Assembly (NCBI RefSeq): GCF_003933735.1
Contig: NZ_RSED01000004.1
Location: 124,001 to 188,000, forward strand
Source: Aquabacterium soli
Lineage (GTDB): Bacteria > Pseudomonadota > Gammaproteobacteria > Burkholderiales > Burkholderiaceae_C
DNA length: 64,000 nucleotides
Direction: 5' to 3'
The notes beneath the pieces were generated by a model, which worked only from the letters and a program-made list of their open reading frames with translations, did no database searches and was not told the origin of the DNA. This document shows positions 1 through 64,000 of the stretch, one piece after another. A program made the translations under genes and the position numbers. Every line of letters starts with the position of its first letter. Position 1 is the stretch's first letter.

Positions 1-448
1 TCAGGCCCGCGCTGCGCTGGCCCAGCACGCGCACCAGCTCACTGGCCGAGGCGTGCAGCAGCACCACATCCATCTGCGGGGCAGCGTCGCCCAGGGCCGT
101 GATCAGGGAGGCACTGCTGCCCTGTGCATCCACATGGCGCAATGGCAGGCCTTTGGCCGGCATGTAGTGCACATCCTCGGTCAAGTGTTCAATGCCTTCG
201 GCCATGTCGAAACCGGCCAGCTCGGACGGGGCCCTCGCCCGCTCACCGGCGTCCACCACCAGGGTCTTGAGGCCGAAGCCGGCAAACGCCGCGCACAAGC
301 GCTCGAGCACCACACCACCGAACATCACCTGCGGATTGGAGACGACCGGGATGAAGCGGACCACACGGCTGGGAAACATCTGACGCAGGCCATGCGCCTG
401 GTCGACGGGCCGGCTGGGACTGCTGGATGAGCGCGCGGAACTGGTCAT
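1..448 (-). CDS. flhG: FlhG/FleN-like flagellar number regulator, 3' end outside window
   Basis: The reading frame starts at ATG 448 and is still open at base 1, giving 149 residues of a longer protein. It lies 13 bp after flhF on the same strand, the usual place of flhG, a MinD/ParA-like ATPase that works with FlhF to set flagellar number and position. Near the N-terminus (about residues 16-22) is DQAHGLR, which fits the DQAxxLR motif by which FlhG stimulates the FlhF GTPase. The place where the Walker A/deviant P-loop should be reads VVSNPQVMFGGVV, without the lysine and threonine of KGGxGKT, although the following strand (LKTLVVDAGERARAPSELAGF) looks MinD-like. ATP binding may be lost. The rest of the protein cannot be seen, so the family call rests on position and the N-terminal motif. 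Confidence 0.72.
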   Translation of the reverse strand, partial: MTSSARSSSSPSRPVDQAHGLRQMFPSRVVRFIPVVSNPQVMFGGVVLERLCAAFAGFGLKTLVVDAGERARAPSELAGFDMAEGIEHLTEDVHYMPAKGLPLRHVDAQGSSASLITALGDAAPQMDVVLLHASASELVRVLGQRSAGL

Positions 449-461
449 GTGGCAGGCTCGA

Positions 462-2246
462 TCAGACCATGTGTTGCGAAGACGACGGGGCGTCGAAAGT
501 GGCCGGGGCGGCGAACACGAGGCTCACCTCGCTGGCATCCAGACGATAGGCCGGATTGAGGCTGGCGCGCAAGGCCCGGTGCACCAAAGATGCCGCCGAC
601 AGACGATGCCAATCTTCAGGCACCCGTTGTCCGTTGGCGACGCCGAGCACCTTGAGCTTGTGACGAATTAACGCATCCAGGGCCGGACCGAGCTTCACGG
701 CTTCGTCCAGCTTGGACAACACGATACCTGCACAGGATGCCGCCTGATAAGAAACCATGACATCTTCGATGGCGTCGCCCTGGGCGGCGGTGTTGATCAC
801 CAGCAGCTTCTTGATGCTCTGGTGGGAGACCATTTCCAGCAGTTCGCGGGTGCGGGCATCGCGTTGGGGCATGCCGGCCGTGTCGATCAGGATCAGCTTC
901 TTGCCCGACAGCAGCTCGAGCAGGTCTTCCAGCGCAGCGCGGTCGTGGGCGATGTGCACGGGCACGCCCAGGATGCGGCCATAGGCGCGCAGCTGTTCGT
1001 GGGCGCCCATCCGGTAGGCGTCCAGGGTGATCAGGCCCAGGTTGTGGGCACCGTGCTTGGCGGCGAACAGGGCGGCCAGCTTGGCGGTGGTGGTGGTCTT
1101 GCCCACGCCGGTCGAGCCGATCAGGGCGAACACGCCACCCTGGTCTTCGATGTTGGGCTCGTGGTCGGCGGTGTTCAGGTTGCGCTGCAGCACCTGGGCG
1201 CTCCAGCTGGTCTCGTCGACCTTGCCGGCGATCACGTCACGCGGCATGCCGTCGAGCATCTTGCGGATCAGCACGGGCGAGAAGCCGCCGTCCAGCAGGC
1301 GCTGGGCCATCAGGGCCTGGCTGGGCGTGCGCTGCAGCTTGTCCACGAAGGCCATGGTCTCGAAGCGCTCCTTCATCAGGGCGCGCATCTCGCGCAGCTC
1401 GCTGAGCATGGAGGCGTTGGCGGTCTGGGCGGCCACCAGGGCTTCGCGGGCGGCCTCGTCGGCCACGGGCATGGCGGCCTTGGCCGGGGCGGCGCGCTTG
1501 ACCATGTTGTCCATGCGCAGGTCGTCATCCGTCCAGCCGGCGGAAGCCGCGGCGGCACGGGCGGTGGCACGGGGCTGCGGGGCTTGCGCCGCAGCCTGGG
1601 TGGGGCGGGCGATCAGGGCATCGCGGGCGGCCTGGGCCGCTTCGGCCGCCTGTGCTTCGCGCTGGTTCTTCACCAAGCGCAAGGCGGGGCCGGACAGGTC
1701 CAGATCGGATTCGGGCAGGGCCACGGAGGGCAGCAGATCGGAGGCACGGGGGGCGGCCGGGGCCACGCGCTGGGCCAGTTGCTCTTCGGGCGACTGGGCC
1801 ATTTCGGGCTCCATGCGGGCCTTCAGGGCGGCCTGGCGGCGCTTGAGCATGCGCTCACGCACATATTCCTGGAACGACAGGGTGCTCATGGCCAGTTGGC
1901 GCACATCGTCCTGCACCGAGCTGGCCAGCGAGGCGACCGAGCCACGGGCGCTCTTGTCGGCGGCCGTCGCACGGGCGGCAGGCGCATCGGCTTCTGCACG
2001 GGCGGCCAGGCCACGGGCGGCGGCGGGCTTCGCGGCCACCTTGGCTGCCACGGGCTCCTGCGGCTCGTGGTGTTCGGCTTCCAGGCGGTCGATGGCGGCC
2101 ATGCCGTCAGCGCCCATCGCCATGATCTCCACACCACCCTCGGCTGCCGGCTTGGTCGACAGCACCACGGCTTCATCGCCAAAGACCTGGCGAACCTTCT
2201 GCATGGCCTCGCGTGAGGTGCGTCCAGTAAAACGTTTGACGTTCAT
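462..2246 (-). CDS. flhF: Flagellar SRP-type GTPase FlhF
   Basis: A 594-residue protein with the FlhF layout. A basic N-terminus (MNVKRFTGRTSREAM) is followed by a long Ala/Pro/Glu-rich low-complexity stretch to about residue 290, a helical N domain, then an SRP-type G domain. GTPase motifs are GSTGVGKTT (377-385), LDAYRMGAHEQLR (about 408-420), DTAGM (455-459) and SKLDE (511-515). FlhF acts at the cell pole to recruit the first flagellar components. The ATG overlaps the end of flhA by 4 bp (ATGA), so translation is probably coupled. The linker is long compared with compact FlhF proteins, but such linkers are common in proteobacteria. Confidence 0.95.
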   Translation of the reverse strand: MNVKRFTGRTSREAMQKVRQVFGDEAVVLSTKPAAEGGVEIMAMGADGMAAIDRLEAEHHEPQEPVAAKVAAKPAAARGLAARAEADAPAARATAADKSARGSVASLASSVQDDVRQLAMSTLSFQEYVRERMLKRRQAALKARMEPEMAQSPEEQLAQRVAPAAPRASDLLPSVALPESDLDLSGPALRLVKNQREAQAAEAAQAARDALIARPTQAAAQAPQPRATARAAAASAGWTDDDLRMDNMVKRAAPAKAAMPVADEAAREALVAAQTANASMLSELREMRALMKERFETMAFVDKLQRTPSQALMAQRLLDGGFSPVLIRKMLDGMPRDVIAGKVDETSWSAQVLQRNLNTADHEPNIEDQGGVFALIGSTGVGKTTTTAKLAALFAAKHGAHNLGLITLDAYRMGAHEQLRAYGRILGVPVHIAHDRAALEDLLELLSGKKLILIDTAGMPQRDARTRELLEMVSHQSIKKLLVINTAAQGDAIEDVMVSYQAASCAGIVLSKLDEAVKLGPALDALIRHKLKVLGVANGQRVPEDWHRLSAASLVHRALRASLNPAYRLDASEVSLVFAAPATFDAPSSSQHMV

Positions 2247-4351
2247 GCGTGGCCTCCAATCAAGGTGCCGATGCGGATGGAGTGGGTTTCAGGAATCTCG
2301 CTGTGCCCCAGCACTTTCAGACGGGGCGCGGCACGCTTGAGCAAGCGGGCCACCGACGGACGGATCACGTCCGGGACAAGCAGACAGGCCGGGTGGCCCA
2401 GGTTCTCCTGACGCTGCGAGGCATCCGCGGCCTGCCGTGTCAGGTGATCGGCCACGCCCGGATCGAGCATGGGACCATTCGGGGAAGTGAGTGCCTGGGT
2501 CAGCAGGCGCTCCAGATCGGGTTCGATGGCGATGACGTCCAGTTCGCGGACGGGGCCGTAGATCTGCTGGACGATGGCCGGGGCCAGACCGACGCGGATG
2601 CGGCGGGCCAGCTCGATGGCGTCGTGGCCGATGTTGGGCGACAGGGAGACCTGCTCGGCCAGCGTCTCGATGATCGAACGCATGTCGCGAATGTGCACAC
2701 CCTCTTCCAGCAGCAGCTGGAGGATTTTCTGGAGCGTTGCAATACCAACCATCTTGGGGACCACGTCTTCGATCAGTTTGGGAGCCAGTTTCGTCACATG
2801 TTCGACCAGTTGCTGGGTTTCGACTCGGCCCAGCAGCTTGGCCGCTTGCATTTGCATCAAGTGTGAGAGATGTGTGGCCACGACAGTCGAGGAATCAACG
2901 ACCGTGTACCCCGCCATTTGCGCCGCTTCCCGTTGCCGTTCTTCCACCCAGACGGCCGGCAGGCCGAAGGCGGGGTCCGTTGCCGCCGTGCCTGGCAGGG
3001 CATTGACCACGTGGCCGGGGTTGATGGCCATCAGCATGCCGGGAAACACCTCGCCTTCGCCCACCACGGCACCGCGCAGGGTGATGCGGTAGACGCTGGG
3101 GCGCAGCTCCAGGTTGTCCTTGATGTGCACGGAAGGCGGCAAAAAGCCCACTTCCTGCGCGAACTTGCGCCGAACGCCCTTGATCCGGTTCAGCAGGTCG
3201 CCGCCGCGGTCCTTGTCGACCAGCTGGATCAGGCGGTAGCCCACTTCCAGGCCCAGGGTGTCCACGGGCTGCAGATCCTCCCAGGTGGCCTCGCCGTTGG
3301 GGTTGGCGGCAGCCTCGGCGGGCTTGTCCACCGGCTTGGGGGCGTTGAGGGCGGCCTGCGCGGTCTGGTGCATCTTCCAGGACCACCAGGCCATGCCGGC
3401 GCCGATCGGCCCGAAGATCAGCAAAGGCATGCCCGGGATCAGGCCCAACAGGCAGATCACACCAGACGCCACGCCCATGACCTTGGGGTTCTTGAACATT
3501 TGGCCGGCGATCTGCGAGCCCACGTCCTGGTCCTTGCCGACCCGGGACACCACCATGGCGGAGGCCACCGAGATCAGCAGCGAGGGGATCTGGGCCACCA
3601 GCGCGTCACCGACGGCCAGCAGGATGTAGGTGCTGGCCGCATCGCCGGCCGACAGCCCGTGCTGGGCCACACCGATGATGAAGCCGCCGATGATGTTGAT
3701 GAACAGGATCAGGATGCCGGCGATGGCGTCGCCGCGCACGAATTTGGACGCACCGTCCATGGAACCGTGAAATTCTGCCTCTTCGCCCACTTCCAGGCGG
3801 CGGCGCTTGGCCTCCTTCTCATCGATCAGGCCGGCGCTCAGGTCGGCGTCGATGGCCATCTGCTTGCCGGGCATGGCGTCCAGGGTGAAGCGGGCACTGA
3901 CTTCGGCGATCCGCTCGGCGCCCTTCGTGATCACCACGAAGTTGATGATCACCAGGATGGCGAACACGATCAGGCCGACGGCGAAGTTGCCGCCGATCAG
4001 CACGTGGCCGAAGGATTCGATCACCTGGCCGGCTGCACCCGTGCCGGTATGGCCGTGCATCAGCACCACGCGGGTGGAGGCCACGTTCAGCGACAGGCGC
4101 AACAGGGTGGTCAGCAGCAGCACCGCCGGGAACGCCGCGAAATCCAGCGGACGCAGCATGGTGGCCGCCACCATCATCACCATCAGGGCCATGGCGATGT
4201 TGAAGGTGAAGAAGATGTCCAGCACCAGCGGCGGCAGCGGCAGCACCATCATCACCAGGATCATCAGCACCACGATGGGTGCTGCCAGGCCCTGGATCAC
4301 CTTCGCGTCGCGCCCGGACATGGCGCGCAGACGGTTCAGCCACTCGTTCAT
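2243..4351 (-). CDS. flhA: Flagellar export apparatus protein FlhA
   Basis: A 702-residue protein of normal FlhA length. The N-terminal half (about 20-310) is a multi-span membrane domain, beginning with PIVVLMILVMMVLPLPPLVLD and including the conserved cytoplasmic FHIPEP-type loop (GAERIAEVSARFTLDAMPGKQMAIDADL). After a linker comes the large cytoplasmic domain that forms a nonameric ring and docks export substrates and chaperones. It is part of the flagellar type III export gate with FlhB. The start overlaps the flhB stop by 4 bp (ATGA) and its stop overlaps the flhF start in the same way, so flhB-flhA-flhF form one coupled operon. Confidence 0.97.
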   Translation of the reverse strand: MNEWLNRLRAMSGRDAKVIQGLAAPIVVLMILVMMVLPLPPLVLDIFFTFNIAMALMVMMVAATMLRPLDFAAFPAVLLLTTLLRLSLNVASTRVVLMHGHTGTGAAGQVIESFGHVLIGGNFAVGLIVFAILVIINFVVITKGAERIAEVSARFTLDAMPGKQMAIDADLSAGLIDEKEAKRRRLEVGEEAEFHGSMDGASKFVRGDAIAGILILFINIIGGFIIGVAQHGLSAGDAASTYILLAVGDALVAQIPSLLISVASAMVVSRVGKDQDVGSQIAGQMFKNPKVMGVASGVICLLGLIPGMPLLIFGPIGAGMAWWSWKMHQTAQAALNAPKPVDKPAEAAANPNGEATWEDLQPVDTLGLEVGYRLIQLVDKDRGGDLLNRIKGVRRKFAQEVGFLPPSVHIKDNLELRPSVYRITLRGAVVGEGEVFPGMLMAINPGHVVNALPGTAATDPAFGLPAVWVEERQREAAQMAGYTVVDSSTVVATHLSHLMQMQAAKLLGRVETQQLVEHVTKLAPKLIEDVVPKMVGIATLQKILQLLLEEGVHIRDMRSIIETLAEQVSLSPNIGHDAIELARRIRVGLAPAIVQQIYGPVRELDVIAIEPDLERLLTQALTSPNGPMLDPGVADHLTRQAADASQRQENLGHPACLLVPDVIRPSVARLLKRAAPRLKVLGHSEIPETHSIRIGTLIGGHA

Positions 4352-5532
4352 TCTTCAGACTCCTCGGCAGCGGCCGCGGGGCGGCGGCGTCCAGCCATCG
4401 GGTTTTCCTTGGGATCCATGTCACGCGGTATGTCCAGATCGGGCATGCCGGGCAGCGGGGCCTTGCCGGACAGCGCGGCCTTGAGCTGGTACACATAGGC
4501 CAGCACCTGCGCCACAGCGCTGTACAGGGCCATGGGCACTTCGTGATCGACTTCACAGTGCGCGTACAGCGCACGGGCCAGCGGGGGGGCTTCCAGCACG
4601 GGCACCTTGTGCTCCGTGGCCACGTCGCGGATCTTCATCGCCAGCACGTCCAGGCCCTTGGCGATCACGCGCGGGGCATTCATGGTGGCGTCGTCGTACT
4701 TCAGGGCCACGGCGTAGTGGGTGGGGTTCATCACCACCAGGTCGGCCTGCGGCACGGCGGCCAGCATGCGCTTGCGTGACATTTCACGCATGCGCTGCTT
4801 GATGCGGCCCTTGACCTCCATGTTGCCTTCCTGCTGCTTGAACTCGTCCTTCATCTCCTGGTGGCTCATCTTCATGCGGTTCATGAACATGAAGCGCTGC
4901 AGGGGCCAGTCGATCAGGGCGAAGCCGGCCATCACGGTCAGCATCACCAGCAGCACATGGCGGAAGGTCGAGCCCATGTCGCTCAAGGCAGCCGGCAGGG
5001 GCTGGGCCAGCAGCTGCACCAGGTCGGGCCAGTTCTTCCACAACAGGGTGGCACCCACGGCGCCCATGATCAAAGCCAGCAGGCTGGCCTTGAGCGCGTC
5101 GATCATCTGCTGCTTGGAGAAGACGTTGGCGATGCCGCTCAGAGGGTTGAGCTTGGAGAACTTGGGGGCGACGATCTTGAAGCTCATCACCCAGCCACCG
5201 GCGATCACGCTGGAAGCCGCGGCGGCCATGGCGACCCCCAGGCCCACAGGCACCACCAGCATCATGGCCATGCTGCTCCACACGCCCAGGCGCTCGAGCA
5301 TCATCTCGGGTGCGGCCACGGTGCGGGCATCGAAACGAAAGCCCGCGTTCATCAGCACGCTCAGGCGGTCCATCCACCAGGGCGTCAGGAACACCAGCAC
5401 GCTGGTTGCAGACAGGATCACCAGGAAATGGCCCAGGTCTTTGGAACGGACGATCTGGCCGTCTTCCCGGGCTTTCTTCAGTTTCCGCTCCGAGGCGGGT
5501 AACTGTTTGTCCTGATTGTCCTGGTCGGCCAT
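4348..5532 (-). CDS. flhB: Flagellar export switch protein FlhB
   Basis: A 394-residue FlhB. A polar N-terminus (SERKLKKAREDGQIVRSKDL) is followed by four membrane segments between about 35 and 210, then a cytoplasmic domain. The autocleavage site NPTH is intact at residues 269-272, the same position as in well-studied FlhB proteins. Cleavage there switches export from rod-hook to filament substrates. The C-terminus beyond about residue 355 is a variable Pro/Ala/Arg tail. It is the first gene of flhB-flhA-flhF-flhG here; a candidate sigma-28-type promoter lies 37-63 bp upstream of the ATG. Confidence 0.97.
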   Translation of the reverse strand: MADQDNQDKQLPASERKLKKAREDGQIVRSKDLGHFLVILSATSVLVFLTPWWMDRLSVLMNAGFRFDARTVAAPEMMLERLGVWSSMAMMLVVPVGLGVAMAAAASSVIAGGWVMSFKIVAPKFSKLNPLSGIANVFSKQQMIDALKASLLALIMGAVGATLLWKNWPDLVQLLAQPLPAALSDMGSTFRHVLLVMLTVMAGFALIDWPLQRFMFMNRMKMSHQEMKDEFKQQEGNMEVKGRIKQRMREMSRKRMLAAVPQADLVVMNPTHYAVALKYDDATMNAPRVIAKGLDVLAMKIRDVATEHKVPVLEAPPLARALYAHCEVDHEVPMALYSAVAQVLAYVYQLKAALSGKAPLPGMPDLDIPRDMDPKENPMAGRRRPAAAAEESEE

Positions 5533-5568
5533 GGCGTGCGAGCGAAGTACTTCGTCCTAGAGCCTGAA

Positions 5569-5595
5569 TTCTTGCCCCCCGCCGGAAATTCTTTA
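5569..5595 (-). promoter_or_regulatory. Candidate sigma-28 (FliA) promoter of flhB
   Basis: On the minus strand TAAA (5595-5592) is followed after exactly 15 bp by GGCAAGAA (5576-5569), compared with the FliA consensus TAAA-N15-GCCGATAA. The -35 half matches well and the -10 half at five of eight positions. The predicted start would be about 30 bp before the flhB ATG. A weak match with good spacing; direct proof would need transcript mapping. Confidence 0.35.
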
Positions 5596-5731
5596 GCCGG
5601 ATAAACCGGGGCCGACACAGTCAATTCGCCCCTGTGAAACGCCACCATGTGCAAACCCCGCCGCCGTCCGTGACAAGACTCACATGGGGAGCCTGCAGCC
5701 GCCTGAACCCTCCCAGATCTGCGATCCCATG

Positions 5732-5763
5732 AAAAAGGGCGGGGCCACCTGTGGCACCCGCCT
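5732..5763 (-). terminator. Rho-independent terminator after the PstS-like gene
   Basis: On the minus strand GGCGGG and CCCGCC arms enclose a TGCCACAGGTGG core that can also pair, followed directly by TTTTTC. It lies about 30 bp past the stop codon at 5795 and ends the porin/PstS-like unit before flhB. Confidence 0.8.
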
Positions 5764-5794
5764 CTCAATGGTCAGCCGAGGCCGACGCCTGCCG

Positions 5795-6229
5795 TCAGTC
5801 CAGCGACAGCACCACCTTCACCGAGGGATCCACGGCGGATTTCTCGATGTAGCCGATGGCGTTGGGGTTACCGGCCACGAACTTCTTCACGTCGGCCGAC
5901 GTGGCCATTTCCTTCGGGGGCACGCCCTTGCCGGAAAAGGTGAGGCGGGCCCAGGTGGCCTTGACCTGTGCACCGTTTTTGCCCGTGGCCTTGGTATAGA
6001 AGTGATCCCGCGCCGGGTTGGAGTCAGGCAGGTCGGCCAGGGCCGCTGCGCCGCCACCGGGCAGCGTGTTGGTCTTGCCCAGGTACACGCCGGACACCTG
6101 GTCTTCGGTCAGGGGGCCGACGGGGCTCTTGGCACCCACCACCACCGCCACCTGCGCGAAAGACGCGTGCGAGGCCAGGGCCAGCATGGCTGCCAAGGCA
6201 GAGGAGATCAGAGATTTGCTGTACATCAT
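5795..6229 (-). CDS. Small periplasmic PstS-like substrate-binding protein
   Basis: A 144-residue protein starting at ATG 6229, with AGGGAGAA as ribosome site upstream. A clear signal peptide (KSLISSALAAMLALASHASFA) precedes a short PBP-like domain: QVAVVVGAKSPVGPLTEDQVSGVYLGKT near the N-terminus and NPNAIGYIEKSAVD near the C-terminus. These match the ends of phosphate-binding PstS-like proteins, but the total length is less than half of PstS, so this is the short PBP-like family often annotated as a phosphate ABC transporter substrate-binding protein. No permease or ATPase is nearby. It follows the porin gene by 20 bp and is probably co-transcribed. The ligand is not predictable. Confidence 0.75.
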   Translation of the reverse strand: MMYSKSLISSALAAMLALASHASFAQVAVVVGAKSPVGPLTEDQVSGVYLGKTNTLPGGGAAALADLPDSNPARDHFYTKATGKNGAQVKATWARLTFSGKGVPPKEMATSADVKKFVAGNPNAIGYIEKSAVDPSVKVVLSLD

Positions 6230-6249
6230 GATGTGTCGTTCTCCCTGGT

Positions 6250-7542
6250 TCAGAACACGAAGTCGACACTGACGCTCAGCACGTTCACGCTGTCGCCGTT
6301 CAGGGATGTGCCGGGCGCAGCCACGAACTGGCCCACCCCGCCGTCCTTGGGCGTGATGTGCTCCAGCTGGGCCTTGAGCGAGGCGCTCTTCCAGGCATCC
6401 CAGCGGGCACCCACAGCCACCGAGCGCTGACCGCTGGTGCGGACATCGTTCAGCACCGTTCCGACGCCACTGGACAAGGCCACCAGCGAGCTGCTGAAGC
6501 CTCCCAGTGCAGCGGCTGCCGGGGCGAAACCATTGGACGCCACGCCGGACACCTTCAGTTCCGAGGCATAGGCGAAGGGGGTGACCTTGCCCATGCGGTA
6601 TCCCGCAGAGGCGTACCAACCCTTGGATGTGCCCAGATAGGCATCGATGTAGCGACGCGTGAACTCGGCATTGAGCTGCCAATTGCCCACATCCCAGCTG
6701 GCGCCGACACCGGAGAACGTGGCACGGCGTCCGCTGATGTCGAACTCATCGAGCGTGTCGCTCAGTCCCGGGCCGTAGGCAGCGGCTGCAGGCGCGCCGA
6801 AGGCACCGCCGTTCACAGCGGTGGACGCAGTGCCGCCATTGGCTTGCAAGGTGCGCAGGGTCGGGCTGCCAATGGACAACTTGCCCACCGCATGTCCGGC
6901 ACGCAGGGTGAGCCCGTTGTCGAGTTCGGCCGTCAGGTTCAGACCCACCGTGTCACGGATGGTCACGTCCGTGTTGCGCTCCAGCGTGGCGCGCGACAGG
7001 CCGCCCCACAGCTGCGCCGACACGTTGGCCGAGCCGACCGCATGCTGCACGATCACATCGGCGCCACTGACATTGCTGACAGGCACCTGGCCATAGGTTT
7101 CCAGGGGCGGACGCACCCACAGGTTGGCGTAGTTCACGTCCCGGTAGTCGGAGATCATGAAGAATGGCGCGCCGATGCGGCCCGCGCGAATGCCCACGGA
7201 AGGCATCACCTGCGCCTTGACGAAGGCCCACTCGATGTTGGGGTTGTAGTTGCCCTTGCCGTTGTACTTCGAGATCACCTGCACGGTGCCCGAGAACATC
7301 GGATTGAGCTGGTAGGAGCCTTGCACGCCAATGCGCGAATCCACGCCAAAGTCCAGCGACTTCTTGGCGCCCGTGGGCTGGCCAGGGGTCACGAACTCAA
7401 CGTCGCTGTTGTCTGTGACCACGCCACCGAAGGTGCCGAAACCGGAAAAACGGAAGGCCGAATCGTCGGCCTGGGCCTGCGCGCAGGCGAGGATCAGCGT
7501 GGACACCGCCATGCCGACTTTTGTGTGTCTGCTCAGCACCAT
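6250..7542 (-). CDS. Outer membrane porin-like beta-barrel protein
   Basis: A 430-residue exported protein starting at ATG 7542, preceded by AAGGAGA; an in-frame ATG at 7569 has no comparable site. The signal peptide (VGMAVSTLILACAQAQA) is followed by alternating aromatic/hydrophobic strands, including FRFSGFGTFGGVVTDN, AFVKAQVMPSVGIRAGRIGAPFF and YASAGYRMGKVTPFAYASEL, and the chain ends in SVSVDFVF with the terminal Phe expected of outer membrane barrels. It resembles the alginate-export/porin-like barrels found beside PstS-like proteins in Burkholderiales. It probably forms an operon with the small periplasmic protein downstream. Substrate unknown. Confidence 0.75.
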   Translation of the reverse strand: MVLSRHTKVGMAVSTLILACAQAQADDSAFRFSGFGTFGGVVTDNSDVEFVTPGQPTGAKKSLDFGVDSRIGVQGSYQLNPMFSGTVQVISKYNGKGNYNPNIEWAFVKAQVMPSVGIRAGRIGAPFFMISDYRDVNYANLWVRPPLETYGQVPVSNVSGADVIVQHAVGSANVSAQLWGGLSRATLERNTDVTIRDTVGLNLTAELDNGLTLRAGHAVGKLSIGSPTLRTLQANGGTASTAVNGGAFGAPAAAAYGPGLSDTLDEFDISGRRATFSGVGASWDVGNWQLNAEFTRRYIDAYLGTSKGWYASAGYRMGKVTPFAYASELKVSGVASNGFAPAAAALGGFSSSLVALSSGVGTVLNDVRTSGQRSVAVGARWDAWKSASLKAQLEHITPKDGGVGQFVAAPGTSLNGDSVNVLSVSVDFVF

Positions 7543-7618
7543 ATGAAGGGGTTCTCCTTGTAAGACCATGAATGCAACCCCGCAGGCCAGAAATACTCAA
7601 AGCAGCAGAATTGCGAGA

Positions 7619-7638
7619 GACGCCCGACTCCGGGCGTC
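7619..7638 (-). other. Perfect 8-bp hairpin upstream of the porin gene
   Basis: GACGCCCG and CGGGCGTC flank a 4-nt loop about 77 bp before the porin ATG. No T-tract follows on the minus strand, so it is not a normal terminator. It could be a leader-RNA structure or an operator. The rest of 7543-7747 shows no gene. Confidence 0.4.
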
Positions 7639-7747
7639 GCGTTCACTTTTCGTCATGAACGGTTGGGACTTTAGGACGGCCGGTGTAACACCCATGTCGT
7701 GAAAAGACCCGGCCACCACACCGGTATTCCGTGTTTGAAACGCCCAT

Positions 7748-7771
7748 GAAGAAGGCGGCCCGCAGGCCGCC
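7748..7771 (-). terminator. Terminator-like hairpin after spoVR
   Basis: On the minus strand GGCGGCC-TGCG-GGCCGCC is followed by TTCTTC, 42-65 bp beyond the SpoVR stop. The stem is strong and the T-tract is interrupted by a C. Confidence 0.65.
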
Positions 7772-7812
7772 TGTGCTGGGTACTGGTCAGAGGGCCCGAC
7801 CGAGTGAGCGTT

Positions 7813-9357
7813 TCATTCCATCGTGGCGGGCACCACCGTCCACTGCTGGCGCACATGGCCGTTCGGATCCACGCTCTCCATGTGCACCGGGAAGCCCCAC
7901 AGCCGCGACACGTGCTTGAGCACCTCGCGCGTGCCCTCGGCCAGCGGCCGGTTGTTGTGCTGCGTGTGCCGCAGGGTCAGCGAGCGGTCTCCGCGAAGGT
8001 TCACGCTCCACACCTGGATGTTGGGCTCGCGCGATCCCAGGTCGTACTGGCGTGACAGCGCTTCACGCAGGTTGCGGTAGCCGGCCTCGTCATGGATGGC
8101 CGACACCTCCAGTTCTGAGTCGTCCTCGTCATCGTGGATGGCGAACAGGCGGAAATCACGCATCACCTTGGGCGACAGGAACTGGCCTACGAAGCTCTCG
8201 TCCTTGAAATTTCGCATGGCGTAATCCAGGGTCTTGAGCCAGGCATGGTCGCCCGGTGCGGCGCCTTCGGCGGATCCGGCGAAATCCGGGAACCAGTGCC
8301 TGTCTTCATCCGTGGGCTTCTCGCAGATGCGCTTCAGATCGGTGTACATCGCGAAGCCCAGCGCGTACGGGTTGAGCCCGCTGTAGGCGCGGTGCCCCAC
8401 CGGCGGCTGGAACACCACGTTGGTGTGCGACTGCAGCCACTCCAGCATGATGCCGTCGGCCAGGTAGCCCTTGTCGTACATGGTGTTGAGCAGGGTGTAG
8501 TGCCAGAAGGTGGCCCAGCCCTCGTTCATCACCTGGGTCTGGCGCTGCGGGTAGAAGTACTGCGCCACCTTGCGCACGATGCGCACGATCTCGCGCTGCC
8601 AGGGCTCCAGCAGGGGCGCATGCTTCTCGATGAAGTACAGCAGGTTCTCCTGCGGCTCGGCCGGGAAGCGGCGCACGGCCTCTTCTTCCGGCCGGTCGGC
8701 GCGCCGCGGCAAGGTGCGCCACAGGTCATTGACCTGCTGCTGCAGGTAGGCCTCGCGCTCGTCGCGGCGGGCCAGTTCCTTGTCGAGCGAAAGCTTGCTC
8801 GGGCGACGATAGCGGTCCACCCCGTGGTTCATCAGCGCGTGGCAGGAATCGAGCGTTTCCTCCACCAGATCGACGCCATAGCGCTCTTCGCACTGCGCCA
8901 CGTAGTTCTTGGCGTAGACCAGGTAGTCGATGATGGAGCCCGCATCCGTCCACATGCGGAACAGGTAGTTGCCCTTGAAGAAGCTGTTGTGTCCGTAGGC
9001 CGCGTGTGCGATCACCAGGGCCTGCATGGCCATGGTGTTCTCCTCCATCAGGTAGCTGATGCAGGGGTTGGAGTTGATGACGATCTCGTAGGCCAGGCCC
9101 ATGTAGCCGCGGCGGTAGTTCTTCTCCGTGGCGATGAACTCCTTGCCGTAGGACCAGTGCCGGTAGTTCACCGGCATGCCTACGCTGGCGTAGGCGTCCA
9201 TCATCTGCTCGGCCGTGATGATCTCGAGCTGGTTGGGGTAAGTGTCCAGCTTGAAGCTCTCGGCCGTCTGGCGGATCACCGTGTGGTAATCGTGGATCAG
9301 CTCGAAGGTCCAGTCAGAGGGAGCGGGCAGCTGATGGCCTTGAAGTTGGGCATTCAT
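7813..9357 (-). CDS. SpoVR family protein (YcgB-like)
   Basis: A 514-residue protein starting at ATG 9357, whose ATGA overlaps the stop of the upstream yeaH-like gene. The SpoVR signature is visible from the N-terminal DWTFELIHDYHTVIRQTAESFKLDTYPNQLEIITAEQMMDAY to the conserved central MNEGWATFWHYTLLNTMYDKG and the ALGFAMYTDLKRICEKPT region. SpoVR proteins were named for a role in Bacillus spore cortex formation; in non-sporulating proteobacteria they belong to the PrkA-YeaH-SpoVR stress/stationary-phase module and their biochemical role is unsettled. Length and gene order match E. coli YcgB and its relatives. A terminator-like hairpin follows. Confidence 0.93.
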   Translation of the reverse strand: MNAQLQGHQLPAPSDWTFELIHDYHTVIRQTAESFKLDTYPNQLEIITAEQMMDAYASVGMPVNYRHWSYGKEFIATEKNYRRGYMGLAYEIVINSNPCISYLMEENTMAMQALVIAHAAYGHNSFFKGNYLFRMWTDAGSIIDYLVYAKNYVAQCEERYGVDLVEETLDSCHALMNHGVDRYRRPSKLSLDKELARRDEREAYLQQQVNDLWRTLPRRADRPEEEAVRRFPAEPQENLLYFIEKHAPLLEPWQREIVRIVRKVAQYFYPQRQTQVMNEGWATFWHYTLLNTMYDKGYLADGIMLEWLQSHTNVVFQPPVGHRAYSGLNPYALGFAMYTDLKRICEKPTDEDRHWFPDFAGSAEGAAPGDHAWLKTLDYAMRNFKDESFVGQFLSPKVMRDFRLFAIHDDEDDSELEVSAIHDEAGYRNLREALSRQYDLGSREPNIQVWSVNLRGDRSLTLRHTQHNNRPLAEGTREVLKHVSRLWGFPVHMESVDPNGHVRQQWTVVPATME

Positions 9358-10655
9358 GCTTCCACCCCTTCCTTCTTGAACAACTCGCGGAATACCGGGT
9401 AGATCTGCGCCGGGTCCAGCACCTTGCGCATCGCGAAGTGCTTGTGGCGCTCGGCCAGGGCCAGGTACTCGTCCCACAGGTTCTGCTCGGTCTGCGCCAC
9501 CTGCACATAGGCGTAGTAGCGCACCAGCGGCAGTATCTTGTCTTCCAGGATCTGGCTGCAGCGGCTGGAATCGTGATGCCAGTTGTCGCCATCGCTGGCC
9601 TGCGCCACGTACAGGTTCCACTCGCTGGTCGGGTAGCGCGCCTGGATCACCTCGTCCAGCAGCACCAGCGCGCTGGACACCACCGTGCCGCCGGTTTCGG
9701 TGGCGTGGAAGAACTCGTCTTCAGTCACTTCCTGCGCCTGCGTGTGGTGGCGGATGAAGACCAGCTCGATGTGGTCGTAGTGCCGAGTCAGGAACAGGTA
9801 CAGCAGGATGAAGAAGCGCTTGGACAGCTCCTTGCGCTGCTCGTCCATCGAGCCGGACACGTCCATCACGCAGAACATCACGGCCTTGGTGGTGGGCACC
9901 GGCACCTTGATGCGACTGCGAAAGCGCAGGTCGATCGGATCCAGGAAGGGGATGCCCATCATGCGGCCACGCAGGTGGTGCAGGCGGGCCTCGATCTGCT
10001 CGATCTCCAGGGCATGGTCGCGCAGCAAGGCGGCATCACCACCGTCTGCCGCACCGTGCAACTCCGCCAGCCGCTCTTCGAGCTCGCGGATCTCGTTGCG
10101 CGAAGAAGCGCCCAGGGCAATGCGCCGGCCCAAGGCCCCGCGCATGGAGCGCACCACGTGCAGGTTGTTGGGCGTGCCGTCGCTGGAATAGCCGGCGCGC
10201 TGGCTTTTCCACTCGGGCACCTCGGCCAGCGCGGTGCGCACCAGGTTGGGCAAGGCCAGATCCTCGAAGAAGACCTGCATGAACTCTTCCTTGCTCAGCG
10301 AGAAGACGAAGTCGTCTTCACCCTCGCCATCGTCGCTGGCCTGGCTGCCGCCACCGCCCTGCCCGCCCCCGCCTTGCGGCCGCTCGATACGGTCGCCGCG
10401 CACGTACTCGCGGTTGCCGGGGTGCACCATGTCGCGGATGCCGCCCTGGCCATGGCCGAAGACCGGCTCGGACAGGTCTCGCTTCGGGATGGTGATGTCC
10501 TCGCCTTTTTCGATGTCGCGGATGCTGCGGCCATTGATGGCGCGCTGCACGGCCTCGCGCACCTGGTCCTTGTAGCGGCGCAGGAAGCGCTCACGGTTGC
10601 CGATGGACTTGTTCTTGCCCGCCAGCCGCCGGTCGATGATGTGCTGCATGGTCAT
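9354..10655 (-). CDS. yeaH: YeaH/YhbH family protein (DUF444, vWA-like)
   Basis: A 433-residue protein starting at ATG 10655 behind GGGAGGGAG. An N-terminal basic helix (IIDRRLAGKNKSIGNRERFLRRY) leads to a Gly-rich linker (about 95-112) and a C-terminal von Willebrand A-like domain with the MIDAS-type DVSGS motif at residues 265-269 and a FIRHHTQAQEVTEDEFF segment. E. coli yeaH is co-transcribed with the kinase yeaG (prkA) and both are linked to nitrogen starvation and stationary-phase survival. Here the order prkA-yeaH-spoVR is kept; yeaH and spoVR overlap by 4 bp, while 128 bp separate prkA and yeaH. Confidence 0.93.
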   Translation of the reverse strand: MTMQHIIDRRLAGKNKSIGNRERFLRRYKDQVREAVQRAINGRSIRDIEKGEDITIPKRDLSEPVFGHGQGGIRDMVHPGNREYVRGDRIERPQGGGGQGGGGSQASDDGEGEDDFVFSLSKEEFMQVFFEDLALPNLVRTALAEVPEWKSQRAGYSSDGTPNNLHVVRSMRGALGRRIALGASSRNEIRELEERLAELHGAADGGDAALLRDHALEIEQIEARLHHLRGRMMGIPFLDPIDLRFRSRIKVPVPTTKAVMFCVMDVSGSMDEQRKELSKRFFILLYLFLTRHYDHIELVFIRHHTQAQEVTEDEFFHATETGGTVVSSALVLLDEVIQARYPTSEWNLYVAQASDGDNWHHDSSRCSQILEDKILPLVRYYAYVQVAQTEQNLWDEYLALAERHKHFAMRKVLDPAQIYPVFRELFKKEGVEA

Positions 10656-10783
10656 GTGCGCTCCCTCCCCGTGACAAACCCGGGGCGGCGCATCCAACAG
10701 CGCTGGCCTCGCTGGGGACGGCCCACCCGGGGGCCCGTCGTCTGCTCTGCTGCTGCACCTTGCCGCATAGGTCTCCGATCAGG

Positions 10784-12706
10784 TCATGACGATTTGCGCA
10801 CGCGCAAGTACCACTCGCACAGCAGGCGGACCTGCTTGGCGGTGTAGCCCTTCTGGACCATGCGGTTGACGAAGTCCTCATGCTTCTTGACCTCGTCGGC
10901 GCTGGCCTTGGCGTTGAAGCTGATGACCGGCAACAACTCTTCGGTGTTGCTGAACATCTTCTTCTCGATCACGGTGCGCAGCTTCTCGTAGCTGGTCCAC
11001 AGCGGGTTCTTGCCACCGTTGTTGGCCCGGGCGCGCAACACGAAGTTGACGATCTCGTTGCGGAAATCCTTCGGGTTGGAGATGCCAGCCGGCTTCTCGA
11101 TCTTCTCGAGCTCGGCATTGAGCGAGCCGCGGTCGAAGATCTCGCCCGTGTCGGTGTCCCGGTACTCCTGGTCCTGGATCCAGTAGTCTGCGTAGGTCAC
11201 ATAGCGGTCGAAGATGTTCTGGCCATACTCGGAATAGCTTTCCAGGTAGGCCGTCTGGATCTCCTTGCCGATGAACTCGGCGTAGCGCGGCGACAGCATC
11301 TCCTTGATGTAGGCGATGAACTTCTGCTCCAGCTCGGGCGGGAACTGCTCGCGCTCGATCTGCTGCTCCAGCACGTACATCAGGTGCACCGGGTTGGCCG
11401 CGACCTCGGCGCTGTCGAAGTTGAACACCTTGGAGATGATCTTGAAGGCGAAGCGCGTGGAAATGCCGCTCATGCCTTCATCCACCCCCGCGTAGTCGCG
11501 GTACTCCTGGATGGACTTGGCCTTGGGGTCGGTGTCCTTCAGGTTCTCGCCGTCGTAGACCTGCATCTTGCTGTAGATGCTGGAGTTCTCGGGCTCCTTC
11601 AGGCGCGTGAGGATGGCGAACTGGCTCATCATCTTCAGCGTGCCCGGGGCGCATGGCGCCTGCGCGAGGGAAGAGCCGCGCACCAGCTTCTCGTAGATCT
11701 TGATCTCTTCAGAAGCGCGCAGGCAGTACGGCACCTTGACGATGTAGATCCGGTCGAGGAAGGCCTCGTTGTTCTTGTTGTTGCGGAAGGCCTTCCACTC
11801 GCTCTCGTTCGAGTGGGCTAGCACGACGCCGTCGAACGGGATCGCGCCGAAACCTTCCGTGCCCTTGAAGTTGCCTTCCTGCGTGGCCGTCAGCAGCGGG
11901 TGCAGCACCTTGATCGGCGCCTTGAACATTTCCACAAATTCGAGCAGGCCCTGGTTGGCCAGGCACAGGCCACCGGAGTAGCTGTAGGCATCAGGATCGT
12001 CCTGCGCATAGGTCTCGAGCTTGCGGATGTCGACCTTGCCCACCAGGCTGGAGATGTCCTGGTTGTTCTCATCACCCGGCTCGGTCTTGGCGATGCCGAC
12101 CTGCTTGAGGATGCTGGGGTAGCGCTTGACGACACGGAACTGGCGGATGTCGCCACCGAACTCGTCGAGGCGCTTGACGGCCCAGGGGCTCAGGATGCGC
12201 TGCAGGTAGCGGCGCGGGATGCCGTATTCCTTCTCCAGGATCGGGCCGTCTTCGGTCGGGTCGAACAGGCCCAGCGGAGACTCGTTCACCGGCGAGCCCT
12301 TGATGGCGTAGAACGGCACCCGTTCGGCCAGCAGCTTCAGGCGTTCGGCGATGGACGACTTGCCGCCGCCTACCGGTCCCAGCAGATACAGGATCTGCTT
12401 CTTTTCTTCCAGGCCCTGGGCGGCGTGGCGGAAGTAGCTCACCACCTGCTCGATGGCCTCTTCCATGCCGAAGAATTCTTCGAAGGCCGGGTAAAGCTTG
12501 ATGACCTTGTTGGCAAAGATGCGCGACAGGCGCGGATCGTTGCGGGTGTCCACCATCTGCGGCTCACCGATGGCCTGCAGCATGCGCTCGGCCGCTGTGG
12601 CGAAGGCGGTCTTGTCCTTCTTGCAGATCTCGAGGTATTCCTCGAGCGAATACTCTTCTTCGCGGGTGCGCTCGTAGCGAGCGGCGAAGTTGCTGATCAC
12701 GTCCAT
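10784..12706 (-). CDS. prkA: PrkA family serine protein kinase (YeaG)
   Basis: A 640-residue protein, the usual PrkA length, starting at ATG 12706 behind CCGGAGGT. The N-terminal AAA-like domain carries the Walker A motif GPVGGGKS at 110-117, and later segments (GLLEFVEMFKAPIKVLHPLLTATQEGNFKG, DRIYIVKVPYCLR) are typical of PrkA. It is a cytoplasmic kinase first described in Bacillus; in enterobacteria YeaG acts with YeaH in the response to sustained nitrogen starvation. First gene of prkA-yeaH-spoVR. The 273 bp upstream contain a small inverted repeat described in the findings but no confident promoter. Confidence 0.96.
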   Translation of the reverse strand: MDVISNFAARYERTREEEYSLEEYLEICKKDKTAFATAAERMLQAIGEPQMVDTRNDPRLSRIFANKVIKLYPAFEEFFGMEEAIEQVVSYFRHAAQGLEEKKQILYLLGPVGGGKSSIAERLKLLAERVPFYAIKGSPVNESPLGLFDPTEDGPILEKEYGIPRRYLQRILSPWAVKRLDEFGGDIRQFRVVKRYPSILKQVGIAKTEPGDENNQDISSLVGKVDIRKLETYAQDDPDAYSYSGGLCLANQGLLEFVEMFKAPIKVLHPLLTATQEGNFKGTEGFGAIPFDGVVLAHSNESEWKAFRNNKNNEAFLDRIYIVKVPYCLRASEEIKIYEKLVRGSSLAQAPCAPGTLKMMSQFAILTRLKEPENSSIYSKMQVYDGENLKDTDPKAKSIQEYRDYAGVDEGMSGISTRFAFKIISKVFNFDSAEVAANPVHLMYVLEQQIEREQFPPELEQKFIAYIKEMLSPRYAEFIGKEIQTAYLESYSEYGQNIFDRYVTYADYWIQDQEYRDTDTGEIFDRGSLNAELEKIEKPAGISNPKDFRNEIVNFVLRARANNGGKNPLWTSYEKLRTVIEKKMFSNTEELLPVISFNAKASADEVKKHEDFVNRMVQKGYTAKQVRLLCEWYLRVRKSS

Positions 12707-12979
12707 GCATACCTCCGGTCCATCGTCACAGAGAGTCGATGCACTGAGGTGCCTCCGCCAGATCCGCACTGGTGAGACGCACGTGGAGTGCATCGTCATG
12801 TCACCAAAGATCGATCAAATCACAGTTGGTTCAATCGGGGAGAAACCAGGGTTTCGGCCGCTTGATCGTGACTTGTTGGTGCCTATCTTGCACCTTTTTC
12901 GCGTTGCGGGTGCGGTACCTACGCAACAAATCCTCATGACGTCCAATGTTGACGGTATGGCCCTGCCACCACGCCGCGA

Positions 12980-15568
12980 TCAGGCATTGCTCGTCGCCCG
13001 CACCTCTTCCATGCCCGTCACACCGGCGAGCACCTTTTCGATGCCATCCTGGCGCAGGGTCCGCATGCCATCTATCAGGGCCTGGCGCTGCAATTCCTCC
13101 GCCCGGGCGCCGGTCTGCACCAGCCGCCGCAATTCCCGACTCACCGCCATCAATTCATGGATGCCCGCGCGTCCTTTGTAACCAGTGTTGTTGCAGTGCG
13201 CGCAGCCCGTGTTGGTGTACCTGTGCAGGCGCCCTTCCTTCCCAAAACGCGTGAGCCAGTCACTTCGGATGACATCCGGCGTGAAACGAGCGTCGTCCTT
13301 GGGGCAAACGTGGAGGTAATCGGCCAGCAGCTCTTCGACCTGCTCGTCGGTCGCCGGCTCGCTGACACGGCACTGCGTGCACAGGCGGCGCACCAGGCGC
13401 TGCGCCAGCACCACCAGCAGCGAATCGGCAAAATTGAACGGGTCCATGCCCATGTCCAGCAGGCGCGTGACGGTCTCGGGCGCACTGTTCGTGTGCAGGG
13501 TGGACAGCACCAGGTGCCCCGTCAGCGACGCCTCCACGCCCATGCTGGCGGTTTCGCCGTCACGCATCTCTCCCACCATGATCACATCGGGGTCGGCCCG
13601 CAGGAAGGCGCGCAACGCCTTGGCGAAGGTCCACTCGATCTTCGGGTTGATCTGCACCTGGCGCAGGCCTGGCTGGGTGATTTCCACCGGGTCCTCGGCC
13701 GTCCAGATCTTGCGCTCCGGTACGTTGATGAAGCTCAGCGCCGAGTGCAGGGTCGTCGTCTTGCCGGAGCCGGTCGGGCCCACGCACAACACCAGGCCGT
13801 AAGGGCGCTCCATGGCCTCTTTCAGCTTGGTGAGGTTCCAGGGACTCAGGCCGATCTTGTCCAGCGGCAAAGGCTTGGCCGAGGCCAGGATCCGCATCAC
13901 CACGTCTTCCATCCCGTTGTTGGTCGGGATGGTGGCCACGCGCAGCTCGATCTTGTACTGGGGCACGAAACGCGCGAAATTGATCTTGCCGTCCTGCGGC
14001 TTGCGTCGCTCGGAAATGTCCAGGTCGCACATGATCTTGATGCGCGCGATCACGGCGCTGCGGTAGTTGTGCGGAAGCTCCAGGTAGGGCACCAGGGCAC
14101 CGTCCTTGCGGAAGCGGATCTTGATCTTCTCGCGGCCCGGGTAGCTCTCGACATGGATGTCGGAGACGCCCTGCTGGTGCGCTTCGACGATCATCGTGTT
14201 GATCAGCCGCACCAGCGAGTTGTCGCTCTGCTCGATCGACTTGTCGTCTTCGAGGTTGACCGCGTCGATGCCTTCCTTCTCGAGGTTGGCCACCAGCGAG
14301 TTGGAGTCCTCCGGATCCAGCTCCAGCGGGATGGGCGCGTTCGACGCCATCTTGGCGAACATGGGCGTGGACATGTCCGCCCCGATCTTGGCGTAGGCAT
14401 CCTGCAGGGCCCACTGGATGTGCGTGGGCTGGCCCAGCACCGGCACGATCTTGCATTGGGCGATGAACTCGAGCTCCGACAGCGTGAGGCGGCGGCTGGG
14501 GTCCTCCACCGCCACGATCAGGCTGGATTCGCGCATCAGCAGCGGCAAGGCCTCCAGGCGGGCTGCTACGTTGTAAGGCACCTTGCGCAGCGCCTCGGGT
14601 TCGATGGGGAACTTCTGCACGTCCACCAGCGGGTAGCCCATCTTGCGGGCCAGCGCGGTGAGCAGGTCCTGGCGCGACACCATGTTCAGGCGCACCAGCA
14701 ATTCGCCCAGGGGCACGTTGCGGTCTCGCTTCTGCTCTTCCAGCGCTTCCGACAGTTGCGAATCAGAGATCAGGCCCAGCGCGGTGAGCGCCTCGCCGAT
14801 GCGCACCATGGGCATGCGGCTTTGCTGCTCGATGGCCATCAGCAACTGGTCAGGTGAGACCACGTGCTTGGTGACCAGGATGTCGCCCAGCTTCTGGCTG
14901 CGCATCTGCTGCTGCACCTCGACCGCCTGCTCCACCTGGGCCGACGTGACCGACTGGGTGGACACCAGCACCTCGCCGATGCGCGGCCCCACCTCGAAAC
15001 TGGCGTACACATCGCGCGGCACGAACAGGCGGCTCACCGATCCCTGCCCGTCCATCGGCGGAAACAGGAACAGGCCGAACTCTTTCTCGACATGGCCGAT
15101 GGTGGTGCCTTCGAGCTGCTCGCCATTCTTGAGCACCACGTGGAAATCAGCGATGGGCCGCTGCTCCAGCATGGAGGCATGGGGGTCATCGCCCTCGGCA
15201 TGCACGGTGGGCTTGCAGGGGCGGGTCAGCAACAGCGTGCGGAACTGGCTGAACCGCAGTGGCATCGTGGTGCGGGCTGGCGGTACCTGCACCTGGGCCA
15301 GCGACTCACCTGGCTCGAAGAACACCAGGCGCCCTTTCATCAGCTTGCCGTTGAGCCCCTCGAACTCGCAGGCCTCGTGCTCGCGTTGAAGGGTCGGCGC
15401 CGGGTAGGTGGCGAACGGCGGCGTCGGCCAGCGAAAGGCGTCGCCGGCTTCGTCATCCTCATCGTTCAGCAAAACGGCGCCGCCTTCCTCCATGGCAATG
15501 GGAGGCAGATCGTCTGACCCGGAAGAATCGACCGACCAGGACAGCGGGGGCAGGGATGACTCGGACAT
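12980..15568 (-). CDS. GspE/PilB-family secretion ATPase with MshEN-like repeats
   Basis: An 862-residue protein starting at ATG 15568 behind AAGGAG. Residues 1-190 are a poorly recognised N-terminal region. Residues about 195-310 hold four tandem motifs of the MshEN type (RIGEVL, KLGDIL, RIGEAL and PLGELL, each followed by a QL/DLL helix). A GspE N-terminal domain follows, then the ATPase: GPTGSGKT at 597-604, AEDPVEITQPG (Walker B/Asp box) at about 624-634, and two zinc-binding CxxC pairs (CTQC 730-733, CAHC 789-792). Such ATPases power type II secretion or type IV pilus assembly. No other secretion or pilus gene is nearby, so it is an orphan. MshEN domains bind c-di-GMP in other proteins. 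Confidence 0.88.
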   Translation of the reverse strand: MSESSLPPLSWSVDSSGSDDLPPIAMEEGGAVLLNDEDDEAGDAFRWPTPPFATYPAPTLQREHEACEFEGLNGKLMKGRLVFFEPGESLAQVQVPPARTTMPLRFSQFRTLLLTRPCKPTVHAEGDDPHASMLEQRPIADFHVVLKNGEQLEGTTIGHVEKEFGLFLFPPMDGQGSVSRLFVPRDVYASFEVGPRIGEVLVSTQSVTSAQVEQAVEVQQQMRSQKLGDILVTKHVVSPDQLLMAIEQQSRMPMVRIGEALTALGLISDSQLSEALEEQKRDRNVPLGELLVRLNMVSRQDLLTALARKMGYPLVDVQKFPIEPEALRKVPYNVAARLEALPLLMRESSLIVAVEDPSRRLTLSELEFIAQCKIVPVLGQPTHIQWALQDAYAKIGADMSTPMFAKMASNAPIPLELDPEDSNSLVANLEKEGIDAVNLEDDKSIEQSDNSLVRLINTMIVEAHQQGVSDIHVESYPGREKIKIRFRKDGALVPYLELPHNYRSAVIARIKIMCDLDISERRKPQDGKINFARFVPQYKIELRVATIPTNNGMEDVVMRILASAKPLPLDKIGLSPWNLTKLKEAMERPYGLVLCVGPTGSGKTTTLHSALSFINVPERKIWTAEDPVEITQPGLRQVQINPKIEWTFAKALRAFLRADPDVIMVGEMRDGETASMGVEASLTGHLVLSTLHTNSAPETVTRLLDMGMDPFNFADSLLVVLAQRLVRRLCTQCRVSEPATDEQVEELLADYLHVCPKDDARFTPDVIRSDWLTRFGKEGRLHRYTNTGCAHCNNTGYKGRAGIHELMAVSRELRRLVQTGARAEELQRQALIDGMRTLRQDGIEKVLAGVTGMEEVRATSNA

Positions 15569-15581
15569 GGATCTCCTTCAG

Positions 15582-15603
15582 GCGAGGCCTGCGCAAGCCT
15601 CGC
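15582..15603 (-). other. Hairpin next to the gspE-like ribosome site
   Basis: GCGAGGC and GCCTCGC (7-bp arms, 8-nt spacer) lie directly upstream of the AAGGAG ribosome site and 13-35 bp before the ATG at 15568. In the leader RNA it would form a hairpin touching the ribosome site. No T-tract follows. Function unknown. Confidence 0.45.
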
Positions 15604-15705
15604 ATTCATTCGATTGCCATGTTATGAAAACAGTTTCAAAGGGATGCGGACAAATGCGTGACTTATCCCTCGCTAATCCGTCTGGACCAGCCCGTCACCC
15701 CAAAT

Positions 15706-16617
15706 TCAGAGGTCCCGGTACTTGAACTCGATCTGGATCGACGGAGGCACCTTCCCACGCTCGTCAGCAGGCAGTACCTCGGTCTTGTCGATGGCGCGCA
15801 GCACAGCGTCGTCCCAAGCGGGCAGACCGCTGGACTTGACCAGGCGGCGACCAATGATCCGGCCATCGGCGGCACTGCGCACCTCGACCTCAGCCACCGG
15901 GTTTCCGGACACAGTCTCCGTGAAGAGGATGTTGGGCTTGACACGGGCCACGATGCGTCCGGCGTAGTTGCCTGTGGGTCCGGCGGAACTCAAGGCCGGC
16001 CCCCCCAGGTCGGCCATCATGCGCTCAATGGCGGCCTTGCGGGCACGCTCACGCTCGGCAGCAGTGGCCCCGGGCGGGGTGGGCGCAGGTGCAGGCTTGG
16101 CCGCAGCTTTGGGCTCAGCCGGGGCAGGCTTGGGTTCGGGCTTCGGCTTGGGCTCCGGTTTAGGGGCGGGCTTAGGCTCAGGTTTAGGCTCGGGCTTGGG
16201 CTCAGGCTTCTTGACCGGCTTCGGCGGGGTCGAGTCGAACACTTCCTTAGGCGGCTTGGCCTTGACCGGCTTGGGCGGCTCCTTGCGCATCTGGATCTCG
16301 GCCGGGGCAGGTTCGGGCTCCGGCGCGGGCGCTGGGGGGGGGGGCGGAGGGGGGGGCGCCTCGACCGGCGGCGGGGCCGGCGCCGGCTCAGGCGCCGCCG
16401 CTTCCGGCAGGGCCGTGCGGGTGGCCGCCGTCGGGATCTCGGACCACATCTCGGCCTCCACCGTTTCGCGCTGCGTGGTGCTCCAGTTCACGCTGAACAC
16501 CAGCGCCAGCAGCAGCAGCCCGTGGGCCGCCAGGGCCATGACCAGGCCCGGGCGCCAATCGTCTGCGCCACGGGGGCGCAGGAACGGTCCGGAGGGGTCG
16601 ATCACTCCAGTCGCCAC
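15706..16617 (-). CDS. tolA: TolA-like cell envelope protein
   Basis: A 303-residue protein with the TolA plan. A single N-terminal membrane anchor (GLVMALAAHGLLLLALVFSV, about 24-43) is followed by a long extended periplasmic region of Pro-rich and Lys/Pro/Glu repeats (about 70-180), then a C-terminal TonB/TolA-like domain (GRIVARVKPNILF, AEVEVRSAADGRIIGRRLVKSSG, WDDAVLRAI, SIQIEFKYRDL). TolA links the inner-membrane TolQR motor to Pal/TolB and is needed for outer membrane constriction at division. It starts 3 bp after tolR. The coding strand has C-runs of 11 and 8 encoding the polyproline. tolB and pal do not follow; a GspE-like gene does. Confidence 0.9.
   Translation of the reverse strand: MATGVIDPSGPFLRPRGADDWRPGLVMALAAHGLLLLALVFSVNWSTTQRETVEAEMWSEIPTAATRTALPEAAAPEPAPAPPPVEAPPPPPPPPAPAPEPEPAPAEIQMRKEPPKPVKAKPPKEVFDSTPPKPVKKPEPKPEPKPEPKPAPKPEPKPKPEPKPAPAEPKAAAKPAPAPTPPGATAAERERARKAAIERMMADLGGPALSSAGPTGNYAGRIVARVKPNILFTETVSGNPVAEVEVRSAADGRIIGRRLVKSSGLPAWDDAVLRAIDKTEVLPADERGKVPPSIQIEFKYRDL
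16334..16356. repeat. G11 and G8 homopolymer tracts inside tolA
   Basis: On the plus strand 16334-16344 is a run of 11 G and 16349-16356 a run of 8 G, separated by CGGA. They encode a polyproline stretch in tolA. Runs of this length are prone to slippage and to sequencing error. Confidence 0.9.
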
Positions 16618-16620
16618 CCG

Positions 16621-17058
16621 TCAGCCTCCGGTCGTCCTAACCGCCAGGCCGACGCGCTTGACGCCGCCCCGCTGCAGGCGGTCCATCACCTGCACCACGG
16701 CGTCGTAGCGCACATCCTTGCGGGCACTGATGATGACGGGCGCATTGTCGGGGCCGCCAGCGGCGCGCTCCTGCTCGTCCTTCACACGCTCGGCCAGGCT
16801 GGCCAGGTCGATGGCCACCGGCGCAGCCTTGTCGATGCTCATCGTGAGCGCATCGTCCTTGCCCAGCACCACCTCGATCACCTTGTCGGGCGCCTGCCTG
16901 GCCTTGCCGATGCTGGGCAGGTCCACCACACCGGTGGGCATCAAGGGGGCGCTGACCATGAAGATGATCAGCAGCACGAGCATGACGTCGATGAACGGCA
17001 CCATGTTGATCTCGTTCTTGGTGCGCCGCCGGCGGCTGCGCAGACTGGTCTCGGCCAT
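16621..17058 (-). CDS. tolR: TolR, Tol-Pal proton channel subunit
   Basis: A 145-residue ExbD/TolR family protein. A basic N-terminus (RSRRRRTKNEINMVPFIDV) precedes one membrane helix (VMLVLLIIFMVSAPLM), with the conserved proton-path Asp at residue 24 (PFIDV). A periplasmic domain follows, including IISARKDVRYDAVVQVMDRL. With TolQ it converts proton flow into work on TolA. It lies between tolQ (21 bp upstream) and tolA (3 bp downstream). Confidence 0.97.
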   Translation of the reverse strand: MAETSLRSRRRRTKNEINMVPFIDVMLVLLIIFMVSAPLMPTGVVDLPSIGKARQAPDKVIEVVLGKDDALTMSIDKAAPVAIDLASLAERVKDEQERAAGGPDNAPVIISARKDVRYDAVVQVMDRLQRGGVKRVGLAVRTTGG

Positions 17059-17079
17059 GGGCTTGCCTCGGTGTGCTGA

Positions 17080-17805
17080 TCAGCGGAAGGTGGAGGCGCG
17101 GCCGGCGTCGGTCGCCACGGGGGCCGGCGCCGCGAGCAGGGCGTTGCGCGCCAGGATGTTGGAGAACTCTTCCATGAAGGACTCCAGCTGCGTGGCGACG
17201 CGGTCGATGTCGCGCGCGAAACGGTTGTAGGCCAGCACCGCGGGGATGGCGGCGAACAGGCCGATGGCCGTGGCCACCAGGGCCTCGGCGATGCCGGGCG
17301 CCACGGTGGCGAGCGTTACCTGCTGCAGGTTCGACAGGCCGGTGAAGGCGTGCATGATCCCCCAGATGGTGCCGAACAGGCCCACATAGGGCGAGACCGA
17401 GCCCACCGAGCCCAGGAACTCGAGCCGGGATTCAAGCAGGTCCATCTCGCGCTGGTAGCTGGCGCGCATGGCGCGGCGAGCCCCGTCGAGCAAGGCCGGC
17501 ACGTCATTGACCTTTTTCTCGCGCAGCTTGAGGAACTCCCTCATGCCGGCGGCGAACATGCGCTCTTGAGGCGACGGCGGGCCCTCGCCACGGCTGGCGT
17601 CCTGGTAGAGCTCCTGCAGGGTGCGGCCGGCCCAGAATTCGCGGTCGAACTCGTCGTTGTCGGCCTTGACGCGGCGCAGGCCGATCACTTTGGCGAAGAT
17701 GATGGTCCAGCTGGCCAGCGACACGCTGAGCAGCAGCACCATCACGATCTTGACCACCAGACTGGCGTTGAGCACCAGTTCGAGGATGGACAGGTCTTGG
17801 TTCAT
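17080..17805 (-). CDS. tolQ: TolQ, Tol-Pal proton channel subunit
   Basis: A 241-residue MotA/TolQ/ExbB protein. The first membrane helix (LVVKIVMVLLLSVSLASWTIIF) is followed by a cytoplasmic loop, then two membrane helices with the family signature SVSPYVGLFGTIWGIMHAFTGL and EALVATAIGLFAAIPAVLAYN. It forms the channel around which TolR sits. A GGAGGC ribosome site is upstream of the ATG. Second gene of ybgC-tolQ-tolR-tolA. Confidence 0.97.
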   Translation of the reverse strand: MNQDLSILELVLNASLVVKIVMVLLLSVSLASWTIIFAKVIGLRRVKADNDEFDREFWAGRTLQELYQDASRGEGPPSPQERMFAAGMREFLKLREKKVNDVPALLDGARRAMRASYQREMDLLESRLEFLGSVGSVSPYVGLFGTIWGIMHAFTGLSNLQQVTLATVAPGIAEALVATAIGLFAAIPAVLAYNRFARDIDRVATQLESFMEEFSNILARNALLAAPAPVATDAGRASTFR

Positions 17806-17867
17806 GTAGGAATGCCTCCGGATGCAAGGGCGTCATCTTGGCACAGAGCCCAAATGACCACGGATGG

Positions 17868-18314
17868 TCAGGATTGTGCGGTATCCGTGTAAACGGGCAG
17901 CGCAGCGAGGATCTCGGCAGGCATGCGCGCGGGCCGCAAGGCGCCATCAGGCTGGGACTGTACCCAGCCGATGCGGATATCACCCTCCACCAGCAGGGCG
18001 CCTGCGCACCAGCATTGCTGGGCCACGTTCAAGCTGGCACGCCCAGCTTCGGCCAAGCGCACGGTGACGATCAGTTCATCGTCCAGCCGCGCGGGACGCA
18101 AATAGCGCATGCGCGTCTCGCTGACCACGAACATGCCCTGGCCTGAGCGACGCAAGGCCTCCTGCGCGGGCCCCAGGCTGCGCAGCCATTCGGTGCGCGC
18201 CCGTTCGAAGAACTTCAGGTAGTTGGCGTAGAACACCACGCCACCGGCATCCGTGTCTTCCCAGTAGACCCGCACGGGCCAGCGGAAATGCACCTGCTGT
18301 TCAGCCACCGCCAT
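17868..18314 (-). CDS. ybgC: Tol-Pal associated acyl-CoA thioesterase YbgC
   Basis: A 148-residue hot-dog thioesterase. The catalytic-site block YWEDTDAGGVVFYANYLKFF sits near residues 17-36, with the conserved Asp and the following Tyr/Asn. YbgC hydrolyses acyl-CoA or acyl-ACP thioesters and is normally the first gene of the tol operon, as here (62 bp before tolQ). It begins only 12 bp after the manC stop, so it may also be read from the exopolysaccharide genes upstream. Confidence 0.93.
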   Translation of the reverse strand: MAVAEQQVHFRWPVRVYWEDTDAGGVVFYANYLKFFERARTEWLRSLGPAQEALRRSGQGMFVVSETRMRYLRPARLDDELIVTVRLAEAGRASLNVAQQCWCAGALLVEGDIRIGWVQSQPDGALRPARMPAEILAALPVYTDTAQS

Positions 18315-18326
18315 GCACTGGAACGA

Positions 18327-19784
18327 TCAACTGGAGCGGCCGTAGTTGTCCTCGAAGCGGACGATGTCGTCCTCACCAAGGTAGCTGCCGGACTGCACCT
18401 CGATGATCTCCAGCGGGATCGTGCCGGGGTTGGCCAGGCGGTGGGTGGAGCCCAAAGGGATGTAGGTGGACTGGTTCTCGCCCAGCATGATCACCTTGTC
18501 GCCACAGGTGACCTCGGCCGTGCCGCTGACCACGATCCAGTGCTCAGCGCGGTGGTGGTGCATCTGCAGGCTGAGCTTGGCCTTGGGCTTGACCATGATG
18601 CGCTTGACCTGGAAGCGCGGGCCGTGGTCGATGCTGTCGTACCAGCCCCAGGGACGGTGCACGCGGCGGTGCAGGCTGCCCTCCGGGCGATCCTTCTGAC
18701 TCAGGGCCGTCACGATGCTCTTGACCTCCTGGCTGCGGCTGCGGTCGGCCACCAGCACGGCATCGGGTGTTTCCACCACGACCACGTTGTCCAGGCCCAC
18801 GGTGGCCACCAAGCGCGAGGTGGCGTGCACCAGGGTGTTGCGGCTGTCGTGGATCAGGGCATCGCCTTCGGAAGCGTTGCCAGCCCCGTCCTGTGGGCTG
18901 ACCTGCCAGACGGCGTCCCAGGCCCCCAGGTCTGACCAGCCAGCGTCCAGCGGCACCATGCGCACCTTGAAGCCGGCCTGAGGCTGGCGGGGGCATTGCT
19001 CCATCACGGCATAGTCGACCGATTCGGAGGGCACGGCGCTGAAGGCGGCCTTGTCGGGGCGAACGAACACATTGTCGGTGGCACTGGCCTTGAAGGCGGC
19101 TTCGGTGGCCTGCGCAATATCAGGGCGGAAATGCGACAGTGCGGCCAGCCAGCGCGAAGCGCGCATGACGAACATGCCGCTGTTCCAGTAGTAGCCGCCC
19201 TTGGCCAGGTAATCCTCGGCCGTCTTGCGGTCCGGCTTCTCGACGAAGGCCTGCACGGTGTGCGCGCCATCGGCCGCGGCATCGCCTGCATGGATGTAGC
19301 CGAACCCGGTTTCAGGGCGATCCGGCGTGATGCCCAGGATGACGATGTCGCCGCCGGCTGCCGCGCGGATCGCGGTCTGCAAAGCGGCGGTATAGGCGTC
19401 GACGTCCACCACCGTCTGGTCGGCAGGCGTGACAACCAGAATCGGATCCTGACCGCCGGCCGTGGCCTGCAGCGCTGCCAGCGCGACGGCCGGAGCGGTG
19501 TTGCGCCCCACGGGCTCGAGCAGCAGACTGGACGGGTCGGCCTTGACCTCACGCAACTGGTCGAGCACCAGGAATCGGTGCTCTTCGTTGCCGACGATGC
19601 AAGGAGCAGCGACCGCGATGTCGGTGGCATCCAGGCCCTTGAGGCGCAGGTGCGCCTGCTGGAACAGCGTCTGTGGGCCATTGAGCGCCAGGAACTGCTT
19701 GGGATACAGCGCGCGCGACAAGGGCCACAGGCGGGTGCCGGAGCCGCCGGCCATGATCACGGGAAGAACGTCAAAGGTCGCCAT
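18327..19784 (-). CDS. manC: Mannose-1-phosphate guanylyltransferase / mannose-6-phosphate isomerase
   Basis: A 485-residue bifunctional enzyme of the ManC/AlgA type. The N-terminal nucleotidyltransferase domain has MAGGSGTRLWPLSRALYPKQ near residue 11 and VEKPDRKTAEDYLAKGGYYWN near 190. The C-terminal cupin isomerase domain has RPWGWYDSID, VKPKAKLSLQMHHHRAEHW and GSYLGEDDIVRFEDNYGR. It makes GDP-mannose from fructose-6-phosphate through mannose-6- and mannose-1-phosphate, for exopolysaccharide or LPS. It lies 24 bp after galE and 12 bp before ybgC on the same strand. Confidence 0.95.
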   Translation of the reverse strand: MATFDVLPVIMAGGSGTRLWPLSRALYPKQFLALNGPQTLFQQAHLRLKGLDATDIAVAAPCIVGNEEHRFLVLDQLREVKADPSSLLLEPVGRNTAPAVALAALQATAGGQDPILVVTPADQTVVDVDAYTAALQTAIRAAAGGDIVILGITPDRPETGFGYIHAGDAAADGAHTVQAFVEKPDRKTAEDYLAKGGYYWNSGMFVMRASRWLAALSHFRPDIAQATEAAFKASATDNVFVRPDKAAFSAVPSESVDYAVMEQCPRQPQAGFKVRMVPLDAGWSDLGAWDAVWQVSPQDGAGNASEGDALIHDSRNTLVHATSRLVATVGLDNVVVVETPDAVLVADRSRSQEVKSIVTALSQKDRPEGSLHRRVHRPWGWYDSIDHGPRFQVKRIMVKPKAKLSLQMHHHRAEHWIVVSGTAEVTCGDKVIMLGENQSTYIPLGSTHRLANPGTIPLEIIEVQSGSYLGEDDIVRFEDNYGRSS

Positions 19785-19808
19785 GACAGTGAATTGCTCA
19801 AGGGCCGG

Positions 19809-20843
19809 TCAGCCCTCGAAGCCCTGAGGGTTGAGTGATTGCCAGCGCCAGGAATCGGCGCACATGTCGTCCAGACCGCGCTGGGCCTTCCAGCCCATCA
19901 GGGTTTGTGCGAGGGTCGGATCAGCATAGCAGGCGGCCACGTCACCTGCGCGCCTGGGCGCGTAAACGAGGGGGATGGACTGGCCGCTGGCGCGCTCGTA
20001 GGCGCGGGCTACCTCGACCACGCTGTAGCCTTGTCCTGTGCCCAGATTGACCGTGAGCGACTGCTGCTGCTCGTCAAGATAGCGCAGTGCCGCCACGTGG
20101 CCGTCAGCGAGGTCGCACACGTGGATATAGTCGCGCACACCCGTGCCGTCCGGCGTGTCGTAGTCATCACCGAACACGTTGAGGTGCGCGCGCTTGCCTA
20201 CGGCCACCTGCGCCACGTAAGGCATGAGGTTGTTGGGAACACCGCGGGGATCCTCGCCAATCTGACCACTGGGATGGGCGCCTACCGGGTTGAAATAGCG
20301 CAGATAGGCGATTTTCCACTTGGGATTGCAACGCTCCAACTCGCGAAGCAACTCCTCGCCCATCAGTTTGGTCTGGCCGTAAGGATTGGTGGCCTGCAAA
20401 GGCGAGTCTTCGGTTATGGGCAATTGCTTCGGCTGCCCATATACGGTAGCAGATGAACTGAACACGAGCTGAGAAGCGCCATGGCGCTCCATGGCCTGAC
20501 ACACGGAGATCAGACCGCCGATGTTGTTGTTGAAATAATCGAGCGGCTTTTCCACGGACTCACCGACCGCTTTGAGCGCCGCGAAGTGGATCACGGCAGA
20601 AACTGCGCTCCCCGCTTGAAAGGCTTTTTCGAAACAGGCGTCCAACACCGATGACTCTCGTACATCGCCTGAGACGAACATGGGAGGACTGCCCGTCAAA
20701 TCTCTTAGACGTTCAATGACTTTGTCAGAGCTGTTAACAAAATTATCTACGCCAATGACGCCCAAGCCCTGATTCAAAAGTGCCAGCCAAGTGTGTGACC
20801 CTATGTATCCAGTCGCCCCCGTCAGCAATACCGTCTTCGTCAT
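19809..20843 (-). CDS. galE: UDP-glucose 4-epimerase
   Basis: A 344-residue short-chain dehydrogenase-type epimerase. The ATG at 20843 is chosen because GGAGGG lies 8 bp upstream; a GTG two codons earlier is less likely. It has the NAD-binding motif GATGYIGSH near residue 8, the catalytic YGQTK (Tyr-x3-Lys), and conserved IHFAALKAVGESVEKP. It interconverts UDP-glucose and UDP-galactose for polysaccharide synthesis. Its first 200-350 bases are clearly AT-richer than the rest, continuing the AT-rich character of the upstream barrel gene; the remainder has the GC-rich codon use of the window. Confidence 0.95.
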   Translation of the reverse strand: MTKTVLLTGATGYIGSHTWLALLNQGLGVIGVDNFVNSSDKVIERLRDLTGSPPMFVSGDVRESSVLDACFEKAFQAGSAVSAVIHFAALKAVGESVEKPLDYFNNNIGGLISVCQAMERHGASQLVFSSSATVYGQPKQLPITEDSPLQATNPYGQTKLMGEELLRELERCNPKWKIAYLRYFNPVGAHPSGQIGEDPRGVPNNLMPYVAQVAVGKRAHLNVFGDDYDTPDGTGVRDYIHVCDLADGHVAALRYLDEQQQSLTVNLGTGQGYSVVEVARAYERASGQSIPLVYAPRRAGDVAACYADPTLAQTLMGWKAQRGLDDMCADSWRWQSLNPQGFEG

Positions 20844-20864
20844 TGACACAGCCCTCCTTTCGAC

Positions 20865-22157
20865 TCAGTCGATGGTAAACATGGCATTACAGTTTACACT
20901 GTCTCCACTGAAATCGCGACTAAATAGAGATGCTGATCGAGCGTATGTTTCCCAACTGCAACCCACACGAGTACTTCTGAACAACTGATAACCGACCCCT
21001 ATATTTACAGATCGATAACTGCCATTCAAGCCACGATTATTTGCCGAATTAACTTCACCACCATTAATTTCTGTAGAAATGGATTCACTTTCTTCTTCGA
21101 TGCGCCGATACACACCGGTGGCGGTCACAGAAATCTTCGAGGTCAAACCATAAGTCGCCCTGACCAAAAGCCCTGTCGTTGCGCGCCGCTGACTATTGAA
21201 ACCAATATTGCCAGTGAAACCAGAAAGATCTGGCGCAATATTATACGAAAGGGATGTATTACCGCCTGAATTATTCGTATCGCGGTCAATAGCGACCGTG
21301 TAACTCATTTTTCCGGAAGGCGTATAATTCCAACCCAAACGACCAGTTATGCCATTGAAATTTCTTAGGCGATCAGTATCGTAGTGCTCCTGAGTCCATG
21401 CCAGCCGAGCATCCAGACTGCTATAGCCAGTCACAGTCCACCGAGTGGAGAACTCCAAATCCTGACGCTGAACATCTTCGCCAACCGCCTCACTGATCTG
21501 CCCGCCACCCGAATTTCGGATCACCTTATAATTTGGCAGTTCAGATTTTGTTTTACGATACCCCAAATCAAAATAAAGCAAATCGGTTGGACTGTACCTA
21601 ACACCGGCCTTAGCGCCTTGGGAAGACCGGTCATTGCTACGCAAAACCTTGTAATTAATCTTACTCTGATTAACATCAGCATTCAGCGACCAGCGACTAT
21701 ACAAACCATATTGAACAAATATTTTTGTATCTTGAGATTCAACTGGCTCTTTATAGCGATTAAGCCCTTGATCCTGAAAGCTCTGCAACTGCCTCACTCG
21801 ATTATGATCTATATCAACAAGCCAATTTGATGCGATTTGACTGGAAAAACCCAGGGCCAAGTTGTAACCATCATTATTATAAAAATCAGAATTCTTATAT
21901 CTGGTTGCAACCACCGTACCAGAAGCCTTGTATGTTTGGCGCCCATATTGTTTGGCAAACCCTAACTGCACACCTGTTGCGGACACAAGATCGCGATATT
22001 TGTTATCATTATTTCTCAAAATATTACTATCGTACGTCAAATTCTCACTGACAGCAAGACTAAGCGGCGTTTCAGCTCTTGCCGATTCGCTAAAGAACAT
22101 ACAGCCGATAGCTGCAACATTCAAAATGAAGAAGTAACTGGATTCCCTAATCGTCAT
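20865..22157 (-). CDS. EpsL-like exopolysaccharide outer membrane beta-barrel protein
   Basis: A 430-residue exported protein starting at ATG 22157 behind AAGGGTG. The signal peptide (YFFILNVAAIGCMFFSESARA) is followed by many alternating beta strands. It begins LSLAVSENLTYDSNILRNND, as in EpsL and related barrels of exosortase/EPS loci, and ends with a Cys-containing SLFSRDFSGDSVNCNAMFTID. Position between the priming glycosyltransferase and galE supports a role in polymer export or modification. Base composition is strikingly AT-rich for this window (many AAT, AAA, ATA and TTA codons), suggesting recent acquisition or allelic exchange. The family call is by pattern and context. Confidence 0.7.
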   Translation of the reverse strand: MTIRESSYFFILNVAAIGCMFFSESARAETPLSLAVSENLTYDSNILRNNDNKYRDLVSATGVQLGFAKQYGRQTYKASGTVVATRYKNSDFYNNDGYNLALGFSSQIASNWLVDIDHNRVRQLQSFQDQGLNRYKEPVESQDTKIFVQYGLYSRWSLNADVNQSKINYKVLRSNDRSSQGAKAGVRYSPTDLLYFDLGYRKTKSELPNYKVIRNSGGGQISEAVGEDVQRQDLEFSTRWTVTGYSSLDARLAWTQEHYDTDRLRNFNGITGRLGWNYTPSGKMSYTVAIDRDTNNSGGNTSLSYNIAPDLSGFTGNIGFNSQRRATTGLLVRATYGLTSKISVTATGVYRRIEEESESISTEINGGEVNSANNRGLNGSYRSVNIGVGYQLFRSTRVGCSWETYARSASLFSRDFSGDSVNCNAMFTID

Positions 22158-22176
22158 CACACGACACCCTTCAAAC

Positions 22177-23571
22177 TCAATAAGCATTGCGATCAAACAC
22201 CATCAACCGCACGGTACGGATGATGATCTGCAGGTCCAGCGCCAAGGTCCAGTTGCGCAGGTACTCCAGGTCGTATTCGACACGAGCCTGCATCTTCTCG
22301 ATGGTCTCGGTTTCCCCACGGCAGCCGTTGACCTGGGCCCAGCCGGTGATGCCCGGCTTGACCTTGTGGCGAACCATGTAGGCCTTGATCAGGCGCCGGT
22401 ATTCCTCGTTGTGGGCCACCGCGTGCGGCCTTGGCCCGACGATGCTCATGCGGCCTTGCAGCACGTTCACGAACTGCGGGAGTTCATCCAGCGAAGTCTT
22501 GCGGATGAAGGCGCCCAGAGGCGTGATGCGCGGATCGCCCTTGGTCGCCTGCTTGACCACGACGCCGTTGTCCATCACCCGCATCGAGCGGAACTTGTAG
22601 ACCATGATCTCTTCACCGTCCAGCCCATTGCGGCGCTGCTTGAAGATGACAGGGCCTGGGGAGCTGAGCTTGACGGCGATGGCCAGCCCGATCAGGATCG
22701 GCGAGATCATCACCAGGATGATGCTGGCCAGCACGATGTCCGAGATGCGCTTGACCAAGGCGTTCGTACCCGTGAAGGGTGTCTCGCAGATGCCCACCAC
22801 TGGCACACCATTCATGTCCTGGAGACGGCCCTGGATGATGCTGATGCCGAACACATCCGGCACGAAGTACAGCGACGCCGTGGTGCCCTGTACCGCTTCC
22901 AGCAGTTCCACGATGCGGGGCTGAGAGCCCAGCGGCAAGGTGATGTAGACCTCATGCACGCCATGTGCGTAGACATAGTTGGCAACATCGCGCAGGCCCC
23001 CGAGCCGCATGCTGACGGCCTCCGGCAGCACCCGGCTGTCGGTCCGATCATCGAAGTAGCCGACGAATTCGATGCCCATCTCGCTGTTGTTCTGCAGCGC
23101 CCGAGCGACCTTGCCACCCAGGGGGCCGGCGCCCACCACAATGGCACGGCGGCGCGCAAAAGGCTGGGCCGCGCGGTGCGACAGCACCCACTTGCCGATC
23201 AGCACCGCGGCCCACTGCAGCAAGGGCGTCAGCACGCCCCAGGTGAGCATCACCTCGCTGTCGAAGAAGTGCAGGCTGTTGGTGGCGTAGCCGCACAACC
23301 ACAGGATGGCCAGCATGGACACCCATGAGGTACCGATGTCCACCGCCGCCTCAAGACGGTTGTCGTGGAACCGGTTGCGCCCGGGGAATGTCAGGGCGAA
23401 CACCAGCAGGCACAAAGCCATGGAGGCTCTGAACACCGGTTCGCCATGCCAGGCCATGACCATCAAAAAGGTCACCACCGTGATCGTCGGCTCCAGAAAG
23501 GCCGCGACAAAGGAGGTGACCGATTGAGGCGCGTTGAAAAATGTCCGGTTGTAGTTTCGGTTGTTGAACAT
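22177..23571 (-). CDS. Undecaprenyl-phosphate glucose phosphotransferase (WcaJ-like)
   Basis: A 464-residue polyprenyl sugar-phosphate transferase. Several N-terminal membrane helices (about 20-130) precede a Rossmann-like CoA-binding-like domain (RRAIVVGAGPLGGKVARAL), another helix (ISDIVLASIILVMISPILIGLAIAV) and the catalytic domain. The catalytic domain has YKFRSMRVMDNG, TSLDELPQFVNVLQGRMSIVGPRP and GITGWAQVNGCRGET. It transfers a sugar-1-phosphate (usually glucose) to undecaprenyl phosphate to begin each exopolysaccharide repeat unit at the inner membrane. First gene of the EPS run; 19 bp before the EpsL-like gene. Confidence 0.93.
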   Translation of the reverse strand: MFNNRNYNRTFFNAPQSVTSFVAAFLEPTITVVTFLMVMAWHGEPVFRASMALCLLVFALTFPGRNRFHDNRLEAAVDIGTSWVSMLAILWLCGYATNSLHFFDSEVMLTWGVLTPLLQWAAVLIGKWVLSHRAAQPFARRRAIVVGAGPLGGKVARALQNNSEMGIEFVGYFDDRTDSRVLPEAVSMRLGGLRDVANYVYAHGVHEVYITLPLGSQPRIVELLEAVQGTTASLYFVPDVFGISIIQGRLQDMNGVPVVGICETPFTGTNALVKRISDIVLASIILVMISPILIGLAIAVKLSSPGPVIFKQRRNGLDGEEIMVYKFRSMRVMDNGVVVKQATKGDPRITPLGAFIRKTSLDELPQFVNVLQGRMSIVGPRPHAVAHNEEYRRLIKAYMVRHKVKPGITGWAQVNGCRGETETIEKMQARVEYDLEYLRNWTLALDLQIIIRTVRLMVFDRNAY

Positions 23572-23758
23572 GTGAACCGCTGTCTGCCCCCGGGCACGGC
23601 CGGCCCGAAGATCTGAATGGGCGATTGTGGATCAAAAAATTTGACAGGAGGGCCATGATTCACCCTGCTACAAATCAGTCTGTTGCGCCGCAGCATATCC
23701 TGTACCACTTCGCGAACCGCAGAAAGACAGGCCCCCAAGCAAGGGGTGTCGCGCCGCC

Positions 23759-23764
23759 TACAAT
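23759..23764 (+). promoter_or_regulatory. -10 element of ubiJ, predicted leaderless start
   Basis: TACAAT, inside GCCTACAAT, ends 6 bp before the ubiJ ATG at 23771. Transcription would start at or next to the A of ATG. No ribosome site is present and the -35 region is weak. The same 9-mer lies upstream of the genes at 52067 and of the 6S RNA. Confidence 0.5.
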
Positions 23765-23770
23765 GACCGC

Positions 23771-24334
23771 ATGGCCCTCCCCCTGCTTCAAACCCTGAGC
23801 AACGCCGCCACAGCCCGCCTGGTGCTGTTGGCCAACCATGTCATCGCCAGCGAGCCGGCCGCCCTGCTCAAGCTCAAGCCGCATGCAGGCCACCGCATCG
23901 ACCTGCACTTCCGCTTGCCGGCAGGTGCGGCGTGGGTCACACGCCTTGCTGAGCCATTGCCCAAGCATGTGGGCCTGCTGATCACACCCGCTGGCCTGCT
24001 CGAATGGACGGAGCCCACCATCTCGGCGGACACGCCCGTGCCCCCACCCGGCGGCCTGAGCGTCACCGTCGACCTGCCCGATCCCTTCCAGGCCCTGCGA
24101 CTGGCACTCAAGCGTGAGCGCCCGCCGGTCACCATCGAGGGTGACGCAGCGCTGGCCGAGGCCGTGTCCTGGCTCATGAAGAACCTGCGCTGGGACATTG
24201 AAGACGATCTGGCCCGCTGGCTGGGCGTGCCACCCACACAGATGCTCAAGACGGTGGCCGAGGGTGTCAAGCAGGCCCTGAGCCGCTGGCGCCCGGGCAG
24301 CGCCGCTGACGCCTCCCGCGGCCCCGGACGCTGA
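23771..24334 (+). CDS. ubiJ: Ubiquinone biosynthesis accessory factor UbiJ
   Basis: A 187-residue SCP2-domain protein. UbiJ binds lipid intermediates and, with UbiK, organises the aerobic ubiquinone-biosynthesis enzymes. The SCP2-like segment covers about residues 20-125 ([49 protein letters not shown]), followed by the amphipathic C-terminal helix typical of UbiJ. It lies 11 bp before ubiB, the classic pairing. There is no ribosome site and a -10 hexamer sits just before the ATG, so the mRNA may be leaderless. Confidence 0.88.
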
Positions 24335-24345
24335 GCGCGCTGCCG

Positions 24346-25920
24346 ATGCGCCGCAAGCTGCGTACGTCGCTGCGCCCGGTCTTCATCGGGCTGATCGGCC
24401 TGCGTTACGGGCTGGACACGCTGCTGCTGGGCAGCATGCGCCACCCCTTGCTGACCTTGCTGGGCCGCATCCTGTCCACCGGCCGCAAGCTCGATGCCCC
24501 GCGCGGCGAGCGCCTGCGCATCGCCCTGGAGCGGCTGGGGCCCATCTTCGTCAAGTTCGGGCAGATGCTGTCCACGCGGCGCGATCTGCTGCCGCCCGAT
24601 GTGGCCGATGAACTGGCCAGGCTGCAGGACCGTGTGCCGCCCTTCCCCAGTGAGGAATCGATCCGCCTGGTGGAAAAAGCCTTTCGCCGGCCCCTGGGCG
24701 ATGTGTTCCGCCAGTTCGATGCCGAACCGGTGGCCAGCGCGTCCATCGCGCAGGTGCACTTCGCGGTGCTGCACGATGGCCGCGAAGTGGCCGTGAAGGT
24801 GCTGCGCCCGGGCATGCTGTCCGTGATCGACGACGACCTGGCCCTGATGCGCACCCTGGCACGCTGGGTCGAGCGCCTGTCGGCCGATGGCCGCCGACTC
24901 AAGCCCCGAGAAGTGGTGGCCGAGTTCGACACCTACCTGCACGATGAGCTGGACCTGGTGCGCGAGGCCGCCAACGCCGCCCAGCTGCGCCGGAACATGC
25001 AGGGGCTGGACTTGGTGCTGGTGCCGGAGATGGTGTGGGATTACTGCACCACCACCGTGATGGTGATGGAACGCATGAAGGGCGTGCCCATCAGCCACAT
25101 GCAGCGCCTGCGCGAGGCCGGCGTCGACATCAAGAAGCTGGCCCGCGACGGTGTCACCATCTTCTTCACCCAGGTGTTCCGCGACGGCTTCTTCCACGCC
25201 GACATGCACCCGGGCAACATCCAGGTCAGCCTGGCCCCCGAGACTTTCGGACGCTACATCGCGCTGGATTTCGGCATCATCGGCACCCTGACCGAGGTGG
25301 ACAAGGACTACCTGGCGCAGAACTTCATGGCGTTTTTGCACCGCGATTACAAGCGCGTAGCGGAACTGCACATCGAAAGCGGCTGGGTGCCGCCCACCAC
25401 GCGGGTCGATGAGCTGGAGGGCGCCGTGCGCACGGTGTGCGAGCCCTACTTCGACCGCCCGCTCAAAGAGATCTCGCTGGGCCAGGTGCTGATGCGCCTG
25501 TTCCAGATCTCCCGGCGCTTCAATGTCGAGATCCAGCCGCAACTGGTGCTGCTGCAGAAGACGCTGCTGAACGTGGAAGGCCTGGGCCGCCAACTCGATC
25601 CCGACCTGGACCTGTGGACCACGGCCAAGCCCTTCCTGGAGCGCTGGATGCACGAGCAGGTGGGCCTGCGCGGCCTGCTTCAGCGCCTCAAGAAGGAGGC
25701 GCCCCGCTACGCCAAGCTGCTGCCCGAACTGCCCCGCCTGATCCATGACAACCTGCAGAACAGCAACGACGATCTGCGCCTGGACCTGGCCGCGATCTTG
25801 CGTGAGCAGCGCAAGACGAACCGGCTGCTGTCGGCCGTGGTGTGGGTGGTCCTGGGCTTCGTGCTGGGGCTGGTGTCCGCGCAGGTGCTGATGCGCCTGC
25901 ACGTGCTCGGCATTTTCTGA
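24346..25920 (+). CDS. ubiB: UbiB, ABC1-family atypical kinase/ATPase for ubiquinone synthesis
   Basis: A 524-residue UbiB. Family marks in order: KFGQML with [23 protein letters not shown] (the KxGQ motif), the Ala-rich loop [11 protein letters not shown], the ATP-binding lysine in VAVKVLRPG, catalytic [10 protein letters not shown] and metal-binding LDFGIIG. Two C-terminal membrane helices ([25 protein letters not shown]) anchor it to the inner membrane. UbiB is needed for ubiquinone synthesis and may help extract lipid intermediates. Probably co-transcribed with ubiJ. Confidence 0.97.
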
Positions 25921-26011
25921 CCTGCCGGCGCCGGGCGGCGTATCGAATCGCATTACACTGCGCGCCGGTTCGCCCTGCCTCGTGTCCTTCGTCGCTCCGG
26001 AAGTCCTTGAG

Positions 26012-27487
26012 ATGAACACCACCCTGCTCGCCTTCGTGGTTCTGTACCTGCTGGTCACCATGGGGATCGGCATGTACGCCGGCACCCGCATCAAGAACAC
26101 GGCCGATTTCGCCGTGGCCGGCCGCAGCCTGCCGCTGGTGATGGTGATCACCACCACCTTCGCCACCTGGTTCGGTGCCGAGACGGTGATGGGCATCCCG
26201 GCCAAGTTCGTGCAGGGCGGCCTCAATGCCGTGATCGAGGACCCGTTCGGCGCCTCGATGTGCCTGGTGCTGGTGGGCGCCTTCTTCGCGGCGCGCCTGT
26301 ACAAGATGAACCTGCTGACGATCGGCGACTTCTACCGCGAGCGTTTCGGCAAGGGCGTGGAGATCTTCTGCTCCATCGCCATCATCCTGAGCTACCTGGG
26401 CTGGGTGGCCGCGCAGATCACCGCGCTGGGCCTGGTCTTCACCATCTTGTCGGGCGGCGAGCTCACGCCCGCGCAGGGCATGACCATTGGCACCGTGCTG
26501 GTGCTGGTCTACGTGCTGATCGGCGGCATGCTGGCCGTGGCCTGGACGGATTTCATCCAGATGATCGTGCTGGTGGTGGGCCTGTCGCTGATCGCCGTGC
26601 TGGCCGCCGACCAGGCCGGTGGTGCCGACAAGGTGCTGGCCCTGGCCAGTGAGCAGAACTGGTTCAAGATCCTGCCCGAGCACACCGTGAACGGCTGGGT
26701 CTGGTTCGTCGCGGCCGCCATCACGATGATGTTCGGCTCGATCCCGCAGCAGGACGTGTTCCAGCGCGTGATGGCCGCCAAGGATGCGGAAACAGCCCGC
26801 AAGGGCGCCATGATCGGCGGCTTCAGCTACCTGCTGTTCGCCTTCGTGCCCATGTTCATCGTGGCCTCGTCGCTGATCATCATGCCGGCGCAGACCAAGG
26901 ATCTGCTGGCCAACGATGCGCAGCAGGTGCTGCCCACGCTGATCCTGACGCACATGCCCTTCATCGCGCAGATCTTCTTCTTCGGCGCGCTGGTGTCGGC
27001 CATCAAGTCCACCTCGTCCGCCACGCTGCTGGCGCCGTCCACCAGCTTCGTCGAGAACATCCTGCGCAACATCAAGCCAGGCATGAGCGACCGCCAGGTG
27101 CTGCTGTCGCTGCGCATCACGATCTTCGTGTTCACGGCACTGGTGCTGCTGTACGCCATCCAGATGCAGGGCACTTCGATCTACGAACTGGTGTCGGCGG
27201 CCTATCAGGTGCCGCTGGTGGGCGCCTTCGTACCGCTGGTGGCCGGCCTGTACTGGAAACGCGCCACCACGCAGGGCGCCGTGCTGTCCATCGTGCTGGG
27301 CATCGGCACGCTGGCGGTCTTCACGTTCCACGCCCCGTGGGGCGAGGCCTTCCCCGGGCAACTGGCCGGTCTGCTGACGGCCATCGGCGGCATGCTGGCC
27401 GGCTCGCTGGGACCTCAGCTGATCAGGGATCACCACCACAAGCACCACGACACGGTGATCGCAGGCAGCACGGCCTCGAAAGCCTGA
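26012..27487 (+). CDS. Sodium:solute symporter (SSS family)
   Basis: A 491-residue membrane protein with about 13 hydrophobic helices. ATG 26012 is preferred over an in-frame GTG at 25982 because GGAAG lies upstream and the first helix then begins at once (LLAFVVLYLLVTMGIGMYAGT). Family features include VAGRSLPLVMVITTTFATWFGAETVMG and MMFGSIPQQDVFQRVMAAKDAETARKG. SSS proteins couple sodium entry to uptake of sugars, amino acids or organic acids; the substrate cannot be told. The C-terminus is His-rich (DHHHKHHD). No partner gene is adjacent. Confidence 0.9.
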   Translation: MNTTLLAFVVLYLLVTMGIGMYAGTRIKNTADFAVAGRSLPLVMVITTTFATWFGAETVMGIPAKFVQGGLNAVIEDPFGASMCLVLVGAFFAARLYKMNLLTIGDFYRERFGKGVEIFCSIAIILSYLGWVAAQITALGLVFTILSGGELTPAQGMTIGTVLVLVYVLIGGMLAVAWTDFIQMIVLVVGLSLIAVLAADQAGGADKVLALASEQNWFKILPEHTVNGWVWFVAAAITMMFGSIPQQDVFQRVMAAKDAETARKGAMIGGFSYLLFAFVPMFIVASSLIIMPAQTKDLLANDAQQVLPTLILTHMPFIAQIFFFGALVSAIKSTSSATLLAPSTSFVENILRNIKPGMSDRQVLLSLRITIFVFTALVLLYAIQMQGTSIYELVSAAYQVPLVGAFVPLVAGLYWKRATTQGAVLSIVLGIGTLAVFTFHAPWGEAFPGQLAGLLTAIGGMLAGSLGPQLIRDHHHKHHDTVIAGSTASKA

Positions 27488-27630
27488 TGCCAGCGTGCTG
27501 TCCGGCACGTTTCGGCCCCTTTTCCCGCGCCTGAGGGGGGCAGCGCCGTTCAGGTCTTGATGGGCGCGGGTGGTGCCCCCACTTAGAATGGCGTCTTTGT
27601 TGGAAATGACGGGAAAACCCGAGGGTACCC

Positions 27631-27993
27631 ATGCCGATTTACGCCTACCGCTGTGATGCCTGCGGTCACGCCAAGGATGTCTTGCAGAAGATGTCCGACC
27701 CGGTGCTCACCACCTGCCCCGCCTGCAACGCGGAGAGCTTCAAGAAACAATTGACCGCCGCGGGCTTCCAGCTCAAGGGTTCCGGTTGGTACGTGACCGA
27801 TTTCCGAGGCGGTTCTGGCGGCGGCGCCGCAGCCGCCGGCACGGCAGCGGCCACGGCCGCACCGGCGGGTGATGCCGCTGCAACGCCCAGCGCCAGCAGC
27901 ACCCCGGCAGCGTCGAGCTCGTCCGGCTCATCCGACGGGGGCGGTTCGTCCTCCGGCGGAGCCGGCTGCGGCTCGTCGTGCGCCTGTCATTGA
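27631..27993 (+). CDS. FmdB-family zinc ribbon protein
   Basis: A 120-residue protein. The N-terminal zinc ribbon has CDAC and CPAC pairs (MPIYAYRCDACGHAKDVLQKMSDPVLTTCPAC), followed by the conserved GFQLKGSGWYVTDF. The rest is an Ala/Ser/Gly tail ending in a Cys-rich CGSSCACH that could bind a second metal. The family was named after a formamidase-operon regulator and most members are uncharacterised. The stop overlaps the next gene's start (TGATG), and aspS follows, an arrangement common in betaproteobacteria. Confidence 0.9.
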   Translation: MPIYAYRCDACGHAKDVLQKMSDPVLTTCPACNAESFKKQLTAAGFQLKGSGWYVTDFRGGSGGGAAAAGTAAATAAPAGDAAATPSASSTPAASSSSGSSDGGGSSSGGAGCGSSCACH

Positions 27994-28637
27994 TGTCGGC
28001 CGCACTCCGCAAGTACATCCTCACCGGCCTGCTCGTTTGGCTGCCCCTGGCCGTCACGGTCTGGGTGCTGACCAGCGTGGTCGGCCTGCTCGACGGCATC
28101 TTCGCCTGGCTGGTGGTGGCCGCACAGACGGTGCTGCCCGCCAGCCTCAAGCCCGCGCTCACGCAACTGCGCGAGATCCAGGGGCTGAGCGTGATCGTGA
28201 TGGTGCTGGCCCTGCTGCTGACCGGCCTGGCCGTGACCAACATCGCCGGCCAGTGGATCGTGACGCAGTCCAACCGGGTGTTCTCGAACATCCCCATCGT
28301 CAAGAGCATCTACAACTCGGTCAAGCAGGTCTCGGACACCCTGTTTTCATCGAGCGGACAGGCTTTTCGCCATGCGGTGCTGGTGCAGTACCCGCGCCAG
28401 GGCTCGTGGACGATCGCCTTCGTCACCGGCAAACCCGGCGGCGAGGTGGGCGATCACCTGCCCGGCGACATGCTGACGGTGTACGTGCCCACCACGCCCA
28501 ACCCGACCTCGGGCTTCATGCTGATCGTGCCACGCGCCGAGGTGGTCGAGCTGGCCATGTCGGTCGACGAGGCCCTCAAATATGTGATCTCGATGGGGGT
28601 GGTGTCGCCACCCTCCGCGCCAAAGATCCATTCCTGA
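27993..28637 (+). CDS. DUF502 family inner membrane protein
   Basis: A 214-residue protein starting at ATG 27993 within TGATG. Two membrane segments are visible: ILTGLLVWLPLAVTVWVLTSVVGLL and SVIVMVLALLLTGLAVTNIAG. They are followed by the family core IPIVKSIYNSVKQVSDTLFS and a soluble C-terminal half (VLVQYPRQGSWTIAFVTG, VYVPTTPNPTSGFMLIVPRAEVVEL). Function unknown. It is translationally coupled to the FmdB-like gene and lies 72 bp before aspS. Confidence 0.9.
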   Translation: MSAALRKYILTGLLVWLPLAVTVWVLTSVVGLLDGIFAWLVVAAQTVLPASLKPALTQLREIQGLSVIVMVLALLLTGLAVTNIAGQWIVTQSNRVFSNIPIVKSIYNSVKQVSDTLFSSSGQAFRHAVLVQYPRQGSWTIAFVTGKPGGEVGDHLPGDMLTVYVPTTPNPTSGFMLIVPRAEVVELAMSVDEALKYVISMGVVSPPSAPKIHS

Positions 28638-28709
28638 ACGACAATCGAGGGTTCCAAGCCGGGCGCGCGTGCCCGGCGGCGTGACCCTCATCTCCCGGAG
28701 AGAACAACA

Positions 28710-30515
28710 ATGCGCACCACTTACTGTGGCCTGGTCAGCGAAGCGCTGATGGACCAGACCGTGACGCTGATGGGCTGGGCCCACCGTCGCCGCGACCATG
28801 GCGGCGTGATCTTCATCGACCTGCGTGACCGCGAAGGCCTGGTGCAGGTGGTGTTCGACCCCGACCGCGCCGACACCTTCAAGACCGCTGAAGAGGTGCG
28901 CAACGAGTTCTGCGTGAAGATCACCGGCGTGGTGCGTGCCCGCCCCGCAGGCACCGAGAACGCCGGCCTGACCAGCGGCAAGATCGAAGTGCTGGCGCAC
29001 ACGCTGGAGGTGCTCAACGCCTCGGTGACACCGCCCTTCCCGCTCGACGACGAGAACCTGTCGGAAACCACCCGCCTGACGCACCGCGTGCTGGACCTGC
29101 GCCGCCCGTACATGCAGCGCAACCTGATGCTGCGCTACCGCGTGGCCATGGAGGCGCGCAAGTTCCTCGATGAGCACGGCTTCGTCGACATCGAAACCCC
29201 GATGCTGACCAAGAGCACGCCCGAAGGCGCGCGCGACTACCTGGTGCCCTCGCGTGTGCACGACGGCCACTTCTTCGCGCTGCCGCAATCGCCCCAGCTG
29301 TTCAAGCAGCTGCTGATGGTGGCCGGCTTCGATCGGTACTACCAGATCACCAAGTGCTTCCGCGACGAAGACCTGCGCGCCGACCGCCAGCCCGAATTCA
29401 CCCAGATCGACATTGAAACGAGCTTCCTGGGCGAACAGGAAATCCGCGACATGTTCGAGGGCATGATCCGCCATGTCTTCATGAAGGCACTGGATGTGGA
29501 CCTGGGCGAGTACCCGGTCATGACCTACGCCGACGCCATGTTCCAGTACGGCTCGGACAAGCCCGATCTGCGCGTCAAGCTGCAGTTCACCGAGCTGACC
29601 GAGGTGATGGCCGACGTGGACTTCAAGGTGTTCTCCACCCCCGCCACGACCAAGGGCGGCCGCGTGGTGGCCCTGAACGTGCCGGGCGGCGGTTCGATGT
29701 CGCGCGGCGAGATCGACGCCTACACCGAGTTCGTCAAGATCTACGGCGCCAAGGGCCTGGCCTGGATCAAGGTCAATGAAGTGGCCAAGGGCCGCGAGGG
29801 CCTGCAGTCACCCATCGTGAAGAACCTGCACGACGCGGCCATCGCCGAGATCCTCAAGCGCACGGGCGCCAAGGACGGCGACCTGATCTTCTTCGGTGCC
29901 GACAAGGAAAAGGTCGTCAACGACGCCATCGGCGCGCTGCGCCTGAAGGTCGGCCACAGTGATTTCGGAAAGAAGAACGGGCTGTTCGAAGACCGCTGGG
30001 CCCCGCTGTGGGTGGTCGATTTCCCGATGTTCGAGTACGACGACGAAGCCGACCGCTGGAACGCCGTGCACCACCCGTTCACCGCCCCCAAGGACGGCCA
30101 CGAGGACTACATGGACACCGACCCGGGCAAGTGCATTGCCAAGGCCTACGACATGGTGCTCAACGGCTGGGAGCTGGGTGGCGGCTCGATCCGTATCCAC
30201 CGCGCCGAAGTGCAGAGCAAGGTGTTCACGGCCTTGAACATCAGCGCCGAAGACGCCAAGGTGAAGTTCGGCTTCCTGCTGGACGCGCTGCAGTACGGCG
30301 CGCCGCCGCACGGTGGCCTGGCCTTCGGCCTGGACCGCCTGGTGACGCTGATGACCAAGGCCGAGTCCATCCGCGACGTGATCGCCTTCCCGAAGACGCA
30401 GCGGGCGCAGTGCCTGCTGACGGGCGCCCCGTCGAACGTGGACGAAAAGCAACTGCGCGAGCTGCACATCCGCCTGCGCAACGCACAGGCCGCCGCAGGC
30501 GCCGGCTCGGCCTGA
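28710..30515 (+). CDS. aspS: Aspartyl-tRNA synthetase
   Basis: A 601-residue class II synthetase of bacterial length. The N-terminal OB-fold anticodon-binding domain ([30 protein letters not shown]) is followed by the catalytic core with motif 2 [18 protein letters not shown], a GAD insertion domain (about 290-420) and motif 3 [11 protein letters not shown]. It charges tRNA-Asp, and in organisms lacking AsnRS may also charge tRNA-Asn. A ribosome site (GGAGAG) is 8-13 bp upstream. A strong terminator follows. Confidence 0.98.
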
Positions 30516-30556
30516 CGCCTGCCGCTCGGCCTTCACAGGCCGGCCGATGCTGCTTG

Positions 30557-30593
30557 AAAACCGCCTTCCCGTCACTGGGAGGCGGTTTTTTGT
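30557..30593 (+). terminator. Rho-independent terminator after aspS
   Basis: AAAACCGCCTTCCC and GGGAGGCGGTTTTTT form a long stem with one bulge and a T-rich tail, 42 bp past the aspS stop. Confidence 0.92.
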
Positions 30594-30623
30594 TGTCCCG
30601 ACGCGTGCGACACTGCCTGCACG

Positions 30624-31145
30624 ATGACGACAACGCCCAGCGCCCCGCCCCCCAAGATTCCCCAGTCCGTCCTGGTCGTCATCCACACCCCTGACCTGGA
30701 CGTGCTGGTGATCGAGCGCGCCAAGCAGCCCGGCTTCTGGCAGAGCGTCACCGGCTCGAAGGACACCGAGGCCGAAGACTGGCGCACCACGGCCATCCGC
30801 GAGGTGCAGGAAGAAACCGGCATCGTCGTCGGCAGCACGGGCATCCCGCCTGAGGCCCTCACCGACTGGGCCATCGAGAACATCTACGAGATCTACCCCG
30901 TGTGGCGCCACCGCTACGCCCCGGGTGTCACCCACAACACCGAGCGCGTCTTCGGCCTGTGCGTGCCGGCCGGCACGCCCATCACCCTGGCCCCACGCGA
31001 GCACACCCGATACGAATGGTTGCCACTGCGGGCCGCCGCCGACCGCTGCTTCTCCCCCTCCAACGCCGAGGCCATCCTGCAATTGACGAGATTGGGCGGC
31101 CTTCCAGGGGTTGACGCCCGACAGGGGTCATCGCAAACGCGCTAA
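30624..31145 (+). CDS. nudB: NudB-like dihydroneopterin triphosphate diphosphatase (Nudix)
   Basis: A 173-residue Nudix hydrolase. The Nudix box GSKDTEAEDWRTTAIREVQEETGI fits Gx5Ex7REUxEExGU. The surrounding QSVLVVIHTPDLDVLVIERAKQPGFWQSVTG and WRHRYAPGVTHNTERVFGL are typical of NudB, which removes pyrophosphate from dihydroneopterin triphosphate in folate synthesis. It comes directly after aspS, the normal neighbour of nudB in proteobacteria, but has its own transcription start because a terminator separates them. Confidence 0.9.
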   Translation: MTTTPSAPPPKIPQSVLVVIHTPDLDVLVIERAKQPGFWQSVTGSKDTEAEDWRTTAIREVQEETGIVVGSTGIPPEALTDWAIENIYEIYPVWRHRYAPGVTHNTERVFGLCVPAGTPITLAPREHTRYEWLPLRAAADRCFSPSNAEAILQLTRLGGLPGVDARQGSSQTR

Positions 31146-31178
31146 GGTGGCGATCAGCATGACCACCGAGACCTCAAC

Positions 31179-31991
31179 GTGCTGAACCCGTTCCACTCGA
31201 CCCTGCTGCCACCGTCGACCCTTTCTTCGAAGGGGCTGCGGGTGGCCACCTACAACATCCACAAGGGCGTGCGCGGCCTCGGCCCCACCAAGCGCCTGGA
31301 GATCCACAACCTCGGCCTGGCCGTGGAGGCCTTCGATGCCGACATCGTCTGCCTGCAGGAGGTGCGCAGCTTCAACAACCAGGAAGCGCGCAAGTTCTCC
31401 GTGACGCAGTTCGGCCACGGCTGCTGGCCCGACAAGCCCCAGGCCGACTACCTGGCACCCGAGGGCTATGACGTGGCCTACCGGTCCAATGCCATCACCA
31501 AGCACGGCGAGCACGGCAACGCGCTGCTGTCACGCTGGCCCATCGGCGACATCGGCCACCACAATGTGTCCGACCACCGCTTCGAGCAGCGTGGCCTGTT
31601 GCACGTGCCCGTGCAATGGAACGGCGTGGAGGTGCACGTGGTGGTGGTGCACCTGGGCCTGATCCACGCCAGCCGCGTGCGTCAGGTCAAGCAGGTGGCC
31701 AAGCTGGTGGCCGAGCAGTTGCCACCCAAGGCCCCCGTGGTGATCGCAGGCGATTTCAACGACTGGAACGAGAAGCTGGACCACATCCTGACGGATGTCG
31801 GGCTCACACGGGCCCGGACCCTCATGGCCGAACGCGTGCCCACCTACCCTTCCCGCGTGCCCGTGCTGGCCCTGGACCGGGTCTACACGCGGGGCCTGGC
31901 CTGCCAGTCGATCATGGTGCCGCGCGGCACCTCCTGGGCACGCCTGTCCGACCACCTGCCGCTGGTCGCGGAGTTCGAACTGGACCTGTGA
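31179..31991 (+). CDS. Endonuclease/exonuclease/phosphatase family protein (YbhP-like)
   Basis: A 270-residue EEP-fold protein with a GTG start at 31179; the nearby ATG at 31160 is out of frame. Metal and catalytic motifs in order: ATYNIHKGV, DIVCLQEVR, HVVVVHLGL, VVIAGDFNDWNE and SDHLPLVAEF with the terminal catalytic His. The substrate could be DNA, a phospholipid or a phosphoinositide. Its GTGA overlap with clsB matches the ybhP-clsB pair of E. coli, so a membrane-lipid role is likely. Confidence 0.88.
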   Translation: MLNPFHSTLLPPSTLSSKGLRVATYNIHKGVRGLGPTKRLEIHNLGLAVEAFDADIVCLQEVRSFNNQEARKFSVTQFGHGCWPDKPQADYLAPEGYDVAYRSNAITKHGEHGNALLSRWPIGDIGHHNVSDHRFEQRGLLHVPVQWNGVEVHVVVVHLGLIHASRVRQVKQVAKLVAEQLPPKAPVVIAGDFNDWNEKLDHILTDVGLTRARTLMAERVPTYPSRVPVLALDRVYTRGLACQSIMVPRGTSWARLSDHLPLVAEFELDL

Positions 31992-33325
31992 AGCGGCTGC
32001 CTCCCAAACACCTGAGCTTCGGCGACAACGCCGCGCAGTCCCTCTCGCTGGCCTGGTATGCCCAGCGCCGGCCGGTGTTCACCGGCGGCAACCAGGTGCA
32101 ACTGCTGCGGGGTGGGCGCGAGCTGTTCCCGGCCATGGTGCAGGCCATCGACCAGGCGCAGGACAGCGTCTGGCTGGCCAACTACCTGACCGGGCCCGGC
32201 GGGCAGGCCGACCTGGTGTTCCAGGCATTGACCCGAGCGGCGCAGCGCGGCGTGGCCGTGCAGGTGGTGATGGATGGTGTCGGCTCGCGCGAGGTGCCTT
32301 CGGCGTTCTGGCAAGCGCTGCGGGATGAGGGCATCGATGTGGCCATCTACCGGCCGGTGCAGGGATGGCTGTCGGCGCTCAAGCGCGGCAACTGGCGGCG
32401 CATGCACCTCAAGCTGTGCGTGGTCGACGAAGACCTGGGCTTCGTGGGCGGCATCAACTTGATCGACGACCACAACGACCTGGCACAAGGCTGGTCGGGC
32501 CAGCCCAGGCTGGACTATGCGGTGCAGGTGCGCGGCACCGTGGCCACGCCGGTGCAGCACACCATCCGCGCGATGTGGACACGCGCCACCCTGGGCAAGG
32601 ACTGGCGCGACGAGCTGATCGACTGGGTGAAGGTGCCTGGCCGCACGAAGCGGTTGCGGCGCGTGTGGCAGCAGGCCCGCCTGCGCCTGCCGCCGGCCGA
32701 GCAGGGCCAGATCAGCGCGAGCGCAGGCATCCGCCAGCCCATGCGCTGCGCCTTCGTGCTGCGCGACAACCTTCGCCAGCGCCGCACCATCGAGCGTGCG
32801 GCCCTGCAGGCCATCCAGCAGGCCCGGTCGCATGTGGACATCGTCACGCCCTACTTCTATCCGGGCCGGGCCATGCGGCGTGCGCTGCGGCATGCGGCCG
32901 ATCGGGGGGTGCGCGTGCGCCTGCTGCTGCAAGGCAAGGTGGATTACCGCATCGCCGCCATGGCAGCGCGGGCGCTGTACGACGAACTGCAGCGGCATGG
33001 CGTGCGCATCTTCGAATACCAGGCCGCCTGGCTGCACGCCAAGGTGATGTGCGTGGACGACGAATGGGCCACGGTGGGCTCGTCCAACCTGGATCCGCTG
33101 TCCATGCTGGTGAACCTGGAAGGCAACCTGATCGTGCGTGACAGGGCCTTCGCGAAGACGCTGGCCGCCTCGCTGGCGCGCGATTTCGCCGACGGCGTGG
33201 AGGTACTGCCGGCCCATGCGCAAGGGCAGTCGCGCTCGGCGCGGTGGCTGCGCGGGGCGCTGAACTGGGTGGCCAAGGTGTACCTGCGCATGGCCGGCGT
33301 GGCGCGACGCGACTGGCGGGACTGA
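31988..33325 (+). CDS. clsB: Cardiolipin synthase ClsB
   Basis: A 445-residue phospholipase-D-superfamily protein with a GTG start at 31988 that overlaps the upstream stop (GTGA). Two HKD motifs are present: HLKLCVVDEDLGFVGGIN near residue 140 and HAKVMCVDDEWATVGSSNLDP near 350. ClsB-type enzymes make cardiolipin from phosphatidylglycerol (and can make PG) at the inner membrane; they lack the N-terminal membrane helices of ClsA, as here. The basic C-terminus is usual. It ends 25 bp before the convergent cobC. Confidence 0.92.
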   Translation: MKRLPPKHLSFGDNAAQSLSLAWYAQRRPVFTGGNQVQLLRGGRELFPAMVQAIDQAQDSVWLANYLTGPGGQADLVFQALTRAAQRGVAVQVVMDGVGSREVPSAFWQALRDEGIDVAIYRPVQGWLSALKRGNWRRMHLKLCVVDEDLGFVGGINLIDDHNDLAQGWSGQPRLDYAVQVRGTVATPVQHTIRAMWTRATLGKDWRDELIDWVKVPGRTKRLRRVWQQARLRLPPAEQGQISASAGIRQPMRCAFVLRDNLRQRRTIERAALQAIQQARSHVDIVTPYFYPGRAMRRALRHAADRGVRVRLLLQGKVDYRIAAMAARALYDELQRHGVRIFEYQAAWLHAKVMCVDDEWATVGSSNLDPLSMLVNLEGNLIVRDRAFAKTLAASLARDFADGVEVLPAHAQGQSRSARWLRGALNWVAKVYLRMAGVARRDWRD

Positions 33326-33350
33326 GCCCGCCTCTGGCTGAACGGGCTGG

Positions 33351-33884
33351 CTAAACGGGCTGGCACGCCCCATGGGGAGGTGCGGCAGGCCACTGCGTGG
33401 GCTCGGCGGGGCAGGTGCCCGCGCCGTGCGCGGCCAGCCACTGCCGCGCCAGCATCCAGCCGGCATGCGCCACCACCACACCGCCCTCGCCCGGTGGCGA
33501 CCAGGCGGCCGCGCGGGCCAGCACCTGCCGAACGCTCTCACCACCGCCTGGCGAGTGGTCGGCAAAATCCGCACACCAGGCGTCGACTTCGGTCTGGCCG
33601 ATGTCGACCCACCGCCGTCCGTCCCAGGCCCCGAAGTCGGCTTCCAGCAGTTCAGGCGTCACCACGTGGCGCCAGCCCCAGCGGCGCAGCAGGCGGCCCA
33701 CCTCACGGCACCGGCGCAGCGGCGAGGTGCACACCAGCCTGGGCAGGCCTTCTCGCGCGGCCACACGGCGGATGCGCCTCGCCAGGCGCCGGGCCTTGCG
33801 CGCATCCAGGCGCAGGTCGGTCCGGCCGATGCACCGGCCTTCGGCCCCCTGTGCACGGGGGTGGCGCCACGCCCGCCAGGCCAT
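33351..33884 (-). CDS. cobC: Alpha-ribazole phosphatase-like histidine phosphatase
   Basis: A 177-residue histidine phosphatase-superfamily protein. The start ATG 33884 overlaps the cobS stop (TGATG); a GTG one codon earlier is possible. Visible motifs: the phosphohistidine RHPRAQGAEGRCIGRTDL, CTSPLRRCREVG, LEADFGAWDGRRW, and the second catalytic His in VVVAHAGWM. In the cobalamin pathway CobC removes phosphate from alpha-ribazole phosphate or adenosylcobalamin phosphate. The N-terminus before RHP is short for the family. Last gene of the riboswitch-led operon. Confidence 0.8.
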   Translation of the reverse strand: MAWRAWRHPRAQGAEGRCIGRTDLRLDARKARRLARRIRRVAAREGLPRLVCTSPLRRCREVGRLLRRWGWRHVVTPELLEADFGAWDGRRWVDIGQTEVDAWCADFADHSPGGGESVRQVLARAAAWSPPGEGGVVVAHAGWMLARQWLAAHGAGTCPAEPTQWPAAPPHGACQPV

Positions 33885-34780
33885 CACCAGCGCACCCACG
33901 TGACGGGGTGCACCACCGCCAGCCAGGCCAGCAGGCTCAGCAGCTCCGTGATCTGCTGGGCCGCGCCCAGCGTGTCGCCCGTGTAGCCACCCAGGCGGCG
34001 GCGCAGCCACCGTGCCATCCACCACGTGCCCAGCGCCACGGCCAGCGTGGCCCAGCCCATGGCCAGCCACAGGGTCGGCACAGGCCAGCCGATGCGGTCC
34101 ACCCACAGCACCAGGCCCAGGCTCACCGCGCCCCAGCAGAGCAAGGCCCCCAGCACACTGCCCCAGGACACGCGGGTGGTCAGCGGCTTGGCTTTGGCCT
34201 GGTCAAGGTCGCCGGCATAAGGCAAGGCGCGGATCAGCAGCACGGGCGCCAGCCGGGAGGTGGTGTGGCTCCAGACCAGGGCCATCAAGGTCCAGCCCAG
34301 CAGCACCTGGTGCACATGGCTGCTCTCGGCCTCGTTGAGTTCGCCAAGCACCGGGGCCAGCAGGCTGCTGAGCACGGCGGCCTTGAGACCCAGCACCAAG
34401 GCCAGGCCCAGGGCGCCGTAGCTGCCCAATCGCGAATCCTTCATGATGATCAGGGCCCGGTCGCGGCTCACCGAACCACCCAGTCCGTCGCAGGTGTCGG
34501 CCAGGCCGTCCTCGTGGAAACCACCGGTCATCCACACGGTGGCGGCCATGCTGAGCAGCACGGCCACCAGGGGCGGCCAGACCAGGCTGGTGGTGGCCAG
34601 CACCACGGCGCCAGCCACGCCCACGCAGGCCCCCACCAGCGGAAAGTACCGGGCACAGGCCTGCAGCCATCCAGGCTGAAACCCCACCCAGGCCGGCACC
34701 GGCACCCGCGTGAAGAACTGCAGCGCGATGAAGAACAGGCGCAGTTCCAGGAGCAGGCGTTGGCCGAAGGATCGGAGCAT
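33884..34780 (-). CDS. cobS: Adenosylcobinamide-GDP ribazoletransferase (cobalamin synthase)
   Basis: A 298-residue integral membrane protein. It shows the family features FFIALQFFTRVPVP, MTGGFHEDGLADTCDGLGG (acidic metal-binding motif) and DSRLGSYGALGL, with about six to seven hydrophobic helices. It joins adenosylcobinamide-GDP and alpha-ribazole(-phosphate) to make adenosylcobalamin(-phosphate) at the inner membrane. This is the CobV/CobS of nucleotide-loop assembly, not the AAA+ cobaltochelatase subunit of the same name. Confidence 0.95.
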   Translation of the reverse strand: MLRSFGQRLLLELRLFFIALQFFTRVPVPAWVGFQPGWLQACARYFPLVGACVGVAGAVVLATTSLVWPPLVAVLLSMAATVWMTGGFHEDGLADTCDGLGGSVSRDRALIIMKDSRLGSYGALGLALVLGLKAAVLSSLLAPVLGELNEAESSHVHQVLLGWTLMALVWSHTTSRLAPVLLIRALPYAGDLDQAKAKPLTTRVSWGSVLGALLCWGAVSLGLVLWVDRIGWPVPTLWLAMGWATLAVALGTWWMARWLRRRLGGYTGDTLGAAQQITELLSLLAWLAVVHPVTWVRW

Positions 34781-34801
34781 GGCTTGGCAATCCGCAGAAG
34801 C

Positions 34802-35866
34802 TCAGGCCTGCCGCTCGCTCACGCCGGCGTCGGCGAAACTGGCCATCTCGCGCAGGATACGGCAGGCCGATCCCAGCAGGGGCCAGGCCAGCGCGGCGCC
34901 CGAGCCCTCACCCAGGCGCAGGCCCAGGTGCAGCAGAGGCTGGGCACCCAGCCAGGCCAGCAGGCGCGCATGGCCCGATTCGTCGGACTGGTGTGCGAAC
35001 ACGCAGCGCTGCAGCACCAGCGGCTGCACGGCCTGGGCCACGAGCACGGCGCTGGTGGCGATGAACCCATCGACCACGATCACACGGTTCTGCGCGGCCG
35101 CTTCGAGCACCGCGCCGCACATCATCGCGATCTCGAACCCGCCCAGTGCCGCCAGCACCTGCACAGGCTGGGTGGCAGGGGCGCTGGCGTTGGCGTTGGC
35201 CTTCAAGGCCTTGCGCAGCACGGCCAGCTTGCGCTGGAGGCCTGCGTCGTCCAGGCCGGTGCCGCGGCCCACGCACTGGACAAGCGGCGCGCCGGTCAGG
35301 CGGCTCATCAGCAGCGCCGCACTCGATGTGTTGCCAATGCCCATTTCGCCCAGCAGCAAGGCGTTGCCCGGCAGTTGCCTGACCACGTCGGCCCCTGCCT
35401 GCAGCGCGGCATGGCATTGCGCCAGCGTCATCGCGGGGCCCACCGACGCATCGGCCGTCCCTGGGGCGATCTTGCGCACCAACAGACCATCGCGAGGCGC
35501 GATATCACGTGCCACACCGGCATCGACCACCGTGAGCGCCAGACCATGCTGGCGGGCCAGCACGCTGACGGCCGCGCCGCCTGCCAGGAAGTTCTCGACC
35601 ATCTGCCAGGTCACGTCGCTGGGGAAAGCCGACACGCCCCGGGCGGCCAGGCCGTGATCGCCGGCGAACACGACCATCTGCGGCTGCTCCAGCGCCGGGG
35701 TTTCGCTGCGAAGGATGAGGCCCAGCTGAAGGGCCAGGCTTTCCAAGCGGCCCAGCGAGCCCAGCGGTTTGGTCTTGTGGTCGATCCGGTGACGCAGGCG
35801 CTGGGCCAGCGTGGTGTCGCGCAGGTCGGTGAGGTCAGGAACGGCGAAAGCGGGAATCTCTGTCAT
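34802..35866 (-). CDS. cobT: Nicotinate-nucleotide--dimethylbenzimidazole phosphoribosyltransferase
   Basis: A 354-residue CobT, taking ATG 35866 rather than a TTG 18 bases upstream. Conserved segments: [57 protein letters not shown] and [22 protein letters not shown]. It transfers phosphoribose from nicotinate mononucleotide to the lower-ligand base, giving alpha-ribazole phosphate. It lies 27 bp after cobQ and 21 bp before cobS. The base-making enzyme BluB is not in this window. Confidence 0.96.
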
Positions 35867-35893
35867 GGCTTGGGTGGGAAACAATGAGGGCCA

Positions 35894-37393
35894 TCAGGGA
35901 CGCTGGATCAGCGTGGCCAGCGCCCCTGGGGCAAAGTGATGATCGATGTAGTCGGCCAGGCCGTCCATCACGCGGTCGAGCGAAGGGGCCTGGGCGCCGA
36001 ACAGCGCACGCATCACGGCGTCGTCTTCGAACACGCCGTGCAGGTACAGGCCGATCACCTGCCCACGACGCCAGCCCAGCGGCTGCCCTGCGGCATCGTG
36101 CAGTATCGCTTGCGTGTCGGGGCTGCCCGCGTCTGACGAGAGCTCCGTGCGGCCATGGTGAATCTCGTAGCCCTGCACCGTCACGCCCGCCAGGGCCTGC
36201 CAGGGACGGCCAGAGCCCAGTTGCGCCGTGAACACGGCCCGCGTCTCGCGCAGCAGCTTGTCGGCATCGAAGCGTGTGTGCAGGTCCAGCAAATGCAGGC
36301 CTTGCACCATGGCCCCTGCCGGTCCCTCGACGCCGTCAGGATCGCTCAGGACCTGGCCCAGCATCTGCAAGCCGCCACAGATGCCCAGCACCGCGCCGCC
36401 ACGCCGTGCATGCTCGGTCACGGCACGGTCCAGGCCCTGGGCTCTCACCCAGGCCAGATCGGCCGTGGTGTGCTTGGAGCCTGGCAGGATCACCCAGTCG
36501 GCCCCATCCAGATCGCGCGGGTGCCGCGCCCATACCAGCCGCACGCCCGGCGCGGAGCGCAAGGGCTGGAACTCGTCGAGGTTGCTGATGCGCGGACAGG
36601 CCAGCACGGCGATGCGAACCACGGGTGCTTGGTCGCCCACGGGCCCGCTGGCTCGGTCATCGAACACACCGTCTTCTTCCGGCAGGCCATGGCCGCGCCA
36701 CATGGGCAGCACGGCCAGCGTGGGCACGCCGGTCAAGGCCTGCAACTGCTCCGGCCCCGGTGCGAGCAGGCTGGCATCACCCCGGAAGCGGTTGAGCACG
36801 AAGCCCTGGATCAGGGCACGTTCATGCTCGGGCAGCAACTGGTGCGTGCCGTAGAGATGGGCGAAGGCGCCACCGCGGTCGATGTCGGTCACCAGCAGGC
36901 AAGCCGCCCCAGCGTGCAGCGCCGTGCGCATGTTGACGTAGTCGCTGGCATGCAGGTTGATCTCGGCGGGCGAGCCCGCTCCCTCGATCACGACGACGTC
37001 GTGGGTGTCCATGAGTTCGTCCAGCGCCTGGCGAGCGTGGGGCCACACCAGGTTGCTGCGCTCACGCCAGGGCACCCGGCGCAGTTCGTCGTGCACCTGC
37101 CCCATGACGATGACCTGGCTGGCCGTGTCCTGCTCGGGCTTGAGCAGCACCGGGTTCATGCGCACATCGGGCCGCACCCTGGCAGCCAGGGCCTGGAAAT
37201 ACTGTGCGCTGCCGATCTCGCCCATGCGGCCATCCAGGCCAGGCACCACACGCGCGTTGTTGCTCATGTTCTGCGCCTTGAAGGGCGCCACCCGCAGGCC
37301 CTGCCGCGCATACCAGCGGCACAGGGCCGTGGCCAGCCAGCTCTTGCCGGCACCGCTGGTGGTGCCCAGCACCATCACTGCGCGTGCGCTCAT
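35894..37393 (-). CDS. cobQ: Cobyric acid synthase (glutamine-hydrolysing)
   Basis: A 499-residue CobQ starting at ATG 37393, which overlaps the upstream stop as ATGA. An N-terminal DTB-synthetase-like ATPase domain (VLGTTSGAGKSWLATALCRW, FKAQNMSNNARVV, VVIEGAGSPAEINL) is followed by a C-terminal class I-type glutaminase domain (GICGGLQMLGQVL with the nucleophile Cys, and GYEIHHGRTE). It amidates four side chains of adenosylcobyrinic acid diamide to give adenosylcobyric acid. Confidence 0.96.
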   Translation of the reverse strand: MSARAVMVLGTTSGAGKSWLATALCRWYARQGLRVAPFKAQNMSNNARVVPGLDGRMGEIGSAQYFQALAARVRPDVRMNPVLLKPEQDTASQVIVMGQVHDELRRVPWRERSNLVWPHARQALDELMDTHDVVVIEGAGSPAEINLHASDYVNMRTALHAGAACLLVTDIDRGGAFAHLYGTHQLLPEHERALIQGFVLNRFRGDASLLAPGPEQLQALTGVPTLAVLPMWRGHGLPEEDGVFDDRASGPVGDQAPVVRIAVLACPRISNLDEFQPLRSAPGVRLVWARHPRDLDGADWVILPGSKHTTADLAWVRAQGLDRAVTEHARRGGAVLGICGGLQMLGQVLSDPDGVEGPAGAMVQGLHLLDLHTRFDADKLLRETRAVFTAQLGSGRPWQALAGVTVQGYEIHHGRTELSSDAGSPDTQAILHDAAGQPLGWRRGQVIGLYLHGVFEDDAVMRALFGAQAPSLDRVMDGLADYIDHHFAPGALATLIQRP

Positions 37394-38475
37394 GCGGCAT
37401 CCCTCCACTGGCCTGCGCTGTGCACCAGTGCACGCTGCAAGGCCTGGCGTGCCTGCGGGCCCTGCGTGCTCAGGCGCAGCCAGCCGGGCAGGCCCAGGCT
37501 GGTGGCATCGCGCAGTTTGAGGCCCTCGGTGCGCAGGGTCTGCAGCCAGGCGTGGCGCAAGGCCGCATCACGCATGGCGGTTCCCGGCGGGCGCGCCACG
37601 AAGAATGGGGTGATCGAAGGCTGGATCTGCCAGCCCATCGAGGCCAGCAGGCTTTGCTGTTCATCACGCCAGGCCAGCAGGGTCGCCCGCGAACGGGCCA
37701 GCCAGTCCTGTGTGGCCATATCGCACCAGGCGTGCCACAAGGCCACGCCCTCGGCCGACAGCACCCAACTGGGCGCCAGCTCATGCAAGGCGGCGAGCCA
37801 TGGGGCGCCTGCCGGCTCGGGTGCCAGCAAGGCCCCGGCACGCACCCCCGTCAGCCCCAGGGCCTTGTTGGGTGACCACAGTTGCCAGCATTGGCGCGCC
37901 AGGTGCGCAGGCACAGGGTCTTCGCCCTGCAGGCGCAGTGGCTCGTAGGCACGGTCCAGCGCCACGAGCAGGCCTGCTCGACCGGCCAGGGTGTCGGACA
38001 GGCCGATCCAGAACGAAGGCGGCAGGCTGTGCCCTGTGGGATTGCAGGGTTCGCACAGCCACACCAGCGTGGGCCGCTCCGACGCAGCCAGGGCCGTCAA
38101 CAAAGCGTGGCCGTCACCATAGGCGTGTACCTGCAGGCCCAGGGCCTGCGCCGCGGCACGGTAGTCGCCATAGCCAGGCTCGGGCACCCACACTTCGCGA
38201 ACACCGTGCAGGCAGGCGGCCAGGCTCAAACGGCGGATGGCCTCGCTGCTGCCGGCCGTGGGCAGTACCCGGGCGGCATCGGCACGCCAATGCGTCGACA
38301 GGCATGCACGCAGGGCCGTGTAGCGCGGGTCGGGATAGCGGCGGCGGTCAGCCTGGGCCACGGCGTCCAGCAACCCTGGCGGCGGTGGCAAGGGGTTGGC
38401 GTTGGTGGAGAAATCCCATGTGATGGGCGAGCCATCGTCCGGGCCGCCATGTTCGACAAAGTGGGATGGGTTCAT
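37390..38475 (-). CDS. cobD: L-threonine-O-3-phosphate decarboxylase-like aminotransferase
   Basis: A 361-residue fold-type I PLP enzyme starting at ATG 38475, overlapping the cbiB stop as ATGA. Landmarks are ITWDFSTNANPLPPPPGLLDAV, LPTAGSSEAIRRL, LCEPCNPTGHSLP, a DRAYEPLRL Asp/Tyr segment and WSPNKALGLTGVRAG with the PLP-binding Lys. It decarboxylates threonine phosphate to aminopropanol phosphate, the linker that CbiB attaches to cobyric acid. Called cobC in Pseudomonas-type naming. Confidence 0.92.
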   Translation of the reverse strand: MNPSHFVEHGGPDDGSPITWDFSTNANPLPPPPGLLDAVAQADRRRYPDPRYTALRACLSTHWRADAARVLPTAGSSEAIRRLSLAACLHGVREVWVPEPGYGDYRAAAQALGLQVHAYGDGHALLTALAASERPTLVWLCEPCNPTGHSLPPSFWIGLSDTLAGRAGLLVALDRAYEPLRLQGEDPVPAHLARQCWQLWSPNKALGLTGVRAGALLAPEPAGAPWLAALHELAPSWVLSAEGVALWHAWCDMATQDWLARSRATLLAWRDEQQSLLASMGWQIQPSITPFFVARPPGTAMRDAALRHAWLQTLRTEGLKLRDATSLGLPGWLRLSTQGPQARQALQRALVHSAGQWRDAA

Positions 38476-39464
38476 GACAGGACCATGTGCAGCAACCCGC
38501 CAGCAGCCAAGGCCAGCGCGGCACCGAAGGACCAGGCCCACCACACGGCGGCCTGCGACCACACCAGGGCAAGCTCGGTGTGGCGAGCCGCCGGGCTGGG
38601 TGCCCCGGCATGCAGAGCGTACACCCCGGGCTTGCTCAGGCACACGTTCAGCAGCAAGGCCATCGCGCCCATGGGCCAGCCCCCGTTGGGAGACGGCGTG
38701 ACGGCGGCTTCGCGCCGGAGCGCGCGCCAAGACGGCACCCGGCGCGCGGCCAGGCACAAGAGCAGCGCCGTGATGCGGGCAGGCACCCACGAAAGAACGT
38801 CATCGGCGCGGGCGGCCCATTTGCCCGCCCATTCATAGCGCCCGCGGTATCCCCACATGGCGTCGGCCGTGTTGGCGAAGCGGTACAGGGCGGCGCCGGC
38901 CAGCCCGCCCAGGGCGAACCAGAACAGCGGGGCAACCACGGAATCGTTGAGGTTCTCGGCCAGGGATTCGATGGCGCTTTCGCGAACGCCTTCGGCATCG
39001 AGCGACTGAACATCGCGGCTGACCAGCCGGCTCAATCGATCGCGGCCGGCCTGCACCGAATCGGCCAGGGCCTGTTCCACCGCCGCCACTTCGTCGCGCA
39101 GCATGCGCCAGGCCAGCAAGGGCTTGAGCAGCAGGCCGATGGCCAGGGCCTGCAAGACCTGGGAGGGCAGACCGACGTCGGGATCAAGCCAATAGACCGT
39201 GCCCAGCACCAGGATCTCGACGCCCAGGCCCAGCGCCAGGGCCAGCAAGGCACCGAACATCCAGGCCAGCGCCCCGCCCAGGAAAGCCAGCGCTGCGGGC
39301 AGACGCGCCAGGGCGGGCCCCAGCATCCCCAGGTAACGCCCCATCCACACCACCGGATGCGCCCAGGCCGGTGGCTCGCCCCAGCGCCGATCGACCAGCA
39401 GGGCGATCAGCGGCGGCAGCAAGGCCGGGATCAGCCAGCTCAGCGCTTGCGGGATGAGGTCCAT
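38472..39464 (-). CDS. cbiB: Adenosylcobinamide-phosphate synthase
   Basis: A 330-residue inner membrane protein starting at ATG 39464. Conserved parts: LIALLVDRRWGEPPAWAHPVVWMGRYLG at the N-terminus, LVSRDVQSLDAEGVRESAIESLAENLNDSVVAPLFW and MWGYRGRYEWAGKWAARADDVLSWVPARITALLL. It joins aminopropanol (phosphate) to adenosylcobyric acid. It lies 11 bp after cobO and overlaps the PLP enzyme gene by 4 bp. Also called CobD in Pseudomonas. Confidence 0.94.
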   Translation of the reverse strand: MDLIPQALSWLIPALLPPLIALLVDRRWGEPPAWAHPVVWMGRYLGMLGPALARLPAALAFLGGALAWMFGALLALALGLGVEILVLGTVYWLDPDVGLPSQVLQALAIGLLLKPLLAWRMLRDEVAAVEQALADSVQAGRDRLSRLVSRDVQSLDAEGVRESAIESLAENLNDSVVAPLFWFALGGLAGAALYRFANTADAMWGYRGRYEWAGKWAARADDVLSWVPARITALLLCLAARRVPSWRALRREAAVTPSPNGGWPMGAMALLLNVCLSKPGVYALHAGAPSPAARHTELALVWSQAAVWWAWSFGAALALAAGGLLHMVLS

Positions 39465-39475
39465 CGGCAAAGCGT

Positions 39476-40045
39476 TCAGTCCTCGATGCCGCGCTGGGCC
39501 GGCACGCCAGCCTGGTAGTGGTGCTTGATGAGTTTCATCTCGGTCACCGTGTCGGCCGCATCGATCAACTCCTGCGGGCAGCCCCTGCCCGTCAGCACCA
39601 CGTTGACATGGCTGGGCCGGTCGCGCAGGGCGTCGAGCACCGGCTGCAGTTCGAGCCAGCCATAGCGCAAGGGATACATGATCTCGTCGAGCACGACCAT
39701 GAAGTGCTCGCCTTCGGCAATGGTCTGGGCCGCCCGGGCCCAACCGTCGCGGGCCAGTTGGGCAGAGTGCTCCAGATCGCGGCTCTTCCAGCTGAAACCA
39801 TCGCCCAGGCCTTCGATGGGCACGCCCAGTTTCTCGAAGACACGGTGCTCACCGAAGCGGGCGCTGGGCACCTTCATGAACTGGTAGATCTTGACGGCCT
39901 TGCCGCGGCCATGGGCGCGCAAGGCCAGGCCGAAGGCCGCCGTGCTCTTGCCCTTGCCATCGCCGGTGTGAACGAGCACCAGGCCGCGACGCTCGCCATC
40001 GGGCTTCTCGACCTGTCGGTCGACGGGGGGTTTTTCGATTTCCAT
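39476..40045 (-). CDS. cobO: Corrinoid adenosyltransferase CobO
   Basis: A 189-residue CobA/CobO-type ATP:corrinoid adenosyltransferase. A Walker A motif GDGKGKSTAAFG lies near residue 28, followed by YQFMKVPSARFGEHRVFEKLG, VVLDEIMYPLRYGWLELQPVLDAL and VVLTGRGCPQELIDAADTVTEMKLIKHHYQAGVPAQRGIED at the C-terminus. It attaches the 5'-deoxyadenosyl group to cobalt(I) corrinoids. It follows the CobN-like gene by 24 bp. Confidence 0.96.
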   Translation of the reverse strand: MEIEKPPVDRQVEKPDGERRGLVLVHTGDGKGKSTAAFGLALRAHGRGKAVKIYQFMKVPSARFGEHRVFEKLGVPIEGLGDGFSWKSRDLEHSAQLARDGWARAAQTIAEGEHFMVVLDEIMYPLRYGWLELQPVLDALRDRPSHVNVVLTGRGCPQELIDAADTVTEMKLIKHHYQAGVPAQRGIED

Positions 40046-40069
40046 AGGGGCTCCGGAACAGGTAGAGGA

Positions 40070-43000
40070 TCAGGCCGTGGCTGGCACGCGGGTCGGTGGG
40101 CGCCGAGCTTGCCACACCGCACCGCACGCAGCCCACAGGGCCAGCAGCACCCAGGTGAGCAAGGTGGCCAGAGAGGGCCACGGCGATGCAGACACCGTGG
40201 GCACATCGGCCTGGCGTTGCAGCAGCACGCCTTGAGGTGGCGGGGGCGGCTGCGCGACGGACGGCGCTGGCGGTGGCAGGGGCTTGACTTGCGCGGCCTG
40301 CTCGGCCTGCTGTGGTGGGGCCATGGGCGCATCCGCAGACACGGCGTCGTGCAGCTCTCGCGCCACCCACCCGCGCACGCTGCCCAGCTCGGCATGCAGT
40401 GGGGCCTCGCGCGTCAGCTCGCGGTACAACCCGGCCAGTTGCTCTCGCGTGGCCGCATCAGGTTGCCAGTAGCGCATGCGCTCGGCCTGCACCAGCCGCT
40501 CCAGCGCCTGGGCATAGGCCTGGGGGTGGCTGCGCATCCACTGCGGCAGGCCCAGCTGGTGCTTGTCCTTGACCAGCACCTCGTAGAAGTTCTGCCAATG
40601 GTCGGGGCGCACCGTGTCCGGCGACGTGACCTGCCAGCCCCAGGTGAACTGCAGGGCCTTGAGCACCTGCAGTGTGCCCGCATAGCCCTCCTGCTTCTGG
40701 GCCTGCAACCAGCCCGGGTGCAGGTAGCGCGACTGCATCTCGAGCGCGATCACGCGCTGGGCAGATTCGGTGTGCACCTCGCTCGTGTCCTGCAGCTGGC
40801 TCACGTACAAGCCCAGGGGCTGGGTGCTGCCGGCGCTGCGCGCGGCCGCGGCCAGACCGCCCAGGTACTGGAAGGGGTCGTCGGAGCTGACCATGGCGTA
40901 CAGATGCGAGCTGCGCGACAGCAGCGCCGCCTGGGTCTGGCGCAGGTGCGCCCCCAGGGCCTGCGCCGCTGCGCCTGAAGCCACGCCGGACAGGGGTTCG
41001 CCGTCCACATAGGGCTGGCTCATGCGCTGCAGGAACATCTCGCCCAGCCGGGCATCGTCGCGCTGCACCCCGTCGGATTGAACCGCCTCGGACAGGCCGG
41101 TACCGTAGTCGCCCTGCGCATTGCCGAACACACGGGCCTGGGCCAGCGCACGGGCCTGTGCAGGTGCGATGCCACGGCGCTGCAGGTCGGCCTGCACCTG
41201 GGCCGTGTTGCGCACGATGGCGTTGCCAGGCTCGGCCTCCGCGGCCAGGCGCACCCCCTGGTCGACCAGCGCCATCAGCGCAGGAAACTGGTCGCGGTAA
41301 GAGCCGGTGATGCTGAGCAGCACGTCCACGCGGGGGCGTTGCAGTTCGCGCAAGGGAATCACCTCCAGGCGCTGCGGGCGGCCCGAGTCGTCCCACACCG
41401 GCCGCATGCCGAGGGCCACCAAGGCCTGCGCCTCCATGATGCCCTGGTGGCGCAAGGTCTCGCCGGCCCACAGCGACAGCGCCAGCCGGCTGGGCATGGC
41501 ACCGCCATGCGCCTGCCGCCACTGCGCGAGCCAGTCCTTGAACAGGCCCTCGGCCACCTCGTAGGCGCGGCGGGTCGGCAGGCGGGCCGGGTCCAGGCCC
41601 GTGAGGTTGCGGCCGGTGGGCAGGCTGTCCGGGTTGCGGATGGGATCGCCGCCGTACGCCGCCTCGATGAAACGCCCTTCCAGCGCACGCAGCAGGCCGG
41701 GCATCTCGCCTTCTGTCGACAACAGGGCTTCCAGGGCCTGGGCGCGCAAGGCCAGGGCCTTCAGCGCGGGTGAATCGATGGGCTTGCGCTCCGCGCGGTT
41801 GGGCACAGGGCCGTCGGCGTGGCCAGGTCGCAGGTCCAGGTGGCTGGCCGCCTCGGCGTCACGCAGCGCCACATGCAGCCAGCGGGCCGGCCGGGCCGTG
41901 GCCACCGACTCGTGGTTGATCAGGAAGGCCTCGTCGATGTCTTCGCCCAGGGCCTCGATCAAGGGCTTGCGCAAGGCCTGCAGGATGGTCTGCTGTCGCT
42001 GGGCTGCATCGGGCACCCGGCCGAACACCGCCAGACCCTTGGGCTGGGAGCTCTGTGCCAGGGCATCCAGGTAGGGATGGAGCAATTCCAGAAAGCCGGA
42101 GAAATCACCCGCGATGCGCTCGGCCGTCCAGCCCAGGTCGCGGTGCAGCTGGTGTTCGACGAACTGCTCGATCAGCTGCTTCTCCAGCGTCGCCTTGGTG
42201 GGGCCCGGGTCCACGGTCTCCCATTCGTGCATCAGTTCGTGCATGTGCGCCATGCGTGCCTCGAAACCCGCGGGGGCGAACACTGGCGTGCGGTGGCTCA
42301 CGAGGACCGCGCGGCCGCGCCGCTTGGCCGTGAGCGCCTCGCCCAGGTTGTCGACGATGTAGGGATACACCACGGGCACATCGCCCAGCGGCAGCAAGGC
42401 ATCGTCGAGCATGTCCAGGCCACGCGCCTTGCCGGGGGCCCACTCCTGCGTGCCGTGCGTGCCGAAGTGGATCAGGGCATCGGCCTGCCGCGCCCACAGG
42501 TAGACCGCCAGGTAGTGGTGCGACAGCGGCGCCTTGCTGCGGTGCATGAAGGGGTTCTGGCCCTGGTGCAGCGTCTCCTCGCGCGGCGGCTGGGGCAGCA
42601 CCGACAGCTTGCCCACGGCCAGCCGGGGGATGACGAACACACGCCGGCCTTGCCACTCGACCACGTAGCGGCTGCGCTCGGGCGGCCCCCACTGGGACTC
42701 GATGCGTTGGCGGATGGCTGCAGGCAGGCCACGCCACCAGGCCATGTAGTCGGACAGGGGCAAGGCCGCTGCCTGGTCATGCGCCAGCAGGCCCTGCAGA
42801 TCCGTGCCCGGGTAGTAGGCTGCCAGCAAGGGCTTGAGGCCATCGATCCAGGCCTGCTCGGGCAGCGCATGGGTGTCGTAACCCGCCTGGGCCAGGCCTT
42901 GCGAGACCACCTCCAGGCTGCGCGGTACGTTGAGGAAGGACGCACCGAAGTTGCTGCCGCCGGGCGGGTAGTTGTAGACCATGGCGACCAGGCGCTTGTC

Positions 43001-44239
43001 GCCCGCAGGCCGGGTCTGCAAGCTGACGAGGCGGCGCGCCTTGGCGGCGACAGCGCGGGCCTGGCGCTCGATCAAGGCCACTCGCCGGCCTTGGTCGGCA
43101 TGGGCCGTCACCACCACCGGGTCGATGCCGCCGGCACCCTCTGGCTGAGCCAGGTAGAAGGGCACATCGGCCTGTGACAGGCCATTGTCGTCACGCGACC
43201 ACTGCGCCTCGTCGCCGCCGCGGTAGGGCTGGGTGATCAGCAAGGGCACGCCCCAGCGCGACCACAGCGGCTGCAGCGAGGCCGCACGCGGCAGCAACTG
43301 GTGCGACACGATCACACGCGGGTGCACCACCGTGCCGCCCTGCGCATCGGGCCAGGTCAGCAAGGCCTGCAGGCCGGGCTCGTCGACCTGCTGGCCGAAC
43401 ACCGCGTAGGCGGCCATGCCCTCTTGCGCGAACAGGTGCAGCCACTGGTCCAGCCACTCGGTGTTGCCGTCGATGAAGTGATACCGGTGCACCAGCACGG
43501 CCACGGCGGGCCTGGCACGCAGGCTCGACTGGGTCTGCATCCACCGCGACATGGCCTGCGCATCGGCCATCAGCGCGGGCGCATCCGGGTGGTACAGCCC
43601 ACGCGCGGGCCAGGGGCGCGGCTCGGGCAAGGCCGGCGCTGCGCGCCCCGCGGCATGGGCCGCGGCCAGCGCCACGGCAGCACGCACGTTGGCCTGCCCC
43701 CCCGCGCGCAGGTAGGCCGCCATGCGGGACTCCAGAGGCGTGAGCGACAAGGCCGGGTCGTCGCCAGCAGGCAGCACCCAGCTCACCGGCAGGCCTGGCC
43801 GCTGCCGGCGCTCCTGCGCCAGGGCCTCGGCCAGCAAGCCGCCCAGCCGGGCCTGCACCGAGGCATGCGGCGCATCGACCCACACCACCGAGGCCTGCCG
43901 CAGGGCCGCCTGCAAGGCCTGCAGTTCCGTCGGCGACAGCGTGGCCGGACCGCGCAAGGGATGGTCGATGTGCGCAAAGCGCAAGCCGGCCTCACGGGCC
44001 AGCCGTTCGACCAGGGCCGTGCGTGGCACGGGCGTCACCTCGCCAGTGATCCACAGAAGGGTGCCAGACGCCGGGGCCGGGGCCGGGGCCGGGGCCGGGG
44101 CCGGGGCTTGCGCGCGCGCCGCGCCAGAGCACAGCACCAGCAAGCCGAGCAGGGCCAGAAAGCCCATGAAGCCCCTGCATGCCATGAAACCGATCAGGCG
44201 CGCCATCGACGGCACCCGGCGCCCTCCACGCGCGCGCAT
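40070..44239 (-). CDS. CobN/magnesium-chelatase-H-like protein with signal peptide and C-terminal anchor
   Basis: A 1,389-residue protein of the CobN/BchH/ChlH large-subunit family. Core motifs include DALIHFGTHGTQEWAPGKARG (near residue 590), VYPYIVDNLGEALTAKRRGRAVLVSHRTP, VFGNAQGDYGTGL and YAMVSSDDPFQYLGGL. Unlike cytoplasmic CobN it starts with a signal-peptide-like segment (GFLALLGLLVLCSGAARA, about 26-42), then a PAPAPA linker, and ends in a membrane helix (WPSLATLLTWVLLALWAACGAVW) with a short basic tail. It is therefore probably periplasmic and inner-membrane anchored. ATG 44239 is used; ATG 44206 would give a more standard signal peptide, and TTG 44251 is also possible. It lies 8 bp after the ExbD-like gene; no CobS/CobT AAA+ or vWA chelatase subunits are present. 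Substrate unproven. Confidence 0.85.
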   Translation of the reverse strand: MRARGGRRVPSMARLIGFMACRGFMGFLALLGLLVLCSGAARAQAPAPAPAPAPAPASGTLLWITGEVTPVPRTALVERLAREAGLRFAHIDHPLRGPATLSPTELQALQAALRQASVVWVDAPHASVQARLGGLLAEALAQERRQRPGLPVSWVLPAGDDPALSLTPLESRMAAYLRAGGQANVRAAVALAAAHAAGRAAPALPEPRPWPARGLYHPDAPALMADAQAMSRWMQTQSSLRARPAVAVLVHRYHFIDGNTEWLDQWLHLFAQEGMAAYAVFGQQVDEPGLQALLTWPDAQGGTVVHPRVIVSHQLLPRAASLQPLWSRWGVPLLITQPYRGGDEAQWSRDDNGLSQADVPFYLAQPEGAGGIDPVVVTAHADQGRRVALIERQARAVAAKARRLVSLQTRPAGDKRLVAMVYNYPPGGSNFGASFLNVPRSLEVVSQGLAQAGYDTHALPEQAWIDGLKPLLAAYYPGTDLQGLLAHDQAAALPLSDYMAWWRGLPAAIRQRIESQWGPPERSRYVVEWQGRRVFVIPRLAVGKLSVLPQPPREETLHQGQNPFMHRSKAPLSHHYLAVYLWARQADALIHFGTHGTQEWAPGKARGLDMLDDALLPLGDVPVVYPYIVDNLGEALTAKRRGRAVLVSHRTPVFAPAGFEARMAHMHELMHEWETVDPGPTKATLEKQLIEQFVEHQLHRDLGWTAERIAGDFSGFLELLHPYLDALAQSSQPKGLAVFGRVPDAAQRQQTILQALRKPLIEALGEDIDEAFLINHESVATARPARWLHVALRDAEAASHLDLRPGHADGPVPNRAERKPIDSPALKALALRAQALEALLSTEGEMPGLLRALEGRFIEAAYGGDPIRNPDSLPTGRNLTGLDPARLPTRRAYEVAEGLFKDWLAQWRQAHGGAMPSRLALSLWAGETLRHQGIMEAQALVALGMRPVWDDSGRPQRLEVIPLRELQRPRVDVLLSITGSYRDQFPALMALVDQGVRLAAEAEPGNAIVRNTAQVQADLQRRGIAPAQARALAQARVFGNAQGDYGTGLSEAVQSDGVQRDDARLGEMFLQRMSQPYVDGEPLSGVASGAAAQALGAHLRQTQAALLSRSSHLYAMVSSDDPFQYLGGLAAAARSAGSTQPLGLYVSQLQDTSEVHTESAQRVIALEMQSRYLHPGWLQAQKQEGYAGTLQVLKALQFTWGWQVTSPDTVRPDHWQNFYEVLVKDKHQLGLPQWMRSHPQAYAQALERLVQAERMRYWQPDAATREQLAGLYRELTREAPLHAELGSVRGWVARELHDAVSADAPMAPPQQAEQAAQVKPLPPPAPSVAQPPPPPQGVLLQRQADVPTVSASPWPSLATLLTWVLLALWAACGAVWQARRPPTRVPATA
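44071..44106. repeat. GGCCGG-type hexanucleotide repeat in the CobN-like gene
   Basis: About five to six tandem copies of a GGGGCC/GGCCCC hexamer encode the (Ala-Pro)n linker just after the signal peptide. Each unit is two codons, so copy-number change would lengthen the linker without shifting the frame. Confidence 0.85.
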
Positions 44240-44247
44240 GTCCGCGC

Positions 44248-44616
44248 TCAACGCGGCCCCTTCGCCGGCTGGGCGGACGGTGCCGAGGCACCACCCGGCT
44301 CCGGCACGTAGACGATGTTGCCGTCCTTGAGCTTGTAGGCCACGCCGGCCCGCTCGCCCTGGCCGGCCCCTGCCTGCCCTGCGCCCTTGAACTTCACTTC
44401 CTTGCCGTTCTCGCGCACGATCACTTCCATGTCTGGCGAGCCGGCGTTCTTGATGATGGTGACGCGGTCGTCGCCATCGGGCTGCGTGTTGGACTTGGCC
44501 GCCACCGCCGTCAGCAGCGCGACCACCAGCACCAGGAACACATCGACCAGGTTGACGGCCGACAGCATCGGGTCGTCGTCATCCTCGGCCAGCAGATGCA
44601 GGTGCTTGAAGCTCAT
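44248..44616 (-). CDS. DUF2149 protein, ExbD/TolR-like subunit
   Basis: A 122-residue protein starting at ATG 44616, overlapping the upstream stop as ATGA. An acidic N-terminus (AEDDDDPM) precedes one membrane helix, SAVNLVDVFLVLVVALLTAV, which lines up with the TolR helix in this window (PFIDVMLVLLIIFMV). The Asp at residue 25 corresponds to the proton-path Asp of ExbD/TolR. The rest is a periplasmic domain (RVTIIKNAGSPDMEVIVRENGKEVKFKG, VAYKLKDGNIVYVPEP) and a Pro/Ala tail. With the preceding ExbB-like protein it should form a proton-driven motor acting on the CobN-like protein encoded next. Confidence 0.82.
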   Translation of the reverse strand: MSFKHLHLLAEDDDDPMLSAVNLVDVFLVLVVALLTAVAAKSNTQPDGDDRVTIIKNAGSPDMEVIVRENGKEVKFKGAGQAGAGQGERAGVAYKLKDGNIVYVPEPGGASAPSAQPAKGPR

Positions 44617-45089
44617 GCGGCCACCCCGCGGGCCTTGCGCACATCCAGCAGCTCGGCCAGCAGCCAGCGTCGGCGCACCGAGTAGACCGTCAGGCCCACG
44701 CTGGCTGCGGCCAACGCCAGAACCACGCCTGCAAAGGCGCTGCTGAACACCGCCAGGGCCTGCTGCCCCTGGCCGGCCGCCACGCTCTGCAGGGCCGGGC
44801 CCAGCGGGATCATGGTGGCGATCAGGCCCAGCATCGGGCTCAGGCGGCTGAGCAGGCGCACGGGCTCGAGCTGGCGCACCACGGCCAGCTCCAGCTCCTC
44901 CAGCGACAGGGATGCATCGTTCGACGGCAGGCTGGCGTAACGGCCGCCCCGGCGCTGCCAGCCCTCCATCAGGGTGCGGCCCCCCAACCACAGGGCATAG
45001 ACGAAGGCCAGTCCCACCAGGACCAGCACAGGCCACAACAAGGCCTGGGCCACTTGAGAGAATCCAGCTTCAATCCACATGGTGTGCAT
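44613..45089 (-). CDS. MotA/TolQ/ExbB-like proton channel protein
   Basis: A 158-residue protein. The start is ATG 45089 (or 45080), inside the 3' end of cobB. Three membrane helices are visible: ALLWPVLVLVGLAFVYALWLGG, LSRLSPMLGLIATMIPLGPAL and AVFSSAFAGVVLALAAASVGLTVYSV. The latter two carry the ExbB/TolQ signature (compare YVGLFGTIWGIM and ATAIGLFAAIPAV of TolQ here). It is shorter than TolQ, with a small cytoplasmic loop (about 38-78). Coupled to the DUF2149 gene by an ATGA overlap. It is not the TonB-type ExbB expected to energise BtuB, because no tonB is present; the fixed partners are DUF2149 and the CobN-like protein. Confidence 0.82.
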   Translation of the reverse strand: MHTMWIEAGFSQVAQALLWPVLVLVGLAFVYALWLGGRTLMEGWQRRGGRYASLPSNDASLSLEELELAVVRQLEPVRLLSRLSPMLGLIATMIPLGPALQSVAAGQGQQALAVFSSAFAGVVLALAAASVGLTVYSVRRRWLLAELLDVRKARGVAA

Positions 45090-46401
45090 CCGGTGAGAAC
45101 AAGGCCGCCACGGCGGCCGGGTTGGAAGGAAAGTACAGGTGCAGGAAGCTGGCATGCAGCCGCCCTGCCCTGTCTGACTGGTAGATCGCTTCGGGCTTGC
45201 CATTGAAGCGCTGCGAGCGCGTCCAGCCCGAGGGCTCCAGTGGCGACTGCATGGCCGCGTGGTGGAAGGTGTGCCCGCGCACCGCGCCTTGAGACAGGGC
45301 GGCCTCGTGCAGGCCCAGGTTGACCAGGCGCGGCTGCATCGCCGCCTCACCGGGCAACAGCCCCCACATCGCGGCCCCCTGGCCCTGCTTGTCGACCAGG
45401 TGCTCCAGCAGCGCCAGCATGCCGCCGCATTCCGCCACGATGGGGCGGCCCTGTGCATGGTGGCTGGCCACCGCCTGCCTCATGGCGTCGTTGCCCGACA
45501 AGGCCTCGAGATGCAGCTCAGGGTACCCGCCGGGCAGGTACAGCGCATCGGTCGCAGGCGGCAAGGCCTGGTCCCGCAAGGCAGAGAAATACAGCAGCTC
45601 TGCACCGAGCGCGTGCAGGGTGTCCACGTTGGCGCGGTACAGGAAGGCGAAGGCCTCGTCCTTCGCGATGGCGATGCGCACGCCTTCGAGCAGGCGCGGT
45701 ATCGGCTGCGGAGGTACTGACAGGGTGAAGGCCACGGGCTCGGGCGTCTCGGGCTTCAGTCGCCCCAAGGCATCGGCCGCCAGGTTCAGGCGTGCATCGA
45801 TGTCCTGCACCTCGTCGGCCTGCACCAGGCCCAGGTGGCGCGATGGCATGCCGAAGCCTTCGTCCCGCGGCAGGCCGCCGAACCACTTCATGCCGGGCGG
45901 CAGGCTCTCACGCAACATGGCCGCATGCCCGTCGCTGGCGACGCGGTTGGCCAGCACACCGGCCAATCTCAAGCCCTCTCGGTAGGTGGCCAGGCCATGG
46001 GCAACGGCGCCGAAGGTCTGGGCCATGCCCGAGGCGTCGATCACGGCCAGCACGGGCAGGCCCAGGCGCAGCGCCAGATCCGCGGTGGACGACAGCCCGT
46101 CGTACAGGCCCATCACGCCTTCGACCAGGATCAGGTCGGCCTCGGCGGCCGCCTGCCACAGCAGTTCACGGCAGTGCGCCTCGCCGCCCATCCACAGGTC
46201 GAGCTGGTAGACCGGATGCCCGCTGGCGCGCTCCAGCACCATGGGGTCGAGAAAATCCGGGCCAGCCTTGAAGACGCGCACGCGGCGCCCCTGCTGGCGA
46301 TGCCAGCGGGCGAGCGCGGCCGTGGCCGTGGTCTTGCCCTGGCCGGATGCCGGGGCACTGACGAGCAAGGCCGGGCAGTGGCGATCCGGTGTTCCGCTCA
46401 T
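45070..46401 (-). CDS. cobB: Cobyrinate a,c-diamide synthase
   Basis: A 443-residue CobB/CbiA starting at ATG 46401, overlapping the btuD stop as ATGA. The N-terminal ATPase domain (VSAPASGQGKTTATAALARW, FKAGPDFLDPMVLERASGHPVYQLDLWM, LVEGVMGLYDG) is followed by a glutaminase-like domain with the catalytic Cys in AECGGMLALLEHLV and the C-terminal GHTFHHA. It amidates the a and c side chains of cobyrinic (or hydrogenobyrinic) acid. Finding it without ring-building genes means either those lie elsewhere or the cell salvages early corrinoids. Confidence 0.95.
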   Translation of the reverse strand: MSGTPDRHCPALLVSAPASGQGKTTATAALARWHRQQGRRVRVFKAGPDFLDPMVLERASGHPVYQLDLWMGGEAHCRELLWQAAAEADLILVEGVMGLYDGLSSTADLALRLGLPVLAVIDASGMAQTFGAVAHGLATYREGLRLAGVLANRVASDGHAAMLRESLPPGMKWFGGLPRDEGFGMPSRHLGLVQADEVQDIDARLNLAADALGRLKPETPEPVAFTLSVPPQPIPRLLEGVRIAIAKDEAFAFLYRANVDTLHALGAELLYFSALRDQALPPATDALYLPGGYPELHLEALSGNDAMRQAVASHHAQGRPIVAECGGMLALLEHLVDKQGQGAAMWGLLPGEAAMQPRLVNLGLHEAALSQGAVRGHTFHHAAMQSPLEPSGWTRSQRFNGKPEAIYQSDRAGRLHASFLHLYFPSNPAAVAALFSPDAHHVD

Positions 46402-47222
46402 GGCGCAGCTCCACGGCCCTGCCCTGCAGTGGGCGGCGCGGCGCAAGGCAGCGCCACCCAGTGACCGTCCACCTGGCTCAGGCGCACGCGCTGGTCAAAC
46501 ACCGCGCTCAGCGCCCGGTGCGCGGCGGCCTCGCCTGTGGGCCCCTGGTGGACCACGCGGCCTTGCGCCATCACGATCAGCTCATCGGCCTGCAGGGCCA
46601 TGTTCAACTCGTGCAGCACGCTGACCACGGTCGCGCCGCGGGCACGCTCGGCACGCACGATGTCCAGCCAGTCGGCCTGGTGGGGCGGGTCCAGGTGGGC
46701 CAGCGGTTCGTCCATCAGCAGGGTCGAGGCCTGCACGGCCAGGGCCCGCGCCAGCAGCACCCGCTGACGCTCGCCGCCGGACAGCCGGCCCATGGGTCGG
46801 TCACCCCACTCCCAGCATTGGGTGGCCTGCATGGCCTGCTGCACGGCCGCCTGGTCGGCCTCGCTGGGCGGCGCCAGCCAGGGCTGGTGAGGAAGGCGGC
46901 CCAGCATCACCACATCCAAGGCACGCAGATCCTCGGCACCCGTCTCGGCTTGTCCCAGCCAGGACAAGGCCCGTGCCCGATCCTTCGCCGGCCAGGCCTT
47001 CAGTGCACGGCCCTGCAATTGCACCTGCCCGTCACAGGGCTGCAAGCCGGCCAATGTGCGCAGCAGGGTGGATTTGCCCGCACCGTTGGGGCCGACGATG
47101 GCCGTCCAGCGGCCCGTTGGCACCTGCAGTGAGATGGCGCCCAGGATGTCGCGGCCGGACAGCCGCACGGAGCGGATGTCGGCCGACAGGGCCTGGTGTG
47201 CAAGCGTTGAAACAGGATTCAT
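46398..47222 (-). CDS. btuD: Corrinoid ABC transporter ATP-binding protein BtuD
   Basis: A 274-residue FecE/BtuD-type ATPase starting at ATG 47222. Walker A is GPNGAGKST, the signature motif is RLSGGERQRVLLARAL, and Walker B is LLMDEPLAHLD with a following H-loop (VVSVLHELN). It works with BtuC and BtuF to import corrinoids from the periplasm. It lies 10 bp after btuC and overlaps cobB by 4 bp. Confidence 0.93.
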   Translation of the reverse strand: MNPVSTLAHQALSADIRSVRLSGRDILGAISLQVPTGRWTAIVGPNGAGKSTLLRTLAGLQPCDGQVQLQGRALKAWPAKDRARALSWLGQAETGAEDLRALDVVMLGRLPHQPWLAPPSEADQAAVQQAMQATQCWEWGDRPMGRLSGGERQRVLLARALAVQASTLLMDEPLAHLDPPHQADWLDIVRAERARGATVVSVLHELNMALQADELIVMAQGRVVHQGPTGEAAAHRALSAVFDQRVRLSQVDGHWVALPCAAPPTAGQGRGAAP

Positions 47223-47232
47223 GGCATCGCCC

Positions 47233-48204
47233 TCAAGCCCGGTGCATGCGCCACAGCAGGTAACCCCCACCGAGCACCGCCGTGAGCACCCCCACCGGCA
47301 GCTCCAGCGGCGCCAGCACCCACCGGGCCGCGATGTCGGCGCCCAGCAGCAGCACGCCGCCGGCCATCGCCGACAGCACCAGCAGCGGCCCGTGCGTGGT
47401 GTGCACCCGGCTACGCACCAGGTGCGGCGCCACCAGACCGACGAAAGAAATCAGGCCGGCCTGTGCCACGGCCGCTCCGGTGGCCAAAGCCATCGCGCCC
47501 ACCAGCAGTGCACGCACCAGGGTCAGGCGCACGCCCAGGCTGATGGCGGCCGCGTCTCCCAGGCTCAGCGCGTCGAGCGCACGGCTGCAGGCCCAGGCCA
47601 CGACCACGCTGCACACCAGCACCGCCATCAGGATCCACGCACTGCCCCATCCCAGAAAGCCCGTCGTGCCGAGCATGAAGGCCTGCATGGCCCGCATGAT
47701 GTCCGGCACCATCAGCATGGTCAGCGCACTCAGCGCGCCCAGCACGACACCCACCACCACGCCGGCCAGCAGCAGGCGCAGCGTGTGCTGCACGCCCTTG
47801 GCCAGCACCAGTGTCAACAGCACCGCCCCGACGGCACCCAGGAAGGCGGCACCGGTCAGCCCCAGGCGCATGGCCAGGCTGGTGGCGGCAGGGCTCACCC
47901 CCACCAGGGCCAGGAAGATGGCCACACCCAGGGCCGCGCCGGAAGAGCTGCCCAGCAGGTAGGGATCGGCCAGCGGGTTGCGGAACACGCCCTGCGCGAT
48001 CGCACCGCCCAGGCCCAGCAGCGCACCGGCCAGCCAGGCGCCCACGCCGCGTGGCGCGCGGATGTCCCAGGCGATGTCCCAGGCCAGCGCGTCACCGGAG
48101 GCCATCCAGGGTGGGGACCAGCCTGTGCTGCCCACCGCCACACCCAGCACCAGCAACGCAGCCGTCGTGAGCATCAGCACCAGCCCCCAGGCGACGACCT
48201 TCAT
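47233..48204 (-). CDS. btuC: Corrinoid ABC transporter permease BtuC
   Basis: A 323-residue FecCD-family permease with about ten membrane helices. Family segments are RAPRGVGAWLAGALLGLGGAIAQGVFRNPLADPYLLGSSSGAALGV, LSLGDAAAISLGV and GLISFVGLVAPHLVRS. It starts with an ATGA overlap of btuF. Specificity for corrinoids is inferred from the riboswitch and neighbours. Confidence 0.93.
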   Translation of the reverse strand: MKVVAWGLVLMLTTAALLVLGVAVGSTGWSPPWMASGDALAWDIAWDIRAPRGVGAWLAGALLGLGGAIAQGVFRNPLADPYLLGSSSGAALGVAIFLALVGVSPAATSLAMRLGLTGAAFLGAVGAVLLTLVLAKGVQHTLRLLLAGVVVGVVLGALSALTMLMVPDIMRAMQAFMLGTTGFLGWGSAWILMAVLVCSVVVAWACSRALDALSLGDAAAISLGVRLTLVRALLVGAMALATGAAVAQAGLISFVGLVAPHLVRSRVHTTHGPLLVLSAMAGGVLLLGADIAARWVLAPLELPVGVLTAVLGGGYLLWRMHRA

Positions 48205-49130
48205 GGCTGTCCCCCGGTCGGTGCTGCAGGCACGCCCACGGCATCACGCAGGCACGAGGCCATGATGCGCGCAGCCTCACCCATGCGCGGGCCCGGACGC
48301 GAGAGCACATCGCCCTGCTCCGGGGTGAAGGCGCAGACATGGCGCTCCTTGACCGCCCGGATGCGGGACCAGCCCGGCCGGGTGGGCAGGCCCATCGCAC
48401 CCTTGGCCGACACCATGATCACCTGGGGATCGGCACGCACCACGAACTCGGGATTGAGCTTGGGGAACGGCCCCAGGCGCGACGGCACGATGTTGACCGC
48501 CCCCAGGCGCGTCAGCGTGTGCCCGATGAAGGAGGACTCCCCTGCGGCATAAGGTGCGCTGTCGATCTCGTAGTAGACGCTCAGGCCGCGGGCCGCTGGC
48601 GGCACGCTGCGCGCCGCATCACCCACCTGGGCCTCCAGGCGGGCCCACAGGCGCTCGCCCGCTGGCCCCTGTCCCAGCAACTGCGAGACCTTGCCTGCCA
48701 CGCGGCGCACGTCCTCGTAGGTCTTGGGCTCCAGCGCCACCACCTTCAGGCCCAGGCCTTCCAGACGGTCGATCACGCGCGAGGACACGGCCAGCAGCAC
48801 CACGTCGGGCCGCAGCGCCACGATCATCTCGACATTGGCATCGTCCAGGCCGCCCATCTTGGGCAGGGACTTGACCGACGCAGGGTGGTTGGAATAGCGG
48901 TCCGTGCCCACCAGGCGCGCACAGGCCCCGAGCTCGCACACGGTCTCGGTGAGCGAGGGCAACAGGGTCACCACCCGGGTGGGCAGGGCCGGCAGGCTCA
49001 CGCTCACGCCACGGTCGTCGACCACGCTCACGCCAGCGGCCATGGCGGCGCCGGAGGCGGCTGCCATCGTCCAGCACAGCGCCGCCCTCGGCGACAGCAA
49101 GCCACGCAGGGCCTTCATCAGAACGAACAT
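48201..49130 (-). CDS. btuF: Periplasmic corrinoid-binding protein BtuF
   Basis: A 309-residue class III (BtuF/FhuD-type) binding protein. An N-terminal signal peptide (ALCWTMAAASGAAMAAG) is followed by VVTLLPSLTETVCELGACARLVGTDRYSNHP, VEMIVALRPDVVLL and KLNPEFVVRADPQVIMVSAKG. It delivers corrinoids to BtuCD after BtuB brings them across the outer membrane. It overlaps btuC by 4 bp and lies 15 bp after cobP. Confidence 0.93.
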   Translation of the reverse strand: MFVLMKALRGLLSPRAALCWTMAAASGAAMAAGVSVVDDRGVSVSLPALPTRVVTLLPSLTETVCELGACARLVGTDRYSNHPASVKSLPKMGGLDDANVEMIVALRPDVVLLAVSSRVIDRLEGLGLKVVALEPKTYEDVRRVAGKVSQLLGQGPAGERLWARLEAQVGDAARSVPPAARGLSVYYEIDSAPYAAGESSFIGHTLTRLGAVNIVPSRLGPFPKLNPEFVVRADPQVIMVSAKGAMGLPTRPGWSRIRAVKERHVCAFTPEQGDVLSRPGPRMGEAARIMASCLRDAVGVPAAPTGGQP

Positions 49131-49145
49131 CCTTGCTTCCTCGTA

Positions 49146-49736
49146 TCAAGCCGGATCGACATCGGACACGGCGCGCGTCCAGGGCTGGCCCGCCACCATC
49201 AAGGTCAGCTGGGCACAACGCCTGGCCACCGCCTGGTTCAGCCAGCCCAGCTCGTCGACAAAGAGGCGCATCTCACGCCCCAGCGGCACCACACCCCAGC
49301 CCACCTCGTTGGACACGAACACCACGGGCGAAGCCAGCGTGGGCAGCGTGGCCAGCACGGCCTCGCGCTCCGCTTCCCAAGCCTGGTGATCGGGCTGGCC
49401 GCTCAAGGGCATCAGCCAGTTGGTCAACCACAGGGTCAGGCAATCCACCAGCAGCAGGCGGCCAGGCGCGGACGCCTCCCGCAAAGCCTGCGCCAGATTC
49501 AGCGGGGCCTCCACCGTGCTGAAGCCGGCGGGGCGCTCGCGCTGATGGCGCTCGATGCGCGCGCGCATCTCGTCATCGCCCGCCAATGCGGTGGCCACGA
49601 CCACCACGCCACGCTCCGCGCCGCCATCACGCCACCGACGCGCCAGCGCCTCGGCATGCCGTGACTTGCCGCTGCGCTGCCCGCCCACCACCAGGTGATG
49701 AGGCGATGAGGATGGTGCGGTGGGAACGTGGTCCAT
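49146..49736 (-). CDS. cobP: Adenosylcobinamide kinase / adenosylcobinamide-phosphate guanylyltransferase
   Basis: A 196-residue CobU/CobP. The P-loop GGQRSGKSRHAEALA lies near residue 18; then VVATALAGDDEMRARIERHQRERP (with the His that takes GMP), LLLVDCLTLWLTNWL and VFVSNEVGWGVVPLGREMRLFVDELGWLNQ. It phosphorylates and then guanylylates adenosylcobinamide, the entry point for salvage of imported cobinamide. Second gene after btuB, 33 bp from its stop. Confidence 0.95.
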   Translation of the reverse strand: MDHVPTAPSSSPHHLVVGGQRSGKSRHAEALARRWRDGGAERGVVVVATALAGDDEMRARIERHQRERPAGFSTVEAPLNLAQALREASAPGRLLLVDCLTLWLTNWLMPLSGQPDHQAWEAEREAVLATLPTLASPVVFVSNEVGWGVVPLGREMRLFVDELGWLNQAVARRCAQLTLMVAGQPWTRAVSDVDPA

Positions 49737-49769
49737 GACTTGGGGCTCTGTGATGACGAGGCAAGCTGC

Positions 49770-51653
49770 TCAGCGGTCCAGTGTCCAGCGCAGGCCGACG
49801 AAGGCCGTCACCGGTTGGCTGTTGAAGTTCTGGGCCGTCTGGTAATCCTTGTCCAGCGCATTGTCCAGCTTCATCAGAAGGCGCCAGGCCTTGTTGATCT
49901 GGTACTGCGCATCCAGGTTCAGCAGGGCATAGCCCCCCAACTTCTGGGCAGCCGTGTTGGCCGCCGCGTTGTAGCGGTAACCGGAGGCCAGCACCTCGGC
50001 GCCCAGTGTCCAGGCGCCCAGGTCGGTATCCGCGCGCACGGTGGCGTGCTGGCGCGCACGGCGGGCCAGCAACTTGTCGGTGTTCACATCCTTGGGCGAT
50101 TGCAGGTCCACCGAAGCCGAGAGGCGAACCTTGCCCAGCAGCGTCTCGCCATGCACTGTCAGTCCCTTGAGCAGGGCCTGTGCGGTGTTGCGATAGCAAT
50201 TCCTTGTATCGATGCAGACACCCGGCGTGCTGAAGGTGATCATGTCTTCCACCTCGTTGCGGTACAGGGTTGCGCCGAATGAGGTGTCGCCCTTGCGGTA
50301 GTCGATGCCCGTTTCGTGATTCAGTGAGGTCTCAGGGCGCAGCGAGGCCTGGCCGTACTGGCTGAAACGCTGATACAGGGTGGGCACGCGGAAGGCCTGG
50401 CCCAAAGCCGCACGCCATTGCCAGCCTTGGGCAAAGCGCCAACCCGCAGCCGCCGATCCCGTGCCGTGGCGGCCGAACTCGCTGTCATCGTCCTGGCGGG
50501 CGTTCAGCTGCAAAGAAAAGGCGCCCACGTCCAGGCCATAGCCCAGGCCGAACGAGTCCAGGCTGCGATCGCCCGAGCCTCGGGAGGGCGAAGCCACCAG
50601 GCTGCTGTTGACCAGCTTGTCCTCGCGCCTTTCCAGCACGGCGTGCAGGGCATGCACACCCAGCACGACATCATGCTGCCAGCTGTAGGTGTTGATCTTC
50701 GTGTGGGTCTGGTAGGGGCTGGGGCGCGTCTCGTAGCGCTCGTCCGACTGGGTCAGCTGCAGACGGCTGTTCCACAGCCGACTCCACCGCGCCTGCCAGT
50801 TCGCCGCAGTGGTGTCCAGTTCGCGCAGCGAGTGGTCATCGACGGGCCTGGTCCTGGACGCGTCGTAGCGCGTGTCCCACCGGCTACTCAGCGCACTCAC
50901 CTCCAGGCGATGATCGTCGTTGAGCGTCCAACCCAGGCGGCCATTGGCGGTGTGGGTCTGATACCCGTCGTCATCGGGCACGTTGCTGGACGATGTCCTC
51001 ACGGTCGAATCGAATCCCTTGCTGTACTCGGAGGCAAACCCTGCCGAGACATCCCAGCGCTCATTGCCACCACCGACACTGGCCTGCGCCTGAGCCAGCC
51101 CCCGGCTCCCCGCGCCCACCTGTGCTTCGGCCTGCAACCCTGGTTTGCCGCGGCGCGTGAAGATCTGCACCACGCCTCCAATGGCGTCCGAACCGTAGAG
51201 GGTGCTCAGGGGCCCGCGCACGATCTCGATGCGGTCGATCTGCGACAGGGGAATGGCCTCCCAGGGCGCACCACCGGTGGACTGCGAATCCACGCGCACC
51301 CCGTCGATCAACACCGCGGTGAAACGGTTCTCTGCACCGCGCAGGTAGAAGCTGGTCGTGCCGCCCGGGCCGCCATTGCGCGAGAACTCGGCGCCCGGCA
51401 TGCGCCGCAGCAGATCCACCAGGCCGCCACTGCCCTGCCGCTCGATGTCGCTGCGGTCCAGCACGGTCACATCGGACAGCACCTTGCTCAGCGGGGTGGC
51501 CACACGGGTGGCGGTGACCACCACCGGCTCCAGACCGGCATCACGATCGGCCGACCACACGGCCTGATGGCCTCCCAAGGCCAAGGCCGACACCGCGACG
51601 GCCATGGCCGAACGCACCCCTGGTGCCTGGCGCACCGAGTTCAGGAACAACAT
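49770..51653 (-). CDS. btuB: TonB-dependent vitamin B12 receptor BtuB
   Basis: A 627-residue outer membrane receptor starting at ATG 51653. A signal peptide (AMAVAVSALALGGHQAVWSA) is followed by a TonB-box-like EPVVVTATR, a plug domain (LSDVTVLDRSDIERQG, YLRGAENRFTAVLIDGVRVD, IDRIEIVRGPLSTLYGSDAIGGVVQIFTRR) and a 22-strand-type barrel. The C-terminus is VTAFVGLRWTLDR, close to the BtuB pattern. It is the first gene downstream of a cobalamin riboswitch, which supports the B12 specificity. tonB itself is not in the window. Confidence 0.93.
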   Translation of the reverse strand: MLFLNSVRQAPGVRSAMAVAVSALALGGHQAVWSADRDAGLEPVVVTATRVATPLSKVLSDVTVLDRSDIERQGSGGLVDLLRRMPGAEFSRNGGPGGTTSFYLRGAENRFTAVLIDGVRVDSQSTGGAPWEAIPLSQIDRIEIVRGPLSTLYGSDAIGGVVQIFTRRGKPGLQAEAQVGAGSRGLAQAQASVGGGNERWDVSAGFASEYSKGFDSTVRTSSSNVPDDDGYQTHTANGRLGWTLNDDHRLEVSALSSRWDTRYDASRTRPVDDHSLRELDTTAANWQARWSRLWNSRLQLTQSDERYETRPSPYQTHTKINTYSWQHDVVLGVHALHAVLERREDKLVNSSLVASPSRGSGDRSLDSFGLGYGLDVGAFSLQLNARQDDDSEFGRHGTGSAAAGWRFAQGWQWRAALGQAFRVPTLYQRFSQYGQASLRPETSLNHETGIDYRKGDTSFGATLYRNEVEDMITFSTPGVCIDTRNCYRNTAQALLKGLTVHGETLLGKVRLSASVDLQSPKDVNTDKLLARRARQHATVRADTDLGAWTLGAEVLASGYRYNAAANTAAQKLGGYALLNLDAQYQINKAWRLLMKLDNALDKDYQTAQNFNSQPVTAFVGLRWTLDR

Positions 51654-51750
51654 GATTGAGAAAAACAAGCAAGAGCCCCGCCTGCATCCCCGCAAGCATG
51701 GAGCGACATGGCACGCCGACATGAACCCCGGAAGGCTCGGTGCCGTCACA

Positions 51751-51966
51751 CCCCTTGCTGGCCGGTATCCGGGCTAGGCGGTTCGACCCGTGAAACCTTC
51801 CCAGATGCAGAACACCCAGTGGTTGTGAACACGGGCGAAGCCCCTTGCAGGGCTTGACCGCCGACCGTTGCGGGGGCAGCGCAAGTCGGGCTGGCACCGG
51901 TGGTGCGACAGACCCTCTTGCTTCCCGTTTAACCGCACCGGGCGAACCCCGGCGCGAGCACCAACG
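51751..51966 (-). ncRNA. Cobalamin (B12) riboswitch of the btuB operon
   Basis: On the minus strand the leader holds the conserved cobalamin-aptamer parts in order: GGTTAAACGGGAAGC, a GCCAGCCCGACTTGCG segment, CTGCCCCCGCAACGGTC (compare CCCGCCACTGT), the internal helices, and the B12 box AGCCCGGATACCGGCC at about 51757-51776. The last box base lies about 104 nt before the btuB ATG. It should shut off the downstream genes when adenosylcobalamin is plentiful. The intervening leader contains no obvious terminator, so control may be by blocking translation. Part of the 413-bp gap 51654-52066. Confidence 0.93.
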
Positions 51967-51972
51967 GCCATG

Positions 51973-51978
51973 ATTGTA
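51973..51978 (-). promoter_or_regulatory. -10 element of the btuB riboswitch transcript
   Basis: TACAAT on the minus strand, in CCCTTACAATCATGG, lies about 7 bp before the start of the recognisable aptamer (about 51966). No strong -35 is seen. It is back to back with the plus-strand -10 at 52015. Confidence 0.6.
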
Positions 51979-52014
51979 AGGGAGGGCCCCAGCCCCTGGC
52001 CTGGTTTCGGCGCC

Positions 52015-52020
52015 TACAAT
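52015..52020 (+). promoter_or_regulatory. -10 element upstream of the zapA unit
   Basis: TACAAT within GCCTACAAT, 46 bp before the ATG at 52067. The -35 region is GC-rich and weak. The 9-mer GCCTACAAT recurs upstream of ubiJ and of 6S RNA. Confidence 0.5.
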
Positions 52021-52066
52021 CCGGGTTCCGCCTCTGAGGCCACCATGGGAGCGAGGGCCCACCCTC

Positions 52067-52306
52067 ATGTCCAGGATCGAAGACCTGATCGACCGCGTCG
52101 AGCGCCTGCTGCTGCGCCACGACGAGCTGCAGCGCACCAATGCCCTGCTGCAACAGCAAGTGCTCGTGGTCACGCAAGAGCGCGACTCGCTGCGTGCCCG
52201 CCTGTCGGCTGCCCGTGCCCGCATCGACACCCTGATCGACAAGCTGCCCGCGCCCGCTGCGGCCACCGCTGAAGACGACGACCTCCCGCCTGACGACCGA
52301 GCATGA
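52067..52306 (+). CDS. Small coiled-coil protein (TIGR02449-like) next to zapA
   Basis: A 79-residue protein that is almost entirely heptad-rich coiled coil (IEDLIDRVERLLLRHDELQRTNALLQQQ, LRARLSAARARIDTLIDKL), with a short acidic Pro/Ala tail. Its length and position directly upstream of zapA match the TIGR02449 family, which resembles ZapB in form. A role in division or Z-ring organisation is inferred from context only. The stop overlaps the zapA start by 4 bp (ATGA). Confidence 0.8.
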   Translation: MSRIEDLIDRVERLLLRHDELQRTNALLQQQVLVVTQERDSLRARLSAARARIDTLIDKLPAPAAATAEDDDLPPDDRA

Positions 52307-52635
52307 AACAGATCGAAGTCTCCATCATGGGGCAGAGCTACCTGCTGGGCTGCCCAGACGGTGGCGAGCCGCAATTGCGCCAGGCCGTCAGCCACGTCGA
52401 CCGCGAGATGTGCGCCATCCGCGATGCGGGCAAGCTCAAGGCACGCGAGCGCATCGCCGTGCTGGCCGCCTTGAACCTGGCGTTCGAACTGGCATCGATG
52501 CCCGCCATCAAGCCCACGGCGGCCACCGAAGACGGCGCGCCGGCACAGGGCGAGCCACAGCCATCGGCCGAGCACCTGGACACCTTGATCTCGCGCCTGG
52601 ATGCCGCGCTCAGTGGCGATGGCCACCTGCTGTGA
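52303..52635 (+). CDS. zapA: Cell division protein ZapA
   Basis: A 110-residue ZapA. The N-terminal globular part KQIEVSIMGQSYLLGCPDG is followed by LRQAVSHVDREMCAIRDAGKLKARERIAVLAALNLAFEL and a C-terminal region suited to a coiled coil. ZapA binds FtsZ and cross-links protofilaments at midcell. As in many proteobacteria the 6S RNA gene follows it. Confidence 0.93.
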   Translation: MKQIEVSIMGQSYLLGCPDGGEPQLRQAVSHVDREMCAIRDAGKLKARERIAVLAALNLAFELASMPAIKPTAATEDGAPAQGEPQPSAEHLDTLISRLDAALSGDGHLL

Positions 52636-52717
52636 ACACGCCCACCAGCGTTGTCGATCTGTCAACTAAACCCGCAAGCCAGGCACAGCTTAGTGTTTGC
52701 AGAGTGAGGCGCAGGCC

Positions 52718-52723
52718 TACAAT
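52718..52723 (+). promoter_or_regulatory. -10 element of 6S RNA
   Basis: TACAAT inside GCCTACAAT, 7 bp before the predicted 5' end of 6S RNA (about 52730). A weak -35 (GTTTGC) lies 17 bp upstream. Confidence 0.65.
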
Positions 52724-52729
52724 GAAGGC

Positions 52730-52908
52730 GTTCGTCGCGTTCGCGGAAGCCAATATTTCCTTGAACCGATGCTCATTGAGCCAGGGCTTGGAACATTACT
52801 TTGCTGGTGTGATCGTCTCGCGTCAGATGAACCCGAAGTGGAGTTGACCTCGCCCACCTGAATCCCTAGGGTTCAGGAGTGCGGTGACTGGTTCGCGGCG
52901 GACACCTA
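52730..52908 (+). ncRNA. ssrS: 6S RNA
   Basis: About 180 nt between zapA and a strong terminator, the standard location of ssrS. The ends pair: TTCGTCGCG (52731-52739) with CGCGGCGGA (about 52894-52902) over nine positions including G-U pairs, and GCCA with TGGT continues the helix. The interior has the conserved-looking TTGAACCGATG 5' strand and a 3' hairpin CCTGAATCCC-TAGGGTTCAGG followed by GTGCGGTGACTGG, as in betaproteobacterial 6S RNA. It mimics an open promoter and traps sigma-70 RNA polymerase in stationary phase. End positions are estimated. Confidence 0.82.
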
Positions 52909-52917
52909 TTCAACAAG

Positions 52918-52957
52918 AAACCGGCCGGTGCTCGAAGCACCGCGCCGGTTTTTTCTT
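52918..52957. terminator. Bidirectional terminator between 6S RNA and the GGDEF gene
   Basis: AAACCGGCCGGTGCT and AGCACCGCGCCGGTTT form a long stem around CGA. TTTTTTCTTT follows on the plus strand and TTTCTTG on the minus strand, so it can stop 6S transcription and the convergent GGDEF gene (stop at 52993). Confidence 0.92.
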
Positions 52958-52992
52958 TGAAGATCCGAGGACGTCGCGTCTGTGCGTTGGGA

Positions 52993-53997
52993 TCAGCCTG
53001 CCGGCACGAACTGAATGCTGGCCAGCGTGAGGTGGTTGCCGCCCTTTTCGCGTGAGACGGCCATGGAGCGGTCTGCACTGCGCATGAGTTCTTCGACCGA
53101 CCCCGCCGTGTGCGGAAAGCTGGCGATGCCCATGCTGACCGTGAAGGGGATCTGCTGGCCGTTGTAGGCCACGATGTGCTGCGAGCACTGCTTGCGCAGA
53201 TGCTCCATGCGCGAGTGCGCTGTGGCCAGGCCGACGCCGGAGAGCAACACCACGAAACGGTCGCCACCCAAGCGGCAGGGGGAATCCATCGCGCGGGTGT
53301 TGGCACGCAGCAAGCGCCCCAGGGCCTCGACGACGCGTTCGCAGCTGTCAGCCCCATAGGTCTGACGGATGTCGTCCATGCCGTCCACGGCGACCGAGAC
53401 GATGGCGAACTCGCGCTGCTCACGACTTGAGAGATCGGCCTCGCGGCGCAGTTGCTCTTCGAAGTGGGCACGGTGGTACAGGCCGGACACATTGTCGCGG
53501 ACCTGGTTGTCCTGCATTTCGCGGCGCAGCTCGGCGTTGGCCAACTGCTGTTCTTCAATCTGCTGCAAGGCCGCCTGCAGCTGCTGCTCGCGCTTGCGGG
53601 CCTCGGTCAGGTCCTGCCAGCTGCTGAGCACGCGGGAAGCTTGTCCATCGGCGTCGCGCAAGGCCTGACGCCAGACCATGTACTCACGGCGCTCACCCTG
53701 GCGCTCGAGGCGGTGTTCGGCGGCAAAGCCGCTGCTCAGCGACACGGCCTGCTGGTCGGCCGCGCGCAGGGCCACGGCCTGCACGGCATCGAACAGCTCG
53801 GCATCGCTGGCGCCCAGGGGATCACGCGCCCCAGGCCACAGCCCGCGGGCAGCGGGGCTGGCGTACTCATAGCGTCCCGTGCCCAGGTGCTTGATGAGCA
53901 CGCCGGCGCCCAGTTGCTCGAGACTGCGGACCAGGGCGTCCTCCATCCCGCTCAAGCCTGGCGTCACCGTCGCAAGAGAATCGGCCATTTCATTCAT
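52993..53997 (-). CDS. PAS-GGDEF domain protein with degenerate GGDRF site
   Basis: A 334-residue cytoplasmic protein starting at ATG 53997. A PAS-like sensor (about 15-130, ending YMVWRQALRDADGQASRVLSSWQDLTE) is joined by a coiled coil (EARKREQQLQAALQQIEEQQLANAELRREM) to a GGDEF domain (about 165-325). The active-site loop at about 244-248 is GGDRF instead of GG(D/E)EF. The inhibitory-site motif RxxD is kept as RAMD exactly five residues upstream. Loss of the conserved Glu suggests weak or no cyclase activity, while c-di-GMP binding could remain. No SD sequence is obvious. Confidence 0.88.
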   Translation of the reverse strand: MNEMADSLATVTPGLSGMEDALVRSLEQLGAGVLIKHLGTGRYEYASPAARGLWPGARDPLGASDAELFDAVQAVALRAADQQAVSLSSGFAAEHRLERQGERREYMVWRQALRDADGQASRVLSSWQDLTEARKREQQLQAALQQIEEQQLANAELRREMQDNQVRDNVSGLYHRAHFEEQLRREADLSSREQREFAIVSVAVDGMDDIRQTYGADSCERVVEALGRLLRANTRAMDSPCRLGGDRFVVLLSGVGLATAHSRMEHLRKQCSQHIVAYNGQQIPFTVSMGIASFPHTAGSVEELMRSADRSMAVSREKGGNHLTLASIQFVPAG

Positions 53998-54158
53998 TGG
54001 TGTCGTTGTTGTCAACGGTGAGGGCGAAAATCCCGAACATGCGATATGTTGGCGCAATTTCAAGGCAGCGGCTGTCCTTCAAACAAGGGATCAAGCCCTG
54101 CTTTACCGTGCTTGACGGCCATTTTGCGCAACAGCGATCGATTTAGCGAGTGTTCACC

Positions 54159-55052
54159 ATGCCTCAAATCAGCTTACTGGGCTGCGGCCTGATGGGAGCC
54201 CCCATGGCCAGACGCCTGGCCGCAGCGGGTTTTCCCTTGACTTTGTGGAACCGGACACGGGCCAAGGCCGAAGCCCTGGCCGACACCGGGGCCAGGGTGG
54301 CCGCCACGCCCCGTGACGCAGTGGCCGGGGCCAGCATCGTCATCACGATGCTGGAGCATGGCGGGGTGGTGAGCGAGGTCCTGTTCGGTGGGGGCTGCTG
54401 TGCGACCGAACACGCCGCCCTCGCGGGCCTGGCGCCGGGTGCGCTGGTGATCGACATGAGCTCCATCCTGCCGGAACAGGCACGTGAGCACGCTCAACGC
54501 TTGCAGGCCGCGGGCGTGACAGCGCTGGATGCACCGGTTTCCGGCGGAACGTTGGGGGCCGAGGCGGGCACCCTGGCCATCATGGCGGGCGGAAATCCTG
54601 CAGATTTCGAGCGTGCGAGGCCTGTGCTCACGGCCATGGGACGCCCCGTCCATGTAGGCCCCACCGGCAGCGGACAACTGGCCAAGCTGGCCAACCAGAT
54701 GATCGTGGGCATCACCATCGGAGCCGTGGCCGAGGCGCTGCTGCTGGCCGAACGCGGCGGGGCTGATCCGGTCAAGGTGCGCGAAGCCCTGCGCGGCGGC
54801 TTCGCGGAAAGCCGCATTCTGGAGGTTCATGGCCAACGCATGGTGCAAGGCGATTTTGCCAAGCGCGGCTCCATCGCCATCCAGCTCAAGGACATGCGCA
54901 ACGCGCAGCACACGGCCCAGGGCATGGACTTCGACATGCCGATCACGGATGAGCTGGCGGCACTGTATGCCTCGGCCGCCGAGCACGGCCTGGCGGAACT
55001 GGACCAGGCAGCGTTGTTCAAGGAGCTGCAACGGCGCCAGAAGGCGGTTTGA
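54159..55052 (+). CDS. Beta-hydroxyacid dehydrogenase (3-hydroxyisobutyrate/tartronate semialdehyde reductase family)
   Basis: A 297-residue NAD(P)-dependent oxidoreductase starting at ATG 54159 (an in-frame GTG lies 9 bases upstream). Family landmarks: ISLLGCGLMGAPMARRLAAAGF (nucleotide binding), LDAPVSGGTLGAEAGTLAIMAGG (substrate binding) and GSGQLAKLANQMIVG with the catalytic Lys. WNRTRAKAE after the first fold suggests preference for NADP. The substrate could be 3-hydroxyisobutyrate, tartronate semialdehyde or another small hydroxyacid. It converges on the next gene with no base between the two stop codons. Confidence 0.9.
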   Translation: MPQISLLGCGLMGAPMARRLAAAGFPLTLWNRTRAKAEALADTGARVAATPRDAVAGASIVITMLEHGGVVSEVLFGGGCCATEHAALAGLAPGALVIDMSSILPEQAREHAQRLQAAGVTALDAPVSGGTLGAEAGTLAIMAGGNPADFERARPVLTAMGRPVHVGPTGSGQLAKLANQMIVGITIGAVAEALLLAERGGADPVKVREALRGGFAESRILEVHGQRMVQGDFAKRGSIAIQLKDMRNAQHTAQGMDFDMPITDELAALYASAAEHGLAELDQAALFKELQRRQKAV

Positions 55053-56207
55053 TCAGATCAAACGCATGTTCTCTTGCAGAAGGGCGGTGAGCAGAGGCTG
55101 ATCGTCCCACGGCGCATCGTGGAATGCGTCGTGAAGCATGGGGCTGTGTGGATCACGTTGCCACTCGTCCGGGAACAGGGCAACCAGGCGCTCACCCTCC
55201 GCATGCACTTGCGGTTTGGCCGGGGCCACACCACACACATGCGCCAGCGCCCCGCACAGATCGTCACCCAGCAGGTGTCCCAGGTGGGAGATCGAGATGG
55301 GGCGGGGATTGTGTTCGATCATCAGCGCGTTGCCGGCCTCGTCCAGCTGGAAATCCCAGCCATGGAATCCGGAGGCCTGGTTGGCCGCCACGAAGGCGGC
55401 GCAACTGGCGGACATCGCGTCATGCTGAAGCAGTCTGACCACGCTGCTGGGCGCTGTCATCCTGGCGCTGCGGCGACTGAGCTGGATGGCGCTGACCTGG
55501 GCCAGCACACGCCCCTGCTGGGCAAACACGGCATGCATGCCGAGCGCCCCGTTCACAAACGCCTGGATGACCCACGGCGGACCTGGTCGGCTCAGCCGCC
55601 CGCTGGCCGCGAAATCGCGCAAGGCTGCATCGTTGTCCAGGATGAACGTGCCCACGCCACCCCGTGAAGTTTCCTGCTTCAAGACAACGGGATAGCCATG
55701 CGAGCGAGCGAACTCAAGACACGCATCGAGCGTGCCCACATCGGCCTGCACGGGTGCTGGGATGTTGGCCTCACGGGCTGTCTCAAAGGCACGACGGCGC
55801 ACTGCAAACAGCGGATAGCCGCCCGGATGGCCCAGGGAGCGTTGAAGCAGTGCCACGACATCGTTGGGCAACGCGGACTGGCCGCCAGGAAGTCGCCCGA
55901 CGCCCATCTGCTGCAGCATCTGCGAGGACACCTCATCGAGCGGGATCACCCACTGGGGCTGCAGCTGCCTGACGCATTGGATGAAGGGCTCTACCGCCAG
56001 GCCGCCACCCTCGTTGAACTGCCACGGGCAGAACGCCCGCACATGGCCGGAACGGGACGCCAGGCAGGCACGGATGCCCGCAAAGACCACTTCAAGGCCG
56101 GCACGTGCCAGGCGCCGGGGAAGGTGCATGCTGCCCATGCCAGGCAACAGGCCCACCAGAAGGATCCGTGGAGGCTGGTGCGCGTCGGGCGATATGGCTT
56201 CAGTCAT
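55053..56207 (-). CDS. ATP-grasp domain protein of unknown function
   Basis: A 384-residue protein starting at ATG 56207. The N-terminal pre-grasp fold begins RILLVGLLPGMGSMHLPRRLARAGLEVVFAG; the ATP-grasp domain has ARSHGYPVVLKQETSRGGVGTFILD (phosphate-binding lysine and Gly loop), PWVIQAFVNG, and FQLDEAGNALMIEHNPRPISISHLG with the metal-binding Glu/Asn. Such enzymes join a carboxylate to an amine or thiol through an acyl phosphate, like carbamoyl-phosphate synthase, D-Ala ligase and small peptide ligases. No biosynthetic partner is visible, so the substrate cannot be named. Confidence 0.8.
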   Translation of the reverse strand: MTEAISPDAHQPPRILLVGLLPGMGSMHLPRRLARAGLEVVFAGIRACLASRSGHVRAFCPWQFNEGGGLAVEPFIQCVRQLQPQWVIPLDEVSSQMLQQMGVGRLPGGQSALPNDVVALLQRSLGHPGGYPLFAVRRRAFETAREANIPAPVQADVGTLDACLEFARSHGYPVVLKQETSRGGVGTFILDNDAALRDFAASGRLSRPGPPWVIQAFVNGALGMHAVFAQQGRVLAQVSAIQLSRRSARMTAPSSVVRLLQHDAMSASCAAFVAANQASGFHGWDFQLDEAGNALMIEHNPRPISISHLGHLLGDDLCGALAHVCGVAPAKPQVHAEGERLVALFPDEWQRDPHSPMLHDAFHDAPWDDQPLLTALLQENMRLI

Positions 56208-56256
56208 ACATCCGGGATTGTGCACTCCCGCGATGCGTTGACAGGCGCCCCCCGGC

Positions 56257-58749
56257 TCAGCCCATGGCCTTGAGCGCCTCGCGCAAGGACTGCTTCACGC
56301 GCTTGTAGCCAGCCCAGGGATCATCGCCTGTCAGGCGCTCGTCCACAGTCCGCAAGGTCCAATGCGCGCCGCTGCTCAGCTCGGGCAGTTCCGACCAATC
56401 CACCGGCACGGACACGCCCATGCCCGGCCTGGCGCGGGCGGTCCACGCCGATGCCGTGGTGGCGCCCCGGCCATTGCGCAGATAGTCCACGAAGATCTTG
56501 CCCACGCGGTTGCGCGGCCCGCTCTTGCTGACGAAACGGTCGGGGATGGCCGAGGCCAGGTGCTCCACGAGCGCCTTGGACAAGCCCTTCACCTGGTCCC
56601 AACCCAACGAAGGTTTGAAGGGCACCACCACATGCAGCCCCTTGCCGCCGCTGGTCTTCAGAAAACTGCGCAACGACAACTCTTCCAGCATCACGCGCAC
56701 CAGCTCCGCCCCCTCCTGCACATGGGCCCACGCCACGCCCTCGCCGGGGTCGAGATCGAAGGTCATGCGGTCGGGCTGCTCGATGTGATCGATGAGGGCG
56801 TTCCAGGTGTGCAGCTCGATGACGTTCATCTGGGCCGCTCCCACCAGGGCTTCGCGGCTGGGCACCGCCAGCAGCGGCGCATGCCCTGGGTCCAGGGCAG
56901 GATCGAGCCGCTCGATGCCCGGGATGCTCATGCGGTCGGCATGCTTCTGGAAAAACAGCTCGCCCTGGATGCCCTCAGGCGCCCGCACCAGCGACACAGG
57001 CCTGCCCGCCAGGTGCAGCAGCATGCGACGGGCGGCACGGGCGTGGTAATCCGCAAGCTCGCCCTTCGTGATGCCGGTCGAGGGATCGATGATGCGGTCG
57101 GCATGGCTGATGCGCACACCAGCGACGCTGTGATGTTGGGCGCCGGGCTTGGCAGTCGACGCCCTCTTGGTGGCCTTCCTGGCAGGCAACGCCGCAGCGT
57201 CACCCGGTGGGGGCTTCGCCGTCTCACGGGTGATGGCGCGCGCCGGCTTGTCGGCACGCAAGCCATGGAACACCGCCTGACGCAGGCGCCCCTCCTTGGT
57301 CCACTCGGCGAAGGACACCTCGGCCACCAGCGTGGGCTTGACCCAATGGCCTTTGACATCGCCCGGCAGACCGACGAACGCCGGCTTGCCGGTGGCCAGC
57401 GCCTGGAGGCGCTTGTGCACATCGCGCAGGGCATGGGCATCGAAGCCGCTGCCCACATTGCCGGCGTAGCGCAGCTGCCCCTGCTCATCGTGGGTGCCGA
57501 GCAGCAAGGCACCCAGCCCTTGGCGTGAGCCCTTCGGGTCTGTGTAACCGCCGATCACGAACTCCTGGCGCTGCGTGCACTTGAGCTTGATCCAGGCATC
57601 GCTGCGGCCTGCTCGGTAAGGCGCATCAAGGCGCTTGCCGATCACGCCCTCCATGCGCATGGCGCAGGCGGTGTGCAGCAGATGCGCGGGCTCGACCTGG
57701 AAATCCTCGCTGTAGCGCACGTGGGGATGCGCATCGGCTGCAGCCCCATCGATGAGGGCGCGCAGGCGTTCTCGCCGTGCTTTCAAGGGTTGATCGCGCA
57801 GGTCTTCGCCGTCCACATGCAGCAGATCGAACACAAAGTACTGAATGGGCTCGGTGCGCACCAGATCGAAGGCGTTCTGCAAAGCCTGGAAATCGGTGCC
57901 GCCGTGGGAGCCGATGACCACGATCTCGCCATCGAGCCAGCCCGACTTCAATCCAAGCTGACCGAGCTCCGCGGCCAGCCTCTTGAGCCGCGAGGTCCAG
58001 TCGTGGCCATTGCGGGTGAACAGCCGCACCGTGCCTTGATCGACGCGGGCCATAAGGCGATAGCCGTCGAACTTGATTTCATACAGCCAATCGCCCTCGC
58101 TCGGCACACTGTTCACCAGCGTGGCGAGCTGCGGCGCCTGGGTCAGGGGCATGGATTCTGAGTGGACGGCCTTCGCCTTCTTGCGCGTGGGCTGGGAGGC
58201 CTTCAGCACGCTGTCGGGCAAGGCCTCTACGACGTCGTACTCGCTGGCGGGCCGAGCGGCCTCGTCACGCTCCTTGATCAGCAGCCAAGGCTCTTGCCGC
58301 TCCTGGCCACGGCCCCGCATGCGCACCAGGGTCCAGTGGCCTTGCAGCTTGTGGCCACGCAGTTCGAACTTGAGCTTGCCATCCTTGTAACCCTTCGCGG
58401 GATCACCCAGGGGCACCCACTCGCCCCGGTCCCATACGATCACCGTGCCGGCACCGTATTGCCCGGCCGGGATCACCCCTTCGAAACCGCCGTAAGCCAG
58501 CGGATGGTCCTCTACATGCACGGCCATGCGTTTGTCGGCCGGATCCAGACTGGGGCCCTTGGGCACGGCCCAACTCTTGAGCGTGCCATCGAGTTCCAGG
58601 CGGAAGTCGTAGTGCAGGCGCCTTGCCGCGTGCTTCTGGATCACGAAGCCCAGGGCCTGGCCCGGCTTTCCCACCTGGCCCTCGGGCTCACTGGTGATCG
58701 AGAAATCGCGCTTGGAACGGTAGTGATGGAGTTTGTCGTCCTTGGCCAT
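56257..58749 (-). CDS. ligD: DNA ligase D (phosphoesterase-ligase-polymerase)
   Basis: An 830-residue multi-domain NHEJ enzyme in the order PE-LIG-POL, as in Pseudomonas LigD. The 3'-phosphoesterase domain (about 1-170) has FVIQKHAARRLHYDFRLELDG and SLDPADKRMAVHVEDHPLAYGGFEG. The ligase domain (about 200-510) has the nucleotidyl-Lys motif YEIKFDGYR and EGVIGKRLDAPYRAGR. A basic linker leads to the polymerase/primase domain (about 545-830) with TFDLDPGEG (catalytic acidic residues) and FVSKSGPRNRVGKIFVDYLRNGRGAT. The start MAKDDKLHHYRSKRDF at 58749 fits homologues; ATG 58818 would add an unlikely hydrophobic leader. It diverges from ku. Confidence 0.93.
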   Translation of the reverse strand: MAKDDKLHHYRSKRDFSITSEPEGQVGKPGQALGFVIQKHAARRLHYDFRLELDGTLKSWAVPKGPSLDPADKRMAVHVEDHPLAYGGFEGVIPAGQYGAGTVIVWDRGEWVPLGDPAKGYKDGKLKFELRGHKLQGHWTLVRMRGRGQERQEPWLLIKERDEAARPASEYDVVEALPDSVLKASQPTRKKAKAVHSESMPLTQAPQLATLVNSVPSEGDWLYEIKFDGYRLMARVDQGTVRLFTRNGHDWTSRLKRLAAELGQLGLKSGWLDGEIVVIGSHGGTDFQALQNAFDLVRTEPIQYFVFDLLHVDGEDLRDQPLKARRERLRALIDGAAADAHPHVRYSEDFQVEPAHLLHTACAMRMEGVIGKRLDAPYRAGRSDAWIKLKCTQRQEFVIGGYTDPKGSRQGLGALLLGTHDEQGQLRYAGNVGSGFDAHALRDVHKRLQALATGKPAFVGLPGDVKGHWVKPTLVAEVSFAEWTKEGRLRQAVFHGLRADKPARAITRETAKPPPGDAAALPARKATKRASTAKPGAQHHSVAGVRISHADRIIDPSTGITKGELADYHARAARRMLLHLAGRPVSLVRAPEGIQGELFFQKHADRMSIPGIERLDPALDPGHAPLLAVPSREALVGAAQMNVIELHTWNALIDHIEQPDRMTFDLDPGEGVAWAHVQEGAELVRVMLEELSLRSFLKTSGGKGLHVVVPFKPSLGWDQVKGLSKALVEHLASAIPDRFVSKSGPRNRVGKIFVDYLRNGRGATTASAWTARARPGMGVSVPVDWSELPELSSGAHWTLRTVDERLTGDDPWAGYKRVKQSLREALKAMG

Positions 58750-58854
58750 GGCGGGGATCACGAAGTGGGGCCACACCGCCAGGGCAAGCAGCATGCCCAT
58801 GGGCACGGTGTTTGCCATGTCCTGTGTCCCGGCCCACCATCCACGGACACACCC

Positions 58855-59787
58855 ATGCCAAGAACCCTCTGGAAAGGCGCGATCTCATTCGGTCTGGTCC
58901 ACATCCCTGTGGGGCTGTACCCGGCCTCGCAGGAGGATGACATCGACTTCGACTGGCTGGACAAGCGCACGCTGGATCCCGTGGGCTACAAGCGAATCAA
59001 CAAGCGCACCGGCAAGGAGATCACCAAGGAGCACATCGTCAAGGGCGTGGCCCGAGGCCAGGGGCAGTACGTGGTGCTCAGCGACGATGAAATCCGCAAT
59101 GCCTACCCCAAGACAACGCAGACCATCGAGATCGAAGCGTTCGTGCGCGCAGGCGACATTCCCTTCGTCTACCTGGAACGGCCGTACTACCTGGCGCCGA
59201 TCAACAAGGGCGACAAGGTCTATGCGCTGCTGCGCGAAACGCTGCTGTCCGCAGGTCGCATCGGACTGGCACGCGTGGTGATCCAGACCAAGCAGCACCT
59301 GGCCGCCCTGGTGCCTGCCGGCCCTGCGCTGATGCTCAACACCTTGCGCTGGCCTTCGGAGATCAGGTCCTGGGAAGAGCTCAAGCTGCCCGCCGAGGGA
59401 AGCAAGGCCGCGGGCATCAAGCCCAGCGAACTGGACATGGCCAAGGCCCTGGTGGATGACATGTCCCAGGACTGGCAACCCGAGCACTACCGCAACGAGT
59501 TCCGCGATGCCGTGATGGCGCTGGTGGACCAGAAGCACGAGGCTGGCGATGTGCATGAGGTGACGCCGCAAGAGCAGGCCGATGAGGCCGGCAAGGCGTC
59601 CAACGTGATCGACCTGACGGAGTTGCTCAAACGCAGTCTTGCAGGTAAAAAAGGCCAGGGCAACGACGACAAGGGTGAATCGGCCAGCGGCCGAAAACCG
59701 GCGGTCAAGAAGGCAGCGACTGCCCGCAAACGCTCGGCTGCTTCCGCCGGTGCAGCAACGGACAAAAAGAGAAAAGCCTCCTCGTAG
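58855..59787 (+). CDS. ku: Bacterial Ku protein
   Basis: A 310-residue Ku starting at ATG 58855. The N-terminus RTLWKGAISFGLVHIPVGLYPA and DIDFDWLDKRTLDPVGYKRINKRTGKEI are classic; the core barrel runs to about residue 255 (LDMAKALVDDMSQDWQPEHYRNEFRDAVMALVDQK). A long Lys/Ala/Ser-rich tail (about 258-310) probably helps DNA binding. The homodimer holds DNA ends and recruits LigD for non-homologous end joining. It is divergent from ligD across about 105 bp. The stop codon lies in the loop of a terminator hairpin. Confidence 0.95.
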   Translation: MPRTLWKGAISFGLVHIPVGLYPASQEDDIDFDWLDKRTLDPVGYKRINKRTGKEITKEHIVKGVARGQGQYVVLSDDEIRNAYPKTTQTIEIEAFVRAGDIPFVYLERPYYLAPINKGDKVYALLRETLLSAGRIGLARVVIQTKQHLAALVPAGPALMLNTLRWPSEIRSWEELKLPAEGSKAAGIKPSELDMAKALVDDMSQDWQPEHYRNEFRDAVMALVDQKHEAGDVHEVTPQEQADEAGKASNVIDLTELLKRSLAGKKGQGNDDKGESASGRKPAVKKAATARKRSAASAGAATDKKRKASS

Positions 59788-59798
59788 CGAGGAGGCTT
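59764..59798 (-). terminator. Strong terminator of the OmpA-like gene, overlapping the ku stop
   Basis: AAGCCTCCTCG and CGAGGAGGCTT pair perfectly around a 3-nt loop that is the ku TAG stop codon. On the minus strand TTTTCTCTTTTTG follows, giving a good terminator for the gene ending at 59850. On the plus strand no T-tract follows; a second GC-rich hairpin (CCGGGCTC-AGAGCCCGG) comes just after. Confidence 0.85.
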
Positions 59799-59849
59799 GT
59801 GGCCGGGCTCAGAGCCCGGTAACCCTTGCGATGCGCTTGAAGCTACCGC

Positions 59850-60791
59850 TCAGAAGCGATAGCGAAGGCCGACAGAGGCGATGTCGGTGTTCTTCTTTTC
59901 ATCGCCCGCGAACTTCAGGCGATGGCGGTCCCAGTCCACGGTGACGCTCCAGTGGCGATCGAAATCCCAGCTGGCCCCCACCCCATAGGCCACACCAAAG
60001 CCTTCTTCATTACCGGAAGGAGCCGTTACCGCTGCGCCAACGGTCGTCTTGGTCCAGCCATACGTGCCGCCCACGCGGCCATTGAGGCTGAAATTGCTGC
60101 CCAGAGGCAAGGCGCCTGTCAAAGAGATGTTCACGCCACGCACCTTGGTGTCGCCTCCATTGCGGTCCGCATCCTGCAGTTGCAGATAGCCCAGTTGCAG
60201 GCCCAGGTAGGGATTGAACTGCCCCCCCAGATAGACGGACCATGCAGAATCGGGATCGTCACAACTGAGTCCTGCCGCACAGGCCGTCTTCAGGTCTGGC
60301 TTGCCGCCTGATACGCCGATGTAGCCCGATGAGGTGTATGGAATCCACGATTCCCGAGCCGGGTCGTAGCCACCATAAGGGCCGCCCGGGCCGGCTGCGG
60401 TCGGCTCCGATGGCAGTGGCGCCTGATCATTGCTCAGCGCACTGCGAGGAGAACTGGCGCCGTCCATGGCTGGACTGGGTGCGGCAGCAGGGCTCGGAGT
60501 GGATGGCACTGTGGAGGCGGGACTCTGCATGTTGCCCGATGCACCGTCCTGTGCAGGCGCCTGGGGCGCCGCAGACGAGTTTGACGGCTTGGCGGGCGTC
60601 CAGGTTCCAGTCGGTGCAGTGGTGGTACCCGCTGCCCCAGAACCGGGCTGCAGCACGCCACTCTGGTCACGGTACTGGGGAGCCCCCCCCGGGGAATCGC
60701 CTGGGATCTGTGCATGGGCGGCGGTCAAGCCCAGGCCCAGCATGATGCTGACAGCCAGAACTCTGCAGCGTGGGGTATCGCCTTGGGTCAT
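59850..60791 (-). CDS. OmpA-like outer membrane beta-barrel protein
   Basis: A 313-residue exported protein with GAGGAG before the ATG. A signal peptide (VLAVSIMLGLGLTAAHA) is followed by a long Pro/Ala/Ser/Thr-rich region (about 30-135) and an eight-strand-type barrel (SSGYIGVSGGKPDL, WSVYLGGQFNPYLGLQLGYLQL, VRGVNISLTGALPLG, FSLNGRVGGTYGW, GFGVAYGVGASWDFDRHWSVTVDWDRHRL). It ends SVGLRYRF with the terminal Phe. CAAGLSCDD could form a disulfide. The unstructured N-terminal extension is unusual for OmpA-type barrels. No OmpA peptidoglycan-binding domain is present. Function unknown. Confidence 0.82.
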   Translation of the reverse strand: MTQGDTPRCRVLAVSIMLGLGLTAAHAQIPGDSPGGAPQYRDQSGVLQPGSGAAGTTTAPTGTWTPAKPSNSSAAPQAPAQDGASGNMQSPASTVPSTPSPAAAPSPAMDGASSPRSALSNDQAPLPSEPTAAGPGGPYGGYDPARESWIPYTSSGYIGVSGGKPDLKTACAAGLSCDDPDSAWSVYLGGQFNPYLGLQLGYLQLQDADRNGGDTKVRGVNISLTGALPLGSNFSLNGRVGGTYGWTKTTVGAAVTAPSGNEEGFGVAYGVGASWDFDRHWSVTVDWDRHRLKFAGDEKKNTDIASVGLRYRF

Positions 60792-60910
60792 CTCAGCTCC
60801 TCGTTATGAAGGGTGTGTCATGAACCCCCGCCAACAGAGGCGGGGTTCGTGGACTCCATCGGCAATCTGTGTTCCCGGCGGCCTCCTGCGGCCACAGTTG
60901 TCACCCTGAT

Positions 60911-62298
<1,388 letters not shown>

Positions 62299-62433
62299 GG
62301 CGTTCTCCTGTTGGGGTGGTTGGCAGATTGGTCGTTGGCGGTGACGACCTGGAGCGGCAATCGCCGTGCCCTGGGTGCGCAAGGCCATGGCGTCAGGGTG
62401 GTTGAGCACCCCTCTTCAACTTCTTCTCAGAGG

Positions 62434-62450
62434 AAGGCACGCCACTTGCC
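62434..62450 (+). promoter_or_regulatory. Candidate sigma-54 promoter
   Basis: AAGGCACGCCACTTGCC has GG at 62436-62437 and GC at 62448-62449, the exact 10-bp spacing of sigma-54 promoters. It matches TGGCACG-N4-TTGC except at the first base. Transcription would start near 62461, about 62 bp before the ATG of the small exported protein at 62523. No enhancer-binding regulator is in the window. Confidence 0.55.
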
Positions 62451-62522
62451 CACCCCCTGGCAGGCAGCGTCTGGCGCTGTCCACTGACAGCCTTTCCTTC
62501 AACACACACTGAGGACACTCCC

Positions 62523-62918
62523 ATGAACAAGCACCTACTGAAGCGCATCTCCCTGGTTGCCACGGCAGCCCTGGTCGCCAGCGGCGCGGCCATGGCCCAA
62601 AGCCAGGGCTCCACCGTCAACGGTGGCGGCACCTCCAACGCGGCCGGCGCCATCAACGGTTCGGCTGGCACCTCGGGCGCCACGCCCCCGGCCTTGCCGC
62701 CCAGCGACATGAATGGCGCACCCGCGGCCCCGTCGGTCGACTACAACCGCGTCGACCCGACAGCCGCTGGGGTGGACAGCGGTGCCAGCAAGCCCCACAA
62801 GGCCCGCCATACCGGCAGCAAGAAGGGCAAGCATGCCCGTGACGCAGCCAGCGCTCCCAGCGTGCTGGACGACCCGAACCGCGCCGGTGGCGGCAGCGGC
62901 AACAGCAACGTGCGTTGA
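62523..62918 (+). CDS. Small exported low-complexity protein, unrecognised
   Basis: A 131-residue protein with a signal peptide (LLKRISLVATAALVASGAAMA) and a mature part that is nearly all Gly, Ala, Ser, Asn, Thr and Pro (SQGSTVNGGGTSNAAGAINGSAG), then a Lys/His/Arg-rich patch (KPHKARHTGSKKGKHARD). I recognise no domain; it is likely a disordered periplasmic or surface protein. GAGGAC precedes the ATG. A sigma-54-like promoter is upstream and a terminator follows, so it seems to be a single-gene unit. Confidence 0.7.
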   Translation: MNKHLLKRISLVATAALVASGAAMAQSQGSTVNGGGTSNAAGAINGSAGTSGATPPALPPSDMNGAPAAPSVDYNRVDPTAAGVDSGASKPHKARHTGSKKGKHARDAASAPSVLDDPNRAGGGSGNSNVR

Positions 62919-62944
62919 AGCACCCACGGATCCACTGCGTCGAG

Positions 62945-62976
62945 AAAGGACCTGCGCAGATCGCGCAGGTCTTTCC
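62945..62976 (+). terminator. Rho-independent terminator after the small exported protein
   Basis: GACCTGCGC and GCGCAGGTC form a perfect 9-bp stem extended by AAAGG/CTTT with one bulge, followed by TTTCC. The T-tract is short. Confidence 0.65.
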
Positions 62977-63011
62977 ATGCAAATCAAGCGACCCGATGAG
63001 AGAAGAAGAAC

Positions 63012-63590
63012 ATGAGCACCACTTCGCTGAGCACACCGGACAGCCTGAATCTTCGCAGCGTGGGCGTTGCAACGCTTTTGCTGGGCGCGGCCACCTGCTG
63101 GGCCCTGACCCAGGCGGCGGGAGACAAGGTTGCCTACGAGCAGTCCCGGGCCGAGGCTGCACAGCAGTTCAAGACCGCCCTGGCGCAATGCGGCCAACAA
63201 TCGGTCCGCGACAAGGATGTTTGCCAAGCCACAGCCAAGGCCGAACGGACCAAGCGAGAGCAGCGCGCAGAAGCCCTTTACAAGGGGACGCCCGAAGCCG
63301 CACACAAGGCCCGTTTGGCGATCGCGCAGGCGGACCTTCAGGCAAGCCTGCGTGTGTGCGATCAGCGCGCTGGCGCCACGGCACGGACCTGCAAGCTGGA
63401 GGCACGCAAGCAATTCGACCAGGCCAAAGCAGAGGCCGACCAGGCATCCAGGAACCGCCTGCCCATCGACAAGAGCCTGGGCGAGACCGGACGAGTCCAT
63501 GCGAACGATCCGCGCGCCTGCGACACGCTGGAAGGCGGCGCCAAACATGCATGCCTTGGCCGTGCAGCACAGGCGGCCTCATCTCCCTGA
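63012..63590 (+). CDS. Membrane-anchored coiled-coil protein, unrecognised
   Basis: A 192-residue protein with one N-terminal hydrophobic segment (VGVATLLLGAATCWALTQAAG, about 17-37), likely an uncleaved anchor. A long charged helical region follows (AYEQSRAEAAQQFKTALAQCGQQ to KLEARKQFDQAKAEADQASRNR). Six cysteines are spaced through the mature part (at about 60, 70, 115, 126, 168 and 179), which suggests disulfides in the periplasm. AGAAGAAG precedes the ATG. No family recognised. It ends 9 bp before the convergent topoisomerase gene. Confidence 0.65.
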   Translation: MSTTSLSTPDSLNLRSVGVATLLLGAATCWALTQAAGDKVAYEQSRAEAAQQFKTALAQCGQQSVRDKDVCQATAKAERTKREQRAEALYKGTPEAAHKARLAIAQADLQASLRVCDQRAGATARTCKLEARKQFDQAKAEADQASRNRLPIDKSLGETGRVHANDPRACDTLEGGAKHACLGRAAQAASSP

Positions 63591-63599
63591 CCAATTGCG

Positions 63600-64000
63600 T
63601 CAGCTCGTGCGGCACTGCAGGAAGGCCAGCAGACGCCTTTCCTGCGCATTGAGACCGCGGCTCGGTACTGAGGAGGGCTCAACGCCTGCTTCATCTGGCC
63701 ACTCATCCTGTAGCGCACACACCAGCACGTGAGGGTGGACGTAAGACTTTCGGCAAACCGCCACCGTGTTGCCCAGCCGCGAGGCCACTTCCTTCAGGGC
63801 TTCATTGACCATGCGCCGCCGTGCGGCCGCACTCTCCGAACAGGGGGCCTCCCCGCCATCACGGGCCGCCTTGGCATCCGGCGCAAGCTGCGCCCACGCG
63901 TGCACCGTGGCATGCCATGTTCGGAAATCCTTGGCGGTGAACTCGTCTCCGCACAGGCTGCGGATGTAGTCGTTCACATCCGCTGAATCCACCACATGTG
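63600..64000 (-). CDS. Type IB DNA topoisomerase, C-terminal part (5' end outside window)
   Basis: The frame is open at the window edge and encodes the last 133 or so residues. VDSADVNDYIRSLCGDEFTAKDFRTWHATV is the conserved core of bacterial/poxvirus-type topoisomerase IB, and GNTVAVCRKSYVHPHVL carries the active-site Tyr (in KSYVHP) that forms the 3'-phosphotyrosine link. The enzyme relaxes supercoils by nicking one strand without ATP. The C-terminus SRGLNAQERRLLAFLQCRTS is the typical end. It sits close to ligD and ku, as in some Burkholderiales stress-gene clusters. Confidence 0.9.
   Translation of the reverse strand, partial: HVVDSADVNDYIRSLCGDEFTAKDFRTWHATVHAWAQLAPDAKAARDGGEAPCSESAAARRRMVNEALKEVASRLGNTVAVCRKSYVHPHVLVCALQDEWPDEAGVEPSSVPSRGLNAQERRLLAFLQCRTS

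Follow-up and report, generated by a model that had tools for sequence, protein, structure and literature searches.

A predicted periplasmic CobN-like chelatase with a candidate proton motor of its own in a cobalamin-riboswitch operon of Aquabacterium soli

The window analyzed here, a 64,000-nucleotide stretch of the Aquabacterium soli genome, contains a B12 operon in which genes for an ExbB/TolQ-like proton-channel protein, a DUF2149 protein and an exported CobN-like protein stand together. We give about an even chance to the reading that the CobN-like protein is a B12-regulon member of the BtuS/HmuS branch, has its own proton motor, and edits the metal of scavenged corrinoids; both its energy coupling and its substrate are what we infer. 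The exported BtuS/HmuS branch as such is already in print, for the heme operons of Bacteroides and for the Zur-controlled operon PA1922–1925 of Pseudomonas. New here are a linker motif that by its sequence is placed like the ExbD-binding D-box of TonB, a membrane acid in DUF2149 that is Asp in all loci read except one (Glu), gene distributions which indicate that the ExbB-like and DUF2149 proteins go with the chelatase rather than with the TonB receptor, and a corrin-salvaging host without CbiC, whose chelatase has a second active-site motif of the CobN rather than the HmuS kind.

The operon lies on the minus strand behind a cobalamin riboswitch (51743–51980; RF00174, 70.1 bits, gathering cut-off 31.5) and runs in the order btuB-cobU-btuFCD-cbiA, the three-gene module, cobO-cbiB-cobC-cobQ-cobT-cobS. 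The ORF for the btuB-type TonB-dependent receptor (49770–51749; TIGR01779 TonB-B12, 420 bits, below the cut-off of 600) overlaps the riboswitch by 7 bases, so the true start is probably inside it. Next come cobU (49146–49736; NF004469, 178 bits, cut-off 161) and genes for a btuF-type periplasmic binding protein (48201–49130; TroA_like above cut-off, BtuF model 62 bits, below its cut-off of 234), a btuC-type permease (47233–48204; called by sequence inspection and conserved place), a btuD-type ATPase (46398–47270; PF00005, 101 bits) and the cobyrinate a,c-diamide synthase CbiA/CobB (45070–46446; NF002204, 435 bits, cut-off 254). The module consists of the ExbB/TolQ-like gene (44613–45089; called by family matches, fold and TM2 Thr), the gene for the ExbD-like DUF2149 protein (44251–44616; PF09919, 87 bits) and that for the BtuS/HmuS-type CobN-like chelatase (40070–44239; PF02514, 875 bits). 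Downstream are cobO/btuR, the adenosyltransferase gene (39476–40045; PF02572, 211 bits), cbiB/cobD (38472–39743; PF03186, 268 bits) and the gene of a CobC/CobD-type aminotransferase (37390–38790; TIGR01140, 148 bits, below the cut-off of 291), the last two with true starts probably inside their ORFs, and then genes for cobyric acid synthase, cobQ (35894–37408; PF07685, 161 bits), nicotinate-nucleotide–DMB phosphoribosyltransferase, cobT (34802–35884; TIGR03160, 437 bits), ribazoletransferase, cobS (33884–34780; TIGR00317, 118 bits, cut-off 110), and a cobC-phosphatase-like histidine phosphatase (33351–34106; PF00300, 64 bits). The ExbB-like and DUF2149 ORFs share an ATGA overlap, and the CobN-like reading frame is open up into the DUF2149 stop. 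A preliminary description, made from the sequence only, had reported three coupled genes at 40070–45089, and that is where these minus-strand ORFs lie. The riboswitch at 51743–51980 and the published Pseudomonas and BtuS precedents were absent from that description.

No CbiC was found in the host genome, which indicates that the host salvages corrin; with the riboswitch at the operon head, this agrees with the corrinoid-salvage setting proposed earlier. Also as proposed, no gene for the chelatase subunits CobS and CobT is among the operon genes scanned, and the genome has no second CobN. A cobalamin riboswitch is likewise present in 5 of 6 similar operons and 6 of 7 stand-alone loci tested, as called with Rfam; a B12-box pattern proved too weak.

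Counted from its ATG, the CobN-like gene has 1,389 codons, the length first given, and its match to the CobN/Mg-chelatase superfamily PF02514 spans profile positions 2–1089 of 1090, in keeping with the CobN-like identity assigned to it. Relatives in the PDB are 7c6o, 9d26 and 4zhj. Inspection and hydropathy again found the signal peptide, PAPA linker and C-terminal helix of the preliminary description: an N-terminal hydrophobic segment, the predicted export signal, ends ARA-QAPAPAPA, there is a Pro-rich linker, and a membrane helix is predicted by hydropathy at 40112–40174 (minus strand). Both the predicted export signal and the C-terminal helix were seen by inspection in the window protein and in 18 of 18 full-length relatives, while the helix is missing from all 18 CobN/BchH-type controls from the same order. 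The active-site motif HFGTHG (42452–42469, minus strand), described in PMC12583661, has as its second His the counterpart of HmuS His538, and the second active-site motif is DDPFQYLGG (40856–40882, minus strand), where HmuS has DHxxEFMGG. Judged by sequence, the CobN-like protein is a member of the exported BtuS/HmuS branch.

The ExbB-like window protein has no Pfam match at 1e-3, and its MotA_ExbB match (0.0065, 16.7 bits) is below the family cut-off. All 23 members of the ExbB-like family matched MotA_ExbB at E up to 1 (best 2e-12). The AlphaFold model of the protein (pLDDT 92) has an ExbB fold with three membrane helices, and its 43 best fold matches are all ExbB/TolQ chains (best E 0.013, TM-scores 0.27–0.55); family and fold matches thus uphold its earlier naming as an ExbB/TolQ-like channel. 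A Thr in TM2 (44814–44816, minus strand) is invariant, in 23 of 23 proteins of the class and order samples and 73 of 73 from the best 80 of 575 loci. MotA/TolQ/ExbB-ExbD channels are expected to have a Thr in both TM2 and TM3. The TM3 Thr was kept in none of the 70 channel proteins read by pattern (3 of the 73 from the best 80 of 575 being unread), which suggests that the proton path is not canonical; by eye, a Thr at the TM3 position is present in clades B and C. In DUF2149, Asp25 (44542–44544, minus strand), which had been likened to the proton-path Asp of TolR, is indeed paired with the Asp of ExbD/TolR when the profiles are aligned (HHalign; 24 columns, probability 69%, E 4.4e-5). This membrane Asp was found in 23 of 23 proteins of the class and order samples and 73 of 73 from the best 80 of 575 (one by eye); the acid is Asp in loci L211 and L212 and Glu in L213. 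The periplasmic part of DUF2149, with a model pLDDT of only 66, gave no ExbD fold match, and a search of PDB sequences with DUF2149 returned only chance matches, one with the ExbB-like family two weak matches to MotA.

Beside the membrane anchor of the CobN-like protein is the linker motif QGVLLQRQ (40211–40234, minus strand), which is D-box-like in place. Its core, G-x-x-[LM], stands beside the anchor in all 83 proteins of clades A and B, where shuffled sequences would give 11 – a count made on the same sequences on which the motif was picked, and these share ancestry – as well as in 3 of 3 plasmid loci added later and in 0 of 9 clade C proteins. The count leaves out seven of 99 proteins in which no C-terminal helix was seen (five edge-cut, one split ORF, one weak helix), and the G-x-x-[LM] count is used in place of an earlier pattern that caught a chance stretch in four Aquabacterium/Leptothrix rows. 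The precedent is the binding of TonB's D-box by ExbD (PMC10907165).

In the mechanism that we favor, the ExbB-like and DUF2149 proteins would assemble in the inner membrane as a proton motor of the 5:2 type and hold the chelatase by its membrane helix and short linker motif, as ExbD holds the D-box, supplying the work that the AAA+ partners CobST or ChlID give to cytoplasmic relatives. Working in the periplasm at a stage between BtuB and BtuF, the chelatase would edit the metal in scavenged corrinoids or related tetrapyrroles by inserting cobalt into metal-free corrin or removing a wrong metal – removal of cobalt from a corrin is chemically hard – and BtuFCD, CbiA and CobO would thereby receive a usable cobalt corrinoid. 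Purified HmuS is reported to convert heme to PPIX with NADH, ATP not being needed, and the available text of PMC12583661 does not mention HmuUV as present in the assay, so demetallation of heme probably does not strictly depend on the motor. This activity and the lost TM3 Thr speak against a strict need for proton drive.

The unit of ExbB-like, DUF2149 and CobN-like genes recurs in other bacteria. Within a 398-genome phylum sample, a PF02514 gene is present in 17 of 17 DUF2149 genomes versus 134 of 398 overall (P 4.5e-9); the nearness of CobN to DUF2149 was readable for 15 of 18 places, G209 and G072 included, with G650, G599 and the second place of G673 outside the reading. In a 150-genome order sample, 11 of 12 DUF2149 loci adjoin a PF02514 gene. 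Across the class and order samples, the ExbB-like gene is beside DUF2149 at 23 of 23 loci (22 abutting, L062 0.7 kb off), and a CobN-like gene or piece is no more than 4 kb away at 22 of 23, among them L055, cut by a contig edge, L054, with a truncated ORF only, and L057, with CobN on the other strand. G241/L072 has DUF2149 and the ExbB-like gene, and its PF02514 gene is absent. Both partners are near the CobN-like gene on the same strand at 73 of the best 80 of 575 confirmed loci, "near" meaning the closest same-strand match at any distance (in most cases directly adjoining; some receptor-linked loci have gaps of about 1 to 3 kb, and in L147 the distance to the copy counted is 5 kb). The ranking from which these 80 come measured similarity to aligned DUF2149-linked proteins, a bias of which the order and phylum samples are free. 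Six of the seven remaining loci end within 1.5 kb of the CobN-like gene, and in five of the same seven genomes, that of the uncut L119 among them, DUF2149 is encoded at another place. When 95 neighbor ORFs, many of them mechanically picked and possibly spurious, were scanned with Pfam, only family tallies resulted.

A tree of these 80 rows (the best 80 of 575; quick method, midpoint root) places a riboswitch clade, A1 (24 rows, support 100), next to a receptor-linked clade (38 rows, 100). Clade C stands apart; 8 of its 9 genomes have a riboswitch no more than about 10 kb away, so that control by B12 either had more than one origin or has been lost. At L092, a locus of this clade, the CobN-like gene directly adjoins a gene of CbiA type.

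It is possible, if rather doubtful, that the module harvests trace metals instead, removing Fe, Zn, Ni or Co from metal-tetrapyrroles or other chelates as they enter, with the regulator in front mirroring the scarce metal. Where a B12 riboswitch controls it, the metal gained would be cobalt, or else zinc to serve enzymes that do without B12, for example MetE. In favor of this reading, iron is released from heme by HmuS (PMC12583661), PA1922–1925 are Zur-regulated (PMC4542158, PMC9431628), and a Bacteroidota plasmid has the module within a NiFe-hydrogenase hyp operon, where it adjoins a nickel-permease-like gene (NicO 21.7 bits, below the cut-off of 27.7). Of the 7 stand-alone riboswitch units whose head is complete, 6 (all but L211) start with ZrgA, of a zinc-uptake family, which would also fit plain metal supply; a ZrgA relative binds Zn or Co (PMC11481552). 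However, 12 of the 14 hosts of the operon form have no CbiC, so a supply of free cobalt would not give them corrin, and no ZrgA was found near the operon form, in which the importer adjoining the module is BtuFCD. Upstream of the CobN-like gene, a Zur-like palindrome occurs at two clade A2 loci (one exact, one with one mismatch), but this is just 2 of 51 A2 and 0 of 29 A1 loci among the best 80 of 575, searched with a sequence that we take to be the Zur palindrome. A Zur box before the whole receptor-linked clade was unsupported on the same count.

It is unlikely that the ExbB-like/DUF2149 pair energizes the TonB-dependent receptor, here BtuB, with the CobN-like protein an independent enzyme, although this is the assignment published for HmuU/HmuV and HmuR of the hmu operons (PMC10100974, PMC12583661), a TonB receptor is found in the stretch examined at 69 of the best 80 of 575 loci, and the window operon includes btuB. 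At L211 the riboswitch, ExbB-like, DUF2149 and CobN-like genes form a unit without a receptor, and four more riboswitch units (L105, L109, L116, L122) have no receptor match in the stretch examined. The L212 operon has the pair plus a separate ExbB-ExbD-TonB set, and the A. soli genome has 8 further ExbD-family matches outside the module, one of them in the window near 16.6–17.0 kb. The constancy of PF02514 alongside DUF2149 in the phylum and order samples also argues for the chelatase as the client.

That the CobN-like protein does no metal chemistry, and is a periplasmic corrinoid-binding chaperone or remodeling device moved or opened by the pair, seems very improbable. The operon and motor evidence is the same for this reading, and a B. 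fragilis btuS1 btuS2 double mutant still released porphyrin (PMC6460266), but 19 proteins share 74 invariant alignment columns, among which are the two His residues of the first motif, the window clade keeps DDPFQYLGG (though only GG is invariant across clades), and turnover by HmuS requires the second His of HFGTHG (PMC12583661). An ordinary cytoplasmic cobaltochelatase was ruled out, the CobN-like protein being predicted to be exported and the host having no CbiC, and so was a heme-specific HmuS, from which the second motif and domain IV differ.

The editing of corrinoids by a motor-driven chelatase may be one case of a wider arrangement, which we put forward tentatively: an enzyme-client motor would pull a periplasmic class I chelatase via a D-box-like motif, replacing the AAA+ ATPase of CobNST and ChlHID, and would put in cobalt or swap a wrong metal in corrinoids before import in B12 scavengers without corrin synthesis, while elsewhere the same unit would serve iron, zinc and nickel nutrition. 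Textbooks treat class I chelatases as machines driven by ATP. Should this exported one be powered by a proton motor, the ExbBD/TolQR family would gain an enzyme client, beside its roles in transport, cell envelope, flagella, gliding and defense. This would explain the presence of HmuU and HmuV in heme operons, add a step to corrinoid salvage, and correct a CobN label that can pass as evidence for B12 synthesis.

Among known systems, HmuS of the Bacteroidota hmu operons (structure 9d26) is likewise a CobN-like protein that is exported and anchored in the membrane, with genes for an ExbB-like and a DUF2149 protein alongside its own (PMC10434189, PMC10100974, PMC12583661, PMC13227078), and the kinship with HmuS noted in the preliminary description stands. 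It differs in belonging to a heme operon rather than a B12-riboswitch operon, in having LSLDHxxEFMGG where the window protein has a CobN-like SSDDPFQYLGG, and in a domain IV with a long Met-rich insert (about 281 unaligned residues, against about 134 without Met in the window protein); the heme ligands of HmuS are Met79 and His254, and the N-terminal domains of the two proteins failed to align. Pseudomonas aeruginosa PA1922–PA1925 also combine a receptor, a CobN-like protein, a proton-channel-family protein and DUF2149 in one operon, under Zur control and in another gene order (PMC9431628, PMC4542158). The BtuS family (Rodionov 2003, via PMC6460266) was proposed as a third CobN type, for metalloporphyrin salvage; the available text of PMC6460266 makes no mention of a proton-motor partner, the linker motif or receptor-free units. 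On plasmid pSZ77 of Trichlorobacter lovleyi, a CobN-like gene beside TonB genes and without CobS/CobT was reported with its exact role given as unknown (PMC3403914). We found that pSZ77 carries the ExbB-like/DUF2149 pair and a riboswitch; the pair is undescribed, and the word "riboswitch" absent, in the text available for that paper.

CobN of CobNST and ChlH/BchH of Mg chelatase share the PF02514 core and HxGxH motif with the window protein, and the second motif of CobN (7c6o) resembles its own, but they have no membrane helices (PMC13227078) and depend on ATP-dependent partners (PMC12583661). With ExbBD-TonB and TolQRA the window unit has in common the ExbB fold, the TM2 Thr and an Asp at the ExbD place, and their clients too have a one-helix anchor and a Pro-rich linker with a short motif. 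In the window unit, by contrast, the TM3 Thr is lost and the client is an enzyme, anchored at its C-terminus.

The window carries one cobalamin operon on the minus strand, as read from its ORFs and family scans. A cobalamin riboswitch at the head (51743–51980) is followed by btuB, cobU, btuF, btuC, btuD and cbiA/cobB, then by the three-gene module, and then by cobO, cbiB, a cobC-type aminotransferase, cobQ, cobT, cobS and a phosphatase; btuC was assigned by inspection and the other genes by family scans. The module encodes an ExbB-like protein (44613–45089), a DUF2149 protein (44251–44616) and an exported CobN-like chelatase (40070–44239), and its reading frames overlap end to start. The order CobB, CobN-like, CobO is the reaction order of the aerobic pathway, in which cobalt is inserted between CobB and CobO. 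The same genome has a second cobalamin riboswitch (L174:2980–7186, contig C74), followed by genes for two PEP-CTERM proteins (one of the DUF4465 family) and a TonB receptor; these genes are a candidate betaproteobacterial surface corrinoid-capture system.

Taken alone, the ExbB-like protein of the window is too divergent for Pfam (MotA_ExbB, E 0.0065); family matches and predicted fold place it with ExbB/TolQ. In the structure model of the DUF2149 protein, residues 16–42 form a confident helix that holds Asp25, and the small beta part is of low confidence. The preliminary description had matched this Asp to that of TolR, and a profile comparison with 23 ExbD/TolR proteins bore this out, with only the helix aligned. 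The ExbD-likeness of a DUF2149-type protein is not new, since excerpts of PMC10100974 already report it for HmuV. The CobN-like protein is a PF02514 member over its full length (Pfam scan), and in the PDB it is best matched by M. tuberculosis CobN (7c6o), HmuS (9d26) and ChlH (4zhj). Its proposed architecture – an N-terminal hydrophobic segment, and a C-terminal Pro-rich linker with a membrane helix – held up on inspection and hydropathy. The second active-site motif, DDPFQYLGG, is CobN-like, the HmuS counterpart being DHxxEFMGG; D and H versions both occur in the receptor-linked clade. NCBIfam NF004644 (1502 bits, cut-off 1248) labels this exported protein CobN at the equivalog level, and because of that name genome-based B12 predictions may score it as a cobaltochelatase.

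The ExbB-like, DUF2149 and CobN-like genes travel as a unit. Across the class and order samples (185 and 150 genomes), 23 DUF2149 loci were read, the window included. An ExbB-like gene stands beside DUF2149 in all 23, abutting in 22 and 0.7 kb away at L062. In 22 of the 23 a complete or partial CobN-like gene lies within 4 kb; these include one cut at a contig edge (L055), one on the opposite strand (L057) and one with only a truncated ORF (L054:9105–10409, genome G075), where the adjoining DUF2149 and ExbB-like genes are intact. At L072 (genome G241) both of the latter genes are present and a profile search found no PF02514 gene in the whole genome, which counts against the chelatase as partner. 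In the phylum sample, PF02514 was found in 17 of 17 DUF2149 genomes vs 134 of 398 overall (P 4.5e-9). Among the best 80 of 575 loci, chosen by similarity, 73 have both partners nearby in the same orientation; of the remaining seven, six end less than 1.5 kb from the gene, and five, including the uncut L119, come from genomes that do have a DUF2149 gene.

Excerpts of PMC10100974 and PMC12583661 assign the pair to the TonB receptor. The loci examined speak for the chelatase as the protein that the pair would serve, as judged from gene content. At the plasmid locus L211 the riboswitch-ExbB-DUF2149-CobN unit stands by itself, without a receptor match in its stretch, and a TonB receptor search found no match in the stretches examined at L105, L109 (which stops within the chelatase gene), L116 and L122. 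At L113 the receptor match is about 6 kb away on the opposite strand, and the receptors at L114 are part of a second module copy. This last locus (L114:8938–19830, Azonexus hydrophilus) carries two back-to-back modules that belong to different clades; a riboswitch leads one, and the other has TonB receptors. At L212, also on a plasmid, a single operon contains the pair plus a separate ExbB-ExbD-TonB. Counted against the chelatase as client is the receptor in the examined stretch at 69 of the best 80 of 575 loci. Against a proton-driven chelatase stands the loss of the TM3 Thr of ExbB/TolQ, which is kept in 0 of 70 readable channel proteins of the window's clade. So does the activity of purified HmuS, which reportedly takes iron from heme with NADH and does not need ATP (excerpts of PMC12583661), and porphyrin release that persisted in B. 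fragilis lacking both btuS1 and btuS2 (excerpts of PMC6460266) is also among the results against.

A cobalamin riboswitch was found at the window operon and five of six like operons (none above threshold at L117), at six of seven stand-alone loci (L115 begins at a contig edge), at plasmid loci L211 and L212 but not L213, and in eight of nine clade C genomes. None was found at the six receptor-linked loci scanned. On the T. lovleyi plasmid, two tandem cobalamin riboswitches precede a TonB receptor (L212:4008–4474). CbiC is missing from the host. The same holds for 12 of the 14 operon-form hosts checked and for 4 of 6 stand-alone hosts, a set that includes some metagenome assemblies and one assembly flagged as contaminated. 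Locus L092 of clade C has a CbiA-type gene directly next to its CobN-like gene, and a Peripla_BP_2 gene and one for a TonB receptor lie nearby. Riboswitch control, the host without CbiC, the CobN-type second motif and the CbiA neighbour point to a corrinoid. Alternatively, the module may serve a metal: ZrgA, known from zinc uptake, comes first in six of the seven stand-alone units whose head is complete, all but L211. A cobalamin riboswitch and then zrgA stand at the module head at L105, L109, L113, L114, L116 and L122. The metal reading is also favoured by a Pseudomonas homologue under Zur control (excerpts of PMC4542158 and PMC9431628) and by the Runella plasmid module (L213:548–14806), which lies within a NiFe-hydrogenase hyp operon beside a nickel-permease-like gene. 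The DUF2149 protein of L213 has Glu where others have Asp. A single motor-chelatase unit wired to different nutrients would fit the corrinoid and metal evidence alike. BtuFCD is the importer next to the module in the window's operon, and the product there is therefore probably a corrinoid.

Some 20 residues ahead of the C-terminal helix in the CobN-like proteins, in a linker that otherwise drifts and is often Pro-rich, lies a motif that reads hydrophobic-x-G-x-x-[LM]-[E/Q]-x-[V]. All 83 proteins of clades A and B with a visible helix have its core, G-x-x-[LM], where linker shuffling predicts 11; none of the 9 clade C proteins does. The pattern was picked on the same data, and the counts represent few independent events. 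The leading hydrophobic residue accompanies the core in 72 of the 83; the window's QGVLLQRQ is without it. Three plasmid loci added afterwards also have the core; they come from one member each of Pseudomonadota, Thermodesulfobacteriota and Bacteroidota. In clade C, which is without the motif, DUF2149 is shorter and the stretch around MExxVxxG is missing. Among the titles and abstract openings listed by open-literature searches on CobN/HmuS/BtuS and PA1922/PA1923, none states the motif or a proton-driven chelatase, and a review of Ton/Tol motors from 2026 (PMC12905483) mentions neither DUF2149 nor chelatase nor HmuS. The ExbD-binding D-box of TonB, as described in excerpts of PMC10907165, is Pro-flanked and adjoins the membrane anchor; the linker motif of the CobN-like proteins lies at the same kind of place.
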